Shown piece after piece: positions 1-64,000 of a stretch of DNA of 64,000 bases. Under the pieces are notes generated by a model that was not told where the DNA came from, searched no databases, and saw only the letters and a program-made list of their open reading frames with translations. Location: contig WVZY01000032.1 of the NCBI GenBank assembly GCA_011772205.1, positions 1 to 64,000 on the forward strand, in the 5' to 3' direction. A program made the position numbers and the translations under genes. The stretch is from Candidatus Latescibacterota bacterium. Lineage in GTDB: Bacteria; Krumholzibacteriota; Krumholzibacteriia; WVZY01. The first letter of the stretch is position 1. Each line of letters begins with the position of its first letter.

Positions 1-490
1 GGCTTCGCCTGTGATCACGGGATCGGTCGACACCCCGGGTTACGCCAAAAGCGTCGCGGTCTTGGATAATTATGCCTACGTGGCGGATGGATATGGATCT
101 TCATGTCTCCATGTGATCGACATCAGCACGCCGGCTTCGCCTGTGATCACGGGATCGGTCGACACCCCGAGTTATGCTCTAGGCGTGGCGGTCTTGGATA
201 ATTATGCCTACGTAGCGAACGGGTATTGGGGCCTCCAGGTGGTCGACATCAGCACGCCGGCCTCTCCATCGATCACTCTATCGATCGACACCCCGGGTTA
301 TGCTTCTGGCGTCGCGGTCTCGGGTAATTATGCCTACGTGGCGGATGGATCTTTAGGTCTTCAGGTGATCGACATCAGCACGCCGGCTTCGCCTGTGATC
401 ACGGGATCGGTCGACACCCCGGGTTCCGCCTTCGGCGTAGCGGTCTCGGGTAATTATGCCTACGTGGCGGACTGGACTTCAGGTCTCCAG
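1..490 (+). repeat. Tandem 126/132-bp coding repeat
   Basis: The anchor GACACCCC recurs at 29, 161, 287 and 413, giving periods of 132, 126 and 126 bp. Long stretches are near-identical between units at the DNA level. All periods are multiples of three, so the reading frame is kept. The 132-bp unit carries two extra codons. This points to recent expansion or gene conversion. Confidence 0.85.
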
Positions 491-523
491 TTGGCGAAAC
501 GTCAATGCGAGCCGGGGAGTTAG
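2..523 (+). CDS. LVIVD-repeat protein, 3' part only
   Basis: The reading frame is open from the window edge, so the gene starts upstream. It encodes at least four copies of a roughly 42-residue unit with the pattern TPGYA-GVAV-GNYAYVADG-GLQVIDISTPASP. This is the LVIVD repeat, which builds beta-propeller blades in secreted or surface proteins. The last unit departs abruptly: after SGLQ the expected VVDIS is replaced by LAKRQCEPGS and a stop. That end may be natural, or the gene may have been truncated by a rearrangement near position 490. Partner and exact role are unknown. Confidence 0.75.
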   Translation, partial: ASPVITGSVDTPGYAKSVAVLDNYAYVADGYGSSCLHVIDISTPASPVITGSVDTPSYALGVAVLDNYAYVANGYWGLQVVDISTPASPSITLSIDTPGYASGVAVSGNYAYVADGSLGLQVIDISTPASPVITGSVDTPGSAFGVAVSGNYAYVADWTSGLQLAKRQCEPGS

Positions 524-741
524 TTTGAAACAGGGAGTGAGGCTTCAGATAGAGCGAGGATTCTCAGCGAAAGGGAGGCCTTGGTTTATTTTTTAGCGCA
601 GTCTCATTTTTTGGAATCAATTGCTATGGCTCGATAATCCAAAAACATGATCGCCGGTTCGCTCATCAACTCGTCTGCCACTGCAGATCGGGTCTATTGG
701 GTCTCGCGAGACAAAAGGGAATTGATTAGACGGTTCGAAAA
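524..741. other. Intergenic, no gene seen
   Basis: No convincing ORF is present. The only structure noticed is a perfect 12-bp palindrome GTCTCGCGAGAC at 701-712, not followed by a T-run. Confidence 0.5.
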
Positions 742-853
742 CACTGCAACAAATAACTTTTTATAATTACAAACATATCAATCACTTGCATTTCTCTCTT
801 CGTTCGCATTCCTAAACCGCGTGTCGGACGTTCGAGTCGTCTCGGGGGCACCA
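742..853 (+). repeat. Dispersed repeat copy 1, ending in a tRNA-Arg(CCU)-like 3' fragment
   Basis: Positions 809-853 can be laid out as the 3' end of a tRNA. The loop TTCCTAA (809-815) would hold anticodon CCT. Then follow the 3' anticodon strand, a 5-nt variable region, a T arm GGACG-TTCGAGT-CGTCT with all five pairs (one G-T), a 7-nt acceptor strand CGGGGGC, discriminator A and CCA (851-853). No D arm or 5' acceptor strand is found upstream, and the anticodon stem pairs poorly, so this is not a working tRNA. The upstream block 742-808 recurs in the other copies. Confidence 0.6.
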
Positions 854-921
854 GTGTCTTCAACCTCAACCGCCGTTTTGCAGTAACTTAGGCAACAAAG
901 CACCTGCGCTTCAGCGCTATA

Positions 922-2139
922 CTATTCTATGAAACTGAAGCATCTTTCACGTTCTATCCATTTGTAAATGGCTTGCGCCGCAACCCGATGGCCGCTCGGC
1001 GTCCAGTGGCCGTCGAGCCGGTAGTTCAAGAGGTCATTTGCGACGATGGCTTCTCTGAAGGCTGGAGTCAGGTCGAGAAACGGCAACTCGTGGCTGTCCG
1101 CCCATTCATTGAGCCTTTTTTGAAATTCCACCCGTTCGGTGAGCCAGCCGGATCTAACCTCGGTTCCAGACTGGATCAGCGGGTTGTCAGGCTCATAGTA
1201 AGTAGCGTCATATTGAAGGACGAATGGAATATAAACAACAGCGACTTCTATTCCCTCCTTTGCGGCCTTTTTCGTTATTTCTTCCATCACATAAATCAGC
1301 GACCGAAACTTTCGCTCCGAACGTTCGGTATCAATATCCAGGGCCTCCATCCAGACATGGGGATTGAGCAATCCGAATGATAAAATCCTGCCGTTAAACT
1401 TCCCCTCATTGGCGGCCGAAACGAGCTTCGCTGGCAGTTTATTTTTCCATGCCTCTATTCTATCCTCCGAGAGTCCAGCTCGACGTGCCTCGCTGATCAC
1501 AGCTGGCAAAAATTTCGGCCGGCTTGCTGCTTTCTCACTCGCGTTTTTTGTCTTTATTCGTTTTATCAGCGTGTGTGTTCTTGGATACAAACTATAAAGC
1601 ACCTTTTTGACACCGCTCCTCCGAGGGTAGAATTCGTATAGATCACCTGGCGACAGAGACAGCGGCGTATCCGTTACATCATTGGCACTGAGGCAAATCA
1701 GCAGTCCGTCTATCTGGTAGCGGAGACCGACGACGGAGAAGAGCCGCCAGTACTGCAAAGGACCTGCACCTGATAATCCTCCGTTTACGAACTCGACTGG
1801 GTGTCCGTTTCTTTCGTCGAAGTGTTGTTCTAGCCTGGAGCCGAACGTTTCTTCGGCCTCGACACCATAGCCCTCCGTGAACGAATCTCCGAGCATAAGG
1901 ATCCGGGCCTCATTTTTCGCCCGTTTCAGAGGGATATCCTTGTAGCGAAGGCCTTGAGTGTTCGTTTCGAACTGGTACTCGAACTCGATATTTGTTCTGT
2001 GCTCTTTGAAATTTGCGGGGTGACTGCATCTGATCGTTTCATCTTTTGGGTTTCCGCTAATGCCGAGAGCTATCTCGAAGAGAAGCAGCAAAACAAAGGG
2101 GACAAGGAGGGCGATTATCGTTCCGATTACGTTTTTCAT
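922..2139 (-). CDS. Membrane-anchored SGNH/GDSL-type hydrolase
   Basis: The 405-residue protein has one N-terminal hydrophobic segment (about residues 4-26), so the catalytic part should lie outside the cytoplasm. SGNH motifs follow in order: block I LGDSFTEG with Ser86, block II NGGLSGAG near 119-126, block III SAND with Asn153, and a C-terminal LDGHWTPSGH with Asp376 and His378. These are the residues expected of an esterase or acetylhydrolase of this superfamily. AlgJ/AlgX-like polysaccharide O-acetylation proteins share the DxHW ending. The substrate cannot be told. The gene stands alone, with intergenic repeats on both sides. Confidence 0.8.
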   Translation of the reverse strand: MKNVIGTIIALLVPFVLLLLFEIALGISGNPKDETIRCSHPANFKEHRTNIEFEYQFETNTQGLRYKDIPLKRAKNEARILMLGDSFTEGYGVEAEETFGSRLEQHFDERNGHPVEFVNGGLSGAGPLQYWRLFSVVGLRYQIDGLLICLSANDVTDTPLSLSPGDLYEFYPRRSGVKKVLYSLYPRTHTLIKRIKTKNASEKAASRPKFLPAVISEARRAGLSEDRIEAWKNKLPAKLVSAANEGKFNGRILSFGLLNPHVWMEALDIDTERSERKFRSLIYVMEEITKKAAKEGIEVAVVYIPFVLQYDATYYEPDNPLIQSGTEVRSGWLTERVEFQKRLNEWADSHELPFLDLTPAFREAIVANDLLNYRLDGHWTPSGHRVAAQAIYKWIERERCFSFIE

Positions 2140-2178
2140 AAGTCAATTGTATCACCCAGAGCGATATCGAACAAGGAT

Positions 2179-2266
2179 ACATATCAATAGGCTGATTTAC
2201 TGGCATTATTATTTTATATCCTCTCGAAGTCGTGCATGTCGGACGCTCGAGTTATCTCGGGGCACC
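2179..2266 (+). repeat. Dispersed repeat copy 2
   Basis: It shares ATATCAAT with copy 1 and ends with GGACG-CTCGAGT-TATCT-CGGGGC-ACC (2241-2266). This aligns to the tRNA-like T arm and acceptor of copy 1, but with a broken T stem and one G missing from the acceptor strand. Confidence 0.5.
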
Positions 2267-2476
2267 GTGTTTGTGCCTAATCAATATGCATCGTTTCATA
2301 TGATTATGGCCTATCTGCTGGAAACCTGATAGACTCATCAATTCAAGAGGGATTGTGCAGCCGGCTGTAAGCGAACAGGACGCTGTTCTCATCCAGCGAG
2401 CTCCTGACGTGCTGTGTGTGCCGCCCCTTTCACACCCGTCAGCCGGGCTCAGCAAATTCTTCAAAACAATCAGCTC

Positions 2477-4015
2477 ATGCTTACGCGCTTTTTTAGCATA
2501 CTCTTTGTGTTCGTCGTATGCCACGCAGCAGGTGCTGCCGCATGTTCCAACACAGTACAGAACTCCGATTCAACACGCGACTCCAAGGATTACAGCGGTC
2601 TACCGATCGGGCGCATCTGGTGCACAGGGAATCAGCGTACGCGGGATGCTGTCATCACCCGCGAGCTGCTCGTACGCACAGGCGATACGTTCGACCCGGA
2701 GTTGATCCAGGAGAGCGAACGGAATCTTCGCAACTTTTCGTACATTGGCTCTGCCGAGATTGTCCCGCACTACGATCCCGCTCGTAACGTCGTCGATTTG
2801 GAGGTTCGAGTCAGCGACCGGTTTCCCTGGATCATATTTGCATCGCCGTCGTTCGGCGGGGGGCGATTCGATCTCGAGTTTATGCTGGCAAACATGAACT
2901 TTCTTGGCCTGGGCCAGGGCGTCGGAACCCAAGGACAGGTTTCGAGCGATGAGGCGGATAGTTACTACGTCGGCTTCCAAGAGCCCCGTTTGTGGGATTC
3001 GCGGTGGGGTGTTGCGGTGGTCGCAGGACGGCAGGGGGACCGCGGAGAGCAGGTGGACCTGATCGTCAACCGTCCGCTATATTCATTGGCGAGCCGGTGG
3101 GCCTGCGAAGTGAGCGCGTTCGACTGGGAAGTCGAAAAAAGTCTTTACGACGAGGGTGAAAAGATATCTCAGTATTATAATCGTCGCCTTGGCGCATCGG
3201 TGAGCGTGACCCGTAGTTTCCTCCGAGCGAATGAGCGGCTGGAAATCGATCTATCGTACAGTTATTTCGATGAGCGAAACGAGCAGGATAGAGGCTGGAC
3301 TGGGCCAATTGCCGGTGACAAACGACGGGCGACACTTCGTCTCGAGATCGGCGCCGAACGATTCCGCTACGTGGAGGACACGTATCTGTTTCAAATGGGC
3401 CCCGTCGAAGACGTGAAACTCGGACCGAATGGCTTCATTAGATTCGGCTGTGCGCTCGAAGCGCTGGGATCGGACCGTAATTATCCTGAGTTTGGATTGG
3501 GCTTGGGCTGGTTCAGAGGGGCACCGTCCAGAGGCTACGTCCATCTGTCCATCGATTCGGATGCCAGAATCACGAACGGCGACATCACCAATCACACGGG
3601 ACACGCCACAGCGGGCCTTTTTTACCGGGTGGGGGAGCGTAACCTTCTGTCGTGGCGCAATGAAGGTCAATTTTTGACTCGGATGGAAGACCCAACGCAG
3701 CTGCTGCTGGGATCCGGCCGGGGACTGCGAGGATTCGAGGCACAGGCATTCGACGGCACGCGTCTTTTGAGAACATCCGTCGAGTGGCGTCACACTGTTT
3801 GGGTGACCAAGAAGTGGTCTCTGGCATACGTGCTCTTCACCGACGCGGGATCCATTTGGAACAGCGATGAGTCGATCGACGGCGTCCCGTTCCTCGTCGG
3901 AGCGGGGACCGGCATCCGGCTGAGTGTCCCCGGATTCATCGGGGGGCCCATATTCCGGCTGGATTTCGGGTACGGATTTCGGGATGACTATTTCGATGTT
4001 AGTTTTGGTTTCTGA
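2477..4015 (+). CDS. Omp85/BamA-TamA-like outer-membrane protein
   Basis: The 512-residue product begins with a hydrophobic signal peptide (MLTRFFSILFVFVV). The ATG at 2477 is preferred because upstream in-frame codons give no signal. One POTRA-like domain follows (about residues 40-115, GRIWCTGNQRTRDAVITREL to LEVRVSDRF). The rest is a 16-strand-type barrel rich in alternating aromatic segments. The Omp85 signature GLRGFEAQAFDGTRLL lies in the last third and the protein ends in a C-terminal Phe. With one POTRA it is too short for BamA and more like a small TamA-type or patatin-free assembly protein. It probably inserts or exports a surface protein. No partner gene is adjacent. Confidence 0.8.
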   Translation: MLTRFFSILFVFVVCHAAGAAACSNTVQNSDSTRDSKDYSGLPIGRIWCTGNQRTRDAVITRELLVRTGDTFDPELIQESERNLRNFSYIGSAEIVPHYDPARNVVDLEVRVSDRFPWIIFASPSFGGGRFDLEFMLANMNFLGLGQGVGTQGQVSSDEADSYYVGFQEPRLWDSRWGVAVVAGRQGDRGEQVDLIVNRPLYSLASRWACEVSAFDWEVEKSLYDEGEKISQYYNRRLGASVSVTRSFLRANERLEIDLSYSYFDERNEQDRGWTGPIAGDKRRATLRLEIGAERFRYVEDTYLFQMGPVEDVKLGPNGFIRFGCALEALGSDRNYPEFGLGLGWFRGAPSRGYVHLSIDSDARITNGDITNHTGHATAGLFYRVGERNLLSWRNEGQFLTRMEDPTQLLLGSGRGLRGFEAQAFDGTRLLRTSVEWRHTVWVTKKWSLAYVLFTDAGSIWNSDESIDGVPFLVGAGTGIRLSVPGFIGGPIFRLDFGYGFRDDYFDVSFGF

Positions 4016-4103
4016 CCGGATCGCGGTGGTAAAGCCAAATCAACTCACAAACAGCTTTTCCGCCAAAAAGCCGTGTTTTTATCTGCTAGGTCATATTGAT
4101 TCA

Positions 4104-4676
4104 TCATGCATCAAGCTTAGCGAACTCGTTCACAAAGCGCCTGAAGGTAGTGAAGTTCTTAGCAGTAAAATAAGCTGTGAGATCTCCATGCTCACCAGAT
4201 ATCATTACCTTAATTTCTTCCGCATTAATCATTTTAATCAAGACATCATGGGACACTGAATAGTCCAAGGACTCAGTAAAACTGTTACCTTCCTTTTGCT
4301 TCTTCAAAGGCCCCTTTGCAGAAAGCGTTTTAGTTTCATCATCGATTACAAGGGTTAAAGATGGTCCTGCATCGATATTGAACCAATCAGGTCCGATGTA
4401 TTTCAACAACAGAAAATATGTCACATTACCATTTACATCTTCACACCTTTTCACGTCTAGAAAACAGCTTTTCCCGTATTTGATAATTTCTCCTCCTGGG
4501 ATGTCTTTTCCTCCCCCTATTACATAGATTTCATTGCCAATCGTGTTGCTTATTGTCATACCATCATCGTTCGTATAGGTATCAACGTGAAATCCAGCGG
4601 CGCATCCATAGATAAGGAGGATGATAATGGACACGACCAGCAAAAGCCTTAGCAGAACTTCGCCCTGAAACCTCAT
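4104..4676 (-). CDS. Small putative lipoprotein of unknown function
   Basis: The 190-residue product starts MRFQGEVLLRLLLVV and has a hydrophobic leader ending IYGC, a plausible though imperfect lipobox. The ATG at 4676 is preferred over the TTG 21 nt upstream because AGGAGG lies 8 nt before it. The mature part has no recognised domain. It is rich in beta-strand-like segments (YFLLLKYIGPDWFNIDAG, SLTLVIDDETKTL). It lies just downstream of a small ORF in the same orientation and is probably cotranscribed with it. Confidence 0.6.
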   Translation of the reverse strand: MRFQGEVLLRLLLVVSIIILLIYGCAAGFHVDTYTNDDGMTISNTIGNEIYVIGGGKDIPGGEIIKYGKSCFLDVKRCEDVNGNVTYFLLLKYIGPDWFNIDAGPSLTLVIDDETKTLSAKGPLKKQKEGNSFTESLDYSVSHDVLIKMINAEEIKVMISGEHGDLTAYFTAKNFTTFRRFVNEFAKLDA

Positions 4677-4703
4677 TTCAGGTACCTCCTGGCTCAATTC
4701 AGA

Positions 4704-4985
4704 TCATTGCAAAAACTCCATCTCAATTCGCCGCTTCAATGATGATGTGTAATATTCGATTGTCATTTGTCTCTGCATATCTTTTGTCTGCACGATAAGA
4801 TATACATAGACAGAGTATATTTCAGTTTGGCGCCCTGAAAAACAAAAATATGGCAATTCTAGATTGTTCGTCCGCCATTCCATCTGCTCAATTGTGTACG
4901 ATCGCCAATGAATTGATTGGACAACCCGCAGCAAATATCTTAACAATCCTTGCTTTTCTCTACGTGGTAACAACGAGTTACACAC
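4704..4985 (-). CDS. Hypothetical small protein
   Basis: A 93-residue ORF with a GTG start ends 27 nt before the lipoprotein start at 4676, in the same direction. It has one segment, YSVYVYLIVQT, that looks like a buried strand, and a basic C-terminus. No family is recognised and no clear ribosome-binding site was found. The case for coding rests only on its position next to the lipoprotein. Confidence 0.3.
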   Translation of the reverse strand: MCNSLLPRREKQGLLRYLLRVVQSIHWRSYTIEQMEWRTNNLELPYFCFSGRQTEIYSVYVYLIVQTKDMQRQMTIEYYTSSLKRRIEMEFLQ

Positions 4986-4995
4986 TAAGTAGGTC

Positions 4996-5038
4996 GGTTT
5001 CCTGACACGCGCCTCAAGCGTTCGAGTCAGATCCTGGG
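4996..5038 (+). repeat. Dispersed repeat copy 5 (most degenerate)
   Basis: TTTCCTGACACGCG followed by GCGTTCGAGTC (5018-5028) aligns with the TTCCTAAACCGCG and ACGTTCGAGTC blocks of copy 1. The T stem no longer pairs. Confidence 0.35.
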
Positions 5039-5254
5039 TACAATTGGAGATGAAAACATGACCTTCGAGCCGTCATGGTAATCCGACCAGGATCTCACGG
5101 ACCCCTGAGTTCAGGAGCACAACCCGCTCATGGCTGCACCACACGGTAATCCGCGTTTCCGAGGGTTGCAAAAAGAGAAGAATACATGGCAATATCTAGA
5201 TAAATTCTCCCTTCCACGGCTGCGTCATGGTGCTATGATAATTAACTGCGAGTC

Positions 5255-5395
5255 TTGAAGGAGAGTTACTGCCACGATCACGAGTACCCAAATGAAACAT
5301 TCAAATCGAAAAGTGGTAGAGAACATGTACAACGTTTCTTGGATTATTTTGAACAATATAACAGGGGGTTAGATAATAGTGGAACTAAAGGATAG
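5255..5395 (+). CDS. Possible 46-residue ORF
   Basis: A frame opens after TAA with TTG at 5255 and reads KESYCHDHEYPNETFKSK, then GREHVQRFLDYFEQYNRG, before stopping at 5395. The composition looks protein-like, with a short amphipathic helix. There is no good ribosome-binding site, so it may be the tail of a decayed gene. Its 3' end overlaps the next small ORF by 17 nt in another frame. Confidence 0.25.
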   Translation: MKESYCHDHEYPNETFKSKSGREHVQRFLDYFEQYNRGLDNSGTKG

Positions 5396-5558
5396 TCAGT
5401 ATCAAGCGGCACTCAAATTACTCAGCAGCGCGGAAGGCGCGCTCCAGCAGTTGATGGCCAGTATGAGAAGACGCGACGAACCCCACACGCTGCGCCGGCT
5501 CATTGAGGAGGTGGAAGGATGCCTCAAAAAGGCTAAGGGAGCGCTCAGATTATCCTGA
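5379..5558 (+). CDS. 59-residue predicted helical protein
   Basis: The GTG start at 5379 has AGGGGG 10 nt upstream and an in-frame stop just before it. The product begins MELKDSQYQAALKLLSSAEG and ends CLKKAKGALRLS, with two amphipathic helices separated by RRRDEPH. It has one Cys and no membrane segment. No family is recognised. The helical periodicity and ribosome-binding site support coding, but nothing else does. Confidence 0.4.
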   Translation: MELKDSQYQAALKLLSSAEGALQQLMASMRRRDEPHTLRRLIEEVEGCLKKAKGALRLS

Positions 5559-5640
5559 CAAATTCCTCTTGGCCCGATTGGCGATGATTCCCACCCAACA
5601 GCTACCCAGTTTGGTTTGCACGCTGAGGCCGGCCACGATG

Positions 5641-5745
5641 ATCACAAACACTCATGCAGAAATCCACAAATACCCTATCGATGTCATTTTTCTTTTCAGT
5701 CGCCTCCCAAATGCCGTGTCGGACGTTCAAGTCGCTTTGGCTGAT
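5641..5745 (+). repeat. Dispersed repeat copy 3
   Basis: CATTTTTCTTTTC (5685-5697) and GCCGTGTCGGACGTTCAAGTCG (5713-5734) match copies 4 and 1. The T-arm equivalent is GGACG-TTCAAGT-CGCTT at 5721-5737. The acceptor and CCA end have been lost. Confidence 0.5.
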
Positions 5746-5870
5746 ATTTAGATCACCTTAAGCGCCCCCGCAAAAGTCGAGCAAAATCGTCTCAGGAGTG
5801 ACCGTTAATCAATATTATTACAATAATTTACGCCGCTCACGCAAACCTTTCTTCGCGCATCCACTGATTT

Positions 5871-5899
5871 TTGACACAGATCTGCATCGCTGTTAAACT
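5871..5899 (+). promoter_or_regulatory. Sigma-70-type promoter of the kinase gene
   Basis: A perfect -35 box TTGACA (5871-5876) is followed after 17 nt by TAAACT (5894-5899), four of six matches to the -10 box. Transcription would begin near 5906, 44 nt before the kinase ATG. Confidence 0.5.
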
Positions 5900-5949
5900 A
5901 TGACAACTTGTAAGAGATTTTCTACGTAACTAACAACGAGGACACGGAA

Positions 5950-8085
5950 ATGATCGGTCAAACAGTATCCCATTACAAAATTCTTGAGGAGCTCGGTGGT
6001 GGGGGTATGGGCGTTGTGTACAAGGCCGAGGATACCAAGCTCAAGCGCACCGTTGCCCTCAAATTTCTGCCTCCCTATCTCATCGGCGACAAAGATGCGA
6101 AGACTCGCTTCATCCACGAAGCTCAGGCAGCCTCCAAACTTCAGCACCATAACATCTGCACGATACACGAAATCGGCGAGACGAAGGATAGGCAGCTATT
6201 TATAAGCATGGACTGTTACGAGGGGGAGACGCTCAAGGAAAAAATAGCAAGGGGGCCGCTGCCAATTAGTGAAACGATCGATATTGCAATCCAAGTAGCC
6301 GCGGGCCTCTCGAAGGCACATGATGCTGGCATGGTGCATCGGGATCTCAAACCAGGCAACATCATTGTAACGAGTGACGGGGTCGTGAAGATTCTCGACT
6401 TCGGATTGGCAAAGCTGCCAGGCATGAGCAAGATGGCAGAACGATACGGCGCTTTGGGTACAATTGCTTATATGTCGCCCGAGCAAGCGGGTGGTACGGA
6501 TGTGGATGAACGCTCGGACGTGTTTTCGTTGGGAGTCGTTATGTACGAGCTGTTAACGGGTCAAACTCCGTTCAAGGGCGATTACGATGCTGCAATCATA
6601 TACTCAATTCTGAACTTGGAGCCAAAAAGCCTGAGAAAAATAAGAGAGGAAGTTCCCGCTGAACTCGAGGAAATCGTCTTAAAGGCGATAGCAAAACATC
6701 CCGCCGAGCGATACCAACTCGCCGGCGAGCTGCTTACTGAACTGAGGCTCGCAAAGAAAAAAATCAAGACGGGATTGGACGCTTGGGTTGACGAAAGCCA
6801 ACCCTCTATTGCGGTGCTTCCCTTTGCGAATATGAGCACCGATAGGGAGCAGGATTATTTTTGTGACGGCATGGCGGAAGATATTATCAACAAGCTGTCG
6901 AAAATCGCCGGCCTGCGCGTTGCAGCCCGGACTTCGTGCTTCGCCTACAAGGGAAAAAGCGAAGACGTACGCGAGATCGGAAAGAACCTCGGCGTTGACA
7001 CGGTGCTTGAAGGTGGCGTACGCAAAGCGGGCGACCGGATTCGGATTACCGTTCAGTTGATCAATGTTAAGAATGGTTATCAGGTGTGGTCGGGGAGATT
7101 CGATCGCGATCTCGAAGATGTATTCGTTATCCAGGATGAAATCGGCCGGAACATTGTTGAAGCACTGGAGGTCAAGCTGACCGATAAAGAAAAGCGTGTG
7201 TTGGACAAAGTCCCGACGAGAGACGTCGAAGCGTATGATTTCTACATTCGAGGAAGGCTGGATTTCCACAAACTCGGCGCAAAACCCTTGGAACGTGCTC
7301 GCAATCTGTTCACGAGCGCGATCATTACGGATCCCGAATACGCAGTGGCCTATTGTGGGCTCGCCGATTGCCACTCGATGCTGTACATGTATTTCAACAG
7401 CGATAAAACGAACATCGAAAACGCAGTGACGGCCAGCAAAAAGGCTCTCAAACTGGACCCGGAACTTGCCGAGTCTCATGCCTCTTATGGGCTGGCAATC
7501 TCATTGGACCGAAAATACGAACAGGCGGAAAGTGAGTTCAGGAAGGCAATCCAGCTTTCACCGAAGTTATACGAGCCGTACTATTTTTTCGCGCGCATGT
7601 ACTGGGTCCGCGGCGACTTGAGGAAGGCGGCCGAGTTTTTTGTCAAAGCGAGCATGGTAAGGCAGGAGGACTATCAGGCGCTGCTGTTGGCCGCCAACGC
7701 GTATCGCGGGCTGAACCAGGTATCCAAGCTCGAAGGCGCCTGCCGACGCGGACTGGAGATCGCAGAACGACACGTCCTGAACGAGCCGGATGATGCTCGG
7801 GCGTGGTATCTCGGAGCCCAGGCTCTTTGCGAGCTCGGAGATAAGAAAAAAGCTCTCGAATGGATTGAGCGTGCTATGTCACTCGACCCGGACGATCCGA
7901 TGTCTCACTACAACGCTGCCTGTGTCTACAGCCTTCTGGGGATGTTCGACGAGTTTTTCACTTGTTTCGAGAGAGCGATGGAGAGCATGAGCGGGCGTGC
8001 TTACAGGGAATGGTGCAAATACGATCCTTATCTTGATCCTGTTCGCGAGGATCCACGCTATTCGAGGCTTATGGAAAGGTATTGA
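5950..8085 (+). CDS. Ser/Thr protein kinase with TolB-like and TPR domains
   Basis: The 711-residue product has an N-terminal Hanks-type kinase (about 8-270): glycine loop GGGGMGVVYKA, catalytic Lys38 in VALKF, HRD at 130-132 (HRDLKPGNI), DFG at 150-152, and SPEQA. Next comes a FlgO/TolB-like domain (about 285-395, SIAVLPFANMS to DRDLEDVFVIQDEI), then TPR repeats (about 425-705). No membrane segment is seen, so it should be cytoplasmic, with the TPR part likely binding partners. The kinase core is complete. The same architecture is common in Acidobacteria and candidate phyla. It stands as a single gene with its own promoter and terminator. Substrates are unknown. Confidence 0.93.
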   Translation: MIGQTVSHYKILEELGGGGMGVVYKAEDTKLKRTVALKFLPPYLIGDKDAKTRFIHEAQAASKLQHHNICTIHEIGETKDRQLFISMDCYEGETLKEKIARGPLPISETIDIAIQVAAGLSKAHDAGMVHRDLKPGNIIVTSDGVVKILDFGLAKLPGMSKMAERYGALGTIAYMSPEQAGGTDVDERSDVFSLGVVMYELLTGQTPFKGDYDAAIIYSILNLEPKSLRKIREEVPAELEEIVLKAIAKHPAERYQLAGELLTELRLAKKKIKTGLDAWVDESQPSIAVLPFANMSTDREQDYFCDGMAEDIINKLSKIAGLRVAARTSCFAYKGKSEDVREIGKNLGVDTVLEGGVRKAGDRIRITVQLINVKNGYQVWSGRFDRDLEDVFVIQDEIGRNIVEALEVKLTDKEKRVLDKVPTRDVEAYDFYIRGRLDFHKLGAKPLERARNLFTSAIITDPEYAVAYCGLADCHSMLYMYFNSDKTNIENAVTASKKALKLDPELAESHASYGLAISLDRKYEQAESEFRKAIQLSPKLYEPYYFFARMYWVRGDLRKAAEFFVKASMVRQEDYQALLLAANAYRGLNQVSKLEGACRRGLEIAERHVLNEPDDARAWYLGAQALCELGDKKKALEWIERAMSLDPDDPMSHYNAACVYSLLGMFDEFFTCFERAMESMSGRAYREWCKYDPYLDPVREDPRYSRLMERY

Positions 8086-8159
8086 TCGATAGCTAATGCA
8101 GCTTTGGCGTTGGCCGGATTTCCGGCAAAGGAATATCGAATAATAACACCTGTTCTACG

Positions 8160-8196
8160 AAAAGAGCCCCACATGCCTTGGTCGCGGGGCTCTTTT
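8160..8196 (+). terminator. Intrinsic terminator of the kinase gene
   Basis: AAAAGAGCCCC and GGGGCTCTTTT form an 11-bp stem around a 15-nt loop, with the T-run in the 3' arm. It lies 75 nt after the kinase stop codon. Confidence 0.85.
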
Positions 8197-8560
8197 GCTG
8201 AGTCATGCGCAGCAGTGACAGCGTGGGCTCAGGAATTGCTCATCCATTGAGATTTAGCCTGATTTGCAAGAGCCAGGCGCTATGCCCAATCCTGGTCACG
8301 TGTTCGGGCACTTCAGGAGGAGCGATGCGAGAAGGTGTTTGCTCGAGTTGTGACACAAATGCAGATGTGAAGCGTCCCTTGAAGCTCTCCCTTGCCCTTG
8401 TGCTGCAGCCGCGATTCGCGCGCATTGTGCGAAACCTCGAGAAATTTTTCAAAGAAAAAGCGCATTCGGCAGTCTATTTGTCACTACCGATCGTGTGTGT
8501 TGGTTTCTCATGATATGCAATAGAGAACTGAAGAGACAATGCGCAAGCGCCACAGAGCGC
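8197..8560. other. Intergenic, no gene supported
   Basis: Short overlapping frames exist on both strands, but none has a ribosome-binding site, a known motif or a convincing composition. Confidence 0.5.
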
Positions 8561-9559
8561 TTAACGAGAGGTCATCTGGGTGCGACCTTTGCGAAGCTCT
8601 GATACGGTCAAGCCGCTTTTAAGGAATGCGAGGAATCCCAGTATCAGGATCGGAATCGTAAAAACAAGCGACAAGAGGATGGCGAGACCGGTCGCCATCG
8701 TTTTTTCGATACCGAAAAGCGTGAGAGCGATGACGCAAAAGAACTGATAGGACCCGATATTCGCCGGTGCGCCGGGCACCGCCGTGCCAAGGCGCACGAT
8801 AATGAGCACTACAGCTGGAACCCATAAAGACACATGTAGGCCATAGGCTTTCATGATCATCCAGTACGATAGTACTTGAAAAAAAACATATAGCATTGAC
8901 GCAGCCAGCACCGGCAACAAACGCACAGAGGTCCACACGGATCGCATTCCACTGGAGAACTGTGAGAGAAACTCCTTGATGCGCCGGATTGGCTTCCGTA
9001 TTCCTACATCATCTGTAGTATGAGTGGTCGAGTATTTTTTATCGGCGAAGGCCGACAGGACTATCAAGCCGATCACAAGGAGTATGACTGCACCGACGAT
9101 CACTCCAGCGTTCACTATCTTTTGCGGCAACGAAACAAAGAACGTGCATAGTCCTATGCCGAGCACGAGCAGGGAACCGTCAAAAATCCGTTCAGCAATC
9201 ATCGACGGAAGAATGGAGGCAAAAGGGAGGTCCATCCATCGTGATAAGAGATATCCCCTGACAAATTCACCCGGTTTCAACGGGAGAATCAAGTTGGTGA
9301 AGAGGCCGGTATAAATAGCTTGTATCGTGCGCAGTAAAGCCACACTACCGACCGGTTGAACCAGAAGTTTCCATCGAAATCCGTGAGACACAATGCAGAG
9401 CACGTCGATGATCAGTGCCGCCGGGACCCACCATAGGTGCATACTGCGCATATGGAGGAGCAACTCATCGAAGCGCACTCCGCTCATCACCCAGGCTAAA
9501 CAACCCGCGGCTATAACGTAGACGACGATCTTTTTGAAGAAACGTTTTGGAAATCTCAC
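8561..9559 (-). CDS. Flippase-like integral membrane protein (UPF0104 / LPG-synthase TM domain)
   Basis: The 332-residue protein has about eight hydrophobic segments. It contains the family signatures GFRWKLLVQPVGSVALLRT, NLILPLKPGEFVRGYLL and APANIGSYQFFCVIALTLFG. These match the membrane domain of lysylphosphatidylglycerol synthase, also found alone in lipid or glycolipid flippase-like proteins such as AglD. No aminoacyl-transferase domain is attached. It probably moves or modifies a lipid-linked substrate, but the substrate cannot be inferred. It is divergent from its neighbours and seems to be transcribed alone. Confidence 0.8.
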   Translation of the reverse strand: MRFPKRFFKKIVVYVIAAGCLAWVMSGVRFDELLLHMRSMHLWWVPAALIIDVLCIVSHGFRWKLLVQPVGSVALLRTIQAIYTGLFTNLILPLKPGEFVRGYLLSRWMDLPFASILPSMIAERIFDGSLLVLGIGLCTFFVSLPQKIVNAGVIVGAVILLVIGLIVLSAFADKKYSTTHTTDDVGIRKPIRRIKEFLSQFSSGMRSVWTSVRLLPVLAASMLYVFFQVLSYWMIMKAYGLHVSLWVPAVVLIIVRLGTAVPGAPANIGSYQFFCVIALTLFGIEKTMATGLAILLSLVFTIPILILGFLAFLKSGLTVSELRKGRTQMTSR

Positions 9560-9625
9560 AAGATCTTGTCAACCTCCGTCCACCATACTCGGCGATGGAG
9601 ACCACATTTCATATCCATATTTTGC

Positions 9626-9715
9626 AACTGCAACAAAATCAATTACTTCCATTTTTCTTTTCATGCAATTTCCGAAACCGTGCCACTGATGTTCGACCTA
9701 CGCAGCCGAGTTCGA
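9626..9715 (+). repeat. Dispersed repeat copy 4
   Basis: ACTGCAACAAA (9627-9637), ATCAATTACTTCCATTTTTC and TTTCCGAAACCGTG align with copy 1, which has about 24 extra nt in the middle. The T-arm part is scrambled (GATGTTCGACC). The remaining bases of 9560-9864 show no gene. Confidence 0.45.
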
Positions 9716-9864
9716 GCGCCGATGGCGGTTTGCGACGCAGCTGAGGAATCGAGGAAAAAATTGCGTTTGAAGCGCCTCTCTTTTATCTTTTACCCCTGTT
9801 TGTCATCCACACGCACTGGTACCAACCATTTTCGTCCTTTTACGCACTCTAACGAAAGCGGACA

Positions 9865-11622
9865 ATGGCGGAAACACAAAATGATCACAAGAAACGGCTT
9901 CGTCGCGGACCCTATCCGGAGCTCACGGTCCCTGCACTCCTCGTCGGCTATCTTCTCGGAGTATTGATTGCCGTAAGCATCAGCTACGCTGCGCTCATCC
10001 TTGGTTTTACGATCGAGGGCTCGGAGATTGCGGCAATTCTGGGATTTGGCATCTTGCGCGGCCTAATGGGCCGCACGAGCATTGTGGAGAACAACATCAA
10101 TCAGACGATCGCTAGTTCTGTGAACGGGGCGACGGCCGGGATGATGTTCTCCATCCCGGCGCTCTTTATCCTGGGTCACGGAGACGCGTTTGACCCATAC
10201 CTTCTGACGTTTGGATGTATTGTGGGTGGGATCCTGGGGATTTCTTTCATTGTTCCGCTTCGCAAGCAGATGATCGATTTCAACCGCCTGGCCTTTCCCG
10301 GGGGAATTGCCGTTGCGTCGGTTCTGAAGTCCCCGGGCGCTGGAATGCGAAAGGCGATGTATCTCGTTATAGGTGCATTGATCAGCGCCGGCCTGCACGC
10401 ATTTGTAAATGTGGCTCACTTCGAGAACTGGCACCTGGGAGCGGCCATCGGCGCACCTGCCTACTTGAACATCACGCTATACATATCCCTATTGACCGTA
10501 GGTGCTGCATACCTAGCGGGAAAAGGCGGGATCTATTTTGTGGTAGGCGGATATACGTGCTACTGGGTCCTTGCTCCGATCCTGGCTTCCCAAGGATTGG
10601 TTCCCACTCCAGATCAATTGGCGGAGATGGGGAGAAGTGCACCGAGTTTTCTGCGGGGCGAGTTTTTTAGGCCGATCGGCATCGGCATGATCTTCGGCGG
10701 TGCTTTGGCAGGTATTTTCTGGGCCATACCGCTCATCATCAGCGCCATTCGAAGTATGCAGGAAGCGGCAAAGACAAAGTCGGTGCTATCCCAAGACGAA
10801 ATGCCGATAAGGCTGCTTTACGCGGGTGTTGCGGGTGCTTTCCTTCTTCTCGTCTTCATTGCGATACGGTCGGTGGATGAGATGGGAGTCGGTCGCGGTT
10901 TGATCATGGCGCTCTTTGGAACGATTTGGATCTGGATGGCCGGTGTGATCGTTTCCGAATGTATCGGTCGGACGAACTGGTCCCCGACAAGCGGCATGAC
11001 GCTCATTGCAGTGACGATCTTGATCTTCATTGCCAGTTCCGCCGGCGGATTGGACAAGGTTCCAACGATCGTCGCGGCTGTTTTGGTTGGAGCCGCGATG
11101 GGGGCAGCGTTGTCTCAAGCCAAAGATCTGATGATGGATTTGAAAACCGGCTACTTGGTCGGCGCTTCACCAAGAAAGCAACAAATCGCCCAGTTTTTGG
11201 CTGTATGGCTAGGACCAATCGTGGTTCTTATTGTGATCTTTATTTTGCACGAGGCGTACGGACTTGGAAGTGAACGGCTCCCCGCTCCTCAAGGAAAGGC
11301 GCTGGCCAGCATGATCCAAGGCATTCTTGGGGGCGACATTCCCCTCCAAAAGTATTTAGGAGGCGCAGGCCTCGGGATGCTTTTGAGCTCCACGGGAATC
11401 GGCGGCCTGGGCGTTCTCGTCGGGCTCGGATTTTACCTTCCTTTCAATATTGTTCTTACGTACACAGTGGGTACCGGACTCCGCTTCGCATCCGATTGGA
11501 GACTGGGTCGGAAGTTTACGAATGATGTGGGAATTCCTGTGGCCACTGGCCTTATGGTTGGCGAAGCGCTCATCGGCGTCACGTTTGCGCTTCAACAAGT
11601 GCTGGCAGGTATTGGAGGATAA
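9865..11622 (+). CDS. OPT-family oligopeptide/metal-chelate transporter
   Basis: The 585-residue protein has about 14-16 hydrophobic segments, the usual size of bacterial OPT proteins. Typical motifs are PELTVPALLVGYLLGV near the start, NNINQTIASSVNGATAGM (about 75-92), and FNRLAFPGGIAVASVLKS (about 138-155). OPT proteins are proton-coupled importers of peptides or metal-peptide complexes across the inner membrane. The next gene starts 1 nt after the stop, with GGAGG inside this gene, so the two are cotranscribed. An M20 peptidase-like gene and an AbgT transporter follow, hinting at a peptide or aminoacyl-conjugate salvage region. Confidence 0.9.
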   Translation: MAETQNDHKKRLRRGPYPELTVPALLVGYLLGVLIAVSISYAALILGFTIEGSEIAAILGFGILRGLMGRTSIVENNINQTIASSVNGATAGMMFSIPALFILGHGDAFDPYLLTFGCIVGGILGISFIVPLRKQMIDFNRLAFPGGIAVASVLKSPGAGMRKAMYLVIGALISAGLHAFVNVAHFENWHLGAAIGAPAYLNITLYISLLTVGAAYLAGKGGIYFVVGGYTCYWVLAPILASQGLVPTPDQLAEMGRSAPSFLRGEFFRPIGIGMIFGGALAGIFWAIPLIISAIRSMQEAAKTKSVLSQDEMPIRLLYAGVAGAFLLLVFIAIRSVDEMGVGRGLIMALFGTIWIWMAGVIVSECIGRTNWSPTSGMTLIAVTILIFIASSAGGLDKVPTIVAAVLVGAAMGAALSQAKDLMMDLKTGYLVGASPRKQQIAQFLAVWLGPIVVLIVIFILHEAYGLGSERLPAPQGKALASMIQGILGGDIPLQKYLGGAGLGMLLSSTGIGGLGVLVGLGFYLPFNIVLTYTVGTGLRFASDWRLGRKFTNDVGIPVATGLMVGEALIGVTFALQQVLAGIGG

Positions 11623-11623
11623 G

Positions 11624-12157
11624 ATGAAGTTTTTTGGATTCCTGCTCGTTGCCGTCGGATTTTTGGCCGGAGCCTATTATCTAACCGGGGCCAGAGGGAG
11701 CGTGATCGGGACCGGCTTTGCGATTTCTTTTGCAATTGCGATTGTGGGGATTGTGATATTGCGAGTGGTAACTCGAAAGCGAAAGGGAGCAAAGGAAAAA
11801 GTCATCTCTGAAGTGAAAACAGTGGAGCAGTGCATTTCGCGTCTTGCGGAAGGTGTCGACAAGTTGGAAAAAGAAAAAGACACGATCGATGTGTACGATC
11901 TTTCCAAAGAGATCGATGATCGATTTAACGAAGATCTGGAACGATTTGTCGATGCCCGCGAAAGCATCGCCATTGCTTTTGGATTGAATGCCTACGCAAG
12001 CGTGATGAGCCACTTCGCCGCTGGGGAGCGTTACCTGAACCGCGTCTGGTCATGTTCCGTGGATGGGTACATTGATGAAGCGCACATCTACCTGGGTCGC
12101 GCGCGGGACCAGTTTGTCGAAGGACACACCGAGCTAAAGAAACTCACTTTGAGCTAA
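11624..12157 (+). CDS. Membrane protein with coiled coil, unknown function
   Basis: The 177-residue protein has two N-terminal hydrophobic segments (about 3-20 and 26-46). A basic stop-transfer stretch (RKRKGAK) follows, then a cytoplasmic part with a predicted coiled coil (about 60-100, SRLAEGVDKLEKEKDTIDV). The ATG at 11624 is fixed by GGAGG 7 nt upstream. It directly follows the OPT gene and may be an accessory or regulatory partner of that transporter. No known family is recognised. Confidence 0.75.
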   Translation: MKFFGFLLVAVGFLAGAYYLTGARGSVIGTGFAISFAIAIVGIVILRVVTRKRKGAKEKVISEVKTVEQCISRLAEGVDKLEKEKDTIDVYDLSKEIDDRFNEDLERFVDARESIAIAFGLNAYASVMSHFAAGERYLNRVWSCSVDGYIDEAHIYLGRARDQFVEGHTELKKLTLS

Positions 12158-12357
12158 TTCTCGCATTGCGAAATCGCTTTTGGCGTTGACGTAATTATAG
12201 CTCTGCGGTGCAAGTGGGTGCGGTCACGCTTCACGATGTAACCTTTCGTGTCAAACTTCGTACAGTATTCAGTGGCAGCTCCCATTCTAATGTCATATTC
12301 TAATGTCATAAGAAAACCTGAACATTCCTCAAAACAGGGATTGCAGAGGTGGTGCAA

Positions 12358-13647
12358 GTGCATTTTTTTCAATTTATCGCAGTGCAAACAGTGCTGATGT
12401 CGGTTGTGATTTGTTTCAGTTTCTCAAACGCTTTGTCAGGGGAGCAGAACAAATCTCTCGAGTCCATCATCAGTGAGATGCTCGTATCGACTAAAGCCGA
12501 TCTCATCGAATTTCGGCGCGACTTGCACCGACACCCTGAAATGTCCGGCAAAGAGAAACGCACTGCAGGCGTTATTGCGGAGCGTTTGCGTTCACTTGGG
12601 CTGGAGGTGCAAACCGGCTTGGGCGGCTATGGTGTCGTTGGCCTCCTTCGGGGCACAAAGCCGGGACCCGTCGTGGCCTATCGCGCCGACATGGATGCCG
12701 TCCCATCTGACGCTCCCGATCCGGTCCCGTTTGCTTCCGAGACTCCCGGTGTGCGGCACATATGCGGGCATGACGTGCACGTGAGCGTTGCGATCGGGAT
12801 CGCCAAGGTGCTCGCATCGGTGCGGGAGCAGCTCCCCGGAACGGTAAAGTTTATTTTTCAACCTTCAGAGGAGGATGTGGAAGGGGCAAAGGCCATGATA
12901 AGCGACGATGTGCTGTCGGATCCGGAGCCTTCTGCGATTTTTGCCGTTCACTGCGCGCCGCTCGAGGTCGGACAGATCGGCAGTAGGGAAGGCATGATGT
13001 TGCCGGGATTGGACGTCGTGAACGTGACGCTGTCGGGTGAGGGGGATCTCGAAGCTGCCGCCGATAAATGCGCGCAGATCATCTCAGGTGTGAGCACGGT
13101 TGGGGCAATGCTACACGGCGACGAATCGGCGGCCGAAGCATCCAAAGAGAACACCGAAGCGGATGGATTCATCTCTGCAGATGTGTTCAGCTCCGAACAC
13201 AACCCGGCCGAGAACCAGTGGATTGTGACGGGAACGGTTCGTGCATCGAGCGATGCCCACCACTCGCGCGCGAGAAAGAGTATCGAAAAGGGCCTTGCCG
13301 CTATGGAAATCCAGGGAGTTTCCCACGAGCTCACATACATTGACCGAGCGATTCCGCCGGTTATGAATAACCCGGCACTGGTTCGTCGCTCCAACGACGT
13401 CATCCGGTCGGTCTTGGGTGACGAAGCGATCCGCATTATCAAAGAACCGCCGCCATATTTCAGCGAGGACTTCGCGTTCTATCAGCAGCGGATTCCCGGC
13501 GTAATGTTCTTCCTCGGTGTATCGAATGAGGCGGAAGGTATTTTCGGGTTACCACACCACCCGATGTTTACGGTTGACGAGGATGCCATAGCGATCGGTG
13601 CCAAGGCCATGAGCATGCTGTTAGTGGACTACCTCAAAACGCACTAG
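12358..13647 (+). CDS. Secreted M20D amidohydrolase (IAA-amino-acid/AbgB-like)
   Basis: A GTG start at 12358 is preferred because AGAGG lies 8 nt upstream; GTG at 12349 is also in frame. A signal peptide (VLMSVVICFSFSNALS) precedes a full M20 core. It has YRADMDAVP with the metal-bridging Asp, HICGHDVHVS with metal-binding Cys and His, PSEED with the catalytic Glu pair, SEDFAFY, and PHHPMF near the end. M20D enzymes cleave amide bonds between amino acids and acyl groups, as in indole-acetyl-amino acids or p-aminobenzoyl-glutamate. Export suggests it acts in the periplasm. An AbgT-family transporter lies 650 bp downstream, consistent with conjugate salvage. Confidence 0.85.
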   Translation: MHFFQFIAVQTVLMSVVICFSFSNALSGEQNKSLESIISEMLVSTKADLIEFRRDLHRHPEMSGKEKRTAGVIAERLRSLGLEVQTGLGGYGVVGLLRGTKPGPVVAYRADMDAVPSDAPDPVPFASETPGVRHICGHDVHVSVAIGIAKVLASVREQLPGTVKFIFQPSEEDVEGAKAMISDDVLSDPEPSAIFAVHCAPLEVGQIGSREGMMLPGLDVVNVTLSGEGDLEAAADKCAQIISGVSTVGAMLHGDESAAEASKENTEADGFISADVFSSEHNPAENQWIVTGTVRASSDAHHSRARKSIEKGLAAMEIQGVSHELTYIDRAIPPVMNNPALVRRSNDVIRSVLGDEAIRIIKEPPPYFSEDFAFYQQRIPGVMFFLGVSNEAEGIFGLPHHPMFTVDEDAIAIGAKAMSMLLVDYLKTH

Positions 13648-14061
13648 GATGCTCCGATTCGCCGAGCGTTTACTCTGAGATAAAAAGGGGAAGCGTCAAA
13701 TCTCCGGAAGAAAGGCGCGTTGCGCAGGCGATCAAGGTTCTCAAGACCTACGATTACGACGAGTACCGTGAGACGATCAAGGAACTGGGAGAAATGGGCC
13801 CTGTGGCGGTCAAACCGCTGATCAAGGGGCTACGAAATGGGGATGTGTTTGTGCGGTGTGCTTGTGCGGAGGGCCTTTGCAAGATCAAGGACAGTAAGGC
13901 CGTTGGTCGAAAGGATCAACGACCGCTACTGCGGCGGCACCCTAGCGGCACAGTACGCGCTGAACCAGCTAACGGGCGTGAACTATTACGACAGCTACGA
14001 GGGATGGAAAGAGTGGTACAAGAAAGAATACGGCACCGAGTATGTCGGCAGATACCGCTGA
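13648..14061 (+). pseudogene. Frameshifted HEAT-repeat protein remnant
   Basis: One frame from about 13648 reads CSDSPSVYSEIKRG, then EMGPVAVKPLIKGLRNGD and CACAEGLCKIKD, a HEAT-like pattern. Near 13895-13905 the coding sense jumps to another frame that continues RPLVERINDRYCGG, then WKEWYKKEYGTEYVG and stops at 14061. No start codon with a ribosome-binding site precedes the first part. The leading Cys suggests the mature end of a former lipoprotein whose signal peptide is gone. Joining the two frames gives a coherent protein tail, so decay is more likely than two small genes. Confidence 0.6.
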
Positions 14062-14291
14062 ATCATCTTCGATCGCAAACCTTCGCCATACATCACTACC
14101 GAAGCTAAAAGTCTTCCGTTTTCCTCGTAAGTGAGCAATCGGTGCCTCGCGTTATAATGGGATCCTCGTTTTTTCCCAGTGGAAAGGAAGCTTTTTAACT
14201 AGCAAAAATTGAAAAAACCGCATATTTTCCCTTCTTTGACGAGGCTGTATGCCGGTTACCGTATCGATTCGCCGAATACCAAGAGCGAACA

Positions 14292-15782
14292 ATGGAAAAG
14301 TTTTTCAGATTCATAGAGAGAGTGGGGAACAAGCTCCCTCATCCCCTCATTCTATTCGTTTATCTATGCGTTATCATCCTGACTTTTTCTTTTATCACCG
14401 GCCTGCTGAAATGGTCTGCCGTGAATCCCAAAAGCGGGGAACTGATCGTGGCTTCCAATCTTATTTCGGCGCAGGGTTTTCAGGATTTCATGGAGAAGAT
14501 GATAACAAACTTTACGCATTTCGCTCCGTTGGGGCTGGTGCTCGTGATGCTCATGGGTGTTGCGATAACCGAGAGGAGCGGATTTCTGGAGGCGCTCATA
14601 CGAAGCGTCATTGGAAGAGTCCCCTCGTGGCTGGTCATCCCCGTCATCGTGATGGCCGGCGCCTGTGGAAATATCGGATCTGATGCCGGAATCGTCGTCG
14701 TCCCACCGATCGCCGCCATAATTTTCAAACGAATGGGAAAGCATCCGCTTGCAGGACTCGTCCTCGGTTATGCCGCCGCCACAGCCGGCTTTACTGCGAA
14801 TTTGATACCTGCCGGGACCGATGTCCTGCTTGCAGCGATTACGACGGAAATCTATGGGTCCTTTGAACCAGGCGCTGAAGTCGTTGCGACGTGTAATTGG
14901 TATTTCATGATTGCCGCTACGTTTGTTCTTGCTTTTGTTGGGACTTTTGTGGCCAAGAAATACACGATCCCCATGTGCGAAAGATATAAACTCACCGGCA
15001 TGGAGGAAACGACAGAAAAAGCGTTGACACCCAGAGAAAAGAAGGGACTTTTGTGGGCCATTATTGCAGGGATCATCTATTTAGCCGTGATCTCTTTGAC
15101 GATCGTTCCGGAAAACGGCATTTTAAGGCATCCCGACGCAGCGCAGTTTATGAGGTCTCCCTTCTTCAAAAGTCTGATACCTATCTTGTTCTTTCTTTTT
15201 GTCATAGTAGGTTACGTTTACGGGAAGATCGTCGGAACGATCAAAAAATCGGGAGATGCTGCCCATTTCATGATAGACGGCGTCCGTGATCTCGCGCCCT
15301 ACATCGCATTGGTTTTCATGATTGCCCAGTTCATCGCGTTCTTCAATTGGTCGCATTTGGATCAGATCATATCGATCAAGGGCGCAGAGCTGCTGAAATC
15401 ATCCGGCTTTTCGGGAATCCCGCTTTTCATTTCGTTCATAATCATCGCCATGTTCTTGAATCTGTTCATTGGGAGCGGATCGGCAAAGTGGGCAATAATG
15501 GCGCCCGTTTTCGTGCCGATGTTCTATCACATAGACTTGACTCCCGCCTTCACTCAGCTTCTGTACCGTATCGGTGATTCCATCACGAATGGGATCAGCC
15601 CCCTGTATACGATGTTTCCGCTGATACTCGGCTGGGTGCAGCAGTATGACGAGGATGCGGGAATCGGAACCGTTTCCAGCCTGCTTCTGCCGTATGCGAT
15701 ATTCACCTTTGTTGCGTGGACGATTCTGCTCATCATATGGTATGCGATTGGCCTTCCGATTGGAGTAGGGGAGTCTATCTGA
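14292..15782 (+). CDS. AbgT-family transporter
   Basis: The 496-residue protein has about 11-12 hydrophobic segments and the AbgT layout: an N-terminal VGNKLPHPLILFVYL, a re-entrant GNIGSDAGIVVVPPIAA (about 122-138), GYAAATAGFTANLIPAGTD (about 158-176), and a second re-entrant region NLFIGSGSAKWAIMAP (about 394-409). AbgT proteins import p-aminobenzoyl-glutamate or export antifolates such as sulfonamides (MtrF/YdaH). The M20 enzyme upstream favours the salvage role, but the two genes are separated by a pseudogene and are not one operon. A TATAAT at 14153-14158 lies upstream without a clear -35 box. Confidence 0.92.
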   Translation: MEKFFRFIERVGNKLPHPLILFVYLCVIILTFSFITGLLKWSAVNPKSGELIVASNLISAQGFQDFMEKMITNFTHFAPLGLVLVMLMGVAITERSGFLEALIRSVIGRVPSWLVIPVIVMAGACGNIGSDAGIVVVPPIAAIIFKRMGKHPLAGLVLGYAAATAGFTANLIPAGTDVLLAAITTEIYGSFEPGAEVVATCNWYFMIAATFVLAFVGTFVAKKYTIPMCERYKLTGMEETTEKALTPREKKGLLWAIIAGIIYLAVISLTIVPENGILRHPDAAQFMRSPFFKSLIPILFFLFVIVGYVYGKIVGTIKKSGDAAHFMIDGVRDLAPYIALVFMIAQFIAFFNWSHLDQIISIKGAELLKSSGFSGIPLFISFIIIAMFLNLFIGSGSAKWAIMAPVFVPMFYHIDLTPAFTQLLYRIGDSITNGISPLYTMFPLILGWVQQYDEDAGIGTVSSLLLPYAIFTFVAWTILLIIWYAIGLPIGVGESI

Positions 15783-15849
15783 GTACAATCGTTCTAAACC
15801 AGGTTATGCGAATCCATAAATAAACCATTCCCGGCCATTCACATGCATG

Positions 15850-15887
15850 AAAAAGCCCCGCTTACTTCTGCAGGCAGGGCTTTTTTT
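15850..15887. terminator. Bidirectional intrinsic terminator
   Basis: AAAAAGCCC and GGGCTTTTTTT form a stem between the convergent AbgT and malate dehydrogenase genes. A-runs and T-runs flank it on both sides, so it can serve both directions. Confidence 0.8.
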
Positions 15888-15903
15888 GAATTCTAGACGT
15901 CGC

Positions 15904-16914
15904 CTACAGTTTCTCAAGCATCTCGTCCACTTCGTCGCAGGTTTTGCGGACGGCGCCAACAGAGTGCTTGAACGCCTCCTTTTCCTCGTCGGTGAGGTCG
16001 AGTTCGACGACTTGCTCCACTCCGTTTTTGCCAAGGATGGCCGGTACGCCCACGAACAGGCCGTCGACGCCGTACTCACCCTCGAGCTTGGCGCATGTCG
16101 GAAGGATCTTACGCTTGTCGTAGACGATGGCTTCAGCCATGTCCAGCGCTGCCCAGGCAGGTGATACGAATGCCGAGCCGAAGCCGAGCAGGCCGACCAC
16201 TTCGCCGCCGGCCTTGCGGGTGCGTGTCTCGATGGCACTGAGGATTTCCTCGTCGAGGAACTTGGATACCGGGATGCCGGCGATCATACAGGAGCTGCGC
16301 ACCGGAACCATAGTATCACCGTGGCCCCCCAGGACGATTGCGTTTACGTTCTCCACGGAGACTTTTGCTGCATCGGCTACGAAGTAGCAGTAACGACCCG
16401 AGTCGAGCTGGCCTGCCATTCCCATGAGCTTGTTCTTGGGCGGGTTGAGCCGCTTGTCCAGGGTGTATACAATGGCGTCCAGCGGATTCGCTATGGATAT
16501 GATAATAGCATCGGGGCAGTTCTGCCTGATGCCCTCCGCCACCTGATTGGTGACCTTGAGGTTTACGGCCAACAGCTCCTCGCGGGACGGGTAGGTGCCA
16601 TCCGGCCGTGCCTTACGTGGTATACCAGCGGTGTTGATGATCAGATCCGAGCCGGCTATGGCCGAGTAATCCTTTGATCCAACCAGGCGGACATCGCTGC
16701 GGATAGTGGGCAGGCCCTCGGAGATGTCCAAGCATTTTCCGATTGAAACGGATTGCTTTTTGGTGACGTCCTGGCGTTCTGGTGGATCTTCCGGGTTCAC
16801 GATCGGCGCCGGATCGCTGAGGCCAACCTCCCGCGATAACCCTCGTCTGGCGATTTCCTGCGCTAAAACACCGCCGATGTATCCGCCCCCAATGAGACCG
16901 ATCTTATTGAGCAT
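15904..16914 (-). CDS. mdh: Malate dehydrogenase (LDH-like)
   Basis: The 336-residue protein has an N-terminal Rossmann motif GLIGGGYIGG, the substrate loop TAGIPRK with the conserved Arg, INPL-like SIANPLDA, catalytic His in GGHGDTMVP, and the C-terminal VGVPAILGKNGVEQV. It should interconvert malate and oxaloacetate with NAD(H) in the cytoplasm. It differs from common enzymes by extra residues after PRK (ARPDGTYP) and a longer region after the beta-2 Asp (about 38-58). A lactate or other 2-hydroxyacid specificity cannot be excluded. The ribosome-binding site AGGAG lies 7 nt before the ATG. The gene is alone on its strand up to the FAD oxidoreductase. Confidence 0.88.
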   Translation of the reverse strand: MLNKIGLIGGGYIGGVLAQEIARRGLSREVGLSDPAPIVNPEDPPERQDVTKKQSVSIGKCLDISEGLPTIRSDVRLVGSKDYSAIAGSDLIINTAGIPRKARPDGTYPSREELLAVNLKVTNQVAEGIRQNCPDAIIISIANPLDAIVYTLDKRLNPPKNKLMGMAGQLDSGRYCYFVADAAKVSVENVNAIVLGGHGDTMVPVRSSCMIAGIPVSKFLDEEILSAIETRTRKAGGEVVGLLGFGSAFVSPAWAALDMAEAIVYDKRKILPTCAKLEGEYGVDGLFVGVPAILGKNGVEQVVELDLTDEEKEAFKHSVGAVRKTCDEVDEMLEKL

Positions 16915-17252
16915 TCCTGCGCTCCTTTCAGTGAGGATGTGCGTCCCAGGCCGCCTTTATGTTGTCAAAAGTCTTGGGACAAACTGCGTCGAGAATTAAG
17001 AGGGATGTTGCCAATTTGTCGGCACCCGAAGATAATACCGCAGATGTTCGCTCGCTTCAACTTCATTGTCTGCTCATCGATTCATTCCAGCCGCCTCGGA
17101 ACCTGCCGGGCACTATCTAGGCAAACATGAGTATGGCTTGCCGAATCAGCCAACCTCTCATGCAGCCCCGATCTTGCGCGCCGCTCGTGTACCGCTTGGA
17201 ATCAGCAGGGCAGGCGTGCCAGCACTGCGCTCAAGCCTTATGGACAGCGCCT
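16915..17252. other. Intergenic, no gene seen
   Basis: No coding frame with support, no terminator hairpin and no repeat could be identified between the FAD oxidoreductase and mdh. Confidence 0.5.
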
Positions 17253-18428
17253 TTATCCTGCAATGCTGTACTCGTACTGCCCGCGGATTTCATCTCTTTC
17301 GGCGTAGCGGCTCGCGCGAAAAATGTGAGGATCGAACTCGGGTTCGCTTTTCCCTGTTATCATGTCGGCAGCCATGACTCCAACAGCGGGGCCGAGCTTG
17401 AATCCGTGACCACTAAATCCCGAACAAATGTAGAAACCGCTGTCGGGGGGCACTTCATCGACAATGGGGTGCCAGTCCGGCGTAATAGCATAGAGTGAAG
17501 CAAATCCGCCCCTGCTCTCACTCCGCTCTAAACCCGGGTAGCGTCGCACCAGTCGCTCACCCAGGTCCGAGACGAAGTCGAAATCGACACGCTCTATATA
17601 ATTATCGGGATCGACGACGGCATCGGCCTCGGATGGATCAACGAGGCCTGCCAGCGTCAAGTCGCCTGTCTCCGACCGGAAGTAGGTCGCGTTGACGAAA
17701 TCAGCAACAACGGGGTGCGACCCCTCATGATCGGCCGGACGCTTGAAGAAGGCAACCTGCACGCGGCAGGCGTTGATGGGTACTTCCACTCCGGCCATTC
17801 TGGCCACTTGCGCGCCCCAAGCGCCGGCGCAGTTCAAGACAACCGGCGTATCCAGCTCGTTCCTGGAGGTCTCGACACCGATAACCCTACCGCCCTCGAA
17901 CCGGACGCCTTTGGCCTCAGTTCCAGGGAAAACCGTAACGCCTAGACGGCGGGCGGCGCGCTCGTATGAAGTGACGGTGAGATGGGGATCCGCGTATCCG
18001 GAGTCCGGCTCGTAGGCTGCGGCCACTAGATCCGTAAAGGCCAATCCCGGCATGATCTCTCTTAGCGCCTCGGGAGCGACCAGCTCCGCCTGAATGCCTA
18101 TTCGGTGCTGCAGTGCCAGATTGGCTTGCAGGCCCTCTCGGTCTTTCGCATCTACTACAAGAACGAAGCCGGTCCGCCTAAAACCGCAGTCTCCTCCAAC
18201 TTGCTCCTCGAAGTCCTCGAAAACCCGAAGGCCATAGAGCGCCATGCGTGCAGTCAATTCGTTCGAGTAGTGCTGGCGAATAATTGCGGATGACCGGCCC
18301 GTGGGTCCTTCACCGATGGCCCCTTTCTCGACCAGGGCGATCTTCAGTCCGCGCCTGGCCAATTGAAGGGCGCTGCTGCATCCCATGATGCCTGCTCCTA
18401 TAATGACGGCGTCGTATGTTTGCCTCAT
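17253..18428 (-). CDS. FAD-dependent DAO-family oxidoreductase
   Basis: The 391-residue protein begins with the dinucleotide-binding motif VIIGAGIMGCSSALQLARRG, then LVEKGAIGEGPTGRSSAIIRQHY, the FAD-linked region of the D-amino-acid/sarcosine oxidase family. A second FAD motif, FYICSGFSGHGFKLGPAVG, lies near the end. The size and motifs match sarcosine oxidase beta-type or glycine/proline dehydrogenase-like enzymes, which oxidise secondary or N-methyl amino acids. It ends 340 bp before mdh, in the same direction. GGAGG upstream supports the ATG. The electron acceptor cannot be decided, because no alpha, gamma or delta subunit is adjacent. Confidence 0.85.
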   Translation of the reverse strand: MRQTYDAVIIGAGIMGCSSALQLARRGLKIALVEKGAIGEGPTGRSSAIIRQHYSNELTARMALYGLRVFEDFEEQVGGDCGFRRTGFVLVVDAKDREGLQANLALQHRIGIQAELVAPEALREIMPGLAFTDLVAAAYEPDSGYADPHLTVTSYERAARRLGVTVFPGTEAKGVRFEGGRVIGVETSRNELDTPVVLNCAGAWGAQVARMAGVEVPINACRVQVAFFKRPADHEGSHPVVADFVNATYFRSETGDLTLAGLVDPSEADAVVDPDNYIERVDFDFVSDLGERLVRRYPGLERSESRGGFASLYAITPDWHPIVDEVPPDSGFYICSGFSGHGFKLGPAVGVMAADMITGKSEPEFDPHIFRASRYAERDEIRGQYEYSIAG

Positions 18429-18686
18429 AAGGTATCCTCCGGACAGCTGAGCATCTTAGTTGCTCAGGTAGGCTTCGAGGGTCACGTCATGATCATCGTG
18501 TATCCACTTCGTCAGTAGGATCATCGGTTCAGGATATAGCATTGAACGCTACTATTACAAACACCAAAGGCACCGGAACAGGCAGTACAGGGAGTGTGCA
18601 CGTTTGGGAAGTTGGTGAGGAGAAAAGAAAAAGGCGGTTTCTCTCAGGAACTCAAAACCACGAAGGAGGATACATCGTTTTCAGGA

Positions 18687-21332
18687 CTAGACTTCGCTTT
18701 CTGAGGGAGGCGTTGCGTGGCCGGAATCGAAGAGGGAAGTGCTCGCCCTTGGCTTTTGAAAACTCCGAATGCGACCACTGTCACGCTCCTGATGCAAATC
18801 TCGCCACATCAGCTTCTCATTATGCTGTGACGAATCCGTCTTGATGACGATTGCCGTGATATCGTCTTGAAACACGTTCGCGCAGTGCTTGGTCACTTCG
18901 GTGTGCAGTGCTTCAACGATCTCCGCGGCACATTTGTCACGATTCGTCCTGACGATTGCAAGAGCGTGCTCGACTCCGAACGATGCGCCGTCCGAAGACT
19001 CCGCTTCTATTACTCCATCGGTGAGGAGCACAATGAGATCCCCTGGATCAAGGATTCGTGTTGAGGTTCGCTCAAAACGAGCATCCTCGAGAACACCCAG
19101 CGGCAGGCCCGTGCTCTCCAAAGTCGCTTTAACAGCGTTCTCCCGGTCGAGCAGGTAACATGTGGTATGACCTGCACTGGCATATTCAAATGAGCGCGTT
19201 TCGGGATCGAAACGAGCGAGTATCAGCGTCACGAAATCTTCCGCGCCGGTATCGTTTGCAATCAATAGGTTGGTAATTCTCAATATCTCGGCTATATCAA
19301 GATTCGATCGTGCGAGTGCATGGATATACGCCCTTGCTGAAGCCATGAGTAGAGCAGGGCCGAAACCATGCCCGCTTGCATCACCGACAACGAACACCAA
19401 TTTCCCATCGGGCATCTGCAGATAGTCGAAATAATCGCCGCCGGTCGCAACAGCCGGTCTCGATGCGCCGCCGATATCGATTCCGGCAACCGTCGGCGCC
19501 GCATTGGGGAAGAGCTTCTGTTGAATTTTTCTGGCAATATCGAGTTCTTCCCGGTTGGCTTTGAGCTGTCTCTCAGTCTCCTCCGCGCGCTTGCGCTGAG
19601 TAATATCCCGGGTGATGATGACTCCGCCGGCAAGATTTCCTTTTTCATCTCTTAGTGCCTGCCCGCCGACACTCAACCACGCCCCCTCCGGCTTTTTGGG
19701 ATTTCGAATGAACATCTCGACTTCGTCGGTGTTCTTCCCATGAATGGCGCGGACCAGAGGCAGCTCCTTGGTCGGATATGGAGTTTCACAGTCTGGTAAA
19801 AAGACACCATAGCGCGAAGCCCATTCCCCGGGATCCGTTTCAGTAGCGCCGACGCCAACCATTTCTTCTGCTGCAGCATTGAACATCAAGAACTGCCCCC
19901 TCTCGTCGGCGACGATCACCCCTTCACTCATACCGTTGAAAACCGATTTGAGAATCTTCGTTTGCTGAACGAGTGCTTCTTTGGATTCCAGAAGTCGTAC
20001 GTTCGTTTTTTGCAGCTCCTGCGCTGTCTTGAAAAGCTTCTCCTCCGTAAGCTTCAAATCGGTGATATCTTTACCGCTCGAGAGGAAATGGGTAATTTCT
20101 CCTCGTTCATTCCGAATAGGAGAAATGGTTTTCGCTTCGTAGAACAGGTCGCCGTTTTTCTTCTTGTTGATTACGACGCCTCTGTAAGGCTGTCCGGAGA
20201 GAATCATGTTCCACATGTCCTTGTAGAAAGCGGCGTCGTGCTTTCCCGATTTCAATATATTGCTTTTCTTTCCGATGAGTTCCTGCTCCGAATATCCGCT
20301 GATCTTCTCGAAGCTTGGATTGACTTCCAGAACAACTCCATTCAAATCGGTGATCATCCAATGATCCGCCGTTTGCCGAGAAGCTTTCTTATACTTGTGC
20401 AATCCCTTTTCGATTCGCTTGCGGTGAGCCACATCGGCCGCCAGCGAGAGAGTTGCGACCGCGATGACACCCACGAATCCCTGCAGGCTCAGGATCCCTT
20501 CGCTGTTGCCTTCACCTGCGAAGGGGCCGTAACCTTTTGCGCATCCCCAGACGGCTTCCACAGCGAGGAAGAAGATCACCGTAGCGGCCTCTCGCTGGCT
20601 GAAACGGACGGCAGGCCACATGAGGAGGGGGATAGATATGTAAGCCAAAGGCAGCCCCAAGCCGGCGTCCGTATACCAGCTTCCAAGAAAAAACTGCCCC
20701 GCGGCGATGAGAAGCAACAACAGTATCAATATCTCAGCCACTTGCCTGCGGTCCCATCCAGGCTTGGATCTTTGACACCATGCGATCAAAACGGGAGTCG
20801 TCACGAGAATGCCGGTTGTGTCACCCAGCCACCAAGTCGTCCAGGTCGATGCATAGCTGCCCCAACTTATGATGCCGTATGATGAGAGGCTAGCAACACC
20901 CAAAGTGGCGGCAATCACAGAGCTAAGAGCTGCGGGAAAGACTGCAAATTTGAAGATATTCTTCGCTTTTAGAAACAGATCGTCGAGACCGATGAGACGG
21001 TGCAGCAGGAATGCAGCTGCTACAGCCTCGAGCGTGGCCCCCGCACCGATGAGAGATCCAACCATCAAAGATTTGATGAGTGTCGCAGTGCTTGTCGGAT
21101 CGAAGAAGGCCCATGTATTCGCCAAGAGTGATCCGATCAAAATGCCCGGCCACAGTCGGTACCCAAACAGCAGGACAGCTGCCAGAGCGATCCCGGACGG
21201 GAACCACACCGCCGTCACGTTCCCGGGCGGAATCGCGAACACCTGGCCCAATCTCGCCATCACGTAATAGACTCCAACAAGAATCGCAGTTGCCAACAGA
21301 ACGTGCCATCCAGATCTAAGATTGTATTTCAT
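18687..21332 (-). CDS. MASE1-PAS-PAS-SpoIIE (PP2C) phosphatase
   Basis: The 881-residue protein starts with a MASE1-type membrane sensor (about 10-300, GNVTAVWFPSGIALAAVLLFG). Two PAS domains follow (about 325-435 and 455-580). The C-terminal domain (about 600-820) is SpoIIE/RsbU-like with metal-binding motifs GGDYFDYL, GDASGHG, LLTDGVIEAE and FQDDITAIV. Such proteins dephosphorylate an anti-anti-sigma factor in response to a signal, switching on a stress sigma factor or other partner. No anti-sigma or STAS gene lies nearby. The last 45 residues are a low-complexity polar tail. It is paired, across a 1.3-kb gap, with another large phosphatase of the same class. Confidence 0.92.
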   Translation of the reverse strand: MKYNLRSGWHVLLATAILVGVYYVMARLGQVFAIPPGNVTAVWFPSGIALAAVLLFGYRLWPGILIGSLLANTWAFFDPTSTATLIKSLMVGSLIGAGATLEAVAAAFLLHRLIGLDDLFLKAKNIFKFAVFPAALSSVIAATLGVASLSSYGIISWGSYASTWTTWWLGDTTGILVTTPVLIAWCQRSKPGWDRRQVAEILILLLLLIAAGQFFLGSWYTDAGLGLPLAYISIPLLMWPAVRFSQREAATVIFFLAVEAVWGCAKGYGPFAGEGNSEGILSLQGFVGVIAVATLSLAADVAHRKRIEKGLHKYKKASRQTADHWMITDLNGVVLEVNPSFEKISGYSEQELIGKKSNILKSGKHDAAFYKDMWNMILSGQPYRGVVINKKKNGDLFYEAKTISPIRNERGEITHFLSSGKDITDLKLTEEKLFKTAQELQKTNVRLLESKEALVQQTKILKSVFNGMSEGVIVADERGQFLMFNAAAEEMVGVGATETDPGEWASRYGVFLPDCETPYPTKELPLVRAIHGKNTDEVEMFIRNPKKPEGAWLSVGGQALRDEKGNLAGGVIITRDITQRKRAEETERQLKANREELDIARKIQQKLFPNAAPTVAGIDIGGASRPAVATGGDYFDYLQMPDGKLVFVVGDASGHGFGPALLMASARAYIHALARSNLDIAEILRITNLLIANDTGAEDFVTLILARFDPETRSFEYASAGHTTCYLLDRENAVKATLESTGLPLGVLEDARFERTSTRILDPGDLIVLLTDGVIEAESSDGASFGVEHALAIVRTNRDKCAAEIVEALHTEVTKHCANVFQDDITAIVIKTDSSQHNEKLMWRDLHQERDSGRIRSFQKPRASTSLFDSGHATPPSESEV

Positions 21333-21783
21333 TGCCAGCTCCTCGACGTCTCGTCTCGAAGGATTCCGAAAAGCCTGTACTAATAGGCTATGAAGACAAT
21401 AGGGAAACGCTGATCAGCCGAGCATGCTGAACTCCTCTGGCAAGAGACATGCGAGCGACCAGCGCAAAGAATACAGACTATCAGGAGTCTGTAAGTCCGA
21501 ATATAAAAGTCGTCAATACTTTAAGCAAACAGAAACACCGTGCGTGCATGGGAAAACTTGCTAGAATACTCTGGCTGGAAGTCCTGAGTCGAGAGCAGGT
21601 GGTAGGGCTGCCCAAAAAACAACTCCCGATGAAAAGCCAGAGCAGCCAGCGGCACTCGGTCTTACCGTGCTCCTGATAATAGCAGGATCACTCTTGATCG
21701 GTGGCTGAGTCACTTACAGCAGCTTGCAGAGCGCACGACTGGTCGACCCTGGCGGATTCGAAATAACGCCATCCTACTCGAAT
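21333..21783. other. Intergenic, no gene supported
   Basis: A 75-residue frame at 21449-21676 lacks motifs and a ribosome-binding site. A short hairpin AGCCT...AGGCT lies at about 21373-21390. Nothing else stands out. Confidence 0.45.
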
Positions 21784-22089
21784 CTACGCTTCTCGAACCG
21801 GGGAGGATCGGAAAAAGTCGCGGACCAGTTCGGTGTACAAGCCTGAATCGGCGTAAACGAACACTTCAATGCGCGGATCCGTTACGAGCGCGTTCAATAG
21901 GATGCGGATACTGATGATTGATATCTTGTGGATAAAATCGGAAAGTTGTGGATAAGATTGCGAGGCTGTGGATAAGTAGATATCAAAAAAACGAGAGATA
22001 ACCCCCAATCTTCCGTGTTGCGATTCGCCCATCAGAGGCCCACGCGGCAACCGCTTCGCTGAAAAATCACCTGAGAGCAGAGGGCACAC
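21784..22089 (-). CDS. Doubtful ORF spanning the DnaA boxes
   Basis: A 101-residue frame with a GTG start reads through all three DnaA boxes. Its C-terminal third (NALVTDPRIEVFVYADSG, then LYTELVRDFF) looks protein-like; the first two thirds do not. The 20-bp box period is not a multiple of three, so the boxes are not a coding repeat. It may be the tail of a decayed gene or no gene at all. Confidence 0.2.
   Translation of the reverse strand: MCPLLSGDFSAKRLPRGPLMGESQHGRLGVISRFFDIYLSTASQSYPQLSDFIHKISIISIRILLNALVTDPRIEVFVYADSGLYTELVRDFFRSSPVREA
21927..21975 (+). promoter_or_regulatory. Cluster of three perfect DnaA boxes
   Basis: TGTGGATAA, the complement of the DnaA box TTATCCACA, occurs at 21927-21935, 21947-21955 and 21967-21975. 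The start-to-start spacing is exactly 20 bp, all in one orientation. GATATC flanks the array on both sides (21919-21924 and about 21979-21984). About 140 bp to the right begins an AT-rich stretch. This is what a replication origin or a DnaA-titrating or regulatory site looks like; no dnaA, dnaN or parAB gene is in the window. Confidence 0.7.
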
Positions 22090-22104
22090 GCAAAGACAAG
22101 GGGT

Positions 22105-22205
22105 ACTCTCGTTGTTATAATTTTATCCGGCTCGAAAAAAACTTGTCAACAAAAAAATTCATATTCTCAAAATTATAGCCTCTCCAAAGACATTAAATTA
22201 TCCCT
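22105..22205. other. AT-rich segment next to the DnaA boxes
   Basis: It is visibly A+T-rich with runs such as GTTATAATTTTAT, AAAAAAACTTGTCAAC and AAAATTATAG, in contrast to its surroundings. It could be a duplex-unwinding element if the boxes mark an origin. The stretch on to 22396 shows only small inverted repeats (CGCATT-GAATGCG near 22289). Confidence 0.45.
22122..22150 (-). promoter_or_regulatory. Possible leftward sigma-70 promoter
   Basis: Read on the minus strand, TTGACA (22150-22145) is followed after 17 nt by GATAAA (22127-22122), with TAAAAT just beyond. Transcripts would cross the DnaA boxes toward the MASE1 phosphatase gene. Confidence 0.35.
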
Positions 22206-22396
22206 CTGACTTCAAGCAATTTCGAGATAGCGGCATTTGCAAACAACACAGGCTCGAAGTCAAAAGCGCTTCCAATGAACGCTCCATCGCATTGAATGCG
22301 CTTCAGTTAGCGTGCATCTCGCCGGCAACGAACCCCAACAAAGCAAACATATATTTTAATTCAACAAGAAGATACACGATACTCTGAAAGGAGTTT

Positions 22397-22483
22397 ATGA
22401 AGGAAGAGGCGGAAGGGATTAGATGCCAAAACGGTGTTCCCGGTGCCAGCTCAATCTCTGGTTGGCAATCGGGAACACCGTGA
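22397..22483 (+). CDS. Possible 28-residue leader-like peptide
   Basis: An ATG at 22397 follows AAAGGAG with only 3 nt spacing and reads MKEEAEGIRCQNGVPGASSI to a TGA at 22481. The second half of the frame coincides with a 12-bp-stem hairpin whose 3' arm ends at the stop codon. It could be a leader peptide, or the match may be chance. Confidence 0.2.
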   Translation: MKEEAEGIRCQNGVPGASSISGWQSGTP

Positions 22484-22571
22484 ACAGGCTAACGTCTCAG
22501 CCACCAGAGCAGATCTAGGAGGTAAATCCAGCTCATAGGCCACCCCCTTTAACAAGGGTTGGAATTTACCT
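22431..22571. ncRNA. Two large adjacent hairpins, candidate structured RNA or terminators
   Basis: Hairpin 1 pairs ACGGTGTTCCCG (22431-22442) perfectly with CGGGAACACCGT (22470-22481), with an inner TGCCA/TGGCA pair. Hairpin 2 pairs AGGTAAATCCA (22520-22530) with TGGAATTTACCT (22560-22571), one bulge, with inner ACCCCCTT/AAGGGT pairing. On the minus strand hairpin 1 is followed by TTTT, so it may simply terminate the upstream phosphatase gene. Hairpin 2 has no T-run. No known RNA family is recognised. Confidence 0.45.
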
Positions 22572-22650
22572 GCCATATACGAATTGGATCGTACGCGGTG
22601 GCTCGTGCAAAAAATGTTCCTGTTGATACCTCAAAGGGGTGCCAGAAGGT

Positions 22651-25143
22651 CTAAGAGCCTTTGTAATGGGCAATTACGGTGGTGATGTCATCGTCCTGAC
22701 GCCCGCCTCCAAAGGCGGTGACTTGATCAAAGAGGGCTTCTTGCAAGCTCTCAGGCGGCATGAATTTGTTCACCCGGAAAAACTCGATCAGGCGGGATTC
22801 TCCGAACTCCTCCTCTGTATCGCTTTTCTTTTGTTCGGTGATTCCATCTGTGTACAGACAAACCAAATCACCTACATTGATCTGAACTCTGCCTTCCTTG
22901 TATTTTCGATCCCTCTCGACACCCAACATCATCCCACCCTCGCTGAGGCGGTCGGTGTAATCCCGCTTAACGAGCAAGGGAGGACAGTGGCCGGCGTTCG
23001 AGAATCTCAACATCGAATTCTTTAGATCGATGACACCATAGAAAAAGGTCGCAAACTGTCCACTCTCCGCATTTTCACACAGGTATCGATTCAATGCCTC
23101 CGTCAATTCGCCGGGAGGCAACTGGTCCTTTAGTGCTATGTTTTTGAAAACAGCCTGGAGAGAAAACATCAGCATTGCCGCCGGAATTCCCTTGCCGCTA
23201 ACGTCTCCTACGGCAAGCGCAATATTATTGGAGTCCAACAGGAAGTAGTCGAAATAATCGCCTCCGACTTCTCTGGAACTCAACATTTGGCCGACGATAT
23301 CGATGGACGGATGCCTGGGCGGAGCCTTGGGCAGAAGGGAAAGCTGGATGTCCCGGGCAACGAGCACTTCTTTCATTAACCTTTCTTGCTCCATGGTTGC
23401 TTCATGGAGTGTCGCATTATCGAGGACGACGCCGAGATGTTCAGCGAACGTCTGCAGCAGCTCCGCATCTGCCCGGCTGTATGGAAGCTCGGATCGTTTC
23501 TCGCCTAGGAGCACAAAGCCAATCACATCCTCCAGCGATACGATGGGCAGGCAAACCGCTGCTTTTGTCGCGGTCAGAAACGCTCTCGAATCGGAATCGA
23601 AATTCCTCTGCTCCCAAACCTTATCCAGGTATTCAACCATCAGGGGTTTTCGATAACGGGAAAAGTACCTGGCCAGAAAGGAATTGGCGGTTATGGTCTT
23701 TGGAAGTGACGGAGAAGCTCCGGTCGCTTTTTCGAGAGAAAAATCTTCCTGACCCCGCTTAGTATATATCGCCACATACGATGGGCCGAGGAGCCTTTCC
23801 ACCCGATCGAAGAGGCAGTTGAAGATGTCATCCCTTCCGAGCTTTTTGGAGAGCTGCCGGTTGAACTCGACGACTTCCTCTTTGTATACATAATCTCCCC
23901 TGAAAAAGACGCGGTCAACGAGCCGCTGGACACGGTCCCTGGCAGGAGCGAATACAATGGATAAAACGAGGATGGCGAATATCGTGAAGCCCGAACGGCT
24001 CAAGTTGAATTCGCGCGTAAAGAAATCCCCAAGCATGTGGACGACCATGTAGTACACAGCAATGATTGCGCCCGTAAGGAATGCGTATACGAGGCTCTTC
24101 CGCATGACGACGTAGAGTTCGATTGCGCCGTGTTTGAGAATCGCGTAGGCGAATGATATCGAAATGAACGCCAAGCATAGAACGGATATCGATTCTCCCA
24201 GCGTATACGTTCCCGGGGATATTTGCCTCCATACGAGCACCGCTAGAAAAGGAACTATCCCGGCAACCGTTCCCGCAATGACGATCCGCAGGCGCCGCTT
24301 CTGCGCCGATGGGGAAGCCACGTAGTTCCGGATGAAGATCACGAGGGAAGCGACGAGATAAGCTGCTATATAAAGCGTCGTAACGGCGAGGATCAGTGTT
24401 ACGATTCCCTCGCTCTTCGGCATGAAGAAGAACTGTCTGATAACGAGATAACAATCCACTAGGTAGATCACCAAGGGAATGGCGAAGAGAAAAAGCGAGC
24501 GGAAAAGCTTCTTTCGCCCCCTGATTGGGTGAATCCAATCGGGAAATATAAGAAAGAAGTTCAGAAAGACTACGGGAAAACCCAGAATCGCGAGATCGTG
24601 GAACAGCTCGCCGAACAGCTGCAGGTGAGGAGATGCCACTACGGGACGATCCGTCAACAAGAATGCGATGAGCGTGCAGTTCAATGCGAACAAACCGCCA
24701 AGAAGGTCGGATCTCCGCAAATAGACCAGCACTCCAACGAGCAGAAACGTGAATGCAACGATGATGTAAGCAAAGTTCTTTCTGATCAGATGCGTCGGAA
24801 TCGCCGCGTAATCGACTACAACGTCGATAGTCTCGCCTTCTCGATGAATCGTATATTGCTGAGAAGAGAAATCTCTATTCGCGTGGACGAGATACCGGTA
24901 ATGGTTGAAATTCCTGACGCGGACTCCATCGATGGCAAAGATTTCGTCGCCGCGCTGAATATTGTTTCCGGCGTTGGGGCCAGCTTCTTCCACGTTCTGA
25001 ACGACGAGATTCTTCGTCTCGATACCGGAGTATGGGGTCTTCAGGACATCCCTGGAGCCCGGAAATTCGAGGATGACAACGGCGATAATGAACAATAAGA
25101 AGCAAATCCGGAGAACCATGCTGACGATCCGTCGGATTCCCAT
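22651..25143 (-). CDS. Membrane SpoIIE (PP2C) phosphatase with PDZ-like, 7TM and GAF domains
   Basis: The start is taken as the ATG at 25143, because AGGAGG lies 6 nt upstream and a membrane segment follows at once. The 830-residue product has one TM helix, an extracytoplasmic PDZ-like segment (about 40-115, VVQNVEEAGPNAGNNIQRGD, IFAIDGVRV), and about eight more hydrophobic segments (130-375). A GAF domain follows (about 430-590), then a C-terminal SpoIIE phosphatase (about 610-828) with GGDYFDYF, GDVSGKG, LYTDGITEQ and RQDDDITTV. It likely senses envelope conditions and dephosphorylates an anti-anti-sigma-like partner. None is encoded nearby. Confidence 0.9.
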   Translation of the reverse strand: MGIRRIVSMVLRICFLLFIIAVVILEFPGSRDVLKTPYSGIETKNLVVQNVEEAGPNAGNNIQRGDEIFAIDGVRVRNFNHYRYLVHANRDFSSQQYTIHREGETIDVVVDYAAIPTHLIRKNFAYIIVAFTFLLVGVLVYLRRSDLLGGLFALNCTLIAFLLTDRPVVASPHLQLFGELFHDLAILGFPVVFLNFFLIFPDWIHPIRGRKKLFRSLFLFAIPLVIYLVDCYLVIRQFFFMPKSEGIVTLILAVTTLYIAAYLVASLVIFIRNYVASPSAQKRRLRIVIAGTVAGIVPFLAVLVWRQISPGTYTLGESISVLCLAFISISFAYAILKHGAIELYVVMRKSLVYAFLTGAIIAVYYMVVHMLGDFFTREFNLSRSGFTIFAILVLSIVFAPARDRVQRLVDRVFFRGDYVYKEEVVEFNRQLSKKLGRDDIFNCLFDRVERLLGPSYVAIYTKRGQEDFSLEKATGASPSLPKTITANSFLARYFSRYRKPLMVEYLDKVWEQRNFDSDSRAFLTATKAAVCLPIVSLEDVIGFVLLGEKRSELPYSRADAELLQTFAEHLGVVLDNATLHEATMEQERLMKEVLVARDIQLSLLPKAPPRHPSIDIVGQMLSSREVGGDYFDYFLLDSNNIALAVGDVSGKGIPAAMLMFSLQAVFKNIALKDQLPPGELTEALNRYLCENAESGQFATFFYGVIDLKNSMLRFSNAGHCPPLLVKRDYTDRLSEGGMMLGVERDRKYKEGRVQINVGDLVCLYTDGITEQKKSDTEEEFGESRLIEFFRVNKFMPPESLQEALFDQVTAFGGGRQDDDITTVIAHYKGS

Positions 25144-25415
25144 GGCAAGCCTCCTGGGAACGCCTCGCAGGGGAGGATGTTTATCGTCCGAAGCGGAATA
25201 CGGTGCGAATTGCCCGTTCTCAGAGGCAAGCTTGCTGGGAAGCATCGAAGAGTGTCAATACGTTTTTGAACCGCTCCTGCGAGAGAACACCTCGCTCAGC
25301 GCTTCTTATTTCCGTGCGTACGGTTGTCGAGCCCGGCACAAAAGCCTTGCCCTGGGAGGTTGGAATATGCTATGTTGTTCGCGTTAACTCATTTAATAAG
25401 GAGGATTTATTCCGA

Positions 25416-26108
25416 ATGGCGACAAAACGAAGATTAAAAAAGAAGAAATTCAAAGAAGACCGCCTAGTCACCTACTCGGTCACCCTGTCCCGCTATGCCC
25501 AAGAGCATTTCAACCAGGTCATCACGGGAGTGGTTATCCTCCTCGCCGTCATCGCTGCGACGCTGCTGATCGTGCATTCGCGTCAAACGGCCGCCCGGGA
25601 TAGCGAGCGGTATCTCGGTGCCGCGCTCGCGCTCTACCGCCAGGGGGACGTCGCCGCTGCAAAAACGTCCTTCCAAGACGTCATCGATCGGTATTCCGGA
25701 ACGCGGGCCGGTAAGGTTGCCATGATTTTCAAAGGGGAATGCGATCTGAAGCTCGGCAACTTCGAGGAAGCGGCATCGGCGTATGACCAGTATCTCGAGA
25801 AATCTGATAAGTTTTCCGAGTTCAAAACGACCGCGACCATTGGCAAGGCAATTGCACTGGAAGGACAGATGAGGTATGCCGAGGCGGCGTCGACGCTGGA
25901 AGCATTAATCCAGGTGCTCGACGCCGAAGACCCGAGGCGCACGGAATCGCTTTACAGGGCCGGGCTCTTTTGCAAGAAGGCCGGCATGATGGAAAAAGCG
26001 ATTCAATACCTCACAGAGGTAGCAGAAGAGGGAATTGGCCCGTTCAAGGAAGAGGCCGAAATCGCTCTAGCAGCCATCAAAGCAGAAGTTCCCCGTCCCA
26101 AAGGATAA
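25416..26108 (+). CDS. YfgM-like membrane TPR protein
   Basis: The 230-residue protein has a basic N-terminus (RRLKKKKFKED), one TM helix (about 36-55, VITGVVILLAVIAATLLIV), and four or five TPR repeats in the periplasmic part (ALYRQGDVAAAKTSFQDVID, AASAYDQYLEK, ALEGQMRYAEAASTLEALI). This is the architecture of YfgM, an ancillary SecYEG/periplasmic chaperone subunit, and of YbgF-like tetratricopeptide proteins. AAGGAGG lies 11 nt before the ATG. The next gene begins 5 nt after the stop, so the pair is an operon. Confidence 0.75.
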   Translation: MATKRRLKKKKFKEDRLVTYSVTLSRYAQEHFNQVITGVVILLAVIAATLLIVHSRQTAARDSERYLGAALALYRQGDVAAAKTSFQDVIDRYSGTRAGKVAMIFKGECDLKLGNFEEAASAYDQYLEKSDKFSEFKTTATIGKAIALEGQMRYAEAASTLEALIQVLDAEDPRRTESLYRAGLFCKKAGMMEKAIQYLTEVAEEGIGPFKEEAEIALAAIKAEVPRPKG

Positions 26109-26113
26109 GCAAT

Positions 26114-26494
26114 TTGAACCAGCGCGAGAGCAGCAATGCCGACTCCGTATTTCTCGCCGATCATGAACGGTGGTATGCGGCCATAGGATACTTGTTCTTC
26201 CTTTGTTTCTTCAGCCTCTGGAAGGCAAAAGACAGCGAATTCGTCCGTTTTCATAGCCGACAGGCTTTTGTCCTCTTTCTGGCCGAATGCGTCGCTTTCT
26301 TGGCTATTGTCGTGATCGACCGGACGCTCGGACGACTTCCTTTTCTCGGTCTGCTCATCGTCATACTGGCCCAGCTCGTTGCCTACCTGGCAGCCCTCTT
26401 CCTGTCGGTCACCGGCTTCGTCAAAGCGCTGTTCGGAGAGCGATGGGAGATGCCGCTCTTCGGCTCCTACGCTCAACGGGTTCCTCTGATCTAA
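26114..26494 (+). CDS. DUF4870-like small membrane protein
   Basis: A TTG start at 26114 is preferred, with GGAT about 8 nt upstream. The 126-residue product has three hydrophobic segments and the features HERWYAAIGYLFFLCFF, FVRFHSRQAFVLFL, and a final KALFGERWEMPLFGSYA. This matches the DUF4870/Tic20-like family of small membrane proteins of unknown function. It follows the YfgM-like gene by 5 nt and is probably cotranscribed. Confidence 0.75.
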   Translation: MNQRESSNADSVFLADHERWYAAIGYLFFLCFFSLWKAKDSEFVRFHSRQAFVLFLAECVAFLAIVVIDRTLGRLPFLGLLIVILAQLVAYLAALFLSVTGFVKALFGERWEMPLFGSYAQRVPLI

Positions 26495-26528
26495 TTTTAC
26501 AGAGAATCGATTTTTTATCGGCAAATCA

Positions 26529-26648
26529 ATGAGTTACGAGCCATTTGGTGAGCTGCTGGACTTGAAAAAGGGAAGCGGCGGCAGACGATCATATCGCTGG
26601 ACGCTGCATGACTGGGACGAAGAGCCGCCTTATCTTTGTGGCGCATAA
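26529..26648 (+). CDS. Possible 39-residue ORF
   Basis: An ATG at 26529 reads MSYEPFGELLDLKKGSGGRR, then SYRWTLHDWDEEPPYLCGA, and stops at 26648. The composition is protein-like, but there is no clear ribosome-binding site and no family match. It lies just after the DUF4870-like gene. Confidence 0.25.
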   Translation: MSYEPFGELLDLKKGSGGRRSYRWTLHDWDEEPPYLCGA

Positions 26649-26674
26649 TGTATATTATGTTAACTAGCACTAAC

Positions 26675-26712
26675 AATAAAAAACTCGGGCCGATATACGC
26701 CCCCGGCCCGAG
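26675..26712 (-). terminator. Intrinsic terminator of leuS
   Basis: On the minus strand CTCGGGCC and GGCCCGAG form a perfect 8-bp stem followed by a run of six T (26678-26683). It begins 5 nt after the leuS stop codon. Confidence 0.85.
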
Positions 26713-26717
26713 CCGAT

Positions 26718-29207
26718 TCACATCACGATGTTTACTAGCTTGTTCTGGACGACAATGACTTTCTTGGGCTCTTTCCCGGCCATTAACTCGCGGATGCGCA
26801 CGTTTTCCAGCGCTTTTTTGCGTACTTCTTCTTCGCCAAGGTCTATTGGGATTTCTTCCCGAGCTCGAATCCTGCTGTTCACCTGAATCACGAGAGTGAT
26901 CATCTCGCCTTTGGCATATTCGGGGTTCGCCGCGGGCAACGGAGATCGAAAAACGCTGGTCTCGTGCCCCATTCGCTCCCAGAACTCCTCACATAGGTGA
27001 GGTGTCATCGGCGCGAGGAGCCTCACGAGAGAATCGAACGCAAACAGGAGCACCGATGCCGAGCGGAGACCGGGTTCGATTTTCTCCTTATCAGAGAAAG
27101 CGCCCATCTCATTGGATAGCTCCATGATGGCACTGATGGCGGTATTGAAATGGAAATTGTCGTTGATGTCATCTATGACCCGGACGATCGTCCAGTGCGT
27201 CTTTCGAAACAGTTTCTTCTCGTTATCATTCAGGGTTTCAACATCGATCGTCTCTTCACCGGTAGAGATCAGAACGTCTCTATGTTTCTCGAACAACCGG
27301 TAAACGCGGTTTAAAAACCGGCTGCAGCCCTCGACGCTATCGTCTTTCCACTCGGAATCGCGCTCGGGCGGCCCGCAGAATAGGATATAGAGACGCATCG
27401 TATCCGCGCCCATGCTCTCGATAATCGAGCCGGGACTCACCGTGTTGCCTTTGCTCTTGGACATTTTCACCCCGTCCTTGGTGATCATGCCCTGGGTGAA
27501 CAGGCGCCGAAACGGTTCCGAAAAGGAGAGATATCCCTTGCTCTGAAGGAACTTGGTGATGAACCGAGAATACATGAGATGGAGAATGGCGTGCTCGACG
27601 CCACCAACATATTGATCCACAGGCAGCCAGGTGTCTACCAACGCTTTGTCGAACGGCTTTTCCGTATCGTTCGGGCTGAGGTAACGCAGGTAATACCAAC
27701 TCGAGTCCACGAACGTGTCCATGGTATCGGTATCGCGCATCGCTCTCTTCCCACAGGATGGACACGGAACCGCAACGAAATCCTCGTTTCTTGCCAGCGG
27801 ACTTTTCCCTTCGCCCTTCGGACGAAAGTCCACATCCTCGGGCAGCAAGACGGGTAGATCCTCCTCCGGAACGGGCACGATGCCGCAATTCCCACAATGA
27901 ATCATAGGGATCGGTGCGCCCCAGTACCGCTGCCTCGAGATCAGCCAATCGCGAAGCCGATAGTGGATCGTTCGCTTTCCTTGGGAGCGCGATTCGAGAT
28001 ATTCCGCGATCTTGTCGAATCCCTCTTCGCTGGTGAGCCCGGAATAGGATCCGCTGTCCACCATTATGCCCTTACCTTCGAACGCCGCGTCCGGAAACGG
28101 GCTTTTCCCTTCGATTGGTTGGATGACTTCACGGATATCGAGTCCGTGAGTTTTGGCAAAATCGAAATCCCTTTGATCGTGACCCGGCACGCCCATGATG
28201 GCACCGGTCCCGTACTCCATGAGCACGTAGGGTGCGATGTAAATCGGGATCTCCGCTTCGTTCAATGGATTGATCGCATATCGCCCTGTAAATACGCCTT
28301 CCTTGCTCGGCTCTGTGAGCGCCCTCCCGCTGAGTTTTAGAGCCTTTTCCCTTTCGATGAATTCCCGGATTTGGCTTTCCATTTCCGTTCCTTCGATCAG
28401 CTGCGGAACATAAGGATGGTCCAAGGACAGCACCAGGAAGGTCGCACCAAAGATCGTATCGGGCCGCGTGGTGAAGCAGGCCACTGATTTATTGATGTCG
28501 TCGATGGCAAACAGGATTTCCTGGCCCTCGCTCCGATCGATCCAGTTGCGCTGCATTGCAATGACGCGTTCCGGCCAATCTTCGAGCTGACCCAGATCAT
28601 CGAGCAGCGGGTCGGCGAAGGCCGTGATTTTGAAAAACCACTGTTCGAGAAACCGCTCGGCGATCGTCGCTCCGCAGCGCTCACAAGCGCCAGCGATGAC
28701 TTGTTCGTTTGCCACAACGGTCTTGCATGACGGGCACCAGTTCACCGAAGCTGCCTTCCGGTAAGCGAGGCCGCTCTTGTACAGTTGCAGGAAAATCCAC
28801 TGGGTCCATCGGTAATACATCGGATCGCACGACGTGATCTCGCGGTCCCAGTCGTACAGAACTCCCCATTCGAAGAATTGCTCTTTCATCTTCTTGATGT
28901 TTTCTGCGGTCCAGACGGCTGGATGTATGTTGTAAGCCAGCGCGGCATTTTCGGCGGGAAGACCGAAGGCATCCCATCCCATGGGCGCCAGCACGCTGCA
29001 GCCCTCCATCAGTTTGTAGCGAGCGAGCGCATCTCCGATGACATAGTTCCGCCCATGGCCGACGTGGAGATCGCCCGATGGATACGGATACATCATCAGG
29101 CAGTAATACTTCTCCCCCGAGCTGTTCAGATCGACCGTCATCAGGCCCTCCCGCTCCCAGGCGGCCTTCCACTTCGCTTCAATTGATTTGTGAGGATAAC
29201 GGTCCAT
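26718..29207 (-). CDS. leuS: Leucyl-tRNA synthetase
   Basis: The 829-residue product has the class I synthetase motifs: the HIGH equivalent HVGHGRNY in YPSGDLHVGHGRNY (about 45-52), a zinc-type cluster CPSCKTVVANEQVIAGACERC (about 157-177), the CP1 editing domain (TTRPDTIFG), and KMSKS in GVKMSKSKGNTVSPG (about 590). The ATG at 29207 (MDRYPHKSIEAKW) is preferred over the longer frame because homologues begin here and the longer form overlaps the upstream gene. It follows the TusA-like gene by 19 nt and has its own terminator. Confidence 0.96.
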   Translation of the reverse strand: MDRYPHKSIEAKWKAAWEREGLMTVDLNSSGEKYYCLMMYPYPSGDLHVGHGRNYVIGDALARYKLMEGCSVLAPMGWDAFGLPAENAALAYNIHPAVWTAENIKKMKEQFFEWGVLYDWDREITSCDPMYYRWTQWIFLQLYKSGLAYRKAASVNWCPSCKTVVANEQVIAGACERCGATIAERFLEQWFFKITAFADPLLDDLGQLEDWPERVIAMQRNWIDRSEGQEILFAIDDINKSVACFTTRPDTIFGATFLVLSLDHPYVPQLIEGTEMESQIREFIEREKALKLSGRALTEPSKEGVFTGRYAINPLNEAEIPIYIAPYVLMEYGTGAIMGVPGHDQRDFDFAKTHGLDIREVIQPIEGKSPFPDAAFEGKGIMVDSGSYSGLTSEEGFDKIAEYLESRSQGKRTIHYRLRDWLISRQRYWGAPIPMIHCGNCGIVPVPEEDLPVLLPEDVDFRPKGEGKSPLARNEDFVAVPCPSCGKRAMRDTDTMDTFVDSSWYYLRYLSPNDTEKPFDKALVDTWLPVDQYVGGVEHAILHLMYSRFITKFLQSKGYLSFSEPFRRLFTQGMITKDGVKMSKSKGNTVSPGSIIESMGADTMRLYILFCGPPERDSEWKDDSVEGCSRFLNRVYRLFEKHRDVLISTGEETIDVETLNDNEKKLFRKTHWTIVRVIDDINDNFHFNTAISAIMELSNEMGAFSDKEKIEPGLRSASVLLFAFDSLVRLLAPMTPHLCEEFWERMGHETSVFRSPLPAANPEYAKGEMITLVIQVNSRIRAREEIPIDLGEEEVRKKALENVRIRELMAGKEPKKVIVVQNKLVNIVM

Positions 29208-29226
29208 AATATTGTAATATAATGAA

Positions 29227-29472
29227 TTACTCGCTTTCCGAAAGTGCTGTAAAATCCGCAAGTATGTGAAACTCTTCCCCGATCGCGTCGATTTCTACTT
29301 TTGCGTTGCAGGAACGGAAAAATGCTTCCAAATCACTTGCTGCGTCAGCACTGCTGACCACAACGCGCATCATGGTGCACTTCCCTTTTTCGAGGGCCGT
29401 TTGCACCATCATGCGGGGACCGGGATTGGAAAGCCCCCTCGCGTTTATTTTAATAACATTTTCGGTTCCCAT
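29227..29472 (-). CDS. TusA/SirA-like small protein lacking the catalytic Cys
   Basis: The 81-residue protein has the TusA fold signature INARGLSNPGPRMMVQTALE, but the normal CPxP motif reads NPGP: the sulfur-carrying Cys is Asn. A Cys remains in KGKCTMM and another in RSCNAKVEI. TusA-type proteins relay sulfur for tRNA thiolation or molybdopterin; without the Cys this one cannot do so in the usual way. It may bind a partner or act as a regulator. AGGGGGGAA lies before the ATG. It is sandwiched between trxA and leuS. Confidence 0.75.
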   Translation of the reverse strand: MGTENVIKINARGLSNPGPRMMVQTALEKGKCTMMRVVVSSADAASDLEAFFRSCNAKVEIDAIGEEFHILADFTALSESE

Positions 29473-29550
29473 GGTTCCCCCCTTGGCCTGATTGGGCTTG
29501 CTGTTATGCCCAGTCGACGCATTTTACCAAAACGCGTTTAAAACCACCGA

Positions 29551-29604
29551 CGCCCGTCCCCCACGCGATTGGTGTTCAGGACCCGTATCGCTGGTGGACG
29601 GGCG
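29551..29604 (-). terminator. Likely terminator of trxA
   Basis: CGCCCGTCC (29551-29559) pairs perfectly with GGACGGGCG (29596-29604). On the minus strand the stem is followed by GGTGGTTTT. It lies 10 nt after the trxA stop. The loop is long, so efficiency is uncertain. Confidence 0.5.
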
Positions 29605-29613
29605 CTGTCCGTA

Positions 29614-29943
29614 TCAAAGGAGATCTCTTATCGCGTCCTCGATATTCTCCTCGCTTTGCGCGCCAATCAACTGGTTCTTGATGACACCCTCTTTAAAAAA
29701 AAGAAGGGTCGGGATGCTTCTGATGGCGAACTCCGATGGTGTTGACTTATGCTCGTCCACATTCATCGATACGAATTTGACACTGCCCTCATACTTCTCG
29801 GCCATGCGCTCCAATATTGGCGTAACCACTTTGCAGGGCCCGCACCAGGGGGCCCAGAAATCAACGATCACCGGAAGACCGGAACGGCGCACTTCATCAT
29901 TGAAATCCGTATCAGTGATCTCCTGTAACTTGCTTTTTCCCAT
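29614..29943 (-). CDS. trxA: Thioredoxin
   Basis: The 109-residue protein has the active site WAPWCGPCK (Cys at about 34 and 37), the cis-Pro region RSIPTLLFF, and the usual length. It should act as a general cytoplasmic dithiol reductant. It follows holA by 80 nt, and the ATG is preceded by GGTCC-rich sequence without a strong ribosome-binding site. There is no thioredoxin reductase gene in the window. Confidence 0.95.
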   Translation of the reverse strand: MGKSKLQEITDTDFNDEVRRSGLPVIVDFWAPWCGPCKVVTPILERMAEKYEGSVKFVSMNVDEHKSTPSEFAIRSIPTLLFFKEGVIKNQLIGAQSEENIEDAIRDLL

Positions 29944-30023
29944 ATAGTTCGGACCTTTCTGGTGTAACTCCCGCTACTAGCGTTTCCTCCCTGAATCAAC
30001 ACTCAATATGGGTCAACAATTTT

Positions 30024-31088
30024 TTAGAATATATTGGCGTAAGTGGCAAGCTTTTTCCGCACAAATGAGGCGAAGAAAGCTTCCTCTAAGAGGTGCTTTG
30101 GATCGATGGTGGAGGTTTTCAAAGTGAAGTCGACCCATCGTAGGTTTTCAAGGAGCATTTCGAGATCCGATTTTTCGAAGCGCATGGATTGGCGCGCCAA
30201 CTGCTCCACGGAATACTCGCTCCTGCCCATCCTGCCGGCGAGCCATCGGATTGAACCAGTTCCCCTGCGGGACTCTTCGGCGAGCGATTTGATGCGCAGA
30301 AGCTCGACGACTCGCTTGAGGAGCATTGCGAGAACGAACACCGGTTCTTCGCCAGCATCGATCAGCCTGTCCAGTCTTCTAACCAGCTCATGCACATTCT
30401 GGTCACGCGTGATGAGGTTTCGAACAGCGAACAGGTCTTCCGTCCGGTACTTGCCGACTACCTCGCTGACCACGCTGCGCGTTACCGATGTTGAACCGGC
30501 CGCATTTAGAGCAATTTTTTCGACTTCGTTGAGCAAGTCGCTCAGATTCGTTCCGACCGAGTCGATGAGTAGCTCGAGCGCGTCCTGCTCGATATCGAGC
30601 CCTTCCTTGCTGAGCCGGCTTTTCACTCTGGCCAGCGTTTCGGTCTCAGAGAGATGATCGAAGCGTATAGCCGCGCCTCGATCTTCCGCAGTTTTCTTCA
30701 TCGCTTTGAGCCGGACTGTATCGAGCTTGTCCACAGCCGACTCCGCGACAAACACGAGAGCGTCGGGAAATTTCCCGATTCGGTCTATAACCCAGTCCTT
30801 ATTGGCCGTCGAGAGATCTTCGAATCGCTTGAGAACAATTAGCCGATTGTCTGCAAACAGTGGAAAGCTTCTCATCCGGTCATCGAAAGCGGCTTTGTCG
30901 AATTCGTCGCCGTGGAAAATATCGAGGTTGAACGTGCGATTTCGTTCGGGCAGCACGGCCTGGATGATTTCGCTCAAAAATTCTTTCTTAAGATACTCCT
31001 CGGGCCCGTAGAGAAAATAAACGTCCCTGACGTCCCCCTTGCGGAGGGCTTCGAAAAGCTTTCTATAATCTTTGAGGGTTTTGGCCAT
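30024..31088 (-). CDS. holA: DNA polymerase III delta subunit
   Basis: The 354-residue product begins MAKTLKDYRKLFEALRKGD, followed by VYFLYGPEEYLKKEFLSEI, the standard start of HolA. Further signatures are FPLFADNRLIVLKRFEDLS, RSFPLF and the helical C-terminal collar (QSMRFEKSDLEMLLENLRWVD). It opens the beta clamp within the clamp loader. The ATG at 31088 lies 11 nt after the lptE stop. An in-frame TTG overlapping lptE is less likely. It follows lptE, the same order as in many Gram-negative bacteria. Confidence 0.92.
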   Translation of the reverse strand: MAKTLKDYRKLFEALRKGDVRDVYFLYGPEEYLKKEFLSEIIQAVLPERNRTFNLDIFHGDEFDKAAFDDRMRSFPLFADNRLIVLKRFEDLSTANKDWVIDRIGKFPDALVFVAESAVDKLDTVRLKAMKKTAEDRGAAIRFDHLSETETLARVKSRLSKEGLDIEQDALELLIDSVGTNLSDLLNEVEKIALNAAGSTSVTRSVVSEVVGKYRTEDLFAVRNLITRDQNVHELVRRLDRLIDAGEEPVFVLAMLLKRVVELLRIKSLAEESRRGTGSIRWLAGRMGRSEYSVEQLARQSMRFEKSDLEMLLENLRWVDFTLKTSTIDPKHLLEEAFFASFVRKKLATYANIF

Positions 31089-31099
31089 CGCCGTCCCGA

Positions 31100-31594
31100 T
31101 TACCAATCCTGGACCGTGAGGTTGAGAATCTGGTCCGTTATTTCATCGATGGCTTCCTTGAGCGCGTCTTCAAAGGACAGGCCCTCTTCGGACACTTCCA
31201 GAAAGTAGGAACCGTCTCCTTGGATCCTTTTATCTTTCCAAATCGGCTCGTTCAGTCGCCGGTTGAAGAGACTGACCTGCACGCTCACAACGACGTGATA
31301 TTCTTCGGCGTTGAGATCTCGATTGAAAGAGAATGGAAGATTCCTGAACTCGACGATGTCCCCTTCGAGAATTGCATCGGCATCATCCTCGTCCATCACT
31401 TTGAGGGTATTATCATCCACGAGGTTCTGGATGATCTTTTCTGTAACGCTGATTTCCAGACTTGGCTCGGTGGTCTTATTGGTAAAGAACGGAACGGCTA
31501 TGGACTTGATACCTTTGGCGGTACGGGAAGTTGTGCTGTACCAGCAACCGAACAATAGCAGTGGAATGAATAGCAGTGGAATTCTCCATTTCAA
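31100..31594 (-). CDS. lptE: LPS-assembly lipoprotein LptE
   Basis: The 164-residue protein has a lipoprotein signal ending LLLFGC (Cys17). The mature part has the LptE pattern: IKSIAVPFFTNKTTEPSLE, LTEKIIQNL, ADAILEGDIVEF and YHVVVSVQVSLFNRR. LptE plugs LptD in the outer membrane for lipopolysaccharide insertion. The start overlaps the stop of the response-regulator gene by 4 nt, so translation is coupled. Position before holA supports the call. Confidence 0.88.
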   Translation of the reverse strand: MKWRIPLLFIPLLLFGCWYSTTSRTAKGIKSIAVPFFTNKTTEPSLEISVTEKIIQNLVDDNTLKVMDEDDADAILEGDIVEFRNLPFSFNRDLNAEEYHVVVSVQVSLFNRRLNEPIWKDKRIQGDGSYFLEVSEEGLSFEDALKEAIDEITDQILNLTVQDW

Positions 31595-33018
31595 GACTTG
31601 CTCACTTCCTTGCTTTCATCCAGAGAGAAGCTTTTCATTCTATAACGGAGTTTGTCCCGTTTGATTTTGAGTAGCTTTGCCGTCTGGCTCTGGTTCCAGT
31701 CCGTCTGCTCCGAAGCTTTAAGGATCAATGCTCTTTCAAGATCGGAAACGACCTTGTCGAAATCAACTCCTTTTTCAGGAATCGGTTGGGACAGAATCCG
31801 GTCGATTCTCTTGCCGATGCTGCTCTCCTCGTACCCAGTTTTGGTGAACGGGAGGTACTCAGGTTTCAGGACCGGCCCGTCCTCGAGCAGAACGATGCGC
31901 TCCAGTACATTCCTCAACTCCCTGATATTTCCGGGCCAGGGGTAATCCAACATCATCTCCAGGGCGTCGCTTCTGATTTCTTCCATAGTCTTGTTGAATT
32001 TCTTGTTGAATTGATTGAGGAAGTATTTTGCGAAACTGATAAGATCTTCCTTCCGCTCCCGGAGAGGGGGAATGGTGAGTGGAACGACCTTTAACCGGTA
32101 GTAGAGGTCCGATCGAAAGCGGTTTTCTGCAACTTCTTGACTAAGATCCCTGTTTGTTGCGCTAATTACCCGGACGCTAACATGGATGTCCGCTGTCCCT
32201 CCCACTCTTCTGAAAACCATTCTCTCGAGAACCTTGAGCAGCTTGACCTGAATGGTGAGGCTCATCTCGCCGATCTCGTCGAGAAATAACGTTCCCCGGT
32301 TCGCCATTTCGAGGAGGCCGAGCTTCTGTGTTTTCGCATCTGTGAAAGCGCCCTTCTCGTGACCGAAGAGCTCGCTTTCGAGCAGCTGTTCTGGAAGGCT
32401 GGCACAGTTGATATCGAGAAAAGCTTCTTTCGCGCGGTTGCTGTACTGGTGGATGAGGCGGGCGACCATCTCCTTTCCGACGCCGCTCTCCCCTTCGATG
32501 AGTACCGTTGTGGTGTCCGTCTTGGCAACTTGTTGGGCGATGTCATAGACTTTCTTCATCGCCTTGCTTTCCCCGGTAATGTATTCGAAACCCGTGCCGA
32601 GATCCATCTGCCGCTTCAGCTGGAGGACTTCGCGACCCAGGCGTTTGCTCTCGAGACCCTTATCGATGACGAAAAGCAGCTGCTCGAGATTGATGGGCTT
32701 GCTTACGAAATCATATGCCCCGCCCTTCATCGCCTCTACCGCCGTCTCGATGTCTCCGAACGCCGTTATCATCACAACGCAAATCTCGGGGAGAACCGCC
32801 TTGATTTTTCGAAGAACTTCGAGCCCGTCCATATCGGGAAGCTTCAGGTCCAGAAGGACGAGATCTGGAATGTGCTGCCTCGCTATTTCAACGGCTTCAT
32901 GGCCGGTCTTCGCCGTTAAGGCTTCATAGCCTTCCTGCACCAGCGTCTTTTCCAGGAAAAAGCGAATCGTGTCCTGGTCATCAACCAGAAGGATGACTGA
33001 CTTCACTTGATTCTCCAT
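31591..33018 (-). CDS. NtrC-family sigma-54-dependent response regulator
   Basis: The 475-residue protein has a receiver domain (about 6-120) with acidic pair DD13-14 and phospho-acceptor Asp57. An AAA+ activator domain follows (about 145-375) with Walker A GESGVGKE (176-183) and Walker B LFLDEIGEM. A Fis-type helix-turn-helix closes it (NQSQTAKLLKIKRDKLRYRM, about 440-460). The sigma-54 contact loop reads GAFTDA (223-228) instead of the commoner GAFTGA. Its start overlaps the kinase gene by 38 nt. It should activate sigma-54 promoters; five candidate sites are found in this window. Confidence 0.95.
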   Translation of the reverse strand: MENQVKSVILLVDDQDTIRFFLEKTLVQEGYEALTAKTGHEAVEIARQHIPDLVLLDLKLPDMDGLEVLRKIKAVLPEICVVMITAFGDIETAVEAMKGGAYDFVSKPINLEQLLFVIDKGLESKRLGREVLQLKRQMDLGTGFEYITGESKAMKKVYDIAQQVAKTDTTTVLIEGESGVGKEMVARLIHQYSNRAKEAFLDINCASLPEQLLESELFGHEKGAFTDAKTQKLGLLEMANRGTLFLDEIGEMSLTIQVKLLKVLERMVFRRVGGTADIHVSVRVISATNRDLSQEVAENRFRSDLYYRLKVVPLTIPPLRERKEDLISFAKYFLNQFNKKFNKTMEEIRSDALEMMLDYPWPGNIRELRNVLERIVLLEDGPVLKPEYLPFTKTGYEESSIGKRIDRILSQPIPEKGVDFDKVVSDLERALILKASEQTDWNQSQTAKLLKIKRDKLRYRMKSFSLDESKEVSKS

Positions 33019-35035
33019 GCTGCACCTTCTCTACAGGGAGATAGACTGTAAAAGTCGTCCCCTTATCTTTGTTGCTGTCGACGAAAATGTAGCCGCCGTG
33101 CCTTTCCACGATGCTGTGGCTGACATATAGACCCAGGCCGGTACCCTCTTGTTTTGTTGAGAAGAAAGGTTCGAAGACCTTGTTCTTTTCGTCTTCGTTC
33201 AGTCCAACTCCCCTGTCATTGACTTCGATGATAACATAATCGCGCACATCGTCAAACAGAACGTCGCTGACGTCCTGGGGGAAGGATGCACGAATAGTTA
33301 CTTCCCCACCTTCGTTGCTTGCTTCTATTGCGTTCTTGATCAGGTTGATCATGACCTGTGTAACTCTGTCGCCATCTAATTTTATCATTTTCGATTCTTC
33401 GGGATACTCCGTTATTATCCTTGCCGACTTCTTCTCTGCGAGATCATGGAGACTGGCAATACTGTTCTTTATGATTGTTTCGATTCTAATGTTTTGATAC
33501 ATCAAATCACCGATCCTCACCACACTCATAATGTCGCCGATCAACCGGTCGATTCTACTGACTTCATTCAAGATGAACGCGATATTCTCCCGCTGATCCT
33601 CAGTAATGGAACCCGAGCGCTTGAGATACTGGATTCCGGCGGCGATCCCCGTTAGAGGGTTGCGGATCTCGTGCGCAATGCTCGACGAAAAACGCCCGAG
33701 CGCCGCGAGCTTGTCCAGGTGCATGATCTTCTCTTCCATTCGCTTGATCCTCGTAATGTCATCGAAGACGGCCAGCACGCCCTGGATCTCCTTCGACTCA
33801 TCGAGAAGGAATGACGTGTTGAGCAATACCGGAAGCTTACTCGAATCCTTCTTTATTACCCACGTCTCGCGATGGAAATCCCGCCTGCCCGTTCGCAACG
33901 TGCTCAGAACGGGACTCCTTCCCTCTTCGGAAAATCCGTCGACAATGAGATCCTCCACCCGCATCCCTATTAGCTCGTCCGATGCATAACCGGTGATCCT
34001 TTCCGCCGTTTCGTTCGCAAGCACCACCTTCCCCGTTTTATCCACAGTGAGCAATCCGTTCATCATGCTGTTGATCACATTTTCTCGAAAGCTCTCCTCC
34101 TGTTTGAGTTCTGTGTAAAGTCTTGTATTTTCAAGGATTGTGCCAATCTGGAGTGATAATGTTTCAACCGAGACGAGGTCGACCTTGCTGAGCTTGGCCG
34201 CTTTGAAACCGTCCGTTACTCCGACCACACCCAGAATTGGGAAACGCTGGCAGCTGGGGCACCTCGCTTCGTCCAAGGTCATCTCCGTTGCGTCCGGTGA
34301 ATATTGCCCCTTGAGCAGGCAATCCTCGTTTTCCCAGCAAGGCAGAGAGGCCGCGCTCTTCATCAAAGGGACAATGATGAATGTCTCCATCGTGCTGTCC
34401 TCGAAAAGCTCTTCTCCTCCTAGGCTGCCGATGGGGTGCATAGCAGGATCCTTGATAAGTACCGGCTGCCGCCTGAGAATGGCTTTTTTGACCATCCCGT
34501 CCATGTCGGACAGCTTGAGGTTTGTCATTGTAGAATGCTGACCGGACTTCTCGCGGAACACATACAGATTCATCACCTCCCTCTCTTGATTGTACACGCC
34601 CACGAATAGCTCCTTGAATCCGAGTCCTTTCGAGAGAAACGTGGTCACCGAGTCGACGATCTTCCTCTCATCGAGAGAAGAGATGATCATTAAACCGATC
34701 TCTTTCAGGCTCAGCAGCTGGATGTTTTTCTCGACAAGCTGAAAACATCGCTTCTCGAGCTCTGTGGCCACTTCCTTGAAGGATTCGAGAATCAGGTGAT
34801 CGATATCACCACCGCTGGCCCGGTCCAGTTCCCCAAACGCCTCGGACTTGATGTTTCGAATGCTTTGGAGAATCGCATGATACCTGCGTTTTTTTCTCCG
34901 GTAGACGAGGTAGATGTTGAGGAAGACTGCGATTCCAGCAATTGGAATGAAGATGTACCATGGAAGATATAGTGCGAGCAGGGCGAAACAGATCGCATAG
35001 ATCGCGATGTTGGTGATCAGCTCTCTTAGCGGCAT
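32981..35035 (-). CDS. Membrane sensor histidine kinase (GAF-PAS-HisKA-HATPase)
   Basis: The 684-residue protein has two TM helices (about 9-27 and 29-45) with almost no periplasmic loop. Then come a GAF domain (about 110-310), a PAS domain (about 315-425), a HisKA domain with His455 in AHEIRNPLTG, and an ATPase domain with NLIKNAIEAS, VNDRGVGLNEDE and GTGLGLYVSHSIVERHGG. Inside the GAF domain are four Cys (233, 239, 259, 262; CWENEDC and CPSC), a possible metal site. It is the cognate kinase of the overlapping response regulator, and its domain order resembles PrsK apart from a shorter membrane part. Confidence 0.93.
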   Translation of the reverse strand: MPLRELITNIAIYAICFALLALYLPWYIFIPIAGIAVFLNIYLVYRRKKRRYHAILQSIRNIKSEAFGELDRASGGDIDHLILESFKEVATELEKRCFQLVEKNIQLLSLKEIGLMIISSLDERKIVDSVTTFLSKGLGFKELFVGVYNQEREVMNLYVFREKSGQHSTMTNLKLSDMDGMVKKAILRRQPVLIKDPAMHPIGSLGGEELFEDSTMETFIIVPLMKSAASLPCWENEDCLLKGQYSPDATEMTLDEARCPSCQRFPILGVVGVTDGFKAAKLSKVDLVSVETLSLQIGTILENTRLYTELKQEESFRENVINSMMNGLLTVDKTGKVVLANETAERITGYASDELIGMRVEDLIVDGFSEEGRSPVLSTLRTGRRDFHRETWVIKKDSSKLPVLLNTSFLLDESKEIQGVLAVFDDITRIKRMEEKIMHLDKLAALGRFSSSIAHEIRNPLTGIAAGIQYLKRSGSITEDQRENIAFILNEVSRIDRLIGDIMSVVRIGDLMYQNIRIETIIKNSIASLHDLAEKKSARIITEYPEESKMIKLDGDRVTQVMINLIKNAIEASNEGGEVTIRASFPQDVSDVLFDDVRDYVIIEVNDRGVGLNEDEKNKVFEPFFSTKQEGTGLGLYVSHSIVERHGGYIFVDSNKDKGTTFTVYLPVEKVQHGESSEVSHPSG

Positions 35036-35130
35036 CTCTGCATTCGAGGAGAAACGGATTCTCTACTCAATCAGAACTCGAAGTCCAATAGCTACATAGC
35101 TTTCCAAATAGCATGCTAGCACAACCGCCG

Positions 35131-35146
35131 TGCAATTACCATGCCC
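35131..35146 (-). promoter_or_regulatory. Sigma-54 promoter candidate of the kinase/regulator operon
   Basis: On the minus strand GGGCATGGTAATTGCA matches TGGCACGNNNNTTGCW at 10 of 12 informative positions, with exact GG-N10-GC spacing. Transcription would start near 35119, about 85 nt before the kinase ATG. Confidence 0.6.
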
Positions 35147-35235
35147 TTTCTGGAGCGCACAGCGGCATGCACTATACACCTGTATGTTGTGCTTGGATCG
35201 GTAGATGCGGTAGGGTAAGAGCGCTAATACGGCCG

Positions 35236-36048
35236 CTAGCAGGCTCCCTTGCCTGTGAGAACCACGGAGACCGTTTTGAGCAATATCTTGAGATCGGTGA
35301 TAGCGCTTAAAGATTGGATATACTGAAGGTCGAACCTTAGCTTGTTCCGCATTCCTTCGGTGTCATTCGCATAGCCTAGTTCGACCTGGGCAAGGCCGGT
35401 GATGCCTGGCTTCGCGCGCAAGCGGAGCGGGAAATTCGGAATTTCTTTTTTCATTTCCTCGATAAAATAGGCTCTCTCAGGACGCGGCCCGACGATACTC
35501 ATATCTCCCCTCAGCACGTTGACGAATTGGGGGAGCTCATCGAGTCGGCTCTTGCGCATGATCGCTCCGATGGGAGTGATCCGAGGATCCCCCTTCCGTG
35601 CCAGCACCGGTTTCCCGCCCTTTTCAGCATCCATCTTCATGGTTCGAAACTTATACATTTTAAAAGGCTTGCCAAAGCCAGGATTGATCCTTCGGTTTTG
35701 ACGCCGCCTCTCCATGCTCGGAGGGGTACTCATATGACGCCTGCGGTCGGCGGTGCGGCGGTCCAGGCCGATGCGCTCCTGACTAAAGAGCACAGGACCG
35801 GGAGAAGTCATCTTTACGAGGAGGGCTGTGAAAAGCATTAAAGGGGCGAGTAGCAGCATTGCAACACTGCTCAAAAGGATGTCCAGCATTCGCTTCCAGG
35901 CGAAGCTAGCTGGTATGTGGAAAAAGTCCCGATGATAGATGACGCTCTCCGGTTGGCTGATAAATATATCAGCCGGTTGAAAAGCGGCTTCGGCCCTCAA
36001 TGCTGAACCCGCTGCATTGGGTGCCCGCTTTGGTTTGGAGAAGGTCAT
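35236..36048 (-). CDS. Initiating sugar transferase (WcaJ/WbaP type)
   Basis: The 270-residue protein has one membrane helix (about 53-75, LLSSVAMLLLAPLMLFTALL) followed by the bacterial sugar-transferase domain: PVLFSQERIG, FKMYKFRTM, RITPIGAIMRKSRLDELPQ, RGDMSIVGPRPE, and KPGITGLAQV. It lacks the four extra TM helices of WcaJ, so it is of the short type. It loads a sugar-phosphate onto undecaprenyl phosphate to start exopolysaccharide synthesis. An Arg-rich insertion (RRTADRRRHMS, ERRRQNRR; about 94-117) interrupts the domain. A strong sigma-54 promoter lies about 85-95 nt upstream. Confidence 0.93.
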   Translation of the reverse strand: MTFSKPKRAPNAAGSALRAEAAFQPADIFISQPESVIYHRDFFHIPASFAWKRMLDILLSSVAMLLLAPLMLFTALLVKMTSPGPVLFSQERIGLDRRTADRRRHMSTPPSMERRRQNRRINPGFGKPFKMYKFRTMKMDAEKGGKPVLARKGDPRITPIGAIMRKSRLDELPQFVNVLRGDMSIVGPRPERAYFIEEMKKEIPNFPLRLRAKPGITGLAQVELGYANDTEGMRNKLRFDLQYIQSLSAITDLKILLKTVSVVLTGKGAC

Positions 36049-36129
36049 TAATTTCCTTTTCTAGTTGAAAAAAGCTATGCTGCTTGATTGAAAATGCAGA
36101 GTTCCCTCGAGGTATTTTTCGCATTGATT

Positions 36130-36145
36130 TGCAAGTTTGGTTCCA
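36130..36145 (-). promoter_or_regulatory. Sigma-54 promoter candidate of the sugar transferase
   Basis: On the minus strand TGGAACCAAACTTGCA matches the -24/-12 consensus at 10 of 12 positions with GG-N10-GC spacing. The start site would be near 36118, about 70 nt before the ATG. Confidence 0.65.
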
Positions 36146-36425
36146 GGCTGAGAAAAAGTAGACCAAAAAGAGTTAAAATTCTGCAGTCATAACTTATTGT
36201 TAATTAATGAATTAGAAAATAGCTTCCGGAACCTGGCAAGCTGGGTCAGAGATGAGCGAGTTCCCGAAGAGCCAAATGGGGAAAAATCCCCAGCAGGGGA
36301 TTCCTTTGTGAGGTTAATGGGTTGAATTCAAATCCGTTAGTTTATTCAGCAAATTGAAGCTGAGCTGGGAAATAACCCACACACTTCTCAGAAATCGTGT
36401 TGGTGTTTCAGGGATAAAGCGATTA
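36146..36425. other. Intergenic upstream of a sigma-54 promoter
   Basis: No gene is seen. AT-rich stretches (GTTAATTAATGAATTAG) and a TTGAATTCAA palindrome near 36322 are present, as may be expected of an activator-binding and IHF region, but no site can be assigned. Confidence 0.4.
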
Positions 36426-37841
36426 TCAGTCAATCTCGATGATCTCGAAGCGGTATCCCTTGCCCTCGTAAGATTTTGCTGCTGATTGGGCGGCCTTTTT
36501 CGACGTGTAGCGGCCTACCACGACACGGTAGCGGCTTCCCACTGCTTCCATAAACGCGGGAATATCCAGAAGGGTGAGCGCACGAACCTCCGCTATCGCA
36601 CTCTGCTTGCGACCGTGGATGCCGGCCAATAGCGTATATTTGTGTTTTTGCGTCGCTTTTTTGCTTTGCTCGACGGGGGCGACGACTTTCTCGGTGACGG
36701 CTTCGGGCGTTTTCTCCAGGTTTTTCGCTTCGGCTTCGCCCTTTGCGTTCCTCTTTGCTATCCCCTCTTTCTCGTCTGGAGGGTTTGGTGGCGCTCCAGT
36801 CGGATTTTCGCCGCTGAAAGCCGGTGACGAAGGGAACGCCGGAGCCATGTTTGGGTTCTGGTCGAGTGTCTCTCCCTGCGGAGCATTCAAGGGGGCGAAT
36901 GTATACGAAAAAGAGAACATATGGGTCGCCGGGAAATACGAATGTGGCGTGAAAGCGTAGTCGATCGCCATGTTCCGGAAGCGGAAGCCCAAACCGCCGA
37001 TCAATGGGAACTGGCTGTTGTCGGGCGATTCGAAATAGTGATTCACGGCTGTACGGAGGATGAGATAACGATTGAACTGATATTCTCCTCCAAATCGGAA
37101 CCTCTTGGTATCCCCACGCGTCACCGTCATCTGTGCCCCGACGTTCAGTGCTCCGCGGGGGAGATTCAGCGATCTCCCGTACCCGAACACGTAACGGCTG
37201 TCAATTGGGTAGCTGTAGCCGTCGAATGAAATCTCGCCGCCGATATCTCTTGCAAAGAAGTGGAAGCTGTTCCTTGCATGCTGGTAGTGAGCTCCAAACG
37301 AAAACGCATATCCGCTGCCGTCCGGGAACGAATGCTCCCTGATATACGTCGCACTTGCGCCGATCGACAGGCCAATTGATTCGAAGCGATAGCTCAGCGC
37401 CGTTGAAGCGCCAAGATCATAATAGCTCTCCTGCGAGACAACCTGCATGGCGTCATTGTAGCCTTTCAGCGCACTGGAATAGAGCAGTCGGGTACTGAAC
37501 CCGATCCGCATGGATGACTGTCCAATTGGAAATACCACGCTTGCCGCGCCCATTTGCATGCCATCCAGCCAGTTTGCGGTAGTAATAAACATCTGTCCCG
37601 ATGGCACTCCAGCGATCGCCGCCGGATTCGAAAACACCAGCGAGGCGTCGGGTTCCATTCCCGCAACGATTTCGGTCGAGGACAGCATCCGAGGCCCCAC
37701 GGGAATCTGGAGAAACGATGCTCCGTAAGTCCCCACGTCAGGGTCGGAGGCCAGGGCGTTGGCCGTGAATTGGCATGAAATCAGAAAAACAAAACCAAAC
37801 AAAAAGACACTGCAGCGTATGGTGGTTGCGCTTCTCACCAT
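36426..37841 (-). CDS. PorV/PorQ-like outer-membrane barrel with C-terminal SPOR domain
   Basis: The ATG at 37841 is preferred: GGGGG lies 8 nt upstream and a signal peptide follows (CSVFLFGFVFLISCQFTANALA). Residues about 35-310 form a beta-barrel of the PorV/PorQ type (GASFLQIPVGPRMLSSTEI, SNPAAIAGVPSGQMF, GGLGFRFRNMAIDYAF). A Pro/Glu/Lys-rich linker follows (about 315-395). The end is a SPOR domain (about 400-471, YTLLAGIHGRKQSAIAEVRA, YRVVVGRYTSKKAAQSAAKS), which binds denuded peptidoglycan. The pairing would tie an outer-membrane barrel to the cell wall. It has its own sigma-54 promoter candidate. Confidence 0.8.
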   Translation of the reverse strand: MVRSATTIRCSVFLFGFVFLISCQFTANALASDPDVGTYGASFLQIPVGPRMLSSTEIVAGMEPDASLVFSNPAAIAGVPSGQMFITTANWLDGMQMGAASVVFPIGQSSMRIGFSTRLLYSSALKGYNDAMQVVSQESYYDLGASTALSYRFESIGLSIGASATYIREHSFPDGSGYAFSFGAHYQHARNSFHFFARDIGGEISFDGYSYPIDSRYVFGYGRSLNLPRGALNVGAQMTVTRGDTKRFRFGGEYQFNRYLILRTAVNHYFESPDNSQFPLIGGLGFRFRNMAIDYAFTPHSYFPATHMFSFSYTFAPLNAPQGETLDQNPNMAPAFPSSPAFSGENPTGAPPNPPDEKEGIAKRNAKGEAEAKNLEKTPEAVTEKVVAPVEQSKKATQKHKYTLLAGIHGRKQSAIAEVRALTLLDIPAFMEAVGSRYRVVVGRYTSKKAAQSAAKSYEGKGYRFEIIEID

Positions 37842-37899
37842 GATGCATACCCCCGGGATCTCTGAGCCTTTTTTGATAAGAGCCGGTAACATCTCGGCG

Positions 37900-37915
37900 T
37901 GCAAGTTGGGGGCCA
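37900..37915 (-). promoter_or_regulatory. Sigma-54 promoter candidate of the PorV-like gene
   Basis: On the minus strand TGGCCCCCAACTTGCA matches the consensus at 10 of 12 positions with exact GG-N10-GC spacing. The start site would be near 37888, about 47 nt before the ATG. Confidence 0.65.
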
Positions 37916-38064
37916 AAATGGCCGTTTTATCACCCCATTCTGATTAACTAAGTTGATTAATACCAATGAGTTAACGCAGTCTGATTTCAGGGTCTTTTTC
38001 TCCCTCCTTTCCGAGTTGCGATGTGCCCGTTTCGATTCCAAATTCAATTGTTTTTGCCTCTGCA

Positions 38065-39612
38065 CTATTCCGTTGATACCTCATTGCTCCGCGACTTGTG
38101 CCCCGCCTTGTCATACACAAACACACGGAAATAATAAGTATTTGCGGCGAGGTCGAGGCCTGTCACATCGAGGTATGTCTGGTAACGATCGGTAATCGTT
38201 CCTTCAGGCGATCCGCTGTCACCCACTCCTGGAGCGGTGGCCATAAAGACTAGATATTCGTCGAAATCCGTATCGTCGTTTCTGCTCCATGTGAGGGTGA
38301 CACGATTCGGGCCAACTGATGAGAGCGTATCGAGGACGACGGCCGTCGGCAAAATGTCATCGGTACGCGCTAGCCTCTCGTTGCTCTTTGCCGACTCTTC
38401 CAAGTCGTTCACCACATAAACGGCGTAATAATAGGCTTCTCCTTCGAAAACGTTGTTGTCCGTATAGAGTGTGGCCTCCCGATCCATGAGGGATGTCACC
38501 AATGTGGATGTTGTTTGCGTAATGCCAGGAGTGTCATCGCGGTAGAGATCGTATGAAAAAAATCCTTCGTCGTCCGACTGGCTCCATCTGAGCGTGATCG
38601 AAGTGGTCGTTGAATCCACCACAGGAGACAACGCCACCGCTGATGGGGGATCCGTCATGTCTAGGCGTGTTGGAAATTCCGTTTCATCGCTCTGATTCCC
38701 TGCCTCATCGATGAAAACGGCCGTCATGAGGATGTCCGTCCCACGGAAATTCGAAGGGAGTTTGAAATCTCTTTCGTAAGCGCCGTCTCCTATCTGTGTG
38801 TCGCCGCCCGAACCGTCATCCCGAGCAACAATGTCGGTCCCCAGTCCCGGCATCGTGATGAACACCGTGCCGCCCGTTTCAGCTCCCACCGGGACAATCC
38901 GGAAGTGCAGCGCCGCGCCGGGCTGTATCGGTGACGGAGGGCTAAAGGTCAAACTATCGATCGCGGCCTGCATATCGAGGATGATCGTGTCCGATACTTT
39001 ATCCGAAGCGTTGCCGAATTTATCCATGAACTGAGCATATACCGTCTTGGTCCCATCGCCGGGTGAGAGCGTAAAATCGTATGTCGATTGAAAACTGATC
39101 CATTCGGCCCCACCGAGATCCGGGTCTTCGGAAAACCGGACGTGCTGCGTCTGCGACGAGGCCGTTAGAAAGAGGACGACGGAGCGCTGATTAGTAAACT
39201 CGTCCCCGGCATTGATGGAGATGGAAAAGAGGGATGTCTCGACAATAAGGGGAACCGATGGGTTTCCCTCCAGACCGCTAGGATTGAGACCCGAAATCCT
39301 ATATAGATAAAGCAGGCCGGAACGGATCGAACCATCACCGAACGGCGATGACGGCGCTTCACCGATCTTCATCCAGACGGCCCCTTCGTTATCACTTCGG
39401 TAAACGGCGAACCCGGAGAACGCATAATCTGGATCCGCATCCCAATAGAGAGTCAGACTGTCCAGGCCTACCACCGCCCTGAGATTGAATGGCCTGGGTA
39501 TCTGAGGAGATGGTGCGGTGAGCTCCTCAGGGACTTCGTCCAGACAGGCGCTGAGGCCTCCTCCTAGGGCAATGATGAAAACGAGCAGCAGAATTCGAGG
39601 CTTACCGATCAT
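38065..39612 (-). CDS. Fibronectin type III lipoprotein
   Basis: The 515-residue protein has a lipoprotein signal ending GGLSAC (Cys23). It carries at least three FnIII domains (about 45-125, 325-415 and 420-515; recurring LTLYWDADPDYAFSGFAVYR, TLRWSQSDDEGFFSYDLYRD, VTLTWSRNDDTDFDEYLVF) with an Ig-like middle part (about 130-315). It is a surface or periplasmic binding protein of unknown partner. It lies 18 nt downstream of the PEGA/DUF5683 gene, and the two are one transcription unit. Confidence 0.85.
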   Translation of the reverse strand: MIGKPRILLLVFIIALGGGLSACLDEVPEELTAPSPQIPRPFNLRAVVGLDSLTLYWDADPDYAFSGFAVYRSDNEGAVWMKIGEAPSSPFGDGSIRSGLLYLYRISGLNPSGLEGNPSVPLIVETSLFSISINAGDEFTNQRSVVLFLTASSQTQHVRFSEDPDLGGAEWISFQSTYDFTLSPGDGTKTVYAQFMDKFGNASDKVSDTIILDMQAAIDSLTFSPPSPIQPGAALHFRIVPVGAETGGTVFITMPGLGTDIVARDDGSGGDTQIGDGAYERDFKLPSNFRGTDILMTAVFIDEAGNQSDETEFPTRLDMTDPPSAVALSPVVDSTTTSITLRWSQSDDEGFFSYDLYRDDTPGITQTTSTLVTSLMDREATLYTDNNVFEGEAYYYAVYVVNDLEESAKSNERLARTDDILPTAVVLDTLSSVGPNRVTLTWSRNDDTDFDEYLVFMATAPGVGDSGSPEGTITDRYQTYLDVTGLDLAANTYYFRVFVYDKAGHKSRSNEVSTE

Positions 39613-39630
39613 TTGCTTCCTCCGAAACCG

Positions 39631-40752
39631 TCAAAAGCTAATTCGAATCCCGGCATGTACCTCGGACGGACGAAAGGACGTGTCGAATCCGAAATTCTGG
39701 CCGGCGGCGGCAACATCGCTTCTCGATAGAGATGTGTCGAGCACATTTAAAAACCACAGAGAGGCGAGTATGATGTAGTAGGCGTTCCGCTTTGTCTCTT
39801 CATCCCGTCTCTCTTCCCATCTCGCGGCTACCAATTCTCGGGCCGCTTCGACCTCCGGCTGAGTTTCCGCTCGAGCGAGCGCTTCGCTGGCGAGTTCATA
39901 TTCAATGGTGGCGGTATCATAGTCTCGCCTTGCATCCAGCGTAAGTACGGCCGCAGTAACGAAGAGTGTCTGGTACATCAATCCTCTCACGTGTTTACCG
40001 AGATACTTCTGGCCCATACCCGGAAAGAAGAACGATCTCGTGACCGCGCGAGCTTTCGATCTGCGTGGAATTTCGAGTGTGATATTCGGCCCTTCGACAG
40101 AGGCAACGCGGGGAGAAGCGGAAACAAGAAACGTTTCTACGAGGTTGCCCACGTACATCCATCCACCCAGAGCGGCAACCTCCAACATGTGTCGCCGTTG
40201 GGCATTCGTCAATCGGGATGAACGCCATTGCAATTCGCTGTATCGAATGAAATCCGCTTCCGTGGTTGCATTCGAAGCCGCGCTTTTGAAAAAGCGGTAT
40301 CGGTCGCGCTCATCGATATAATCAGTGTAAGCACCGTACCAAACTGTTCCAATTGCAGCGGATCCCAGCATTGTCTCCACGCCCAGCAAATATTCGCCGT
40401 TCGCAAGTTGTCCCCATCCCGGAATTAGCAGCGAGCGAACAAGACTACCGAACCGTTTGCTGAATAGCTCGACTTGCTGGTTCTCTGGAGAAAATGAGAG
40501 CCTTAGTTCCCGCGTTTCATAACCGGGCTTGCCGAGGCGAAGGAGATAACGCTGTTCCGGCACGAGCGTGCAAAACAAGCAGGGCGACACACCCGATGTC
40601 TTCACCGAACTCTTGAGAGTGACCGTCGCATTCGTGGGAGTGGACTGGACCTGGAGGCAGTCTTGTGCAAGCCCAACCGTGCTGTATCCGGCCATCGCCA
40701 GGACGAGCAGGATTATTACGCTATAGTTGATTCTATATACTCTTTCTAACAT
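39631..40752 (-). CDS. PEGA-domain protein with two DUF5683-like membrane repeats
   Basis: The start at 40752 (MLERVYRINYS) is preferred because a signal peptide follows at once (VIILLVLAMAGYSTVGLA). The 373-residue product has a PEGA domain (about 35-100, LQVQSTPTNATVTLKSS, GKPGYETRELRLSF). It then has two similar hydrophobic blocks (about 108-140, RSLLIPGWGQLANGEYLLGV; and about 240-270, RSFFFPGMGQKYLGKHVRGL). This doubled PGxGQ block is the DUF5683 signature. The C-terminal part contains a helical stretch and ends in Phe. Function is unknown; similar genes often sit with surface-polysaccharide genes. Confidence 0.75.
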   Translation of the reverse strand: MLERVYRINYSVIILLVLAMAGYSTVGLAQDCLQVQSTPTNATVTLKSSVKTSGVSPCLFCTLVPEQRYLLRLGKPGYETRELRLSFSPENQQVELFSKRFGSLVRSLLIPGWGQLANGEYLLGVETMLGSAAIGTVWYGAYTDYIDERDRYRFFKSAASNATTEADFIRYSELQWRSSRLTNAQRRHMLEVAALGGWMYVGNLVETFLVSASPRVASVEGPNITLEIPRRSKARAVTRSFFFPGMGQKYLGKHVRGLMYQTLFVTAAVLTLDARRDYDTATIEYELASEALARAETQPEVEAARELVAARWEERRDEETKRNAYYIILASLWFLNVLDTSLSRSDVAAAGQNFGFDTSFRPSEVHAGIRISF

Positions 40753-40973
40753 TTTCGTTTTATCGGTGGATCGACGCCGCCCCTGAACTCTTGACAATCC
40801 GGCATAACGCCATTCGAAGAATAACTCAAGGATTTTTTTCAAACATCGGAGCTGTAAAGGACAAGATGAGAATTGCGATCAATATGTGCTTCGCCAAGGC
40901 ATTTCGCAACCCTTAATTGGGGGAGTCAGACAGGTCTCGCGTGTGGGTATAAAAGGGCGTGAGCAAGCATGAT

Positions 40974-42110
40974 CTAGCCCGAATAGTCGAAGTTTTCGAT
41001 CCTGGCTATCCAATCGTTATCCGCGCTCTCGAGCGCTTTCACGCAGAGGTAAAGCTCCCGAGCCGATACAAAATGGGTCAGGTATTGCTTGCCATCGTTG
41101 TATTTTGAAAGCAGGTAATCATACATTGGCGCGATTCTCTCACCAAGCAGCAGCTTGGCATTTTTCGGCTGCACACCGTGCGTGTGCACTTTGACAAATA
41201 TCCATCTCGGCCATCCTTCTACTGATATGCCAAGACGAATCCACAAATCGATGCGGTCTCCCGTGGGCAAGTTGACACCGGTTATGTCTCCATTCTCGAT
41301 CGCCGGAAGCACGCCGCGTCTCCTCTTTTGCCAGTTGAAGGCCAGTGGACCAGTAATAAGGAGCAAATCTCCTCTCGGGGCAGCTCCAAATGCTGCGTCC
41401 ACACCTCGGTGGTGAGACTTCCCTTTTTTCGGATCGTCCGTGGCGTAGTATACCCTGTTGATGACAGGCGGCTGAGTTGGGTGGGGAGCCGAAGGATACG
41501 TGAAATCCGCGTAACATCCCGTTTCTTTCAATATGGTGATCTCATCCTTTACGCCGCACCATCTGCCGTCGATCCCAGAATCATCGAGTGCCCAGTTGCC
41601 GTGAATGAAGCCGTATTCGACCGTTCCCGTAACTGGATCTTTGTGAAGCATTCCGTGGCGGCTATGCAGCGTTTCCTTGAACGAATTGATTTTCTCCCTG
41701 AAGCTCGAGGAAGTATCTCCATCGTGGTGGAGGTGCACTTCAACTCTGCCATACCCGCTGTTTTCGAGCTCAGCAAGCATGTCCAAAAGGCGCGGAGCGT
41801 ATTCTTCCTGCGGGTAAAAAAAAGAGTGTATCGGGGGTTTTCCGCCTTTATCCCTGAAGCGATCGACACTCGCAGGATAATACTTGACCCAGTCCTCGAC
41901 TCTCTCTAGAGCTGTTGCTTCATCGGCACCAGCCCAGAAAGGCTCGAAATGGTCGACAAAGCAGAAAAATACGTGGTTAAGGCCCTCAACGCCGATTCTT
42001 TTCCTTTTCAGGCTCTGAACAGCAATGATATCGATGTTTTTCTTCCTGATCGATCTGGCGGCCACAACCAGGAGGCAAATGGCCACTGCAACTATAAGTA
42101 CCCCGTACAT
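40974..42110 (-). CDS. Polysaccharide-deacetylase-like membrane-anchored protein
   Basis: The ATG at 42110 (MYGVLIVAVAICLLVVAA) avoids overlap with the ligase gene and gives a clean membrane anchor. The 378-residue product then reads HVFFCFVDHFEPFW, HSFFYPQEEYAPRLLDML and VEVHLHHDGDTSSSFREKI, a pattern of the NodB-like fold seen in exopolysaccharide loci. The DHFEP segment and paired His are candidate metal ligands, though the classical TFDDG motif is absent. It may deacetylate or otherwise trim the polymer in the periplasm. It follows the O-antigen-ligase-like gene by 7 nt. Confidence 0.7.
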   Translation of the reverse strand: MYGVLIVAVAICLLVVAARSIRKKNIDIIAVQSLKRKRIGVEGLNHVFFCFVDHFEPFWAGADEATALERVEDWVKYYPASVDRFRDKGGKPPIHSFFYPQEEYAPRLLDMLAELENSGYGRVEVHLHHDGDTSSSFREKINSFKETLHSRHGMLHKDPVTGTVEYGFIHGNWALDDSGIDGRWCGVKDEITILKETGCYADFTYPSAPHPTQPPVINRVYYATDDPKKGKSHHRGVDAAFGAAPRGDLLLITGPLAFNWQKRRRGVLPAIENGDITGVNLPTGDRIDLWIRLGISVEGWPRWIFVKVHTHGVQPKNAKLLLGERIAPMYDYLLSKYNDGKQYLTHFVSARELYLCVKALESADNDWIARIENFDYSG

Positions 42111-42117
42111 CCTAGTA

Positions 42118-43512
42118 TCACCAATACCAGAGCAAGAACAACTGAAGTCCAATCAAGCTTGCAACGATTATGAAAAACACGTACATGAAATCCTTTTTCT
42201 CGATTAAGCAGTATTCATCGGAACTCTGGCTGACGAAAACATTGACGGAGGCCGCGCTGAGAGCGATGAGAATGTACAACAGCTCGTTATATGCTCGTGA
42301 CAAGAATGTTGTTGTAACGACGAACGCAACGAATGCATATAACGTCGCCTGGTTCATGGTCCATATTTGTGTGCCATGCGATGTGCCTGCATTCCTTGTC
42401 ACGAAATAGATATTTTTCATCGAAATGTAGATCAGCATCACCCATGGGAACAGGCCGAACAAGCCCAGTTCCGCCGCGCAATGTACGAAGGAGTTGTGCG
42501 CGACTAGAGGGTGATAATCCGTATAATTTCCAATTCCAACGCCGAACAGCATATTGGATTTGAACATATCCATTCCTGCAGCCCACGCCTCCACCCTGCC
42601 ATATGCAGATTCCTCCCTGGCAGACATCTCCATCGTCCTGGATGGTCCGAGCAGCAGAATCGCGGCCAACGTGGCCAAGGTCAGCATTGCTCCAGCCTTT
42701 TTCCCGTATCTCTTGAAGAAAACAACAGACAGTAGGGCGGCCAATCCGAGGAATCCACCCCGGGAGTTCGTCAAGTATAGTGCGTAGATGAGCGAAGCAG
42801 TTATCGGTATCAAAGCAATCTTCACCCGGCCTCTACTTTTGCCCAATAGGGGCAAAACGATGAATGGCATAGCAATCAACAGCGCCAATGCCAAATCGTT
42901 TGGATCATTGAAAATTCCCATGCCTCTTATCCTTCTATCTTCTAGTACGGTAATGCCGAACACTTCTCCCGTGAAGTACTGATAGATCCCTGTTATCGCC
43001 AAATACATCGTCAGCACAATCAGAACATAAATCGTGATTCGCAGCTTTTTCTCTGTCGTAATCAAATTGACCATAAACGTGTACATAAAGAGAATGCTCA
43101 AAAAGTAATTTGCTGATTCCATGGCCCCGGCCATATAGAACTGCGCTAGCTGCGAGACGATAATGGCTACGAAGAGCCAAAACATGAAAAAGCTCTGGGG
43201 TGCTTTGGCAAAAGGTTTTCTGTCCATCGCCATGCGGATAAGCATGATGACAAGAGTAACCCCACCGACCAGGAACATCACCGGTATGGTCCTGAATGCG
43301 CTGATAAACTCTTGCGGCCTGAGATAGAGGAATAAGAGGTAGTTCAGCATTCCGATATAGGGCTCGACGATGATCATTATCAAGCTGAAGCTGACAACGT
43401 ATAAGCCAATGGCGGCTTTTTCCGATTTGAGGAGAATCAGCGAAAAGATGATGCCGATCAGCGTTGCTAGAACAATGATTGATGCGGCTATGAGCTTCTG
43501 TCTAAGCCCCAT
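42118..43512 (-). CDS. O-antigen ligase/polymerase-like membrane protein
   Basis: The 464-residue protein has about 12 hydrophobic segments. Its long outer loop has the Wzy/WaaL features GMGIFNDPNDLALALLIAMP (about 195-215) and GVGIGNYTDYHPLVAHNSFVH (about 320-340; the VAHNSFV motif is the ligase/polymerase signature). It is close to the exosortase-A-associated O-glycosylation ligase type. It should polymerise or transfer undecaprenyl-linked glycan on the periplasmic side. It starts the operon-like run with the deacetylase-like gene. Confidence 0.88.
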   Translation of the reverse strand: MGLRQKLIAASIIVLATLIGIIFSLILLKSEKAAIGLYVVSFSLIMIIVEPYIGMLNYLLFLYLRPQEFISAFRTIPVMFLVGGVTLVIMLIRMAMDRKPFAKAPQSFFMFWLFVAIIVSQLAQFYMAGAMESANYFLSILFMYTFMVNLITTEKKLRITIYVLIVLTMYLAITGIYQYFTGEVFGITVLEDRRIRGMGIFNDPNDLALALLIAMPFIVLPLLGKSRGRVKIALIPITASLIYALYLTNSRGGFLGLAALLSVVFFKRYGKKAGAMLTLATLAAILLLGPSRTMEMSAREESAYGRVEAWAAGMDMFKSNMLFGVGIGNYTDYHPLVAHNSFVHCAAELGLFGLFPWVMLIYISMKNIYFVTRNAGTSHGTQIWTMNQATLYAFVAFVVTTTFLSRAYNELLYILIALSAASVNVFVSQSSDEYCLIEKKDFMYVFFIIVASLIGLQLFLLWYW

Positions 43513-43576
43513 GCAAACACGATCCTTCCAGATATACGTTTCTTTATTTAGAAATGGGCGTCTTACGCGCGATCCG

Positions 43577-45433
43577 TCAGTCAGCCGCCTCGAAATCCGT
43601 GCATTCGATTCCCTTTTCCCTGAATTGATCGAGCAGGTCGTCGGGATTCTCGTCCCTTACACACAGCCTCCCCCACAGTTCGACGTCCAACAGGTTCCAA
43701 AGCAGCTTGGGGTGATTTTCAGCGATAGGCATCAACACGTCCGGGTCGAAACCGAGCTGTTCCGCAACGAAACCTTCTATTAGCAAGAATTTCAGAGGGA
43801 CGATCCATTTGTCGATCGGGACGTCGCCTCCAAATTTCGGCCGGTCCGCTAAGTCCTTCCCGAGCGTTGATACCACAGCATTTCGCACGACGAGCTTCGC
43901 CTCGCTCCAATTGACGCAGTGCTTGACGGGAAGGTTTATTGCAAAGCGGAGCATTTCGATGTCGAGGAAAGGAAAGTAGTAAGACACTCCCTCCCCCGCC
44001 ATCAACTCGAACCTTCGATTGAGAAGATGCTGTTGGTAGTCGCACAGGTTTTCGAGCATTAGAATCTTAACATGTCGTTCCGCTGAATCGCCGATTCCCT
44101 CCAGAGCCGACTCAATCCGTTTCTCCGCAGAGGCTTTCTCGAAGTTGCCGGCACCCATAGCGGCCACAGTGGAGAGCTCGTTTCTCATTCTGAGCTCGAG
44201 GTTGAGCGCCTCCATTTCTCTGACCGATACTCCCATCAGCCTGCGCAGTCCCTTTGGCAAAATCGCGGCGAACTTTCGAAGTTTGAGATATCTATAAAGT
44301 GACCTGACGTTTCCCGTTCCCCCGAAGAGGAGGTCGCTGCCCACGCCGAGTATCTGGTTTGGCTTATTTTTCGCAAGAATTGTTTTTGCGCCGAGCTGCA
44401 GTCCTGCCAGATTCGGGTGCACGACAGGTTGGTCGAGGGTGAGGATATTCCGGAGGAGGTAGGGGTAGTACTTCTTACGGGGCATATAACTGGCGATGAA
44501 TTCCGTCCCCAACCGGTCACTGAGCTCCTTTGCCTGGTCGGCTTCTTGGACCTCCACATCGGAAGTGTACAAGCAGAATGTGGGGACAGTGACTCCCATC
44601 TCCTTCAGCGTGCTCCCCACAAAGCTGCAGTCGATGCCACCCCCGCAAAGAAGCCCAAGGCTATTTTGATCCTGGCCTTCGATGATATGCCCGAGGCAGC
44701 TCTTTAGATGGGACTTGAGCTCTCGAGGCGCTTCGATCCGCCGGTTGCGGCGGTATTCATCGGATTCGAACAGTTCCTCGTACCGGAAGTACCTGCCTTT
44801 TTTGATTGCCCGTTTATCCATATCGACGAGCAGGTATCCCCCGTAAATCAAGCTCGATACATCCTCGTAGTACGTATTTTCGCCGTACTGGGCATCGAAG
44901 AAGAGGTGCTGGGCGAAAGCTGCTTTATTCATTCGATTGATTCCCGTAGCGGCTCTCACTGCTTTTATCGACGAGCAAAAGACCAGGTTTCCCGACCCGC
45001 GTCCGTAATAAACGGGGAAGAATCCACTCCTGTCACAGGCGACGAGAAGCTGTTTGAGCTCTCTGTCGTATATCGAAAGCGAGAACATGCCCGGTATCAA
45101 CCGGAGGAAATCAATCCCTATGACGCCGTATAGGCTTGCCAGGTTTTCCTCCAATGGAGCATCCGGAGGGAGGTCGTGATCCCGGAAGATCTGTGTCGAT
45201 CCATAGATGAAACCGCAGCAGGAGACGATATATCTTCCTCGAGACACCTCACTCAGGGCTGCTGTATAGCTGTGCGATCCGTGCATGAGCCCCAAGGCGA
45301 CCGGGCCGCTCGATATCGTTTTTGTCACGGACTCCAGATTCTTGCTGACCGGCACCGCTTCCATGGCGCGGCGGACGAGATCCTCCGCCTTTTCGCCTTC
45401 ATTCCAGCATATCGCTCCGACGATTCTTGACAT
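43577..45433 (-). CDS. Asparagine-synthase-like protein without the N-terminal Cys
   Basis: The 618-residue protein has an Ntn-type N-domain (about 1-220) and an asparagine-synthase ATP-pyrophosphatase domain (about 240-600). It begins MSRIVGAICW: the nucleophilic Cys2 needed for glutamine hydrolysis is missing. The PP-loop reads CGGGIDCS rather than SGGxDS. Further conserved parts are GVGSDLLFGGTGNVRSLYRY and YYFPFLDIEMLRFAINLP. It may amidate a sugar or peptide acid using free ammonia, as proposed for homologues in polysaccharide loci. It starts exactly where the GT4 gene ends (shared base 45433). Confidence 0.85.
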   Translation of the reverse strand: MSRIVGAICWNEGEKAEDLVRRAMEAVPVSKNLESVTKTISSGPVALGLMHGSHSYTAALSEVSRGRYIVSCCGFIYGSTQIFRDHDLPPDAPLEENLASLYGVIGIDFLRLIPGMFSLSIYDRELKQLLVACDRSGFFPVYYGRGSGNLVFCSSIKAVRAATGINRMNKAAFAQHLFFDAQYGENTYYEDVSSLIYGGYLLVDMDKRAIKKGRYFRYEELFESDEYRRNRRIEAPRELKSHLKSCLGHIIEGQDQNSLGLLCGGGIDCSFVGSTLKEMGVTVPTFCLYTSDVEVQEADQAKELSDRLGTEFIASYMPRKKYYPYLLRNILTLDQPVVHPNLAGLQLGAKTILAKNKPNQILGVGSDLLFGGTGNVRSLYRYLKLRKFAAILPKGLRRLMGVSVREMEALNLELRMRNELSTVAAMGAGNFEKASAEKRIESALEGIGDSAERHVKILMLENLCDYQQHLLNRRFELMAGEGVSYYFPFLDIEMLRFAINLPVKHCVNWSEAKLVVRNAVVSTLGKDLADRPKFGGDVPIDKWIVPLKFLLIEGFVAEQLGFDPDVLMPIAENHPKLLWNLLDVELWGRLCVRDENPDDLLDQFREKGIECTDFEAAD

Positions 45434-46566
45434 TACGCTTTGACTCTCTCGTCAATAGCAGCGCGATACATCGCATGGTAGCTGCTGACCATCTTCTCCA
45501 GCGAAAACAGCTCCTCGATCCTTTGCTTCGCATTGTTCGCCAGCTTGCGAAAATGGTCCGGATCTTCCAGAAACCTGTTCATCGCCGCTGCCAGCGCCAC
45601 CGCGTTCCTCGCTTCTACGAGGATTCCGGTTACTCCGTCGACGATGATTTCAGGCGTGCCGCCAACGGGCGTTGCGATGATGGGAATCCTCGATGCCGCT
45701 GCTTCGAGTATCGTTAGAGACAGGCCTTCCTCGATGGACGGCTGCAAAAAAAGGTCCAGCGCGGGGAGAACCGCAGGGATATCATCAATGAAGCCTGGCA
45801 TTACCACTTTCCCTTCGAGCCCCAGCCCGCCGATCGAGTATTTTATGCGTTCACGCTCAGGGCCGTCTCCGATAATCATGAAGAGACAGTCATCGCGCTC
45901 GGCCGCAACTTCTTTGAACGCTTCGAGCATCGTTCGATGATCCTTCACCGGATCGAGCCTGGACACCGAACCCATAAGGTATACACCTTCATCGACTGCG
46001 AGTTTCTTTCGAGCTTCGCGCTTGCTGCCTGCGGCGTATCGCGCAACATTGATCCCGTTGTAAACCACTTCGATTATCGAAGGATCCAAGCCGGCCTTTT
46101 CTCTCAAGCTCGAGCCGGTATCGCCTGAAACCGCGGCCACTCTCCAGGAGAGATTGTAGAGGTAACGCCTCAGCCAGGGAAATCGACTGAAGGAAGCCAC
46201 GTGCTTTCCGTGTTTCGTATGAATGACTGGGATGCCAAGCAATTTTGCCGCTGGCGCGGCATGAACGTGGGATACGAAATTGTGGGTATGGACGACATCG
46301 GGCCGCCTGCGCGAGAAAATCCTCATCAGCCTGACGATGGCCGAAACGTACCTGATCCCGTGCATGCCGGCGAGAACCGGTTTCAACCCGTGCTGCTCGG
46401 CGTCGTGGGAGAGCGGACCGAGGCTTCTCATGCAGATCAGATCCGGAGCAATCTCCCCGGATTCCTTCTGATGCATTGCCAATTCGAGCACCAGCTTCTC
46501 GGCACCTCCGAACTCGAGGCTCCGAAGTACATGGGCAACTCTTATTCGATCGCCTCTGTCATCCAT
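45433..46566 (-). CDS. GT4-family glycosyltransferase
   Basis: The 377-residue protein has the GT-B fold: N-terminal VAHVLRSLEFGGAEKLVLELA, linker region VYNGINVARY, and C-domain VSRLDPVKDHRTMLEAF. The donor-binding E-x7-E stretch reads QPSIEEGLSLTILEAAAS (about 270-287), followed by IPIIATPVGGTPEII. It should add a sugar to the lipid-linked repeat unit in the cytoplasm. The C-terminus overlaps the asparagine-synthase gene start by 1 nt, so translation is likely coupled. Confidence 0.92.
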   Translation of the reverse strand: MDDRGDRIRVAHVLRSLEFGGAEKLVLELAMHQKESGEIAPDLICMRSLGPLSHDAEQHGLKPVLAGMHGIRYVSAIVRLMRIFSRRRPDVVHTHNFVSHVHAAPAAKLLGIPVIHTKHGKHVASFSRFPWLRRYLYNLSWRVAAVSGDTGSSLREKAGLDPSIIEVVYNGINVARYAAGSKREARKKLAVDEGVYLMGSVSRLDPVKDHRTMLEAFKEVAAERDDCLFMIIGDGPERERIKYSIGGLGLEGKVVMPGFIDDIPAVLPALDLFLQPSIEEGLSLTILEAAASRIPIIATPVGGTPEIIVDGVTGILVEARNAVALAAAMNRFLEDPDHFRKLANNAKQRIEELFSLEKMVSSYHAMYRAAIDERVKA

Positions 46567-46724
46567 CCTTCGACGACACCCTTTCCCCTAATTGCCGAGG
46601 AATCTGCCGGGCCGGAGATGGATAATGTCATTGTCCTGTCAGAGATGCACGTATGCAGCCTTAGGGAGATTCGAGGGTAATCGGGTTCGAGCGCTGCTTG
46701 CAATTGAGACCGGCGCTCGATGTC

Positions 46725-49700
46725 TTATGGGTCTATCCGGACGAGGAACCTGCCCGATTGCTTCACGTTCCCGCTGGGATCCGTCACCCGAACCAGATAC
46801 AGTGCCCGGGCGACCTTGCGGCCGGCATCGTTGGTAAAGTCCCACGTCCAGTCCAAACCGTCCTGCGTTCCGTTGGTAAAGCCCCTCACCTGAAAACCAG
46901 CCGTGTTGAAAATGCGGACGGTCCAATTTAGCGGTAGGTTTCTGACCTCCAACGGCCTCGTTGCATCGTTCGCCCAGTACCCATCGGGAATGATCTGCCC
47001 AGGCACCAGCGCAGCGGGATCCTTTGGTAAGCCCGGACCGAGCACCCTAACACTCCTTTCCACGGAGTAGGCGCTGAACATGCCGCTTACCGTGTAGGTG
47101 CGTACGGCAAAGTAGTACGTCTTTGGCAGGAGGTCGCAAATTTCTCTTTGTGTATTGCTTCCGGCATAGACCGAATCCGAATACGCTGACGTTTCCCCGG
47201 GAACGGAAAGCGTGTCGTAATAAACGTAGTATCCGGCGATGTCCGGTTCCCCACCGGCTTGCCAGGTTACGGTGACGCACCCGGGCGACGTCTCTGAAGC
47301 CGACACCTGCTGGGGTGGCAGCGGTGGCTGCACGCTCCCATTGGTGACGCTGGCCGATTCTTCGGAGGACAACGGCCCCAACAAGTTGTACACGTTTTTT
47401 GCACGAAGTGCGAAGTAATAGGTCCCATCTGACAACCCGCACCAGTTGTGATTGGTGATATTCCCGACATCGACGGAATCCGTGTACTGGGACGCTTCAC
47501 CTCTCTCAACGGATTGCGCGCCCGAGTAAATCCTGTACCCGGTAATGTTGCTTTCGGGATTGGGATTCCAGCCGAGTACCGCACAGCCGTAGTCGCTGCC
47601 CGTTGCGTTGAAGCCTGTCGGTGCGGATGGGCGTTCGGGCGGATGCGGAGGCTCGCCGGGCTGAACGATGAACGAAAGGACGCCATCCGGAGTGGACGCG
47701 AGCATGCCTCCCCCTGGGAGAGGATTTCTCGATATGGTAATGGTAACCAGCCCGCCATTCTCTGTGTTGTTGACGTAAAAGTTCGTTGATGGGTCGAGGT
47801 TCATCAGGAACACTCGTATCGCCGTACTGAAGTACCCGTATGTCAAAGTGAAGCTGCCGAAAGACGGGATATCGCCCTGGAGGTCGTTGCTGTAGCCCAC
47901 TAGATAATCCAGGAGACCGGATTTGGCTTGAAAAGCCGTTGCCACGATATTCGCCCCATTGACCTGGACGTCACCGGCAACGAGGCTGCCGCCCCTATCC
48001 ACGACTCTCAATACGTGCAGGAACGTCTTCTCCGTTACGAGTTGCGGTGTCGAAACCCTGAGGAGCGGGATGCCGTCCGTATCAGGAATTTGTACGGCAT
48101 TCGTCGGCCAGGCCGTGTGGACGAGCAGATCGTAGTTGCCATTCGTCGTCCTGTGCCCCGAGCCGGATGGTACCGGAGTGCTGGGAAGGAATACATTGAA
48201 GATCTTGTCGACCTGGGCATCGAATGATTTGCCCCTGTCCATCACCACGAGAGCGAGATCATCTTTGAGAAGCAGAAACTCGCGTTCCTTGTGTTCGACG
48301 ACATTATTGCGGTAACTCGGTTGATCCAGGTACGGGCTGCTCAAATCGCCGGCCAGATATATATAATCCGTCGTTGCTTCGAAGTGCTCGAGTTGGGAAG
48401 CTCCCCAGTAGAGCTTCCTGTCGTCGGACGGCCGGATAAACAGGGTGTTGTGATCGGCGTCGCTGAGCAGCATCGTTCCTCCCGTCTCGGCGGCCTTGTC
48501 CGAAACGAGATAGCCGTTCTTGTAAATGATAAAGTGTCCCAAGCCGTTGTGGGCATGGTCCGTGTTGAGAAGACCGAGTTTGAGCATTATCCAACATGCA
48601 TTGTTGCTCCAATCGCTTCTCCAGAAGAGAGTCTGCACGCCTTCGTCCCAGTAGTAATCGGGACGATACGGCCTGTAGTCGAGTGCTTCTTGTTGGTCGT
48701 CGTACCACAGGAACTCGTTGTATAGCTTGTAGCTCCAAGTCACTCGGTCCGTGTATTGATTCACCCAGTACTGGCCGTATTTTTTCGCGTCACCGGTCGC
48801 CAGCTCCCCGCAAAAGAGCTGCGGCACCCTGACTTTGGCGTCGATACCGCCCCGAGAGGCGCCGTCGCCGTCCGCGTATGTGTTCGTGTTGTTCGGATAG
48901 AGGGCGTGAATGTAAAAGAGAATTGCTTCATTGGGAAAGGTGAACTGTGAAAACTCTATAGATTCTGCGGATCTGATCGCCAGTACCGCTGAGCAGAGGA
49001 ATTCGTTGTTGACCGTACCATAGGCTGTTCCCTCATTCCACATCCCGCCTTTGGCACGTCCAATGTAGTTATCAAAAGTGGGCCACTGTACCTGCTCGCC
49101 ACTCGCATACTTGATTCCCTCGGGGAGCATGACGTCGCGGGCTTCGTGCAGGTAGTTATCCGCGTTCGGGTGATGCCCGTATATGGCATAACCCGTCGTA
49201 AGCAATCCCCACATATGGCCGTAGAAGTAATTGTTCGAAGGATCCCGCCACGACCAGGGTTCTGCATTGACGATCATCGATGCCCACGTATCGAGCTGGT
49301 CGATGAAAACGGTGCGCCGCTGTGAAGTCATATAGTCGTAGCACCAGTCGAGAACAATGGCTACGGCGGGCACCAGATAGCGGCTGTTGTAATAGTTATC
49401 GAATGAGACCCATGAATCTATCGTGTAACCGGTGTACGGATTGGCAAAAGCATATTCAATAATTTGCACCGCTCTCTCGGCGTATCGTGTGTCCCCGGTG
49501 ATCTGGTAGAGAAGCGCGTAGTTGATTGCCCGCAGGAGATTGGTGGCCCTGCTGGTGATGTACTCGGAGAGACCGTCGTTTATATGTTGGTCGCACCAAC
49601 TAGTGAGTTCCTGGGCGTTGGGCGTGTTCCTGTTGAGGCGGTCGACGAGTTTTGCCTTCAACTCCGGCGTTAGCCAGATTCTGGGGTGCTGCTGCTTTAC

Positions 49701-49787
49701 AACGGCAAAGGTGCTGGTATTCAGGCCACTCAATACAGTGTATGCAATGCAAATCAGAGCTACCAGTCTCATGGCCGACTTCTTCAT
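46725..49787 (-). CDS. Secreted heparinase II/III-like polysaccharide lyase with FnIII domains
   Basis: The 1020-residue protein starts with a signal peptide (MRLVALICIAYTVLSG). It has a helical toroid domain (about 35-400, HPRIWLTPELKAKLVDRLNR, MWNEGTAYG) and a heparinase II/III beta-sandwich (about 410-700, LLNTDHAHNGLGHFIIYKNG). Two FnIII domains follow (about 740-920), then a FlgD-like C-terminal Ig domain (VRIFNTAGFQVRGFTNGTQD, ending RFLVRIDP). It probably cleaves an uronic-acid polysaccharide in the periplasm or outside, trimming the product of this locus. The catalytic Tyr/His cannot be assigned by eye. Confidence 0.85.
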   Translation of the reverse strand: MKKSAMRLVALICIAYTVLSGLNTSTFAVVKQQHPRIWLTPELKAKLVDRLNRNTPNAQELTSWCDQHINDGLSEYITSRATNLLRAINYALLYQITGDTRYAERAVQIIEYAFANPYTGYTIDSWVSFDNYYNSRYLVPAVAIVLDWCYDYMTSQRRTVFIDQLDTWASMIVNAEPWSWRDPSNNYFYGHMWGLLTTGYAIYGHHPNADNYLHEARDVMLPEGIKYASGEQVQWPTFDNYIGRAKGGMWNEGTAYGTVNNEFLCSAVLAIRSAESIEFSQFTFPNEAILFYIHALYPNNTNTYADGDGASRGGIDAKVRVPQLFCGELATGDAKKYGQYWVNQYTDRVTWSYKLYNEFLWYDDQQEALDYRPYRPDYYWDEGVQTLFWRSDWSNNACWIMLKLGLLNTDHAHNGLGHFIIYKNGYLVSDKAAETGGTMLLSDADHNTLFIRPSDDRKLYWGASQLEHFEATTDYIYLAGDLSSPYLDQPSYRNNVVEHKEREFLLLKDDLALVVMDRGKSFDAQVDKIFNVFLPSTPVPSGSGHRTTNGNYDLLVHTAWPTNAVQIPDTDGIPLLRVSTPQLVTEKTFLHVLRVVDRGGSLVAGDVQVNGANIVATAFQAKSGLLDYLVGYSNDLQGDIPSFGSFTLTYGYFSTAIRVFLMNLDPSTNFYVNNTENGGLVTITISRNPLPGGGMLASTPDGVLSFIVQPGEPPHPPERPSAPTGFNATGSDYGCAVLGWNPNPESNITGYRIYSGAQSVERGEASQYTDSVDVGNITNHNWCGLSDGTYYFALRAKNVYNLLGPLSSEESASVTNGSVQPPLPPQQVSASETSPGCVTVTWQAGGEPDIAGYYVYYDTLSVPGETSAYSDSVYAGSNTQREICDLLPKTYYFAVRTYTVSGMFSAYSVERSVRVLGPGLPKDPAALVPGQIIPDGYWANDATRPLEVRNLPLNWTVRIFNTAGFQVRGFTNGTQDGLDWTWDFTNDAGRKVARALYLVRVTDPSGNVKQSGRFLVRIDP

Positions 49788-49962
49788 AACCGTACCGTCC
49801 TTACTTCTCGAGATGAAGGAAACTGAATACTCTTCCTTGGTTTCTAAATATCCATAGCCTGACGTTTGGAGTCCAGTTATTTATGCAAAAAATGGGGCAA
49901 TTTCCTTTTATCTTTGCGGTTCTCTCTTCTCGGAAAAAATCACTGGCTCCGTTGTTCTCACG

Positions 49963-51258
49963 TTATCCCAGGAGACGGAGAATTGTTACTCCATGTTTCT
50001 CATACGTGTACTTGGATTTTGCAAGCTCTTTCAGCTGACCTCCCTTTTCCAGCCAATTCTCCCGGTCTTCCAGGACGATCGATATCGCTTTTTTCAAGGA
50101 GGTATGCGATTTTGCCTCGAACAGGTAGTAGGGCTGAACCTCCCCGACGATCGATTCGACCGGCTCCTGATTTGGCGCCAGCACTGGTTTTCCATACGCC
50201 ATGTACTCGAAAAGCTTTATGGGCGATCGATACTCGTTCGTGTGAGGAATCACGCCTATATCCATCGCATCTATATAGTTTCCGATTCCGACGTTGTCGA
50301 TGGCGCCTGTAAATATCATGCGATCCTTGAAGTCCATCGATTGCCCGATCTCCTCGAGATCATCTCTGCCGGGGCCCCCTCCGATGAGCAGCAGGACAGC
50401 CGATGGATGGTCCTTCACGGCTTCGATGAACGCTGGAATAAACCAATCAAGGTGATGCCAGCTCTTCTCGCGGAGAAAAAATCCAATGAAACCGAAAACG
50501 ATCTTGTCTTCAATTCCCAGATCCCGCCTTATGCTCGCGCCATCGACACTTCGAGTGAAGAATGATTCCTCCACGCCGTTAGGCACTACGTGAATCTTGT
50601 CCGCATGCACTTCCGGGTATTGCTCGATAATGGCGTCCCTGAGAAATTTCGAGACTACGGATATGACGGTTGCGCGGTTGAAAAGGGATCTTTCGCACTT
50701 CTTTGCCAGGCCCGCGAGATAATTGCGCCTCACGCGCTGGAAGCCGGCGAGCTCGTTTACCTCGACAACAAGGGGAATGCCGAATCTTTTTGCTACCAGT
50801 CCTGAACTGAGCGAGAAGAAGAAGTGCCGCTCGTAGATGAATTGGTAGCTTCTCTTCCTCAGTATTTGTCGCAGTCTTCTGTAAGACCAGAAGTTGTAAC
50901 AAAACTCCAGAATCGCGAATACAGGCCCGGGTATCAGCGGGATCACCAGCTCAAAGGGCGATTTTCTCTTTTTCGTGTCATAAGGATTGACGCCGGCTCT
51001 GACGGTCGGGTCGCCTTCTCCAAGGGGCCATAAGAAGTCGACGGTGTACCCTTTCTTCCGGAAAGCCGTCACCATTCCCCTGATGTGGATTCCCTCCGAT
51101 CCCGTGCCCTGGGTTCTCAAGTGATACAGAACCCGCTGGCTCTCCGAAGGTCCTTCGGTTATCGTCTTTTCTTTGCTCAAATTGTTATATCCCGCGTTGC
51201 TGATAAGGTTCCCGCGCCTCCAACGCGCTCGAAGAGGACCCACTGCATGTGTTGGCAT
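49963..51258 (-). CDS. GT4-family glycosyltransferase
   Basis: The 431-residue frame has the GT-B features VLYHLRTQGTGSEGIHIRGM near the start, VVEVNELAGFQRVRRNYL, VVPNGVEESFF, LLIGGGPGRDDLEEIG and HTNEYRSPIKLFEYMAYGKP with the E-x7-E donor site (about 368-376). The true start is uncertain; the first 30 residues lack homology signals and a TTG at 51180 is possible. It follows the deacetylase gene by 75 nt in the same direction. Confidence 0.9.
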   Translation of the reverse strand: MPTHAVGPLRARWRRGNLISNAGYNNLSKEKTITEGPSESQRVLYHLRTQGTGSEGIHIRGMVTAFRKKGYTVDFLWPLGEGDPTVRAGVNPYDTKKRKSPFELVIPLIPGPVFAILEFCYNFWSYRRLRQILRKRSYQFIYERHFFFSLSSGLVAKRFGIPLVVEVNELAGFQRVRRNYLAGLAKKCERSLFNRATVISVVSKFLRDAIIEQYPEVHADKIHVVPNGVEESFFTRSVDGASIRRDLGIEDKIVFGFIGFFLREKSWHHLDWFIPAFIEAVKDHPSAVLLLIGGGPGRDDLEEIGQSMDFKDRMIFTGAIDNVGIGNYIDAMDIGVIPHTNEYRSPIKLFEYMAYGKPVLAPNQEPVESIVGEVQPYYLFEAKSHTSLKKAISIVLEDRENWLEKGGQLKELAKSKYTYEKHGVTILRLLG

Positions 51259-51333
51259 TCCCGTCTCCAGGAAAATCGCGAGGTCGCCATGCTCGCCCCG
51301 GGCGCGACCCTCAAGAGACGCATTGCCATCCCG

Positions 51334-52368
51334 TCAATAGCTGATGATTTCCGGGTAGGATAGCTTTGCCTTGAAGCTCGTCTTCGTGTCATAGGATTCG
51401 ATGCCGAGCCTTCCGATTCGGTAAGCATCGAAATCTCTCGCATAGACAAGCCCCCACCGGTATTGCGTGCTGAATCTATATCCACACTCGGTAACGATTT
51501 TTCGTAGCAGCTTTTCGAACCGCGCTCGCTCTTGCGGCGAAAGGATGCCGCGGCCGGGAGCGCCGAACGTAATGATCTCCCCGCCCAGTTCATTTTCGAT
51601 CATTTCCTTCGAATGAGCAATCTCCGTTCGCAGGCGCTCCTCTTCGATATTGGAAAATATCGGGTGGTTGACCGAGTGAGCGCCGATCTCGATGCCGCTT
51701 TCATCCAGTTCCCGCAGCTGCTCCCACGTCATGGTCAACCGGTGCTCTGACTCATCAATGGCGACGTTCAGCTTTTCGGACAGCTCATCGATGAGCGTTT
51801 CCTTGGCATCGTCCGTGAGGAGCTTCGCCTTTTTGATCAATATCCGGGCAGGCTCCTGCCTGCTTTCGCGAGAACCGAGGGCCAGGGATACTTGCACTGG
51901 GTTTTCCAGTTCGAGATGGTCCGCACGTGTTGTCTTGATAATATATGCAATCTCGTCCCACCAGAACATCCGGCTCCTGCCAATGAAACCTGTCGTCACG
52001 AACATCGTCGCTGTGAGGCCTCGCATTTTGAGCAGAGGCCAGGCAATCTCGTAGTTGTCGATATATCCGTCGTCAAAAGTAATGATGAGCGAATTTCCGG
52101 GGAGCGCTCCCTCGCCGTCGAGCCTTAATCTCAAGTCTTTGAAGTTGATCACGTTGTAGTGTTTCGAGATGAAGTCCAGCTGGCCGGCGAACTGGTCGGC
52201 AGAAGCGCTGACCAGGTCATCGTCGTAAGGGAAATTGGCCGGCCTGTCCAGTATGCGATGGTAACAGAGAACGGTCAGGTATTCCCCGAAGCGCATCTTC
52301 CGGAACTGCCGGTTGAGTCCGAACGGGATCACGTTGAGCAGTCCGCCCAGAAGGTGTCTCTTCTTCAT
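51334..52368 (-). CDS. Polysaccharide deacetylase (NodB family)
   Basis: The 344-residue protein has the NodB motifs: LIITFDDGYIDNY with the catalytic Asp pair (about 94-106), ATMFVTTGFIG, GIEIGAHSVNHPIFS with the metal-binding HxxxH (about 228-238), and FGAPGRGI. It should remove N- or O-acetyl groups from the polysaccharide. No signal peptide is evident, though a basic start (MKKRHLLGGLLNVIPFGLNR) could be peripheral to the membrane. It has full motifs, unlike the other deacetylase-like protein of the locus. Confidence 0.9.
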   Translation of the reverse strand: MKKRHLLGGLLNVIPFGLNRQFRKMRFGEYLTVLCYHRILDRPANFPYDDDLVSASADQFAGQLDFISKHYNVINFKDLRLRLDGEGALPGNSLIITFDDGYIDNYEIAWPLLKMRGLTATMFVTTGFIGRSRMFWWDEIAYIIKTTRADHLELENPVQVSLALGSRESRQEPARILIKKAKLLTDDAKETLIDELSEKLNVAIDESEHRLTMTWEQLRELDESGIEIGAHSVNHPIFSNIEEERLRTEIAHSKEMIENELGGEIITFGAPGRGILSPQERARFEKLLRKIVTECGYRFSTQYRWGLVYARDFDAYRIGRLGIESYDTKTSFKAKLSYPEIISY

Positions 52369-52520
52369 TGAATCTCCCTGCCTCCGAATCTACTCTCGAT
52401 GGCGCTTGTATAGACCATTTTTTGAACTTGCTATGAATTACGGTCCGAATTATATGTGCACTGGGACGGCTGTCAAGACTTCCCGGCCCGGAGTCCAGCA
52501 TTCCTTGGGAAAATCCGTTT
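52369..52520. other. Divergent intergenic region
   Basis: It separates the leftward deacetylase from the rightward flippase. It contains GGTCCGAATTAT at 52442-52453, which recurs with one change upstream of the sigma-54 site at 58905. Confidence 0.4.
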
Positions 52521-52536
52521 TGGCCCGAGAATCGCA
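52521..52536 (+). promoter_or_regulatory. Sigma-54 promoter candidate of the flippase gene
   Basis: TGGCCCGAGAATCGCA matches the -24/-12 consensus at 10 of 12 positions with GG-N10-GC spacing. The start site would be near 52548, giving a 160-nt leader before the flippase ATG. Confidence 0.5.
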
Positions 52537-52710
52537 TTCAAGTAGAATACCTTGAGGTCTGACCTCGGCTGAGGGATGGAACAGAATACCATCGACGAGT
52601 GCATGAAAATCATCCTGGTCCGTTCGGTTTGCATGCGGCCGGTTCAGTTCCACCTCGACGCAATCATAACGCTCCGACAGCCGATCGGACGAACCATTTA
52701 ATCGATCCAT

Positions 52711-54039
52711 ATGAATCCTTTCGCATCACTAAAGTCCCGGATCATCGACGCAACCAAGCAGGACACCATCAGGCATCTCGGATTCACCTACTCCAGCAGG
52801 TTGATTTCGGCCTTTCTCAGGCTGGTGGCCAGTGTGGTCATCGCCAGAACATTGGGAGCCGAGCGTCTCGGTACCCTGACTATCGCCGCCGTCATCATGG
52901 GATTGACGATGCGGGTCCTCGACATGGGTCTTACGACGACGCTGATCCGCAAGCTCTCCCTTCACATTTCGCAGGATGACGACGATGAGGGGAATGCCGT
53001 TTTCAGGCGAATCTTTTTGTTTCAGGTGCAGGTATCCGCCGCGGCAGTCATCGCCGGATACTTCGTCGCCCCGCTATTGGCTGTCCGGCTCTATGGCAGC
53101 CCCGATTTGGTGGCGCCGCTGCGTCTAGCCTTCTTCGGCGCATTCATATTCAACCTCGAGCACCTCGTAGACGCGGTGCTCAGGGCACACGAGAAATTCA
53201 AACAAATTGCAATCATAAACGTCGTATCGCATATAGCGAGAACAGCAGTGATCACGCTTCTCGCTTACGTGATCTTCTACCTCGATGTGGAGCGCACACT
53301 GATCATCAACATCGCTCAGATCTTCATGGCTTTCATGATCGCTTCGCTCCTCATCCCCAAGCGTTATTTCATAGCGAGCATCAGAAAACCTTATCCTTTC
53401 CGCGAAGTGTTTGCTTACAGCGGATGGATTTATGTTTACAACCTGTTATTCATGCTGTTCGACAGGCTCGACGTCCTGATGCTCGGTTATTTCAGGGCAG
53501 GAACCGAGGTCGGTTTGTACGCCGTGGCTTTCCAGCTCATCAAACCTTTCGAAATGATACCGGAGACGTTGAACATCGTGTTCTTGCCCAAAGTCTCGAA
53601 GTATACAAAGAAGCTTCAGATTTTCCGCTACTTCAAGAATACGCTCAAAATTACATGCTTCGTCGGATTTTTTGGCCTGATCATGCTCATCGCCGCCAAG
53701 CCGTTGATATTGACCATCTACGGCGCTGAATACGCCCCTTCTGTAAAGCTCTTTCAGATACTCATCGGGGCTTTCATTCTCCTGACGATATTGAATCCTT
53801 TTACCCTGGCTGGACATACGATCAATAAGCCCCAGCTTTTCGTAATGATGGCCGGCGTGAATCTCGTGCTCAATTTTGTCGGCAATTTGATCTTCATCCC
53901 GATGTACGGTGCTGTTGGCGCAGCAATCGTTACGCTCCTTTCGAGGGTTATCGGAGGCATCATAGGGCTTTTCATACTCAAATGGTTCCTGAGCCGCTGG
54001 GTTGACAGAGATGATGTAGAAAGCAGCCAGAATGGCTGA
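52711..54039 (+). CDS. Wzx-type oligosaccharide flippase
   Basis: The 442-residue protein has about 12-14 hydrophobic segments and the polysaccharide-transporter pattern: FTYSSRLISAFLRLVASVVIARTLGAE near the start, RVLDMGLTTTLIRKLS, FDRLDVLMLGYFRAGTEVGLYAVAF (about 246-270) and TPYTLAGHT-like NPFTLAGHTINKP. It should flip the undecaprenyl-linked repeat unit to the periplasmic side. It heads a rightward run of locus genes. Confidence 0.92.
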   Translation: MNPFASLKSRIIDATKQDTIRHLGFTYSSRLISAFLRLVASVVIARTLGAERLGTLTIAAVIMGLTMRVLDMGLTTTLIRKLSLHISQDDDDEGNAVFRRIFLFQVQVSAAAVIAGYFVAPLLAVRLYGSPDLVAPLRLAFFGAFIFNLEHLVDAVLRAHEKFKQIAIINVVSHIARTAVITLLAYVIFYLDVERTLIINIAQIFMAFMIASLLIPKRYFIASIRKPYPFREVFAYSGWIYVYNLLFMLFDRLDVLMLGYFRAGTEVGLYAVAFQLIKPFEMIPETLNIVFLPKVSKYTKKLQIFRYFKNTLKITCFVGFFGLIMLIAAKPLILTIYGAEYAPSVKLFQILIGAFILLTILNPFTLAGHTINKPQLFVMMAGVNLVLNFVGNLIFIPMYGAVGAAIVTLLSRVIGGIIGLFILKWFLSRWVDRDDVESSQNG

Positions 54040-54236
54040 CGAGGTTCAGTTCACTTATGCAGCGGAATCTTCAGGCTGCGGCGCTCAAACGGTGCGAAAA
54101 TGCTTGAAAATAGTACTATATTGAGAAGCGATAAAACCTTTTTCGCTTGCGGCAAAATTGCGAGTGCTCCTAAGATTCCGTTCGAATACTCCGCATCCCG
54201 GGCCGCGGCGAAGCGCATCTTCAATGGTCTGCTTCG

Positions 54237-55409
54237 ATGAACATGAAAATATTGCTCTCAACCGGCATATTCCCGAACAAAACTGACATCAACAGGGGGA
54301 TTTACATTTTTAGACAGGCAGCTGCGCTCAAGAATCACTGTGAAGTCATTGCGCTTGCACCCGTTCCCTTTTTCCCTTCGTTCATCAAATTCCGCAAATA
54401 CTCTGCATACTCGAAGATTCCCAGGCAGGACAACATATCCGGTATAGACGTTGCATACCCGCGATATTTCGTTACGCCGAAAATCCTGCGGTCGCTGCAC
54501 GGCTTCTTTTTACTCGCATCAGTCTTTTTCTCATATCGAAGGGTGATCAAGCGTTATCAACCTGATTTGATACTTGGATTCCACGCTTATCCTTACGGCT
54601 TTGCCAATGTAGCGATCGCCAGGATTTTCAACTTGCCCGTCTTCATCGGGTGCAGGGGTAGCGACATAAATTATTTAACCAAAACCTTCTGGCGAAGGAA
54701 AATAATCACATGGACATTGAGACGCTGCGAAAAAGTGCTGTCCGTTAGCGAATCATTGAAGGATGAAATCGTGAAACTCGGGATCGATGAAGCACGCGTG
54801 GCCGTCATTCCGAATGGGATTGATCTTGAATTATTCGCGCGAACAGCCAAGAAGAAGGCGAGGCAGATCATAGGCATGGATGAGGAGGCTCCGATATGCG
54901 TCTGCGTTGGGCGCATGAGCCCGGAGAAAGGTGTTGACGTTGTAGTCCGAGCGCTCGAGCATGTTCAGACCGAGGGACTGAGGCTCCTTTTGGTCGGTTC
55001 CGGTTCGGAGGAGGATCGTTTGAAGACCTTGGCAACGCAATTGAACGTTGACGAGAAGATCATGTTTGCCGGAGAAAAAGCTTACACGGAGATACCGAAT
55101 TGGTTATGCGCTTCGGATGTGCTGGTACTTCCGAGTAGAAACGAAGGACACCCCAACGCCGTTCTCGAAGCTCTCGCATGCGGCGTGCCCGTAATCGCGT
55201 CCCGAGTTGGTGGAGTCCCCGAGATAATTACATCGCCAGAACTGGGGCTGCTCGTGGATCCCGACAACCCGGTCCAGCTTGCGCGAGCAATCGATCAGGC
55301 CCTGGCGCGAAGATGGGACCCGGAGAAGATTTCAGGGGCAGTGAAAAGAAGCTGGAATTCAGTTGCCCAAGATATTTTGCGCGAGGCGAGCGATTATATA
55401 GAGAAATAG
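54237..55409 (+). CDS. GT4-family glycosyltransferase
   Basis: The 390-residue protein has the GT-B pattern: ILLSTGIFPNKTDINRGIYI, LGFHAYPYGFANVAIAR, CRGSDINYL, VIPNGIDLELF, VCVGRMSPEKGVDVVVRALE and PSRNEGHPNAVLEALACGVP with E-x7-E (about 300-308), then VIASRVGGVPEII. It belongs to the same class as the other two GT4 enzymes here. A 200-bp gap separates it from the flippase, without a visible promoter or terminator. Confidence 0.93.
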   Translation: MNMKILLSTGIFPNKTDINRGIYIFRQAAALKNHCEVIALAPVPFFPSFIKFRKYSAYSKIPRQDNISGIDVAYPRYFVTPKILRSLHGFFLLASVFFSYRRVIKRYQPDLILGFHAYPYGFANVAIARIFNLPVFIGCRGSDINYLTKTFWRRKIITWTLRRCEKVLSVSESLKDEIVKLGIDEARVAVIPNGIDLELFARTAKKKARQIIGMDEEAPICVCVGRMSPEKGVDVVVRALEHVQTEGLRLLLVGSGSEEDRLKTLATQLNVDEKIMFAGEKAYTEIPNWLCASDVLVLPSRNEGHPNAVLEALACGVPVIASRVGGVPEIITSPELGLLVDPDNPVQLARAIDQALARRWDPEKISGAVKRSWNSVAQDILREASDYIEK

Positions 55410-55484
55410 ACAATGGTTCTCCATTTACATTGAGCAATATATAGCAGCACTGAAAAAACAATATCAGTAGGTGGAGGTCTTCAT

Positions 55485-56570
55485 GTGAAGTTAAAAGTTG
55501 CCATCGTTGGTTGTGGGCAAATCGCAGAAGCCCATATAGAGGAGATCAATAAGCTCGACTCGGCTGATGTGGTCGCTGTTTGCGATTTGGAAATCCTCAT
55601 GGCGGAGCAGGTGTCAAAGCGGTTCTCCGTGCCCAAATTCTACGATGATTTCGATAAAATGCTGGACGCAGAAAAACCCGATGTCGTGCATATTACGACT
55701 CCTCCCCACTCGCACCTCTCTCTCGCCCAGAGGGCGATCGAATCGGGCTGCCATGTCTACGTCGAGAAGCCGATTACGTTGAACTTCGAGGATGCCGCGA
55801 AGCTCATACAACTCGCTGCCGACTCCGAGAAAAAGCTTACGATCGGTTTCACGTACATGTTCGATCCGCCTGCAATCGCAATGAGAAAGCTGATAGAGAA
55901 AGGAGTCCTTGGAGACCCGATTCATGTGGAAAGCTACTATGGTTATAATCTATCGGGTCCTTTCGGCTCTGAGATTCTCAGCAGCACCAAGCACTGGGTT
56001 CATTCCATGCCGGGCAAGCTGTTTCAAAACAACATCGACCATTTGCTGTACAAGATCGTGGAATTCATCAAGGACGATAATCCCCTCATATCCGCTTACG
56101 GCTTCAAAAGAAGAGACGTAATCCACAACGATATCCGGGATCAGATGCTCGATGAATTGAGAATACTCGTCGCTGGCAAAAGCGTGACAGCCTATGGCAC
56201 TTTTTGCTCCCATGCCAAACCTGCAAGTCATCTGTTGAGAGTGTACGGTTCCAATGCAACTATAAACGTTGATTACGTCGCGCGATCGGTTACCGTAGTC
56301 ACACCCAACAGGATCCCAACAGCTGTTGGCAGGCTGCTCCCGAATTTCGGGCGGAGCTGGCAGTACTTCAAGTGCGGGACAAAAAACGTATTTAAATTTA
56401 TAAGGTCCGACTTCCATTTTTTTGCAGGCTTTCACCGCCTGTTGAACCTTTTCTATGAATCCATAATCAACAACAGCCCGGCTCCAATAGATTATAGAGA
56501 CATCCTGAGAATAAGTTACATGATGGATGAAATATTCAACCAGCTGGATCAGGGCAGGATGAGTCAATGA
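55485..56570 (+). CDS. Gfo/Idh/MocA-family oxidoreductase
   Basis: The 361-residue protein starts at GTG 55485, with GGAGGT 9 nt upstream. It has VAIVGCGQIAEAHIEEI (Rossmann), AVCDLEILMAEQV and the EKP motif in HVYVEKPITLN (about 91-101), followed by the C-terminal beta-sheet domain. Such enzymes oxidise or reduce sugar nucleotides with NAD(P). It overlaps the SDR gene by 4 nt. Together they may make a modified nucleotide sugar. Confidence 0.9.
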   Translation: MKLKVAIVGCGQIAEAHIEEINKLDSADVVAVCDLEILMAEQVSKRFSVPKFYDDFDKMLDAEKPDVVHITTPPHSHLSLAQRAIESGCHVYVEKPITLNFEDAAKLIQLAADSEKKLTIGFTYMFDPPAIAMRKLIEKGVLGDPIHVESYYGYNLSGPFGSEILSSTKHWVHSMPGKLFQNNIDHLLYKIVEFIKDDNPLISAYGFKRRDVIHNDIRDQMLDELRILVAGKSVTAYGTFCSHAKPASHLLRVYGSNATINVDYVARSVTVVTPNRIPTAVGRLLPNFGRSWQYFKCGTKNVFKFIRSDFHFFAGFHRLLNLFYESIINNSPAPIDYRDILRISYMMDEIFNQLDQGRMSQ

Positions 56571-57601
56571 AGATACTCGTAACCGGCGCTACCGGATTTT
56601 TGGGAAAAGTTCTCGTACAGAAGCTGCTGGAGCAAGGCGAGAAAGACATCAGGTGCATTGTCCGGGATAAGCGCAAATGCGCCCCGCTCGAGCAATCTGC
56701 GCTGGGTTACTCTGATGCCGGCGTTGAATTTCTCACGGGGAATCTCTTATCTTCCGGCGACGTCAGCGAAGCGATGAAAGATGTCAATATCGTGTTTCAT
56801 CTCGCATCAATGCTGAGAGCGTCCAGCTCCAGCATGTTCCTGAATAACGTTGTCGGTTCCAGGAATCTCATGGAAGCGGCCATCCAATTCAAATCTATAA
56901 AAAAATTCATCCTCATTAGTTCGATCGCCATATACAGGACTCATGACCTTCCGAATGGAGCCACAGTGAACGAAGACATCCCGATTGACGATTGTCCCGA
57001 AAAAAGAGATGTATATACTCATTCCAAATTGATGCAGGAAGAACTCTTCTGGAAGAATTTCAATCGATTTGAATTCGATTTCGCTGTGGCAAGACCATCC
57101 GTCATATACGGCCCCGGCGGAACTGCGCTTCCGGCACGGGTTGGGCTGCAGCTCCCGGGGCTATTTCTTCATCTGGGCGGAAGCAATCGAATTCCAATTA
57201 CATACGTTGATAATTGCGTCGAAGCCCTCGCCCTCATCGCCCGACATGAAAACACTTCTGGACAGATTTACAACATCGTCGATGACGACCTGCCGACTTC
57301 GAGATACTATTTGAAGCAATACAGGAGAATCGTCGGAAGAATCAGATATATATGGATTCCCTATCCGATGCTGATGATGCTTTCGAGGCTCAACGAATCC
57401 TATTCGAGGTTCTCAAAAGGTCAGCTCCCGGCGGTATTTACTCCCTATAAGTCTTCCAGCATGTGGAAAAGGCTATTTTACGATAACAGCAAGATAAAGC
57501 AGCTTGGATGGGAGCCGCGCGTTCCTACGGAGGAAGCCATGAAGATCACCTTTCAAACGGAGAGGCAGAGCCTGGCGGAGGCGGAATTGCGGCATAAATG
57601 A
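56567..57601 (+). CDS. NAD-dependent sugar epimerase/dehydratase (extended SDR)
   Basis: The 344-residue protein has the start ILVTGATGFLGKVLVQKLLE, cofactor region VFHLASMLRASSSSMF, SSIAIYRT and the catalytic YTHSKLMQEEL (Tyr and Lys, about 145-149). RPSVIYGPGG and the C-terminal substrate region follow. The typical SDR family acts on UDP-sugars, but the substrate cannot be read. Its ATG overlaps the oxidoreductase stop (ATGA), so the two are cotranslated. Confidence 0.9.
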   Translation: MKILVTGATGFLGKVLVQKLLEQGEKDIRCIVRDKRKCAPLEQSALGYSDAGVEFLTGNLLSSGDVSEAMKDVNIVFHLASMLRASSSSMFLNNVVGSRNLMEAAIQFKSIKKFILISSIAIYRTHDLPNGATVNEDIPIDDCPEKRDVYTHSKLMQEELFWKNFNRFEFDFAVARPSVIYGPGGTALPARVGLQLPGLFLHLGGSNRIPITYVDNCVEALALIARHENTSGQIYNIVDDDLPTSRYYLKQYRRIVGRIRYIWIPYPMLMMLSRLNESYSRFSKGQLPAVFTPYKSSSMWKRLFYDNSKIKQLGWEPRVPTEEAMKITFQTERQSLAEAELRHK

Positions 57602-57714
57602 ATGAACTCGGCATTCTGTAGGGTTTTAGGACTTTCTTTATATCAAATATCGTGTATCATAACCAGTATACCAAAGGACCAGCGACGCCGAAGCATCCTC
57701 GTAGGGAGCAAGCA

Positions 57715-58710
57715 ATGAACAAGAGCGAAGTCATTATCAGATCGGTGATAGAAAAAAGCGTCTTCGACATCGTCAAAGAGATGTTCGATCGCTTCGATTA
57801 CAAAGCCTTCATTCCGGAGGGCTCCAAAGTCGTGATAAAAGTGAATCTCAGCACTCCGTTCAAGGAAAACGCCGAAGCCTCGAACACGTCTCCGGAAATC
57901 CTGGAGGCGGTATGCAGGATTGTCAAGGACAGGACCGACCGAGTTATCGTAGGCGAATCCAATGGGATGAGGTACGACACCGAAGATGCTTTTGAAGTCT
58001 CCGGATATTATCCCATTCTAGAGAAATACGGAATAAGCAGCATGAACTTCACCAAGGACGAATGGATTGAAACCGGAGAAAAGCTGATCAAAGGGTGGGG
58101 TCTGCCGAAAACTCTTCTGGAAGCCGACGTATTTATTAGTTTGCCCGTTTTGAAAACGCATGCAACAACAGTATTCACAGGTACATTGAAAAACCAATTT
58201 GGCTGTTACCCCCAGCATAATCGAATCCTTTTGCATCCACGACTCGATAAAGTGCTCGTACTGATCAACAAGATAGTGAAACCCAAGCTGGCGATCATGG
58301 ACGCGATAATAGCTATGGAAGGAAGAGGACCGATCAACGGGAGGCCCAAGCGCTTGGATTTGCTCCTGGCGAGCAGGGATCCCGTTGCGTTGGACGCTAC
58401 TGCAATGCGTTTGGTGGGGATCGATCCCTACACTTCACGTCACGTAGTGATATCCGCCCAGGATGGAGTGGGGAACATAGCCGAAGGCGACATCGAGATA
58501 AACGGTGACTTCGAAAAATTCAAGACGATCATCGAACCGGCGGAGAAAGACTTACCCATTAAAATGCTTGCCTTAATCAGCCGCTCGAAGTTCCTCACAG
58601 AGAAACTCATTCTTAATCCAGAATCTTTTTATCCGCTGAGGAAGTCTGCAATGATGTGGCGAGATGCCAGAGATCTCGTCCTGAAAACGCTGAGATTCAA
58701 GAGAACATGA
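57715..58710 (+). CDS. DUF362-domain protein
   Basis: The ATG at 57715 is preferred, with AGGGA 8 nt upstream. The 331-residue product shows the DUF362 pattern: KVVIKVNLSTPFK, SNTSPEILEAVCRIV, RVIVGESNGMRYDTEDAFE, ADVFISLPVLKTHATTVFTG (about 138-157), TGTLKNQFGC and DAIIAMEGRGPINGRPKRLD. No ferredoxin domain is attached. The function of the family is unknown; the single LKNQFGC Cys is not a cluster motif. It sits among polysaccharide genes, and such genes are often found with asparagine-synthase-like genes. Confidence 0.85.
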   Translation: MNKSEVIIRSVIEKSVFDIVKEMFDRFDYKAFIPEGSKVVIKVNLSTPFKENAEASNTSPEILEAVCRIVKDRTDRVIVGESNGMRYDTEDAFEVSGYYPILEKYGISSMNFTKDEWIETGEKLIKGWGLPKTLLEADVFISLPVLKTHATTVFTGTLKNQFGCYPQHNRILLHPRLDKVLVLINKIVKPKLAIMDAIIAMEGRGPINGRPKRLDLLLASRDPVALDATAMRLVGIDPYTSRHVVISAQDGVGNIAEGDIEINGDFEKFKTIIEPAEKDLPIKMLALISRSKFLTEKLILNPESFYPLRKSAMMWRDARDLVLKTLRFKRT

Positions 58711-58904
58711 TGCGCCGATACGCTGCTGCGACGACGTGGCGAAATGCGCAAGAGCGTATCTCAAAAAAGCATTGATTGAGAAGAACGACTCCGCGGTTAA
58801 GGGGTCCGATTTATGCGGCTGACCGCCGAGAATTGCATCCTTGAATATCCCGTAATTCCCCATAATTTTCTTCCCTTCCGTAATCCCTTGTCTTCATTTA
58901 ACTT
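58711..58904. other. Intergenic upstream of a sigma-54 promoter
   Basis: No gene is seen. GGTCCGATTTAT at 58803-58814 differs by one base from 52442-52453. Confidence 0.4.
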
Positions 58905-58920
58905 TGGCATATTACTTGCG
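58905..58920 (+). promoter_or_regulatory. Sigma-54 promoter candidate of the secreted-protein operon
   Basis: TGGCATATTACTTGCG matches the consensus at 9 of 12 positions with GG-N10-GC spacing and a perfect TTGC -12 element. The start site would be near 58932. A TATAAT also lies at 58957-58962, but without a -35 box. Confidence 0.6.
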
Positions 58921-58963
58921 ATTGATTTTCCGCTTTTCTTTTAGGCGAGTTCGATTATAATGA

Positions 58964-59001
58964 ATCAATTTTTATCCCGAACGGGATGATTGATTTTTTT
59001 G
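58964..59001 (+). terminator. Hairpin with T-run in the leader of the secreted-protein gene
   Basis: AATCAAT plus ATCCCG (58975-58980) pair with CGGGAT plus ATTGATT, followed by a run of T. It lies downstream of the sigma-54 site and before the gene at 59105. It could end upstream transcripts or attenuate this operon. Confidence 0.6.
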
Positions 59002-59104
59002 CTAAATTTTGGGGTTGCTCCAAAAGAGACTCCGTATTAGCTTACGCTAAATCGTGGAACTTGCGTGCATCGCTAAGTCTGCCGGACGAAAGGAGAGACA
59101 GATA

Positions 59105-60610
59105 ATGAAAAGTGCCAAGCATCTGTGTTCGTTCAGACTTCGTACAACGGTTATCTTGACGTTCCTCGTTTTACTCTCATCTTCTTCAGTTTGGGCACAG
59201 CGCACGAACCCGCTAATCATCGATCACACGTGCTGTGACATTACTCTGATTCCCGAATCGGCAATCACCCAAGCCAAAGCCTCGCTCCATATCGGTTACG
59301 GACATACCTCTCATGGCCAGCAAGTCACCGAGGGTATGGATGGGCTGATAACCTTCGCGAACAATGGAGGTCTCGGTCTTTCTTTGCCTACGGACATATT
59401 CGATTGGAATTCCGGCGGCAATGGAGGAGCCCTGGATCTCCGCGACAAAGGTTATCCCCGAAGCCTTCCCCTGGACGTTGGATACTATCCCGGCTGGCTA
59501 GACGCTACTCGAGAATACCTGGGACCCCCAGATCCTGTGACCGGACGCGGAACCACCGAGCCTGAAGTAAATGTCATCATGTGGGCCTGGTGCGGGCAGG
59601 TGGACGATAAATACCGAGCCGGAACATTGGACAGTGAGTACCTCACATCTATGGCTCAGCTCGAGGCGGACTATCCAGGTGTTACCTTCGTGTATATGAC
59701 AGGCCATTTGGATATCGGATATGATGCCAGTGTTAAAGCGGGAAATCAGATGATCCGCGACTTTTGCACAGCCAACAATAAAGTCCTTTACGATTTTGCC
59801 GATATCGAAAGTTACAATCCGGACGGCACGTACTTCGAGTTCGCTCACGACAACTGCAATTATTACGATGCTCCCAAGGGCACGCAATTAGGCAACTGGG
59901 CAGCAGAATGGCAGGGCTCACATGTTGAGGGCGTCGATTGGTTCGATTGTTACTCGCCTCACAGCGAGCCTCTGAATGCCAACCAAAAAGCGTTTGCTGC
60001 CTGGTGGTTGTTTGCAACGCTCGGGGGTTGGGACAATACCACCGCCGTCCAGATCAGCAGTTTCGAAGGGAAAGCGCTGGACTCCGGGGAGGTAGAGCTT
60101 CGCTGGGACATGGAAACGGATGAGAATATCGTGGGATTCAACATCTACAGGAGAACAAAAGGAAAAGAAGGCATCGATGTTGTCAACTCCAGTGGCATGC
60201 TGTCACCCGCGGCAAGAGAGTATACGGACGATGGCGCTAGACCAGGGAATATCTATTTATATACGTTGAGCGCCGTGCGAGAAGACCTTTCTGAGGTGCA
60301 GTCTCAGATCATCACCGTGGAGACCTTGGTCCCGGCACTCGCGCTGCACCAGAATTATCCGAATCCTTTCAAGGGAACGACGGTAATTATCTTTCAAGTT
60401 CCAGAGCAATCCCGCGTCCGCTTGAAAGTATACAACGTTCAAGGCCAGGAAATAGTCACGCTCGTGAACGGACTGAAACAAGAAGGGGCTCACCGCGTCG
60501 TTTGGGACGGCAAAGACGCCGCCGGCCGGCAGTTGAGCTCGGGTATCTATTTCTATCGCTTGGAGTCGGATAATCTCGTTCAGACACGAAAAATGATGGT
60601 TCTGCGCTAG
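59105..60610 (+). CDS. Secreted SGNH-like protein with FlgD/type-IX-like C-terminal domain
   Basis: The ATG at 59105 has AAAGGAG upstream and is followed by a signal peptide (TVILTFLVLLSSSSVWAQ). The 501-residue protein has an N-terminal domain (about 30-320) beginning IGYGHTSHGQQ, an SGNH-like block with Ser, plus MTGHLD and FAHDNCNYYD. A FnIII-like segment follows (about 325-410). The C-terminal domain reads LALHQNYPNPFKGTTVIIF, VYNVQGQEIVTLVNG and SSGIYFYRLESDN, typical of FlgD-like or type IX sorting domains. It is likely exported to the surface. The canonical GDS motif is altered, so activity is unproven. Confidence 0.8.
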   Translation: MKSAKHLCSFRLRTTVILTFLVLLSSSSVWAQRTNPLIIDHTCCDITLIPESAITQAKASLHIGYGHTSHGQQVTEGMDGLITFANNGGLGLSLPTDIFDWNSGGNGGALDLRDKGYPRSLPLDVGYYPGWLDATREYLGPPDPVTGRGTTEPEVNVIMWAWCGQVDDKYRAGTLDSEYLTSMAQLEADYPGVTFVYMTGHLDIGYDASVKAGNQMIRDFCTANNKVLYDFADIESYNPDGTYFEFAHDNCNYYDAPKGTQLGNWAAEWQGSHVEGVDWFDCYSPHSEPLNANQKAFAAWWLFATLGGWDNTTAVQISSFEGKALDSGEVELRWDMETDENIVGFNIYRRTKGKEGIDVVNSSGMLSPAAREYTDDGARPGNIYLYTLSAVREDLSEVQSQIITVETLVPALALHQNYPNPFKGTTVIIFQVPEQSRVRLKVYNVQGQEIVTLVNGLKQEGAHRVVWDGKDAAGRQLSSGIYFYRLESDNLVQTRKMMVLR

Positions 60611-60626
60611 CAGATAATTTCAAATA

Positions 60627-61550
60627 ATGAACAGGAGCGTAGAAAGTAGAGCTTGCAGCAACATAGTAAGTGAATCTCATATAGCGCGAGAACAATATCG
60701 AGTATTCAAATATTCGTTGCATATTGTTCTCGCGCTATTGGTTTTCTCCTCTTGCTCTGACAAGAAGCCAGTAGTTGTGGAACGATATTCCCCCGAAAAG
60801 ATCTCTCCGCAATCTTGGAAAGAGCTCAAAGCGATTCGTGATTCCTATAAGGCCATCACGAATCTCGATTCGATTTACAAAGACCGGATTCACAGTAACG
60901 GTCTTCCCTATCATATATATGAGCCGGAATCTCTATCCCCGGGAAAGCCGTATCCCCTGGTAATCTTCCTCCACGGCCATTCCGATCTCGCCCTGGATGC
61001 CCACAGAGGATTTCCCAAAGGCATCTGGTCTTTGCCTTCTGTCCAGGCGAAACACCCACACATGTTGTTCATACCTCGGCACCGAACCATCGATGATAAC
61101 TGGACTCATGAGGAGTACCGGACGATGGTAATCGATGCGCTGGATAGCATTATAGCCGAGTTCAACGGCAATGCATCCTCTCCGAATATCGATGTAAATA
61201 GAATCTATCTGACAGGATTTTCCCAGGGAGCAATGGGGACGTGGGATTACATCAAGCACTATCCCCATAAATTTGCAGCGGCATGTCCCCTATCGGCGCT
61301 CTCTCATGGGCCCCGGAACGAGTCAGAAGCTCGTGCAATCAAGCATATACCTACATGGATTTTCTGCGGATCGCGCGACGAAGGAGTGAATGCATCGCGC
61401 TTGAGCTACCAGATTCTTAAAACAGTAGGAGCACCTGATGTCACGTACCATGAATATATCGATCATGGTCACGTGATCGATGATTTCGCATATTTTACGG
61501 AAGGATTCATGGACTGGCTGTTCGATCAGAAACTGCAGAATTCCCCGTAA
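60627..61550 (+). CDS. Lipoprotein alpha/beta-hydrolase (esterase)
   Basis: The 307-residue protein has a hydrophobic segment ending LLVFSSC, a lipobox at about residues 38-43, preceded by an unusually long N-terminal tail. The hydrolase domain reads PLVIFLHGHSDLALDAHRG (oxyanion region), YLTGFSQGAMGTWDYI with nucleophilic Ser in GFSQG, WIFCGSRDEGV (Asp) and YIDHGHVIDDF (His). It resembles feruloyl/LpqC-type esterases and may remove ester groups from a glycan. It follows the secreted-protein gene by 16 nt, so the pair is an operon. Confidence 0.85.
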   Translation: MNRSVESRACSNIVSESHIAREQYRVFKYSLHIVLALLVFSSCSDKKPVVVERYSPEKISPQSWKELKAIRDSYKAITNLDSIYKDRIHSNGLPYHIYEPESLSPGKPYPLVIFLHGHSDLALDAHRGFPKGIWSLPSVQAKHPHMLFIPRHRTIDDNWTHEEYRTMVIDALDSIIAEFNGNASSPNIDVNRIYLTGFSQGAMGTWDYIKHYPHKFAAACPLSALSHGPRNESEARAIKHIPTWIFCGSRDEGVNASRLSYQILKTVGAPDVTYHEYIDHGHVIDDFAYFTEGFMDWLFDQKLQNSP

Positions 61551-61562
61551 CTGTCCTGCCAC

Positions 61563-63452
61563 TCACGCGTTGACTTCGATATTGCTCTTAGCGGTCTCCC
61601 ATCCTAGCTCTTTGGTCCACAAAGCGAATCCGAGCAGTGACAGCATGGGCAGTCCATATGGGATGGAGAGCTCATATTTCCCGTGTGCTTCTATCAATTT
61701 CTTCGTCTTTTTTCGATCGATCACCTTGCTGTCAGAAACAATATCCCAAAAAGCCTCTCTAAAGACATCGTGCCTTATCCATTTGTCCCAGTTATCCCAC
61801 GTCCACCATATCGGAATCAGTTCCCTTTTGAGAAGGCGCTGCACGTTGCGCATGATCCTGTCGAACACAATGTGATTGATTCGCTCGGAAAGCTCATGAA
61901 GTTTAGGTGGAAGCTTGAGCGGTAACAGAGATTTGCTATAAGGTATGAATGAATATCGGGAGTATTTTTGCTTGAAAATATTCATGTAGAGCTGGTGTCC
62001 AATGACGAGACCAGCGGGAACCTGCATGCAGAAATCATAGAAATCATAATCAATGAAGGGATATACGATTTCCACTTCGCTACGTGTACCTACTCCTTGC
62101 AGTGATACGCCCTGGCGATCCAAATAGATTCTGAACCGATACGCCGACTCGCGAAGCAGTTCATCCTCAGCATTTACCCCGCCCTGTACCTCGTTTGCAG
62201 TCCTTAGATTTTGAAATGACATAATTTCATTTTCAATGTCCTTCTTTATTTCTTCCTGGAATCCTTCGATTTTGGCGATAGTATCATCCGTTAGATAGTT
62301 TTTACAGAATTTTCCGGCTGTAGCAATAATGCCAAAAAGAGAATCTACAATTTGCCCCAAGGAATCGCCTTTGGTGTCGATTCCAAGCCCGCCCAATATA
62401 TTGCCGCCCAATAGACCATCGACCGAGATTTCCGCCCCGAGATCCTTCATCTCTTTAGCACTGATAAGCCTGTTCGGGTACCGGAGATTGCCGACTTCAC
62501 GGAAAGTTTCATGAAGAGCTTTAGCAACGACATCTCCGCTCAGCTCCAGGCTGTGATGGCCGATGCCTTGGATCTCCGCAACTCTCTTCGCTATCTTGAC
62601 CTCCAGAGAGCCTTTCTCTCCCCACGAATACGAGAACATGTTTTCTGACGAAGGCCAGGCCCCTGCAATCAACCTCGAATCGCACCCACCGCTGAGCATT
62701 AAGCAGTACTGTTTCGCCGGCAGATACAGTCGCCGGCACGCCTGCTCGAATGTTGCGCTCGCTTCCTCGACACAATCACGGACGCTGGCTTTGCGGGAAG
62801 ATCGTCTCGTCGGTTTGTCGGCATAGTATTTCCGGATCTGAACCGCCCTGCTAGAGATATTGCAAGTCAAAACAGATGCCGCCGGTAGTCGTTTTATCCG
62901 CTCGATAAGAGTTCTGTTCCCAAGAGGGTAGCCAATTGTCAATAATTCAGCGAGGCCGGTGCTGTCGGCTTCCTTTTTTATATCCTCCACTTGTAGGATG
63001 GATTCGACGTTATAAGAGAAGACAAAGTCCTTGCCTTCATAGTAATAAAGAGGATTCATGCCAAGACGGTCGTTGATCAACACGATGTTGCCGAGTCGAG
63101 CGTCGTATATCAGGATATTGAAAACTCCTGTCCTGATTTTCTTCACTAAGGATTCATACCCATTCTCCATAAAGCTTCGAAGCAAAAGCGACAGCGTTTC
63201 CCGGGATTTATCCGCAGAGTCCGAAATATCGTCATCAACAACCATATAGCCATCAGCTATGATGGCGTAGTTACCGGCTTCGTCCCAAAGCGGCTGTTTG
63301 GAAGCGAAAAAAATCCCAAGACTCGTCATTCCGAAGCAAAGGCTTTCCCCTTTGAAATCGGTGACGTGCAAATTATCCCTGTGGAGTGATCGCAACAGCC
63401 GCGGCCAGGATTCCTGTATGTTTTCGCCCGCGATCCCACACAAGCCAGGCAC
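61563..63452 (-). CDS. Asparagine-synthase-like protein
   Basis: The 629-residue protein has an Ntn-type domain (about 1-200) and an ATP-pyrophosphatase domain with the intact PP-loop LSGGCDSRLIAG (about 253-264). The start MPGLCGIAGE puts the Cys at position 5 rather than 2, so the usual glutaminase nucleophile would not be N-terminal. Conserved regions include DRLGMNPLYYYEGKDFVFSY and EVEIVYPFIDYDFYDFCMQVP. It belongs to the same broad class as the protein at 43577-45433 and could amidate a sugar or peptide acid. It converges with the esterase gene, 12 nt away. Confidence 0.88.
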   Translation of the reverse strand: MPGLCGIAGENIQESWPRLLRSLHRDNLHVTDFKGESLCFGMTSLGIFFASKQPLWDEAGNYAIIADGYMVVDDDISDSADKSRETLSLLLRSFMENGYESLVKKIRTGVFNILIYDARLGNIVLINDRLGMNPLYYYEGKDFVFSYNVESILQVEDIKKEADSTGLAELLTIGYPLGNRTLIERIKRLPAASVLTCNISSRAVQIRKYYADKPTRRSSRKASVRDCVEEASATFEQACRRLYLPAKQYCLMLSGGCDSRLIAGAWPSSENMFSYSWGEKGSLEVKIAKRVAEIQGIGHHSLELSGDVVAKALHETFREVGNLRYPNRLISAKEMKDLGAEISVDGLLGGNILGGLGIDTKGDSLGQIVDSLFGIIATAGKFCKNYLTDDTIAKIEGFQEEIKKDIENEIMSFQNLRTANEVQGGVNAEDELLRESAYRFRIYLDRQGVSLQGVGTRSEVEIVYPFIDYDFYDFCMQVPAGLVIGHQLYMNIFKQKYSRYSFIPYSKSLLPLKLPPKLHELSERINHIVFDRIMRNVQRLLKRELIPIWWTWDNWDKWIRHDVFREAFWDIVSDSKVIDRKKTKKLIEAHGKYELSIPYGLPMLSLLGFALWTKELGWETAKSNIEVNA

Positions 63453-63501
63453 GCTATTCGCCTCCCATTATATCGAACTCGAATCTGGAATCTGCCGGCA
63501 G

Positions 63502-64000
63502 TTACCGATTGCCGGCCAAAGGATAGGTAATGCGTCCCTCGAACACGCGTTCAGGGCGGCCGGTCAGCCATGCGTTGTCCGTTTCGTCCAGCTCCGCCAG
63601 AAGCTCTCCTCCCTTCGACGAGATAGCAACGCTCTTTGCCGTCAAGCCAAGCCGATGCCCAACCGCTGCCAGTGCACAAGCTCCCGTTCCGCAAGCCAGG
63701 CTCTCCCCGACGCCACCCCTTTCCCAAATGCGCGTCCGTGCCTGTTTGGTGGAGTCGATCACCGCCCAGGTCACGCTCGTTTTCTCCGGGAATACGGGGT
63801 GCATTTCGATTCTAGGCGCCCACTTCATAAAATAGTCGTCATCGGGCAAGCGATCGCTGAAAACAATCGTGTGCGGCGTGCCTGTCGAAACGCTCGATAT
63901 CGTGAAGACATCTCCCTCCACCTCCAGCTTGCGCTCCAAAACAGTGTCCCCTTCGAACTGAGCCGGAATGGCTCGAGGCTCGAAGAGAGCCGGACCCATG
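63502..64000 (-). CDS. dapF: Diaminopimelate epimerase, C-terminal part
   Basis: The gene enters from beyond the right edge; its N-terminal half with the first catalytic Cys is not seen. The visible part has FTISSVSTGTPHTIVFSD, RIWERGGVGESLACGTGACA with the second catalytic Cys in ACGTGA, and the final ELDETDNAWLTGRPERVFEG. It converts LL- to meso-diaminopimelate for lysine and peptidoglycan synthesis. It is adjacent to the polysaccharide locus and in the same direction as the asparagine-synthase-like gene. Confidence 0.92.
   Translation of the reverse strand, partial: MGPALFEPRAIPAQFEGDTVLERKLEVEGDVFTISSVSTGTPHTIVFSDRLPDDDYFMKWAPRIEMHPVFPEKTSVTWAVIDSTKQARTRIWERGGVGESLACGTGACALAAVGHRLGLTAKSVAISSKGGELLAELDETDNAWLTGRPERVFEGRITYPLAGNR

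Follow-up and report, generated by a model that had tools for sequence, protein, structure and literature searches.

The question raised by this locus is whether three perfect DnaA boxes lying close to an AT-rich segment mark an origin of replication and, if they do not, what such an array could be doing there. The sequence analysed, hereafter the window, comprises the first 64,000 nucleotides of contig C30 in a genome of 4.13 Mb (G000) that is assembled in 81 contigs and is 96.5% complete. The region that looks like an orphan origin holds two conserved genes, one for a noncoding RNA and one for a microprotein, which annotation would probably overlook, and these represent a larger and more lasting result than the box array itself.

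The DnaA-box array and the position of oriC

The array and the repeat that flanks it consist of the following elements, where RNA-A is the noncoding RNA described in the next section:

21918–21926, plus strand: left arm of an inverted repeat, 9 bp, TTGATATCT, flanking the array
21927–21935, plus strand: DnaA box 1, perfect sequence match, TGTGGATAA
21947–21955, plus strand: DnaA box 2, perfect sequence match, TGTGGATAA
21967–21975, plus strand: DnaA box 3, perfect sequence match, TGTGGATAA
21978–21986, minus strand: right arm of the inverted repeat, 9 bp, TTGATATCT, overlapping the final bases of the RNA-A U-run

As the first-pass annotation had reported, the copies of TGTGGATAA starting at 21927, 21947 and 21967 are perfect, lie on a single strand and follow each other in steps of exactly 20 bp. 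It had missed the inverted repeat, whose arm TTGATATCT has just two copies in the window, one on each side of the array. The array starts 10 bp past the U-run of RNA-A, in non-coding DNA, and the spacer sequences between its boxes are not alike. When a first-order Markov model of the window is used to estimate box counts, around 20 perfect boxes per genome are expected by chance alone, and the lone TTGTGGATAA sites found elsewhere in the genome are mostly intragenic and background-like; the expectation for same-strand triples within 41 bp is approximately 1e-9 per window and 1e-7 per 4.13-Mb genome. A scan of the whole genome found perfect same-strand pairs separated by no more than 30 bp only in the array and at oriC. 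The 9-mer of the array is identical to the box present at the oriC of the same genome and upstream of dnaA in the relative G014, and, since the oriC of the latter carries tandem perfect boxes beside dnaA, TGTGGATAA is a box that the phylum uses.

The genome has one copy of dnaA, on contig C12, with perfect boxes directly upstream of it at 146324 (minus strand), 146346 (minus) and 146357 (plus), which places oriC at approximately 146.3 kb of that contig. The order of genes there, named from their translations, is mnmE, a jag-like gene, yidC, rnpA, the boxes, dnaA, dnaN, recF, a short ORF, gyrB and gyrA, and the cumulative GC skew of C12 drops over about 145 kb and climbs from exactly the oriC point. 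On C30, no minus-to-plus change of GC skew was found at the array; the sole skew change of this contig (window positions ~10000–20000) is weak, lies near 15 kb and runs from plus to minus, the sign opposite to that of an origin. The absence of dnaA, dnaN, gyrB and parAB from the surroundings of the boxes, also stated in the first-pass annotation, was borne out by Pfam for the ten neighbouring genes, and the nearest replication gene found encodes a holA-like DNA polymerase III delta subunit (30024–31142). Of the attributes of an oriC, therefore, the array has the cluster of boxes; it has neither the skew minimum nor the dnaA neighbourhood, nor, as discussed below, an adjoining AT-rich unwinding element.

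A conserved noncoding RNA beside the boxes

The array lies between two SpoIIE-type genes separated by a 1.3-kb gap, in which the segments ~21980–22158 and 22429–22573 retain 75–80% identity in other genera. The first of these segments corresponds to RNA-A and its promoter, and the elements of this part of the locus are:

22651–25245, minus strand: PDZ-GAF-SpoIIE (PP2C-type) phosphatase, 864 aa (Pfam), conserved upstream neighbour of the micro-ORF described below
22150–22205, no strand assigned: AT-rich, UP-element-like stretch upstream of the −35 box (base composition)
22120–22149, minus strand: sigma-70 promoter of RNA-A, TTGACA (22149–22144), N18, TAAAAT (22125–22120), 11 of 12 consensus matches
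21985–22113, minus strand: RNA-A, noncoding RNA of ~129 nt with paired 5' and 3' ends and an oligo-U end (fold, covariation, covariance model)
~22032–22060, minus strand: apical core of RNA-A, AGCGAAGCGGUUGCCGCGUGGGCCUCUGA (sequence)
18687–21332, minus strand: MASE1-PAS-SpoIIE protein, 881 aa (Pfam), the first gene to follow RNA-A and the boxes

Read along the minus strand, the order is thus SpoIIE phosphatase, sigma-54-like element, micro-ORF, hairpin, sigma-70 promoter, RNA-A, U-run terminator, three boxes and MASE1-PAS-SpoIIE gene. The AT-rich stretch noted beside the boxes is genuine, with a GC content of 28.7% at 22112–22212, the most AT-rich 101-mer in the 64 kb. It was considered as an unwinding element for the boxes and rejected, because it stands about 130 bp away from them with the RNA-A gene intervening and is itself the promoter of that gene. 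The −35 box is conserved in all the RNA-A copies listed, the −10 box and the end of the RNA are also kept in relatives, and the DNA upstream of TTGACA is likewise AT-rich in many of them.

RNA-A itself folds with a z-score of −3.45. A first covariance model, built from nine sequences and run on 80 genomes of the phylum, detected it in 19 of them, belonging to four of the eight families. Over all 19, standard pairs occupy 92.4% of the pair cells, against 77% in shuffles, and 21 of the 34 pairs have changed on both sides; the covariation score is 0.424, compared with 0.164 for shuffles and at most 0.10 for slid controls. The alignment was fitted to the structure of the model and its figures consequently lean toward it, yet the slid controls and the changes in the closing helix are clear. 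RNA-A is a covarying, rod-structured RNA family with a conserved promoter and terminator. Its apical core reads AGCGAAGCGRUUGCCGCRYGGGCCUCUGA in families f1, f2 and f5 and has diverged in f4, with forms such as AAGCGAAGCGAUCUUGCUGCUCAGGCCUCUGA; in f6, no copy was found even at E=10, save one chance fragment. In most f4 and f5 copies a tRNA gene comes next, which its anticodon loop suggests to be tRNA-Arg(CCU).

RNA-A resembles 6S, SRP and other housekeeping noncoding RNAs in being small and stable-looking, with a sigma-70 promoter, a closing stem with paired ends, a U-run end and one copy per genome, and differs from them in its distinct apical core and in having no match in Rfam, a search of which returned no family and only chance miRNA matches. 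RNA-A is neither 6S nor SRP RNA: the sole 6S match of the genome is at C30:92172–92354 (minus strand) and its only small-SRP match is at C8:325807–325907. That 6S RNA gene is located on the same contig as RNA-A, at a distance of approximately 70 kb. The family is unannotated and apparently undescribed.

The relatives also inform on the age of the array. Among the 18 other RNA-A loci, a perfect box was found nearby in just one, that of G005, from a different genus, where a single perfect box lies 25 bp behind RNA-A in the same orientation as in the window; the number of boxes expected within 100 bp of RNA-A over those 18 loci is about 0.01 at the Markov-model rate. Since G005 is alone in this respect, the association between boxes and RNA-A is not ancestral, and the array is young, although the box of G005 hints at a single site of greater age. 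The three-box array as such is species-specific.

Possible roles of the array

Our preferred reading, to which we give a probability of roughly 0.6, is that the array is an extra-oriC cluster for DnaA binding, with a titration or regulatory function, placed behind a strong stable-RNA gene in a manner reminiscent of datA. In E. coli, the glyV-X-Y tRNA operon precedes datA, and transcription reading through from it controls the locus (PMC10950094). Like datA, the array is a non-coding box cluster, remote from oriC and placed immediately after the terminator of a strong stable-RNA unit (PMC10950094). The two differ in their boxes, which in datA are several, of mixed affinity and grouped around an IHF site, and in the array are three, all perfect and on the same strand; the IHF consensus WATCAANNNNTTR is absent within ~2.6 kb of the array. 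Of the hallmarks of a datA-type locus, a non-coding cluster of perfect boxes at a distance from oriC was found, and an IHF site at a defined spacing between the boxes was not; as datA, a locus that binds DnaA and lowers initiation, requires that site, we say of the array only that it may work like datA and do not file it as such. By analogy, DnaA would bind the three boxes, which share one orientation and fall on almost the same side of the helix, and build a small oligomer; this oligomer would titrate DnaA, and read-through from RNA-A could tune the occupancy of the array, as glyV-X-Y read-through does at datA. Our best guess is a small DnaA sink or regulatory platform, although several points tell against it: the array is not conserved, the IHF consensus is missing, three boxes make a small sink, and some 20 perfect boxes are expected per genome by chance. 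Were this reading correct, the array would be an independent case of the datA arrangement, in which the transcription of a stable RNA may meet the control of replication.

Other bacteria offer further points of comparison. The core boxes of DARS1 and DARS2 are not known to form a uniform same-strand array with a 20-bp period as those of the window do. The DnaA-box clusters of B. subtilis outside oriC are thought to buffer free DnaA, and their joint removal leads to early initiation, according to PMC5295017, which cites Okumura 2012 for the former. B. subtilis has six such clusters, whereas in the present genome a single array remote from oriC was seen, plus a looser cluster at 13 kb from oriC. 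The latter (C12:133081–133133) is composed of TTGTGGAAAA (minus), TTGTGAATAA (minus) and TTGTGGATAA (plus) and is found near apparent M23 peptidase and ParB genes. In another genome of the phylum, G002, two perfect same-strand boxes occur 23 bp apart in an intergenic region (L078:992–1023), with no dnaA on that stretch.

Three other explanations of the array deserve to be weighed against a DnaA-binding cluster of the kind just outlined. The main rival, which we consider unlikely though far from negligible, takes DnaA on the boxes as a roadblock to RNA-A read-through, or as a regulator of the MASE1-PAS-SpoIIE gene that would couple a signalling phosphatase to replication. The placement of the boxes between the RNA-A terminator and the next same-strand gene, together with the orientation common to all three, would suit such a role; however, they precede the start codon (21332) by ~595–645 bp, a promoter consensus scan found no promoter overlapping them, and relatives do not keep the arrangement. 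Less probable still is that the resemblance to DnaA boxes is incidental and that the repeats are the target of a different protein, for instance an initiator of the iteron type or some unrelated regulator, or are what is left of a mobile element. The direct repeats two helical turns apart, enclosed by a perfect 9-bp inverted repeat and restricted to one species, speak for this explanation, as does the iteron-like geometry of the array. Iterons, however, are usually near-identical across their full length and the spacers here differ; moreover, the 9-mer is the exact box of the genome's own oriC and of G014 upstream of dnaA, and Pfam identified no rep gene among the ten genes examined.

The third explanation, that the array is a replication origin (either the main one or a secondary one) unwound at the AT-rich segment, is the least credible. 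It draws on the fact that ~290 bp hold both the three perfect boxes and the 101-mer with the highest AT content in the window, and it is contradicted by the canonical oriC at the skew minimum of C12, by the lack of a minus-to-plus skew change on C30 and by the nature of the AT-rich stretch, which is a conserved promoter and has the RNA gene that it serves between itself and the boxes. As regards the main origin, this explanation is already refuted by the test that the first-pass annotation had itself set, a clear oriC elsewhere at a GC-skew minimum and no skew change at the array, and with it the oriC considered there. Of the two options left there for boxes lacking dnaA as a neighbour, an origin away from dnaA gives way to the oriC of C12, whereas a secondary DnaA-binding locus is, judging by the sequence, the best reading.

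A microprotein gene linked to a SpoIIE-type phosphatase

The second conserved segment of the gap (block B, 22429–22573) was considered as another structured RNA, since both of its strands give good folds. It was reclassified as coding because its relatives show synonymous codon changes in an ORF of only 15 codons. The elements of this gene are:

22607–22620, minus strand: sigma-54-like −24/−12 motif, GGAACATTTTTTGC (motif match)
22561–22571, minus strand: leader arm, AGGTAAATTCC, complementary to micro-ORF codons 3–6 (22529–22520)
22542–22549, minus strand: ribosome-binding site of the micro-ORF, AAGGGGGT (sequence)
22489–22536, minus strand: micro-ORF of 15 codons, MSWIYLLDLLWWLRR, followed by a TAG stop (conserved family)
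22431–22482, minus strand: strong hairpin just after the micro-ORF, 12 bp perfect and longer with mismatches (fold)

A search of the 80 genomes with one strict degenerate DNA pattern for the core found the motif [ILV]D[LI][LF]WWL[RK] in 53 of them, nearly always once, while the reversed control gave no match. The 56 loci that were parsed (the window and 55 others) encode 14–23 residues, with versions such as MLWIYLIDLLWWLRR, MQKIYLIDLLWWLRR, MKQINLIDLLWWLRR and MRIELVDLFWWLKKR. Both tryptophans, the aspartate and the leucine after the tryptophan pair are invariant in these loci, as the search pattern itself demands; third codon positions vary freely or synonymously, and a clear ribosome-binding site is present at nearly all 56. 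The hairpin 3' of the micro-ORF recurs in most of the relatives inspected. Pairing of the leader arm with codons 3–6 would leave the ribosome-binding site and the start codon in a loop, and a comparable pairing between leader and first codons, enclosing the ribosome-binding site, is possible in family f1.

The genomic context of the micro-ORF is equally constant. A gene with a SpoIIE domain is found upstream of it, on the same strand, at 51 of the 54 loci that could be checked; at two of the remaining three the SpoIIE gene is on the other side, and the third is a second copy of the micro-ORF with no such gene. This copy, longer than the usual one (MTPEILFGLMVVDILWWLRKINH), was found at L181 (G077, contig C99). 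The micro-ORF, in short, is coding, conserved and linked to the phosphatase gene. With 14–22 codons, it ranks among the shortest recognisable conserved microprotein families, and it is apparently undescribed: its core sequence is printed nowhere in the literature searched, which, being limited to open-licence papers, is weak evidence of novelty.

The product shares with short hydrophobic bacterial peptides such as type I toxins a length below 25 aa and a hydrophobic character, and ComS-like double-tryptophan pheromones have a WW motif near the C-terminus, as it does. It departs from type I toxins and similar peptides in being encoded by a single-copy, phylum-wide and SpoIIE-linked gene. Nor was a signal of an antisense antitoxin seen in the duplexes between RNA-A and the micro-ORF mRNA, since for 22 of the 23 genomes their energies were no better than those of shuffled sequences (z mostly −1 to +1.5), a weak test that ignores intramolecular structure and accessibility.

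Expression of the micro-ORF may depend on alternative sigma factors. A sigma-54-type GG-N10-GC element is present 67–98 nt upstream of the start codon at all 24 parsed loci of families f1, f2, f4 and f5, and rpoN occurs in 78 of the 80 genomes; a −24/−12 element in a fixed place, together with rpoN, is what a member of a sigma-54 regulon would have, and suggests that the micro-ORF is one. Many f6 loci carry TCAAG-N14-16-GCCGA instead, an uncontrolled motif match that resembles a sigma-28 promoter. These promoter motifs and the constant link with SpoIIE make the role of the microprotein directly testable.

Judging from synteny only, we would guess that the microprotein associates with the membrane and regulates the membrane phosphatase encoded beside it. 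One may go further and envisage a phylum-wide module formed by a membrane SpoIIE-type phosphatase, a membrane microprotein of 14–22 aa that would tune it under sigma-54- or sigma-28-type promoters and, for four of the eight families, a structured noncoding RNA of ~125 nt, with the array coupling the module or the RNA to the replication cycle in the present genome; taken as a whole, this proposal is doubtful and is offered tentatively. Approximately 9 kb from the micro-ORF, at 31591–33030 on the minus strand, there is a gene for an NtrC-type sigma-54 response regulator, a possible activator of the micro-ORF promoter.
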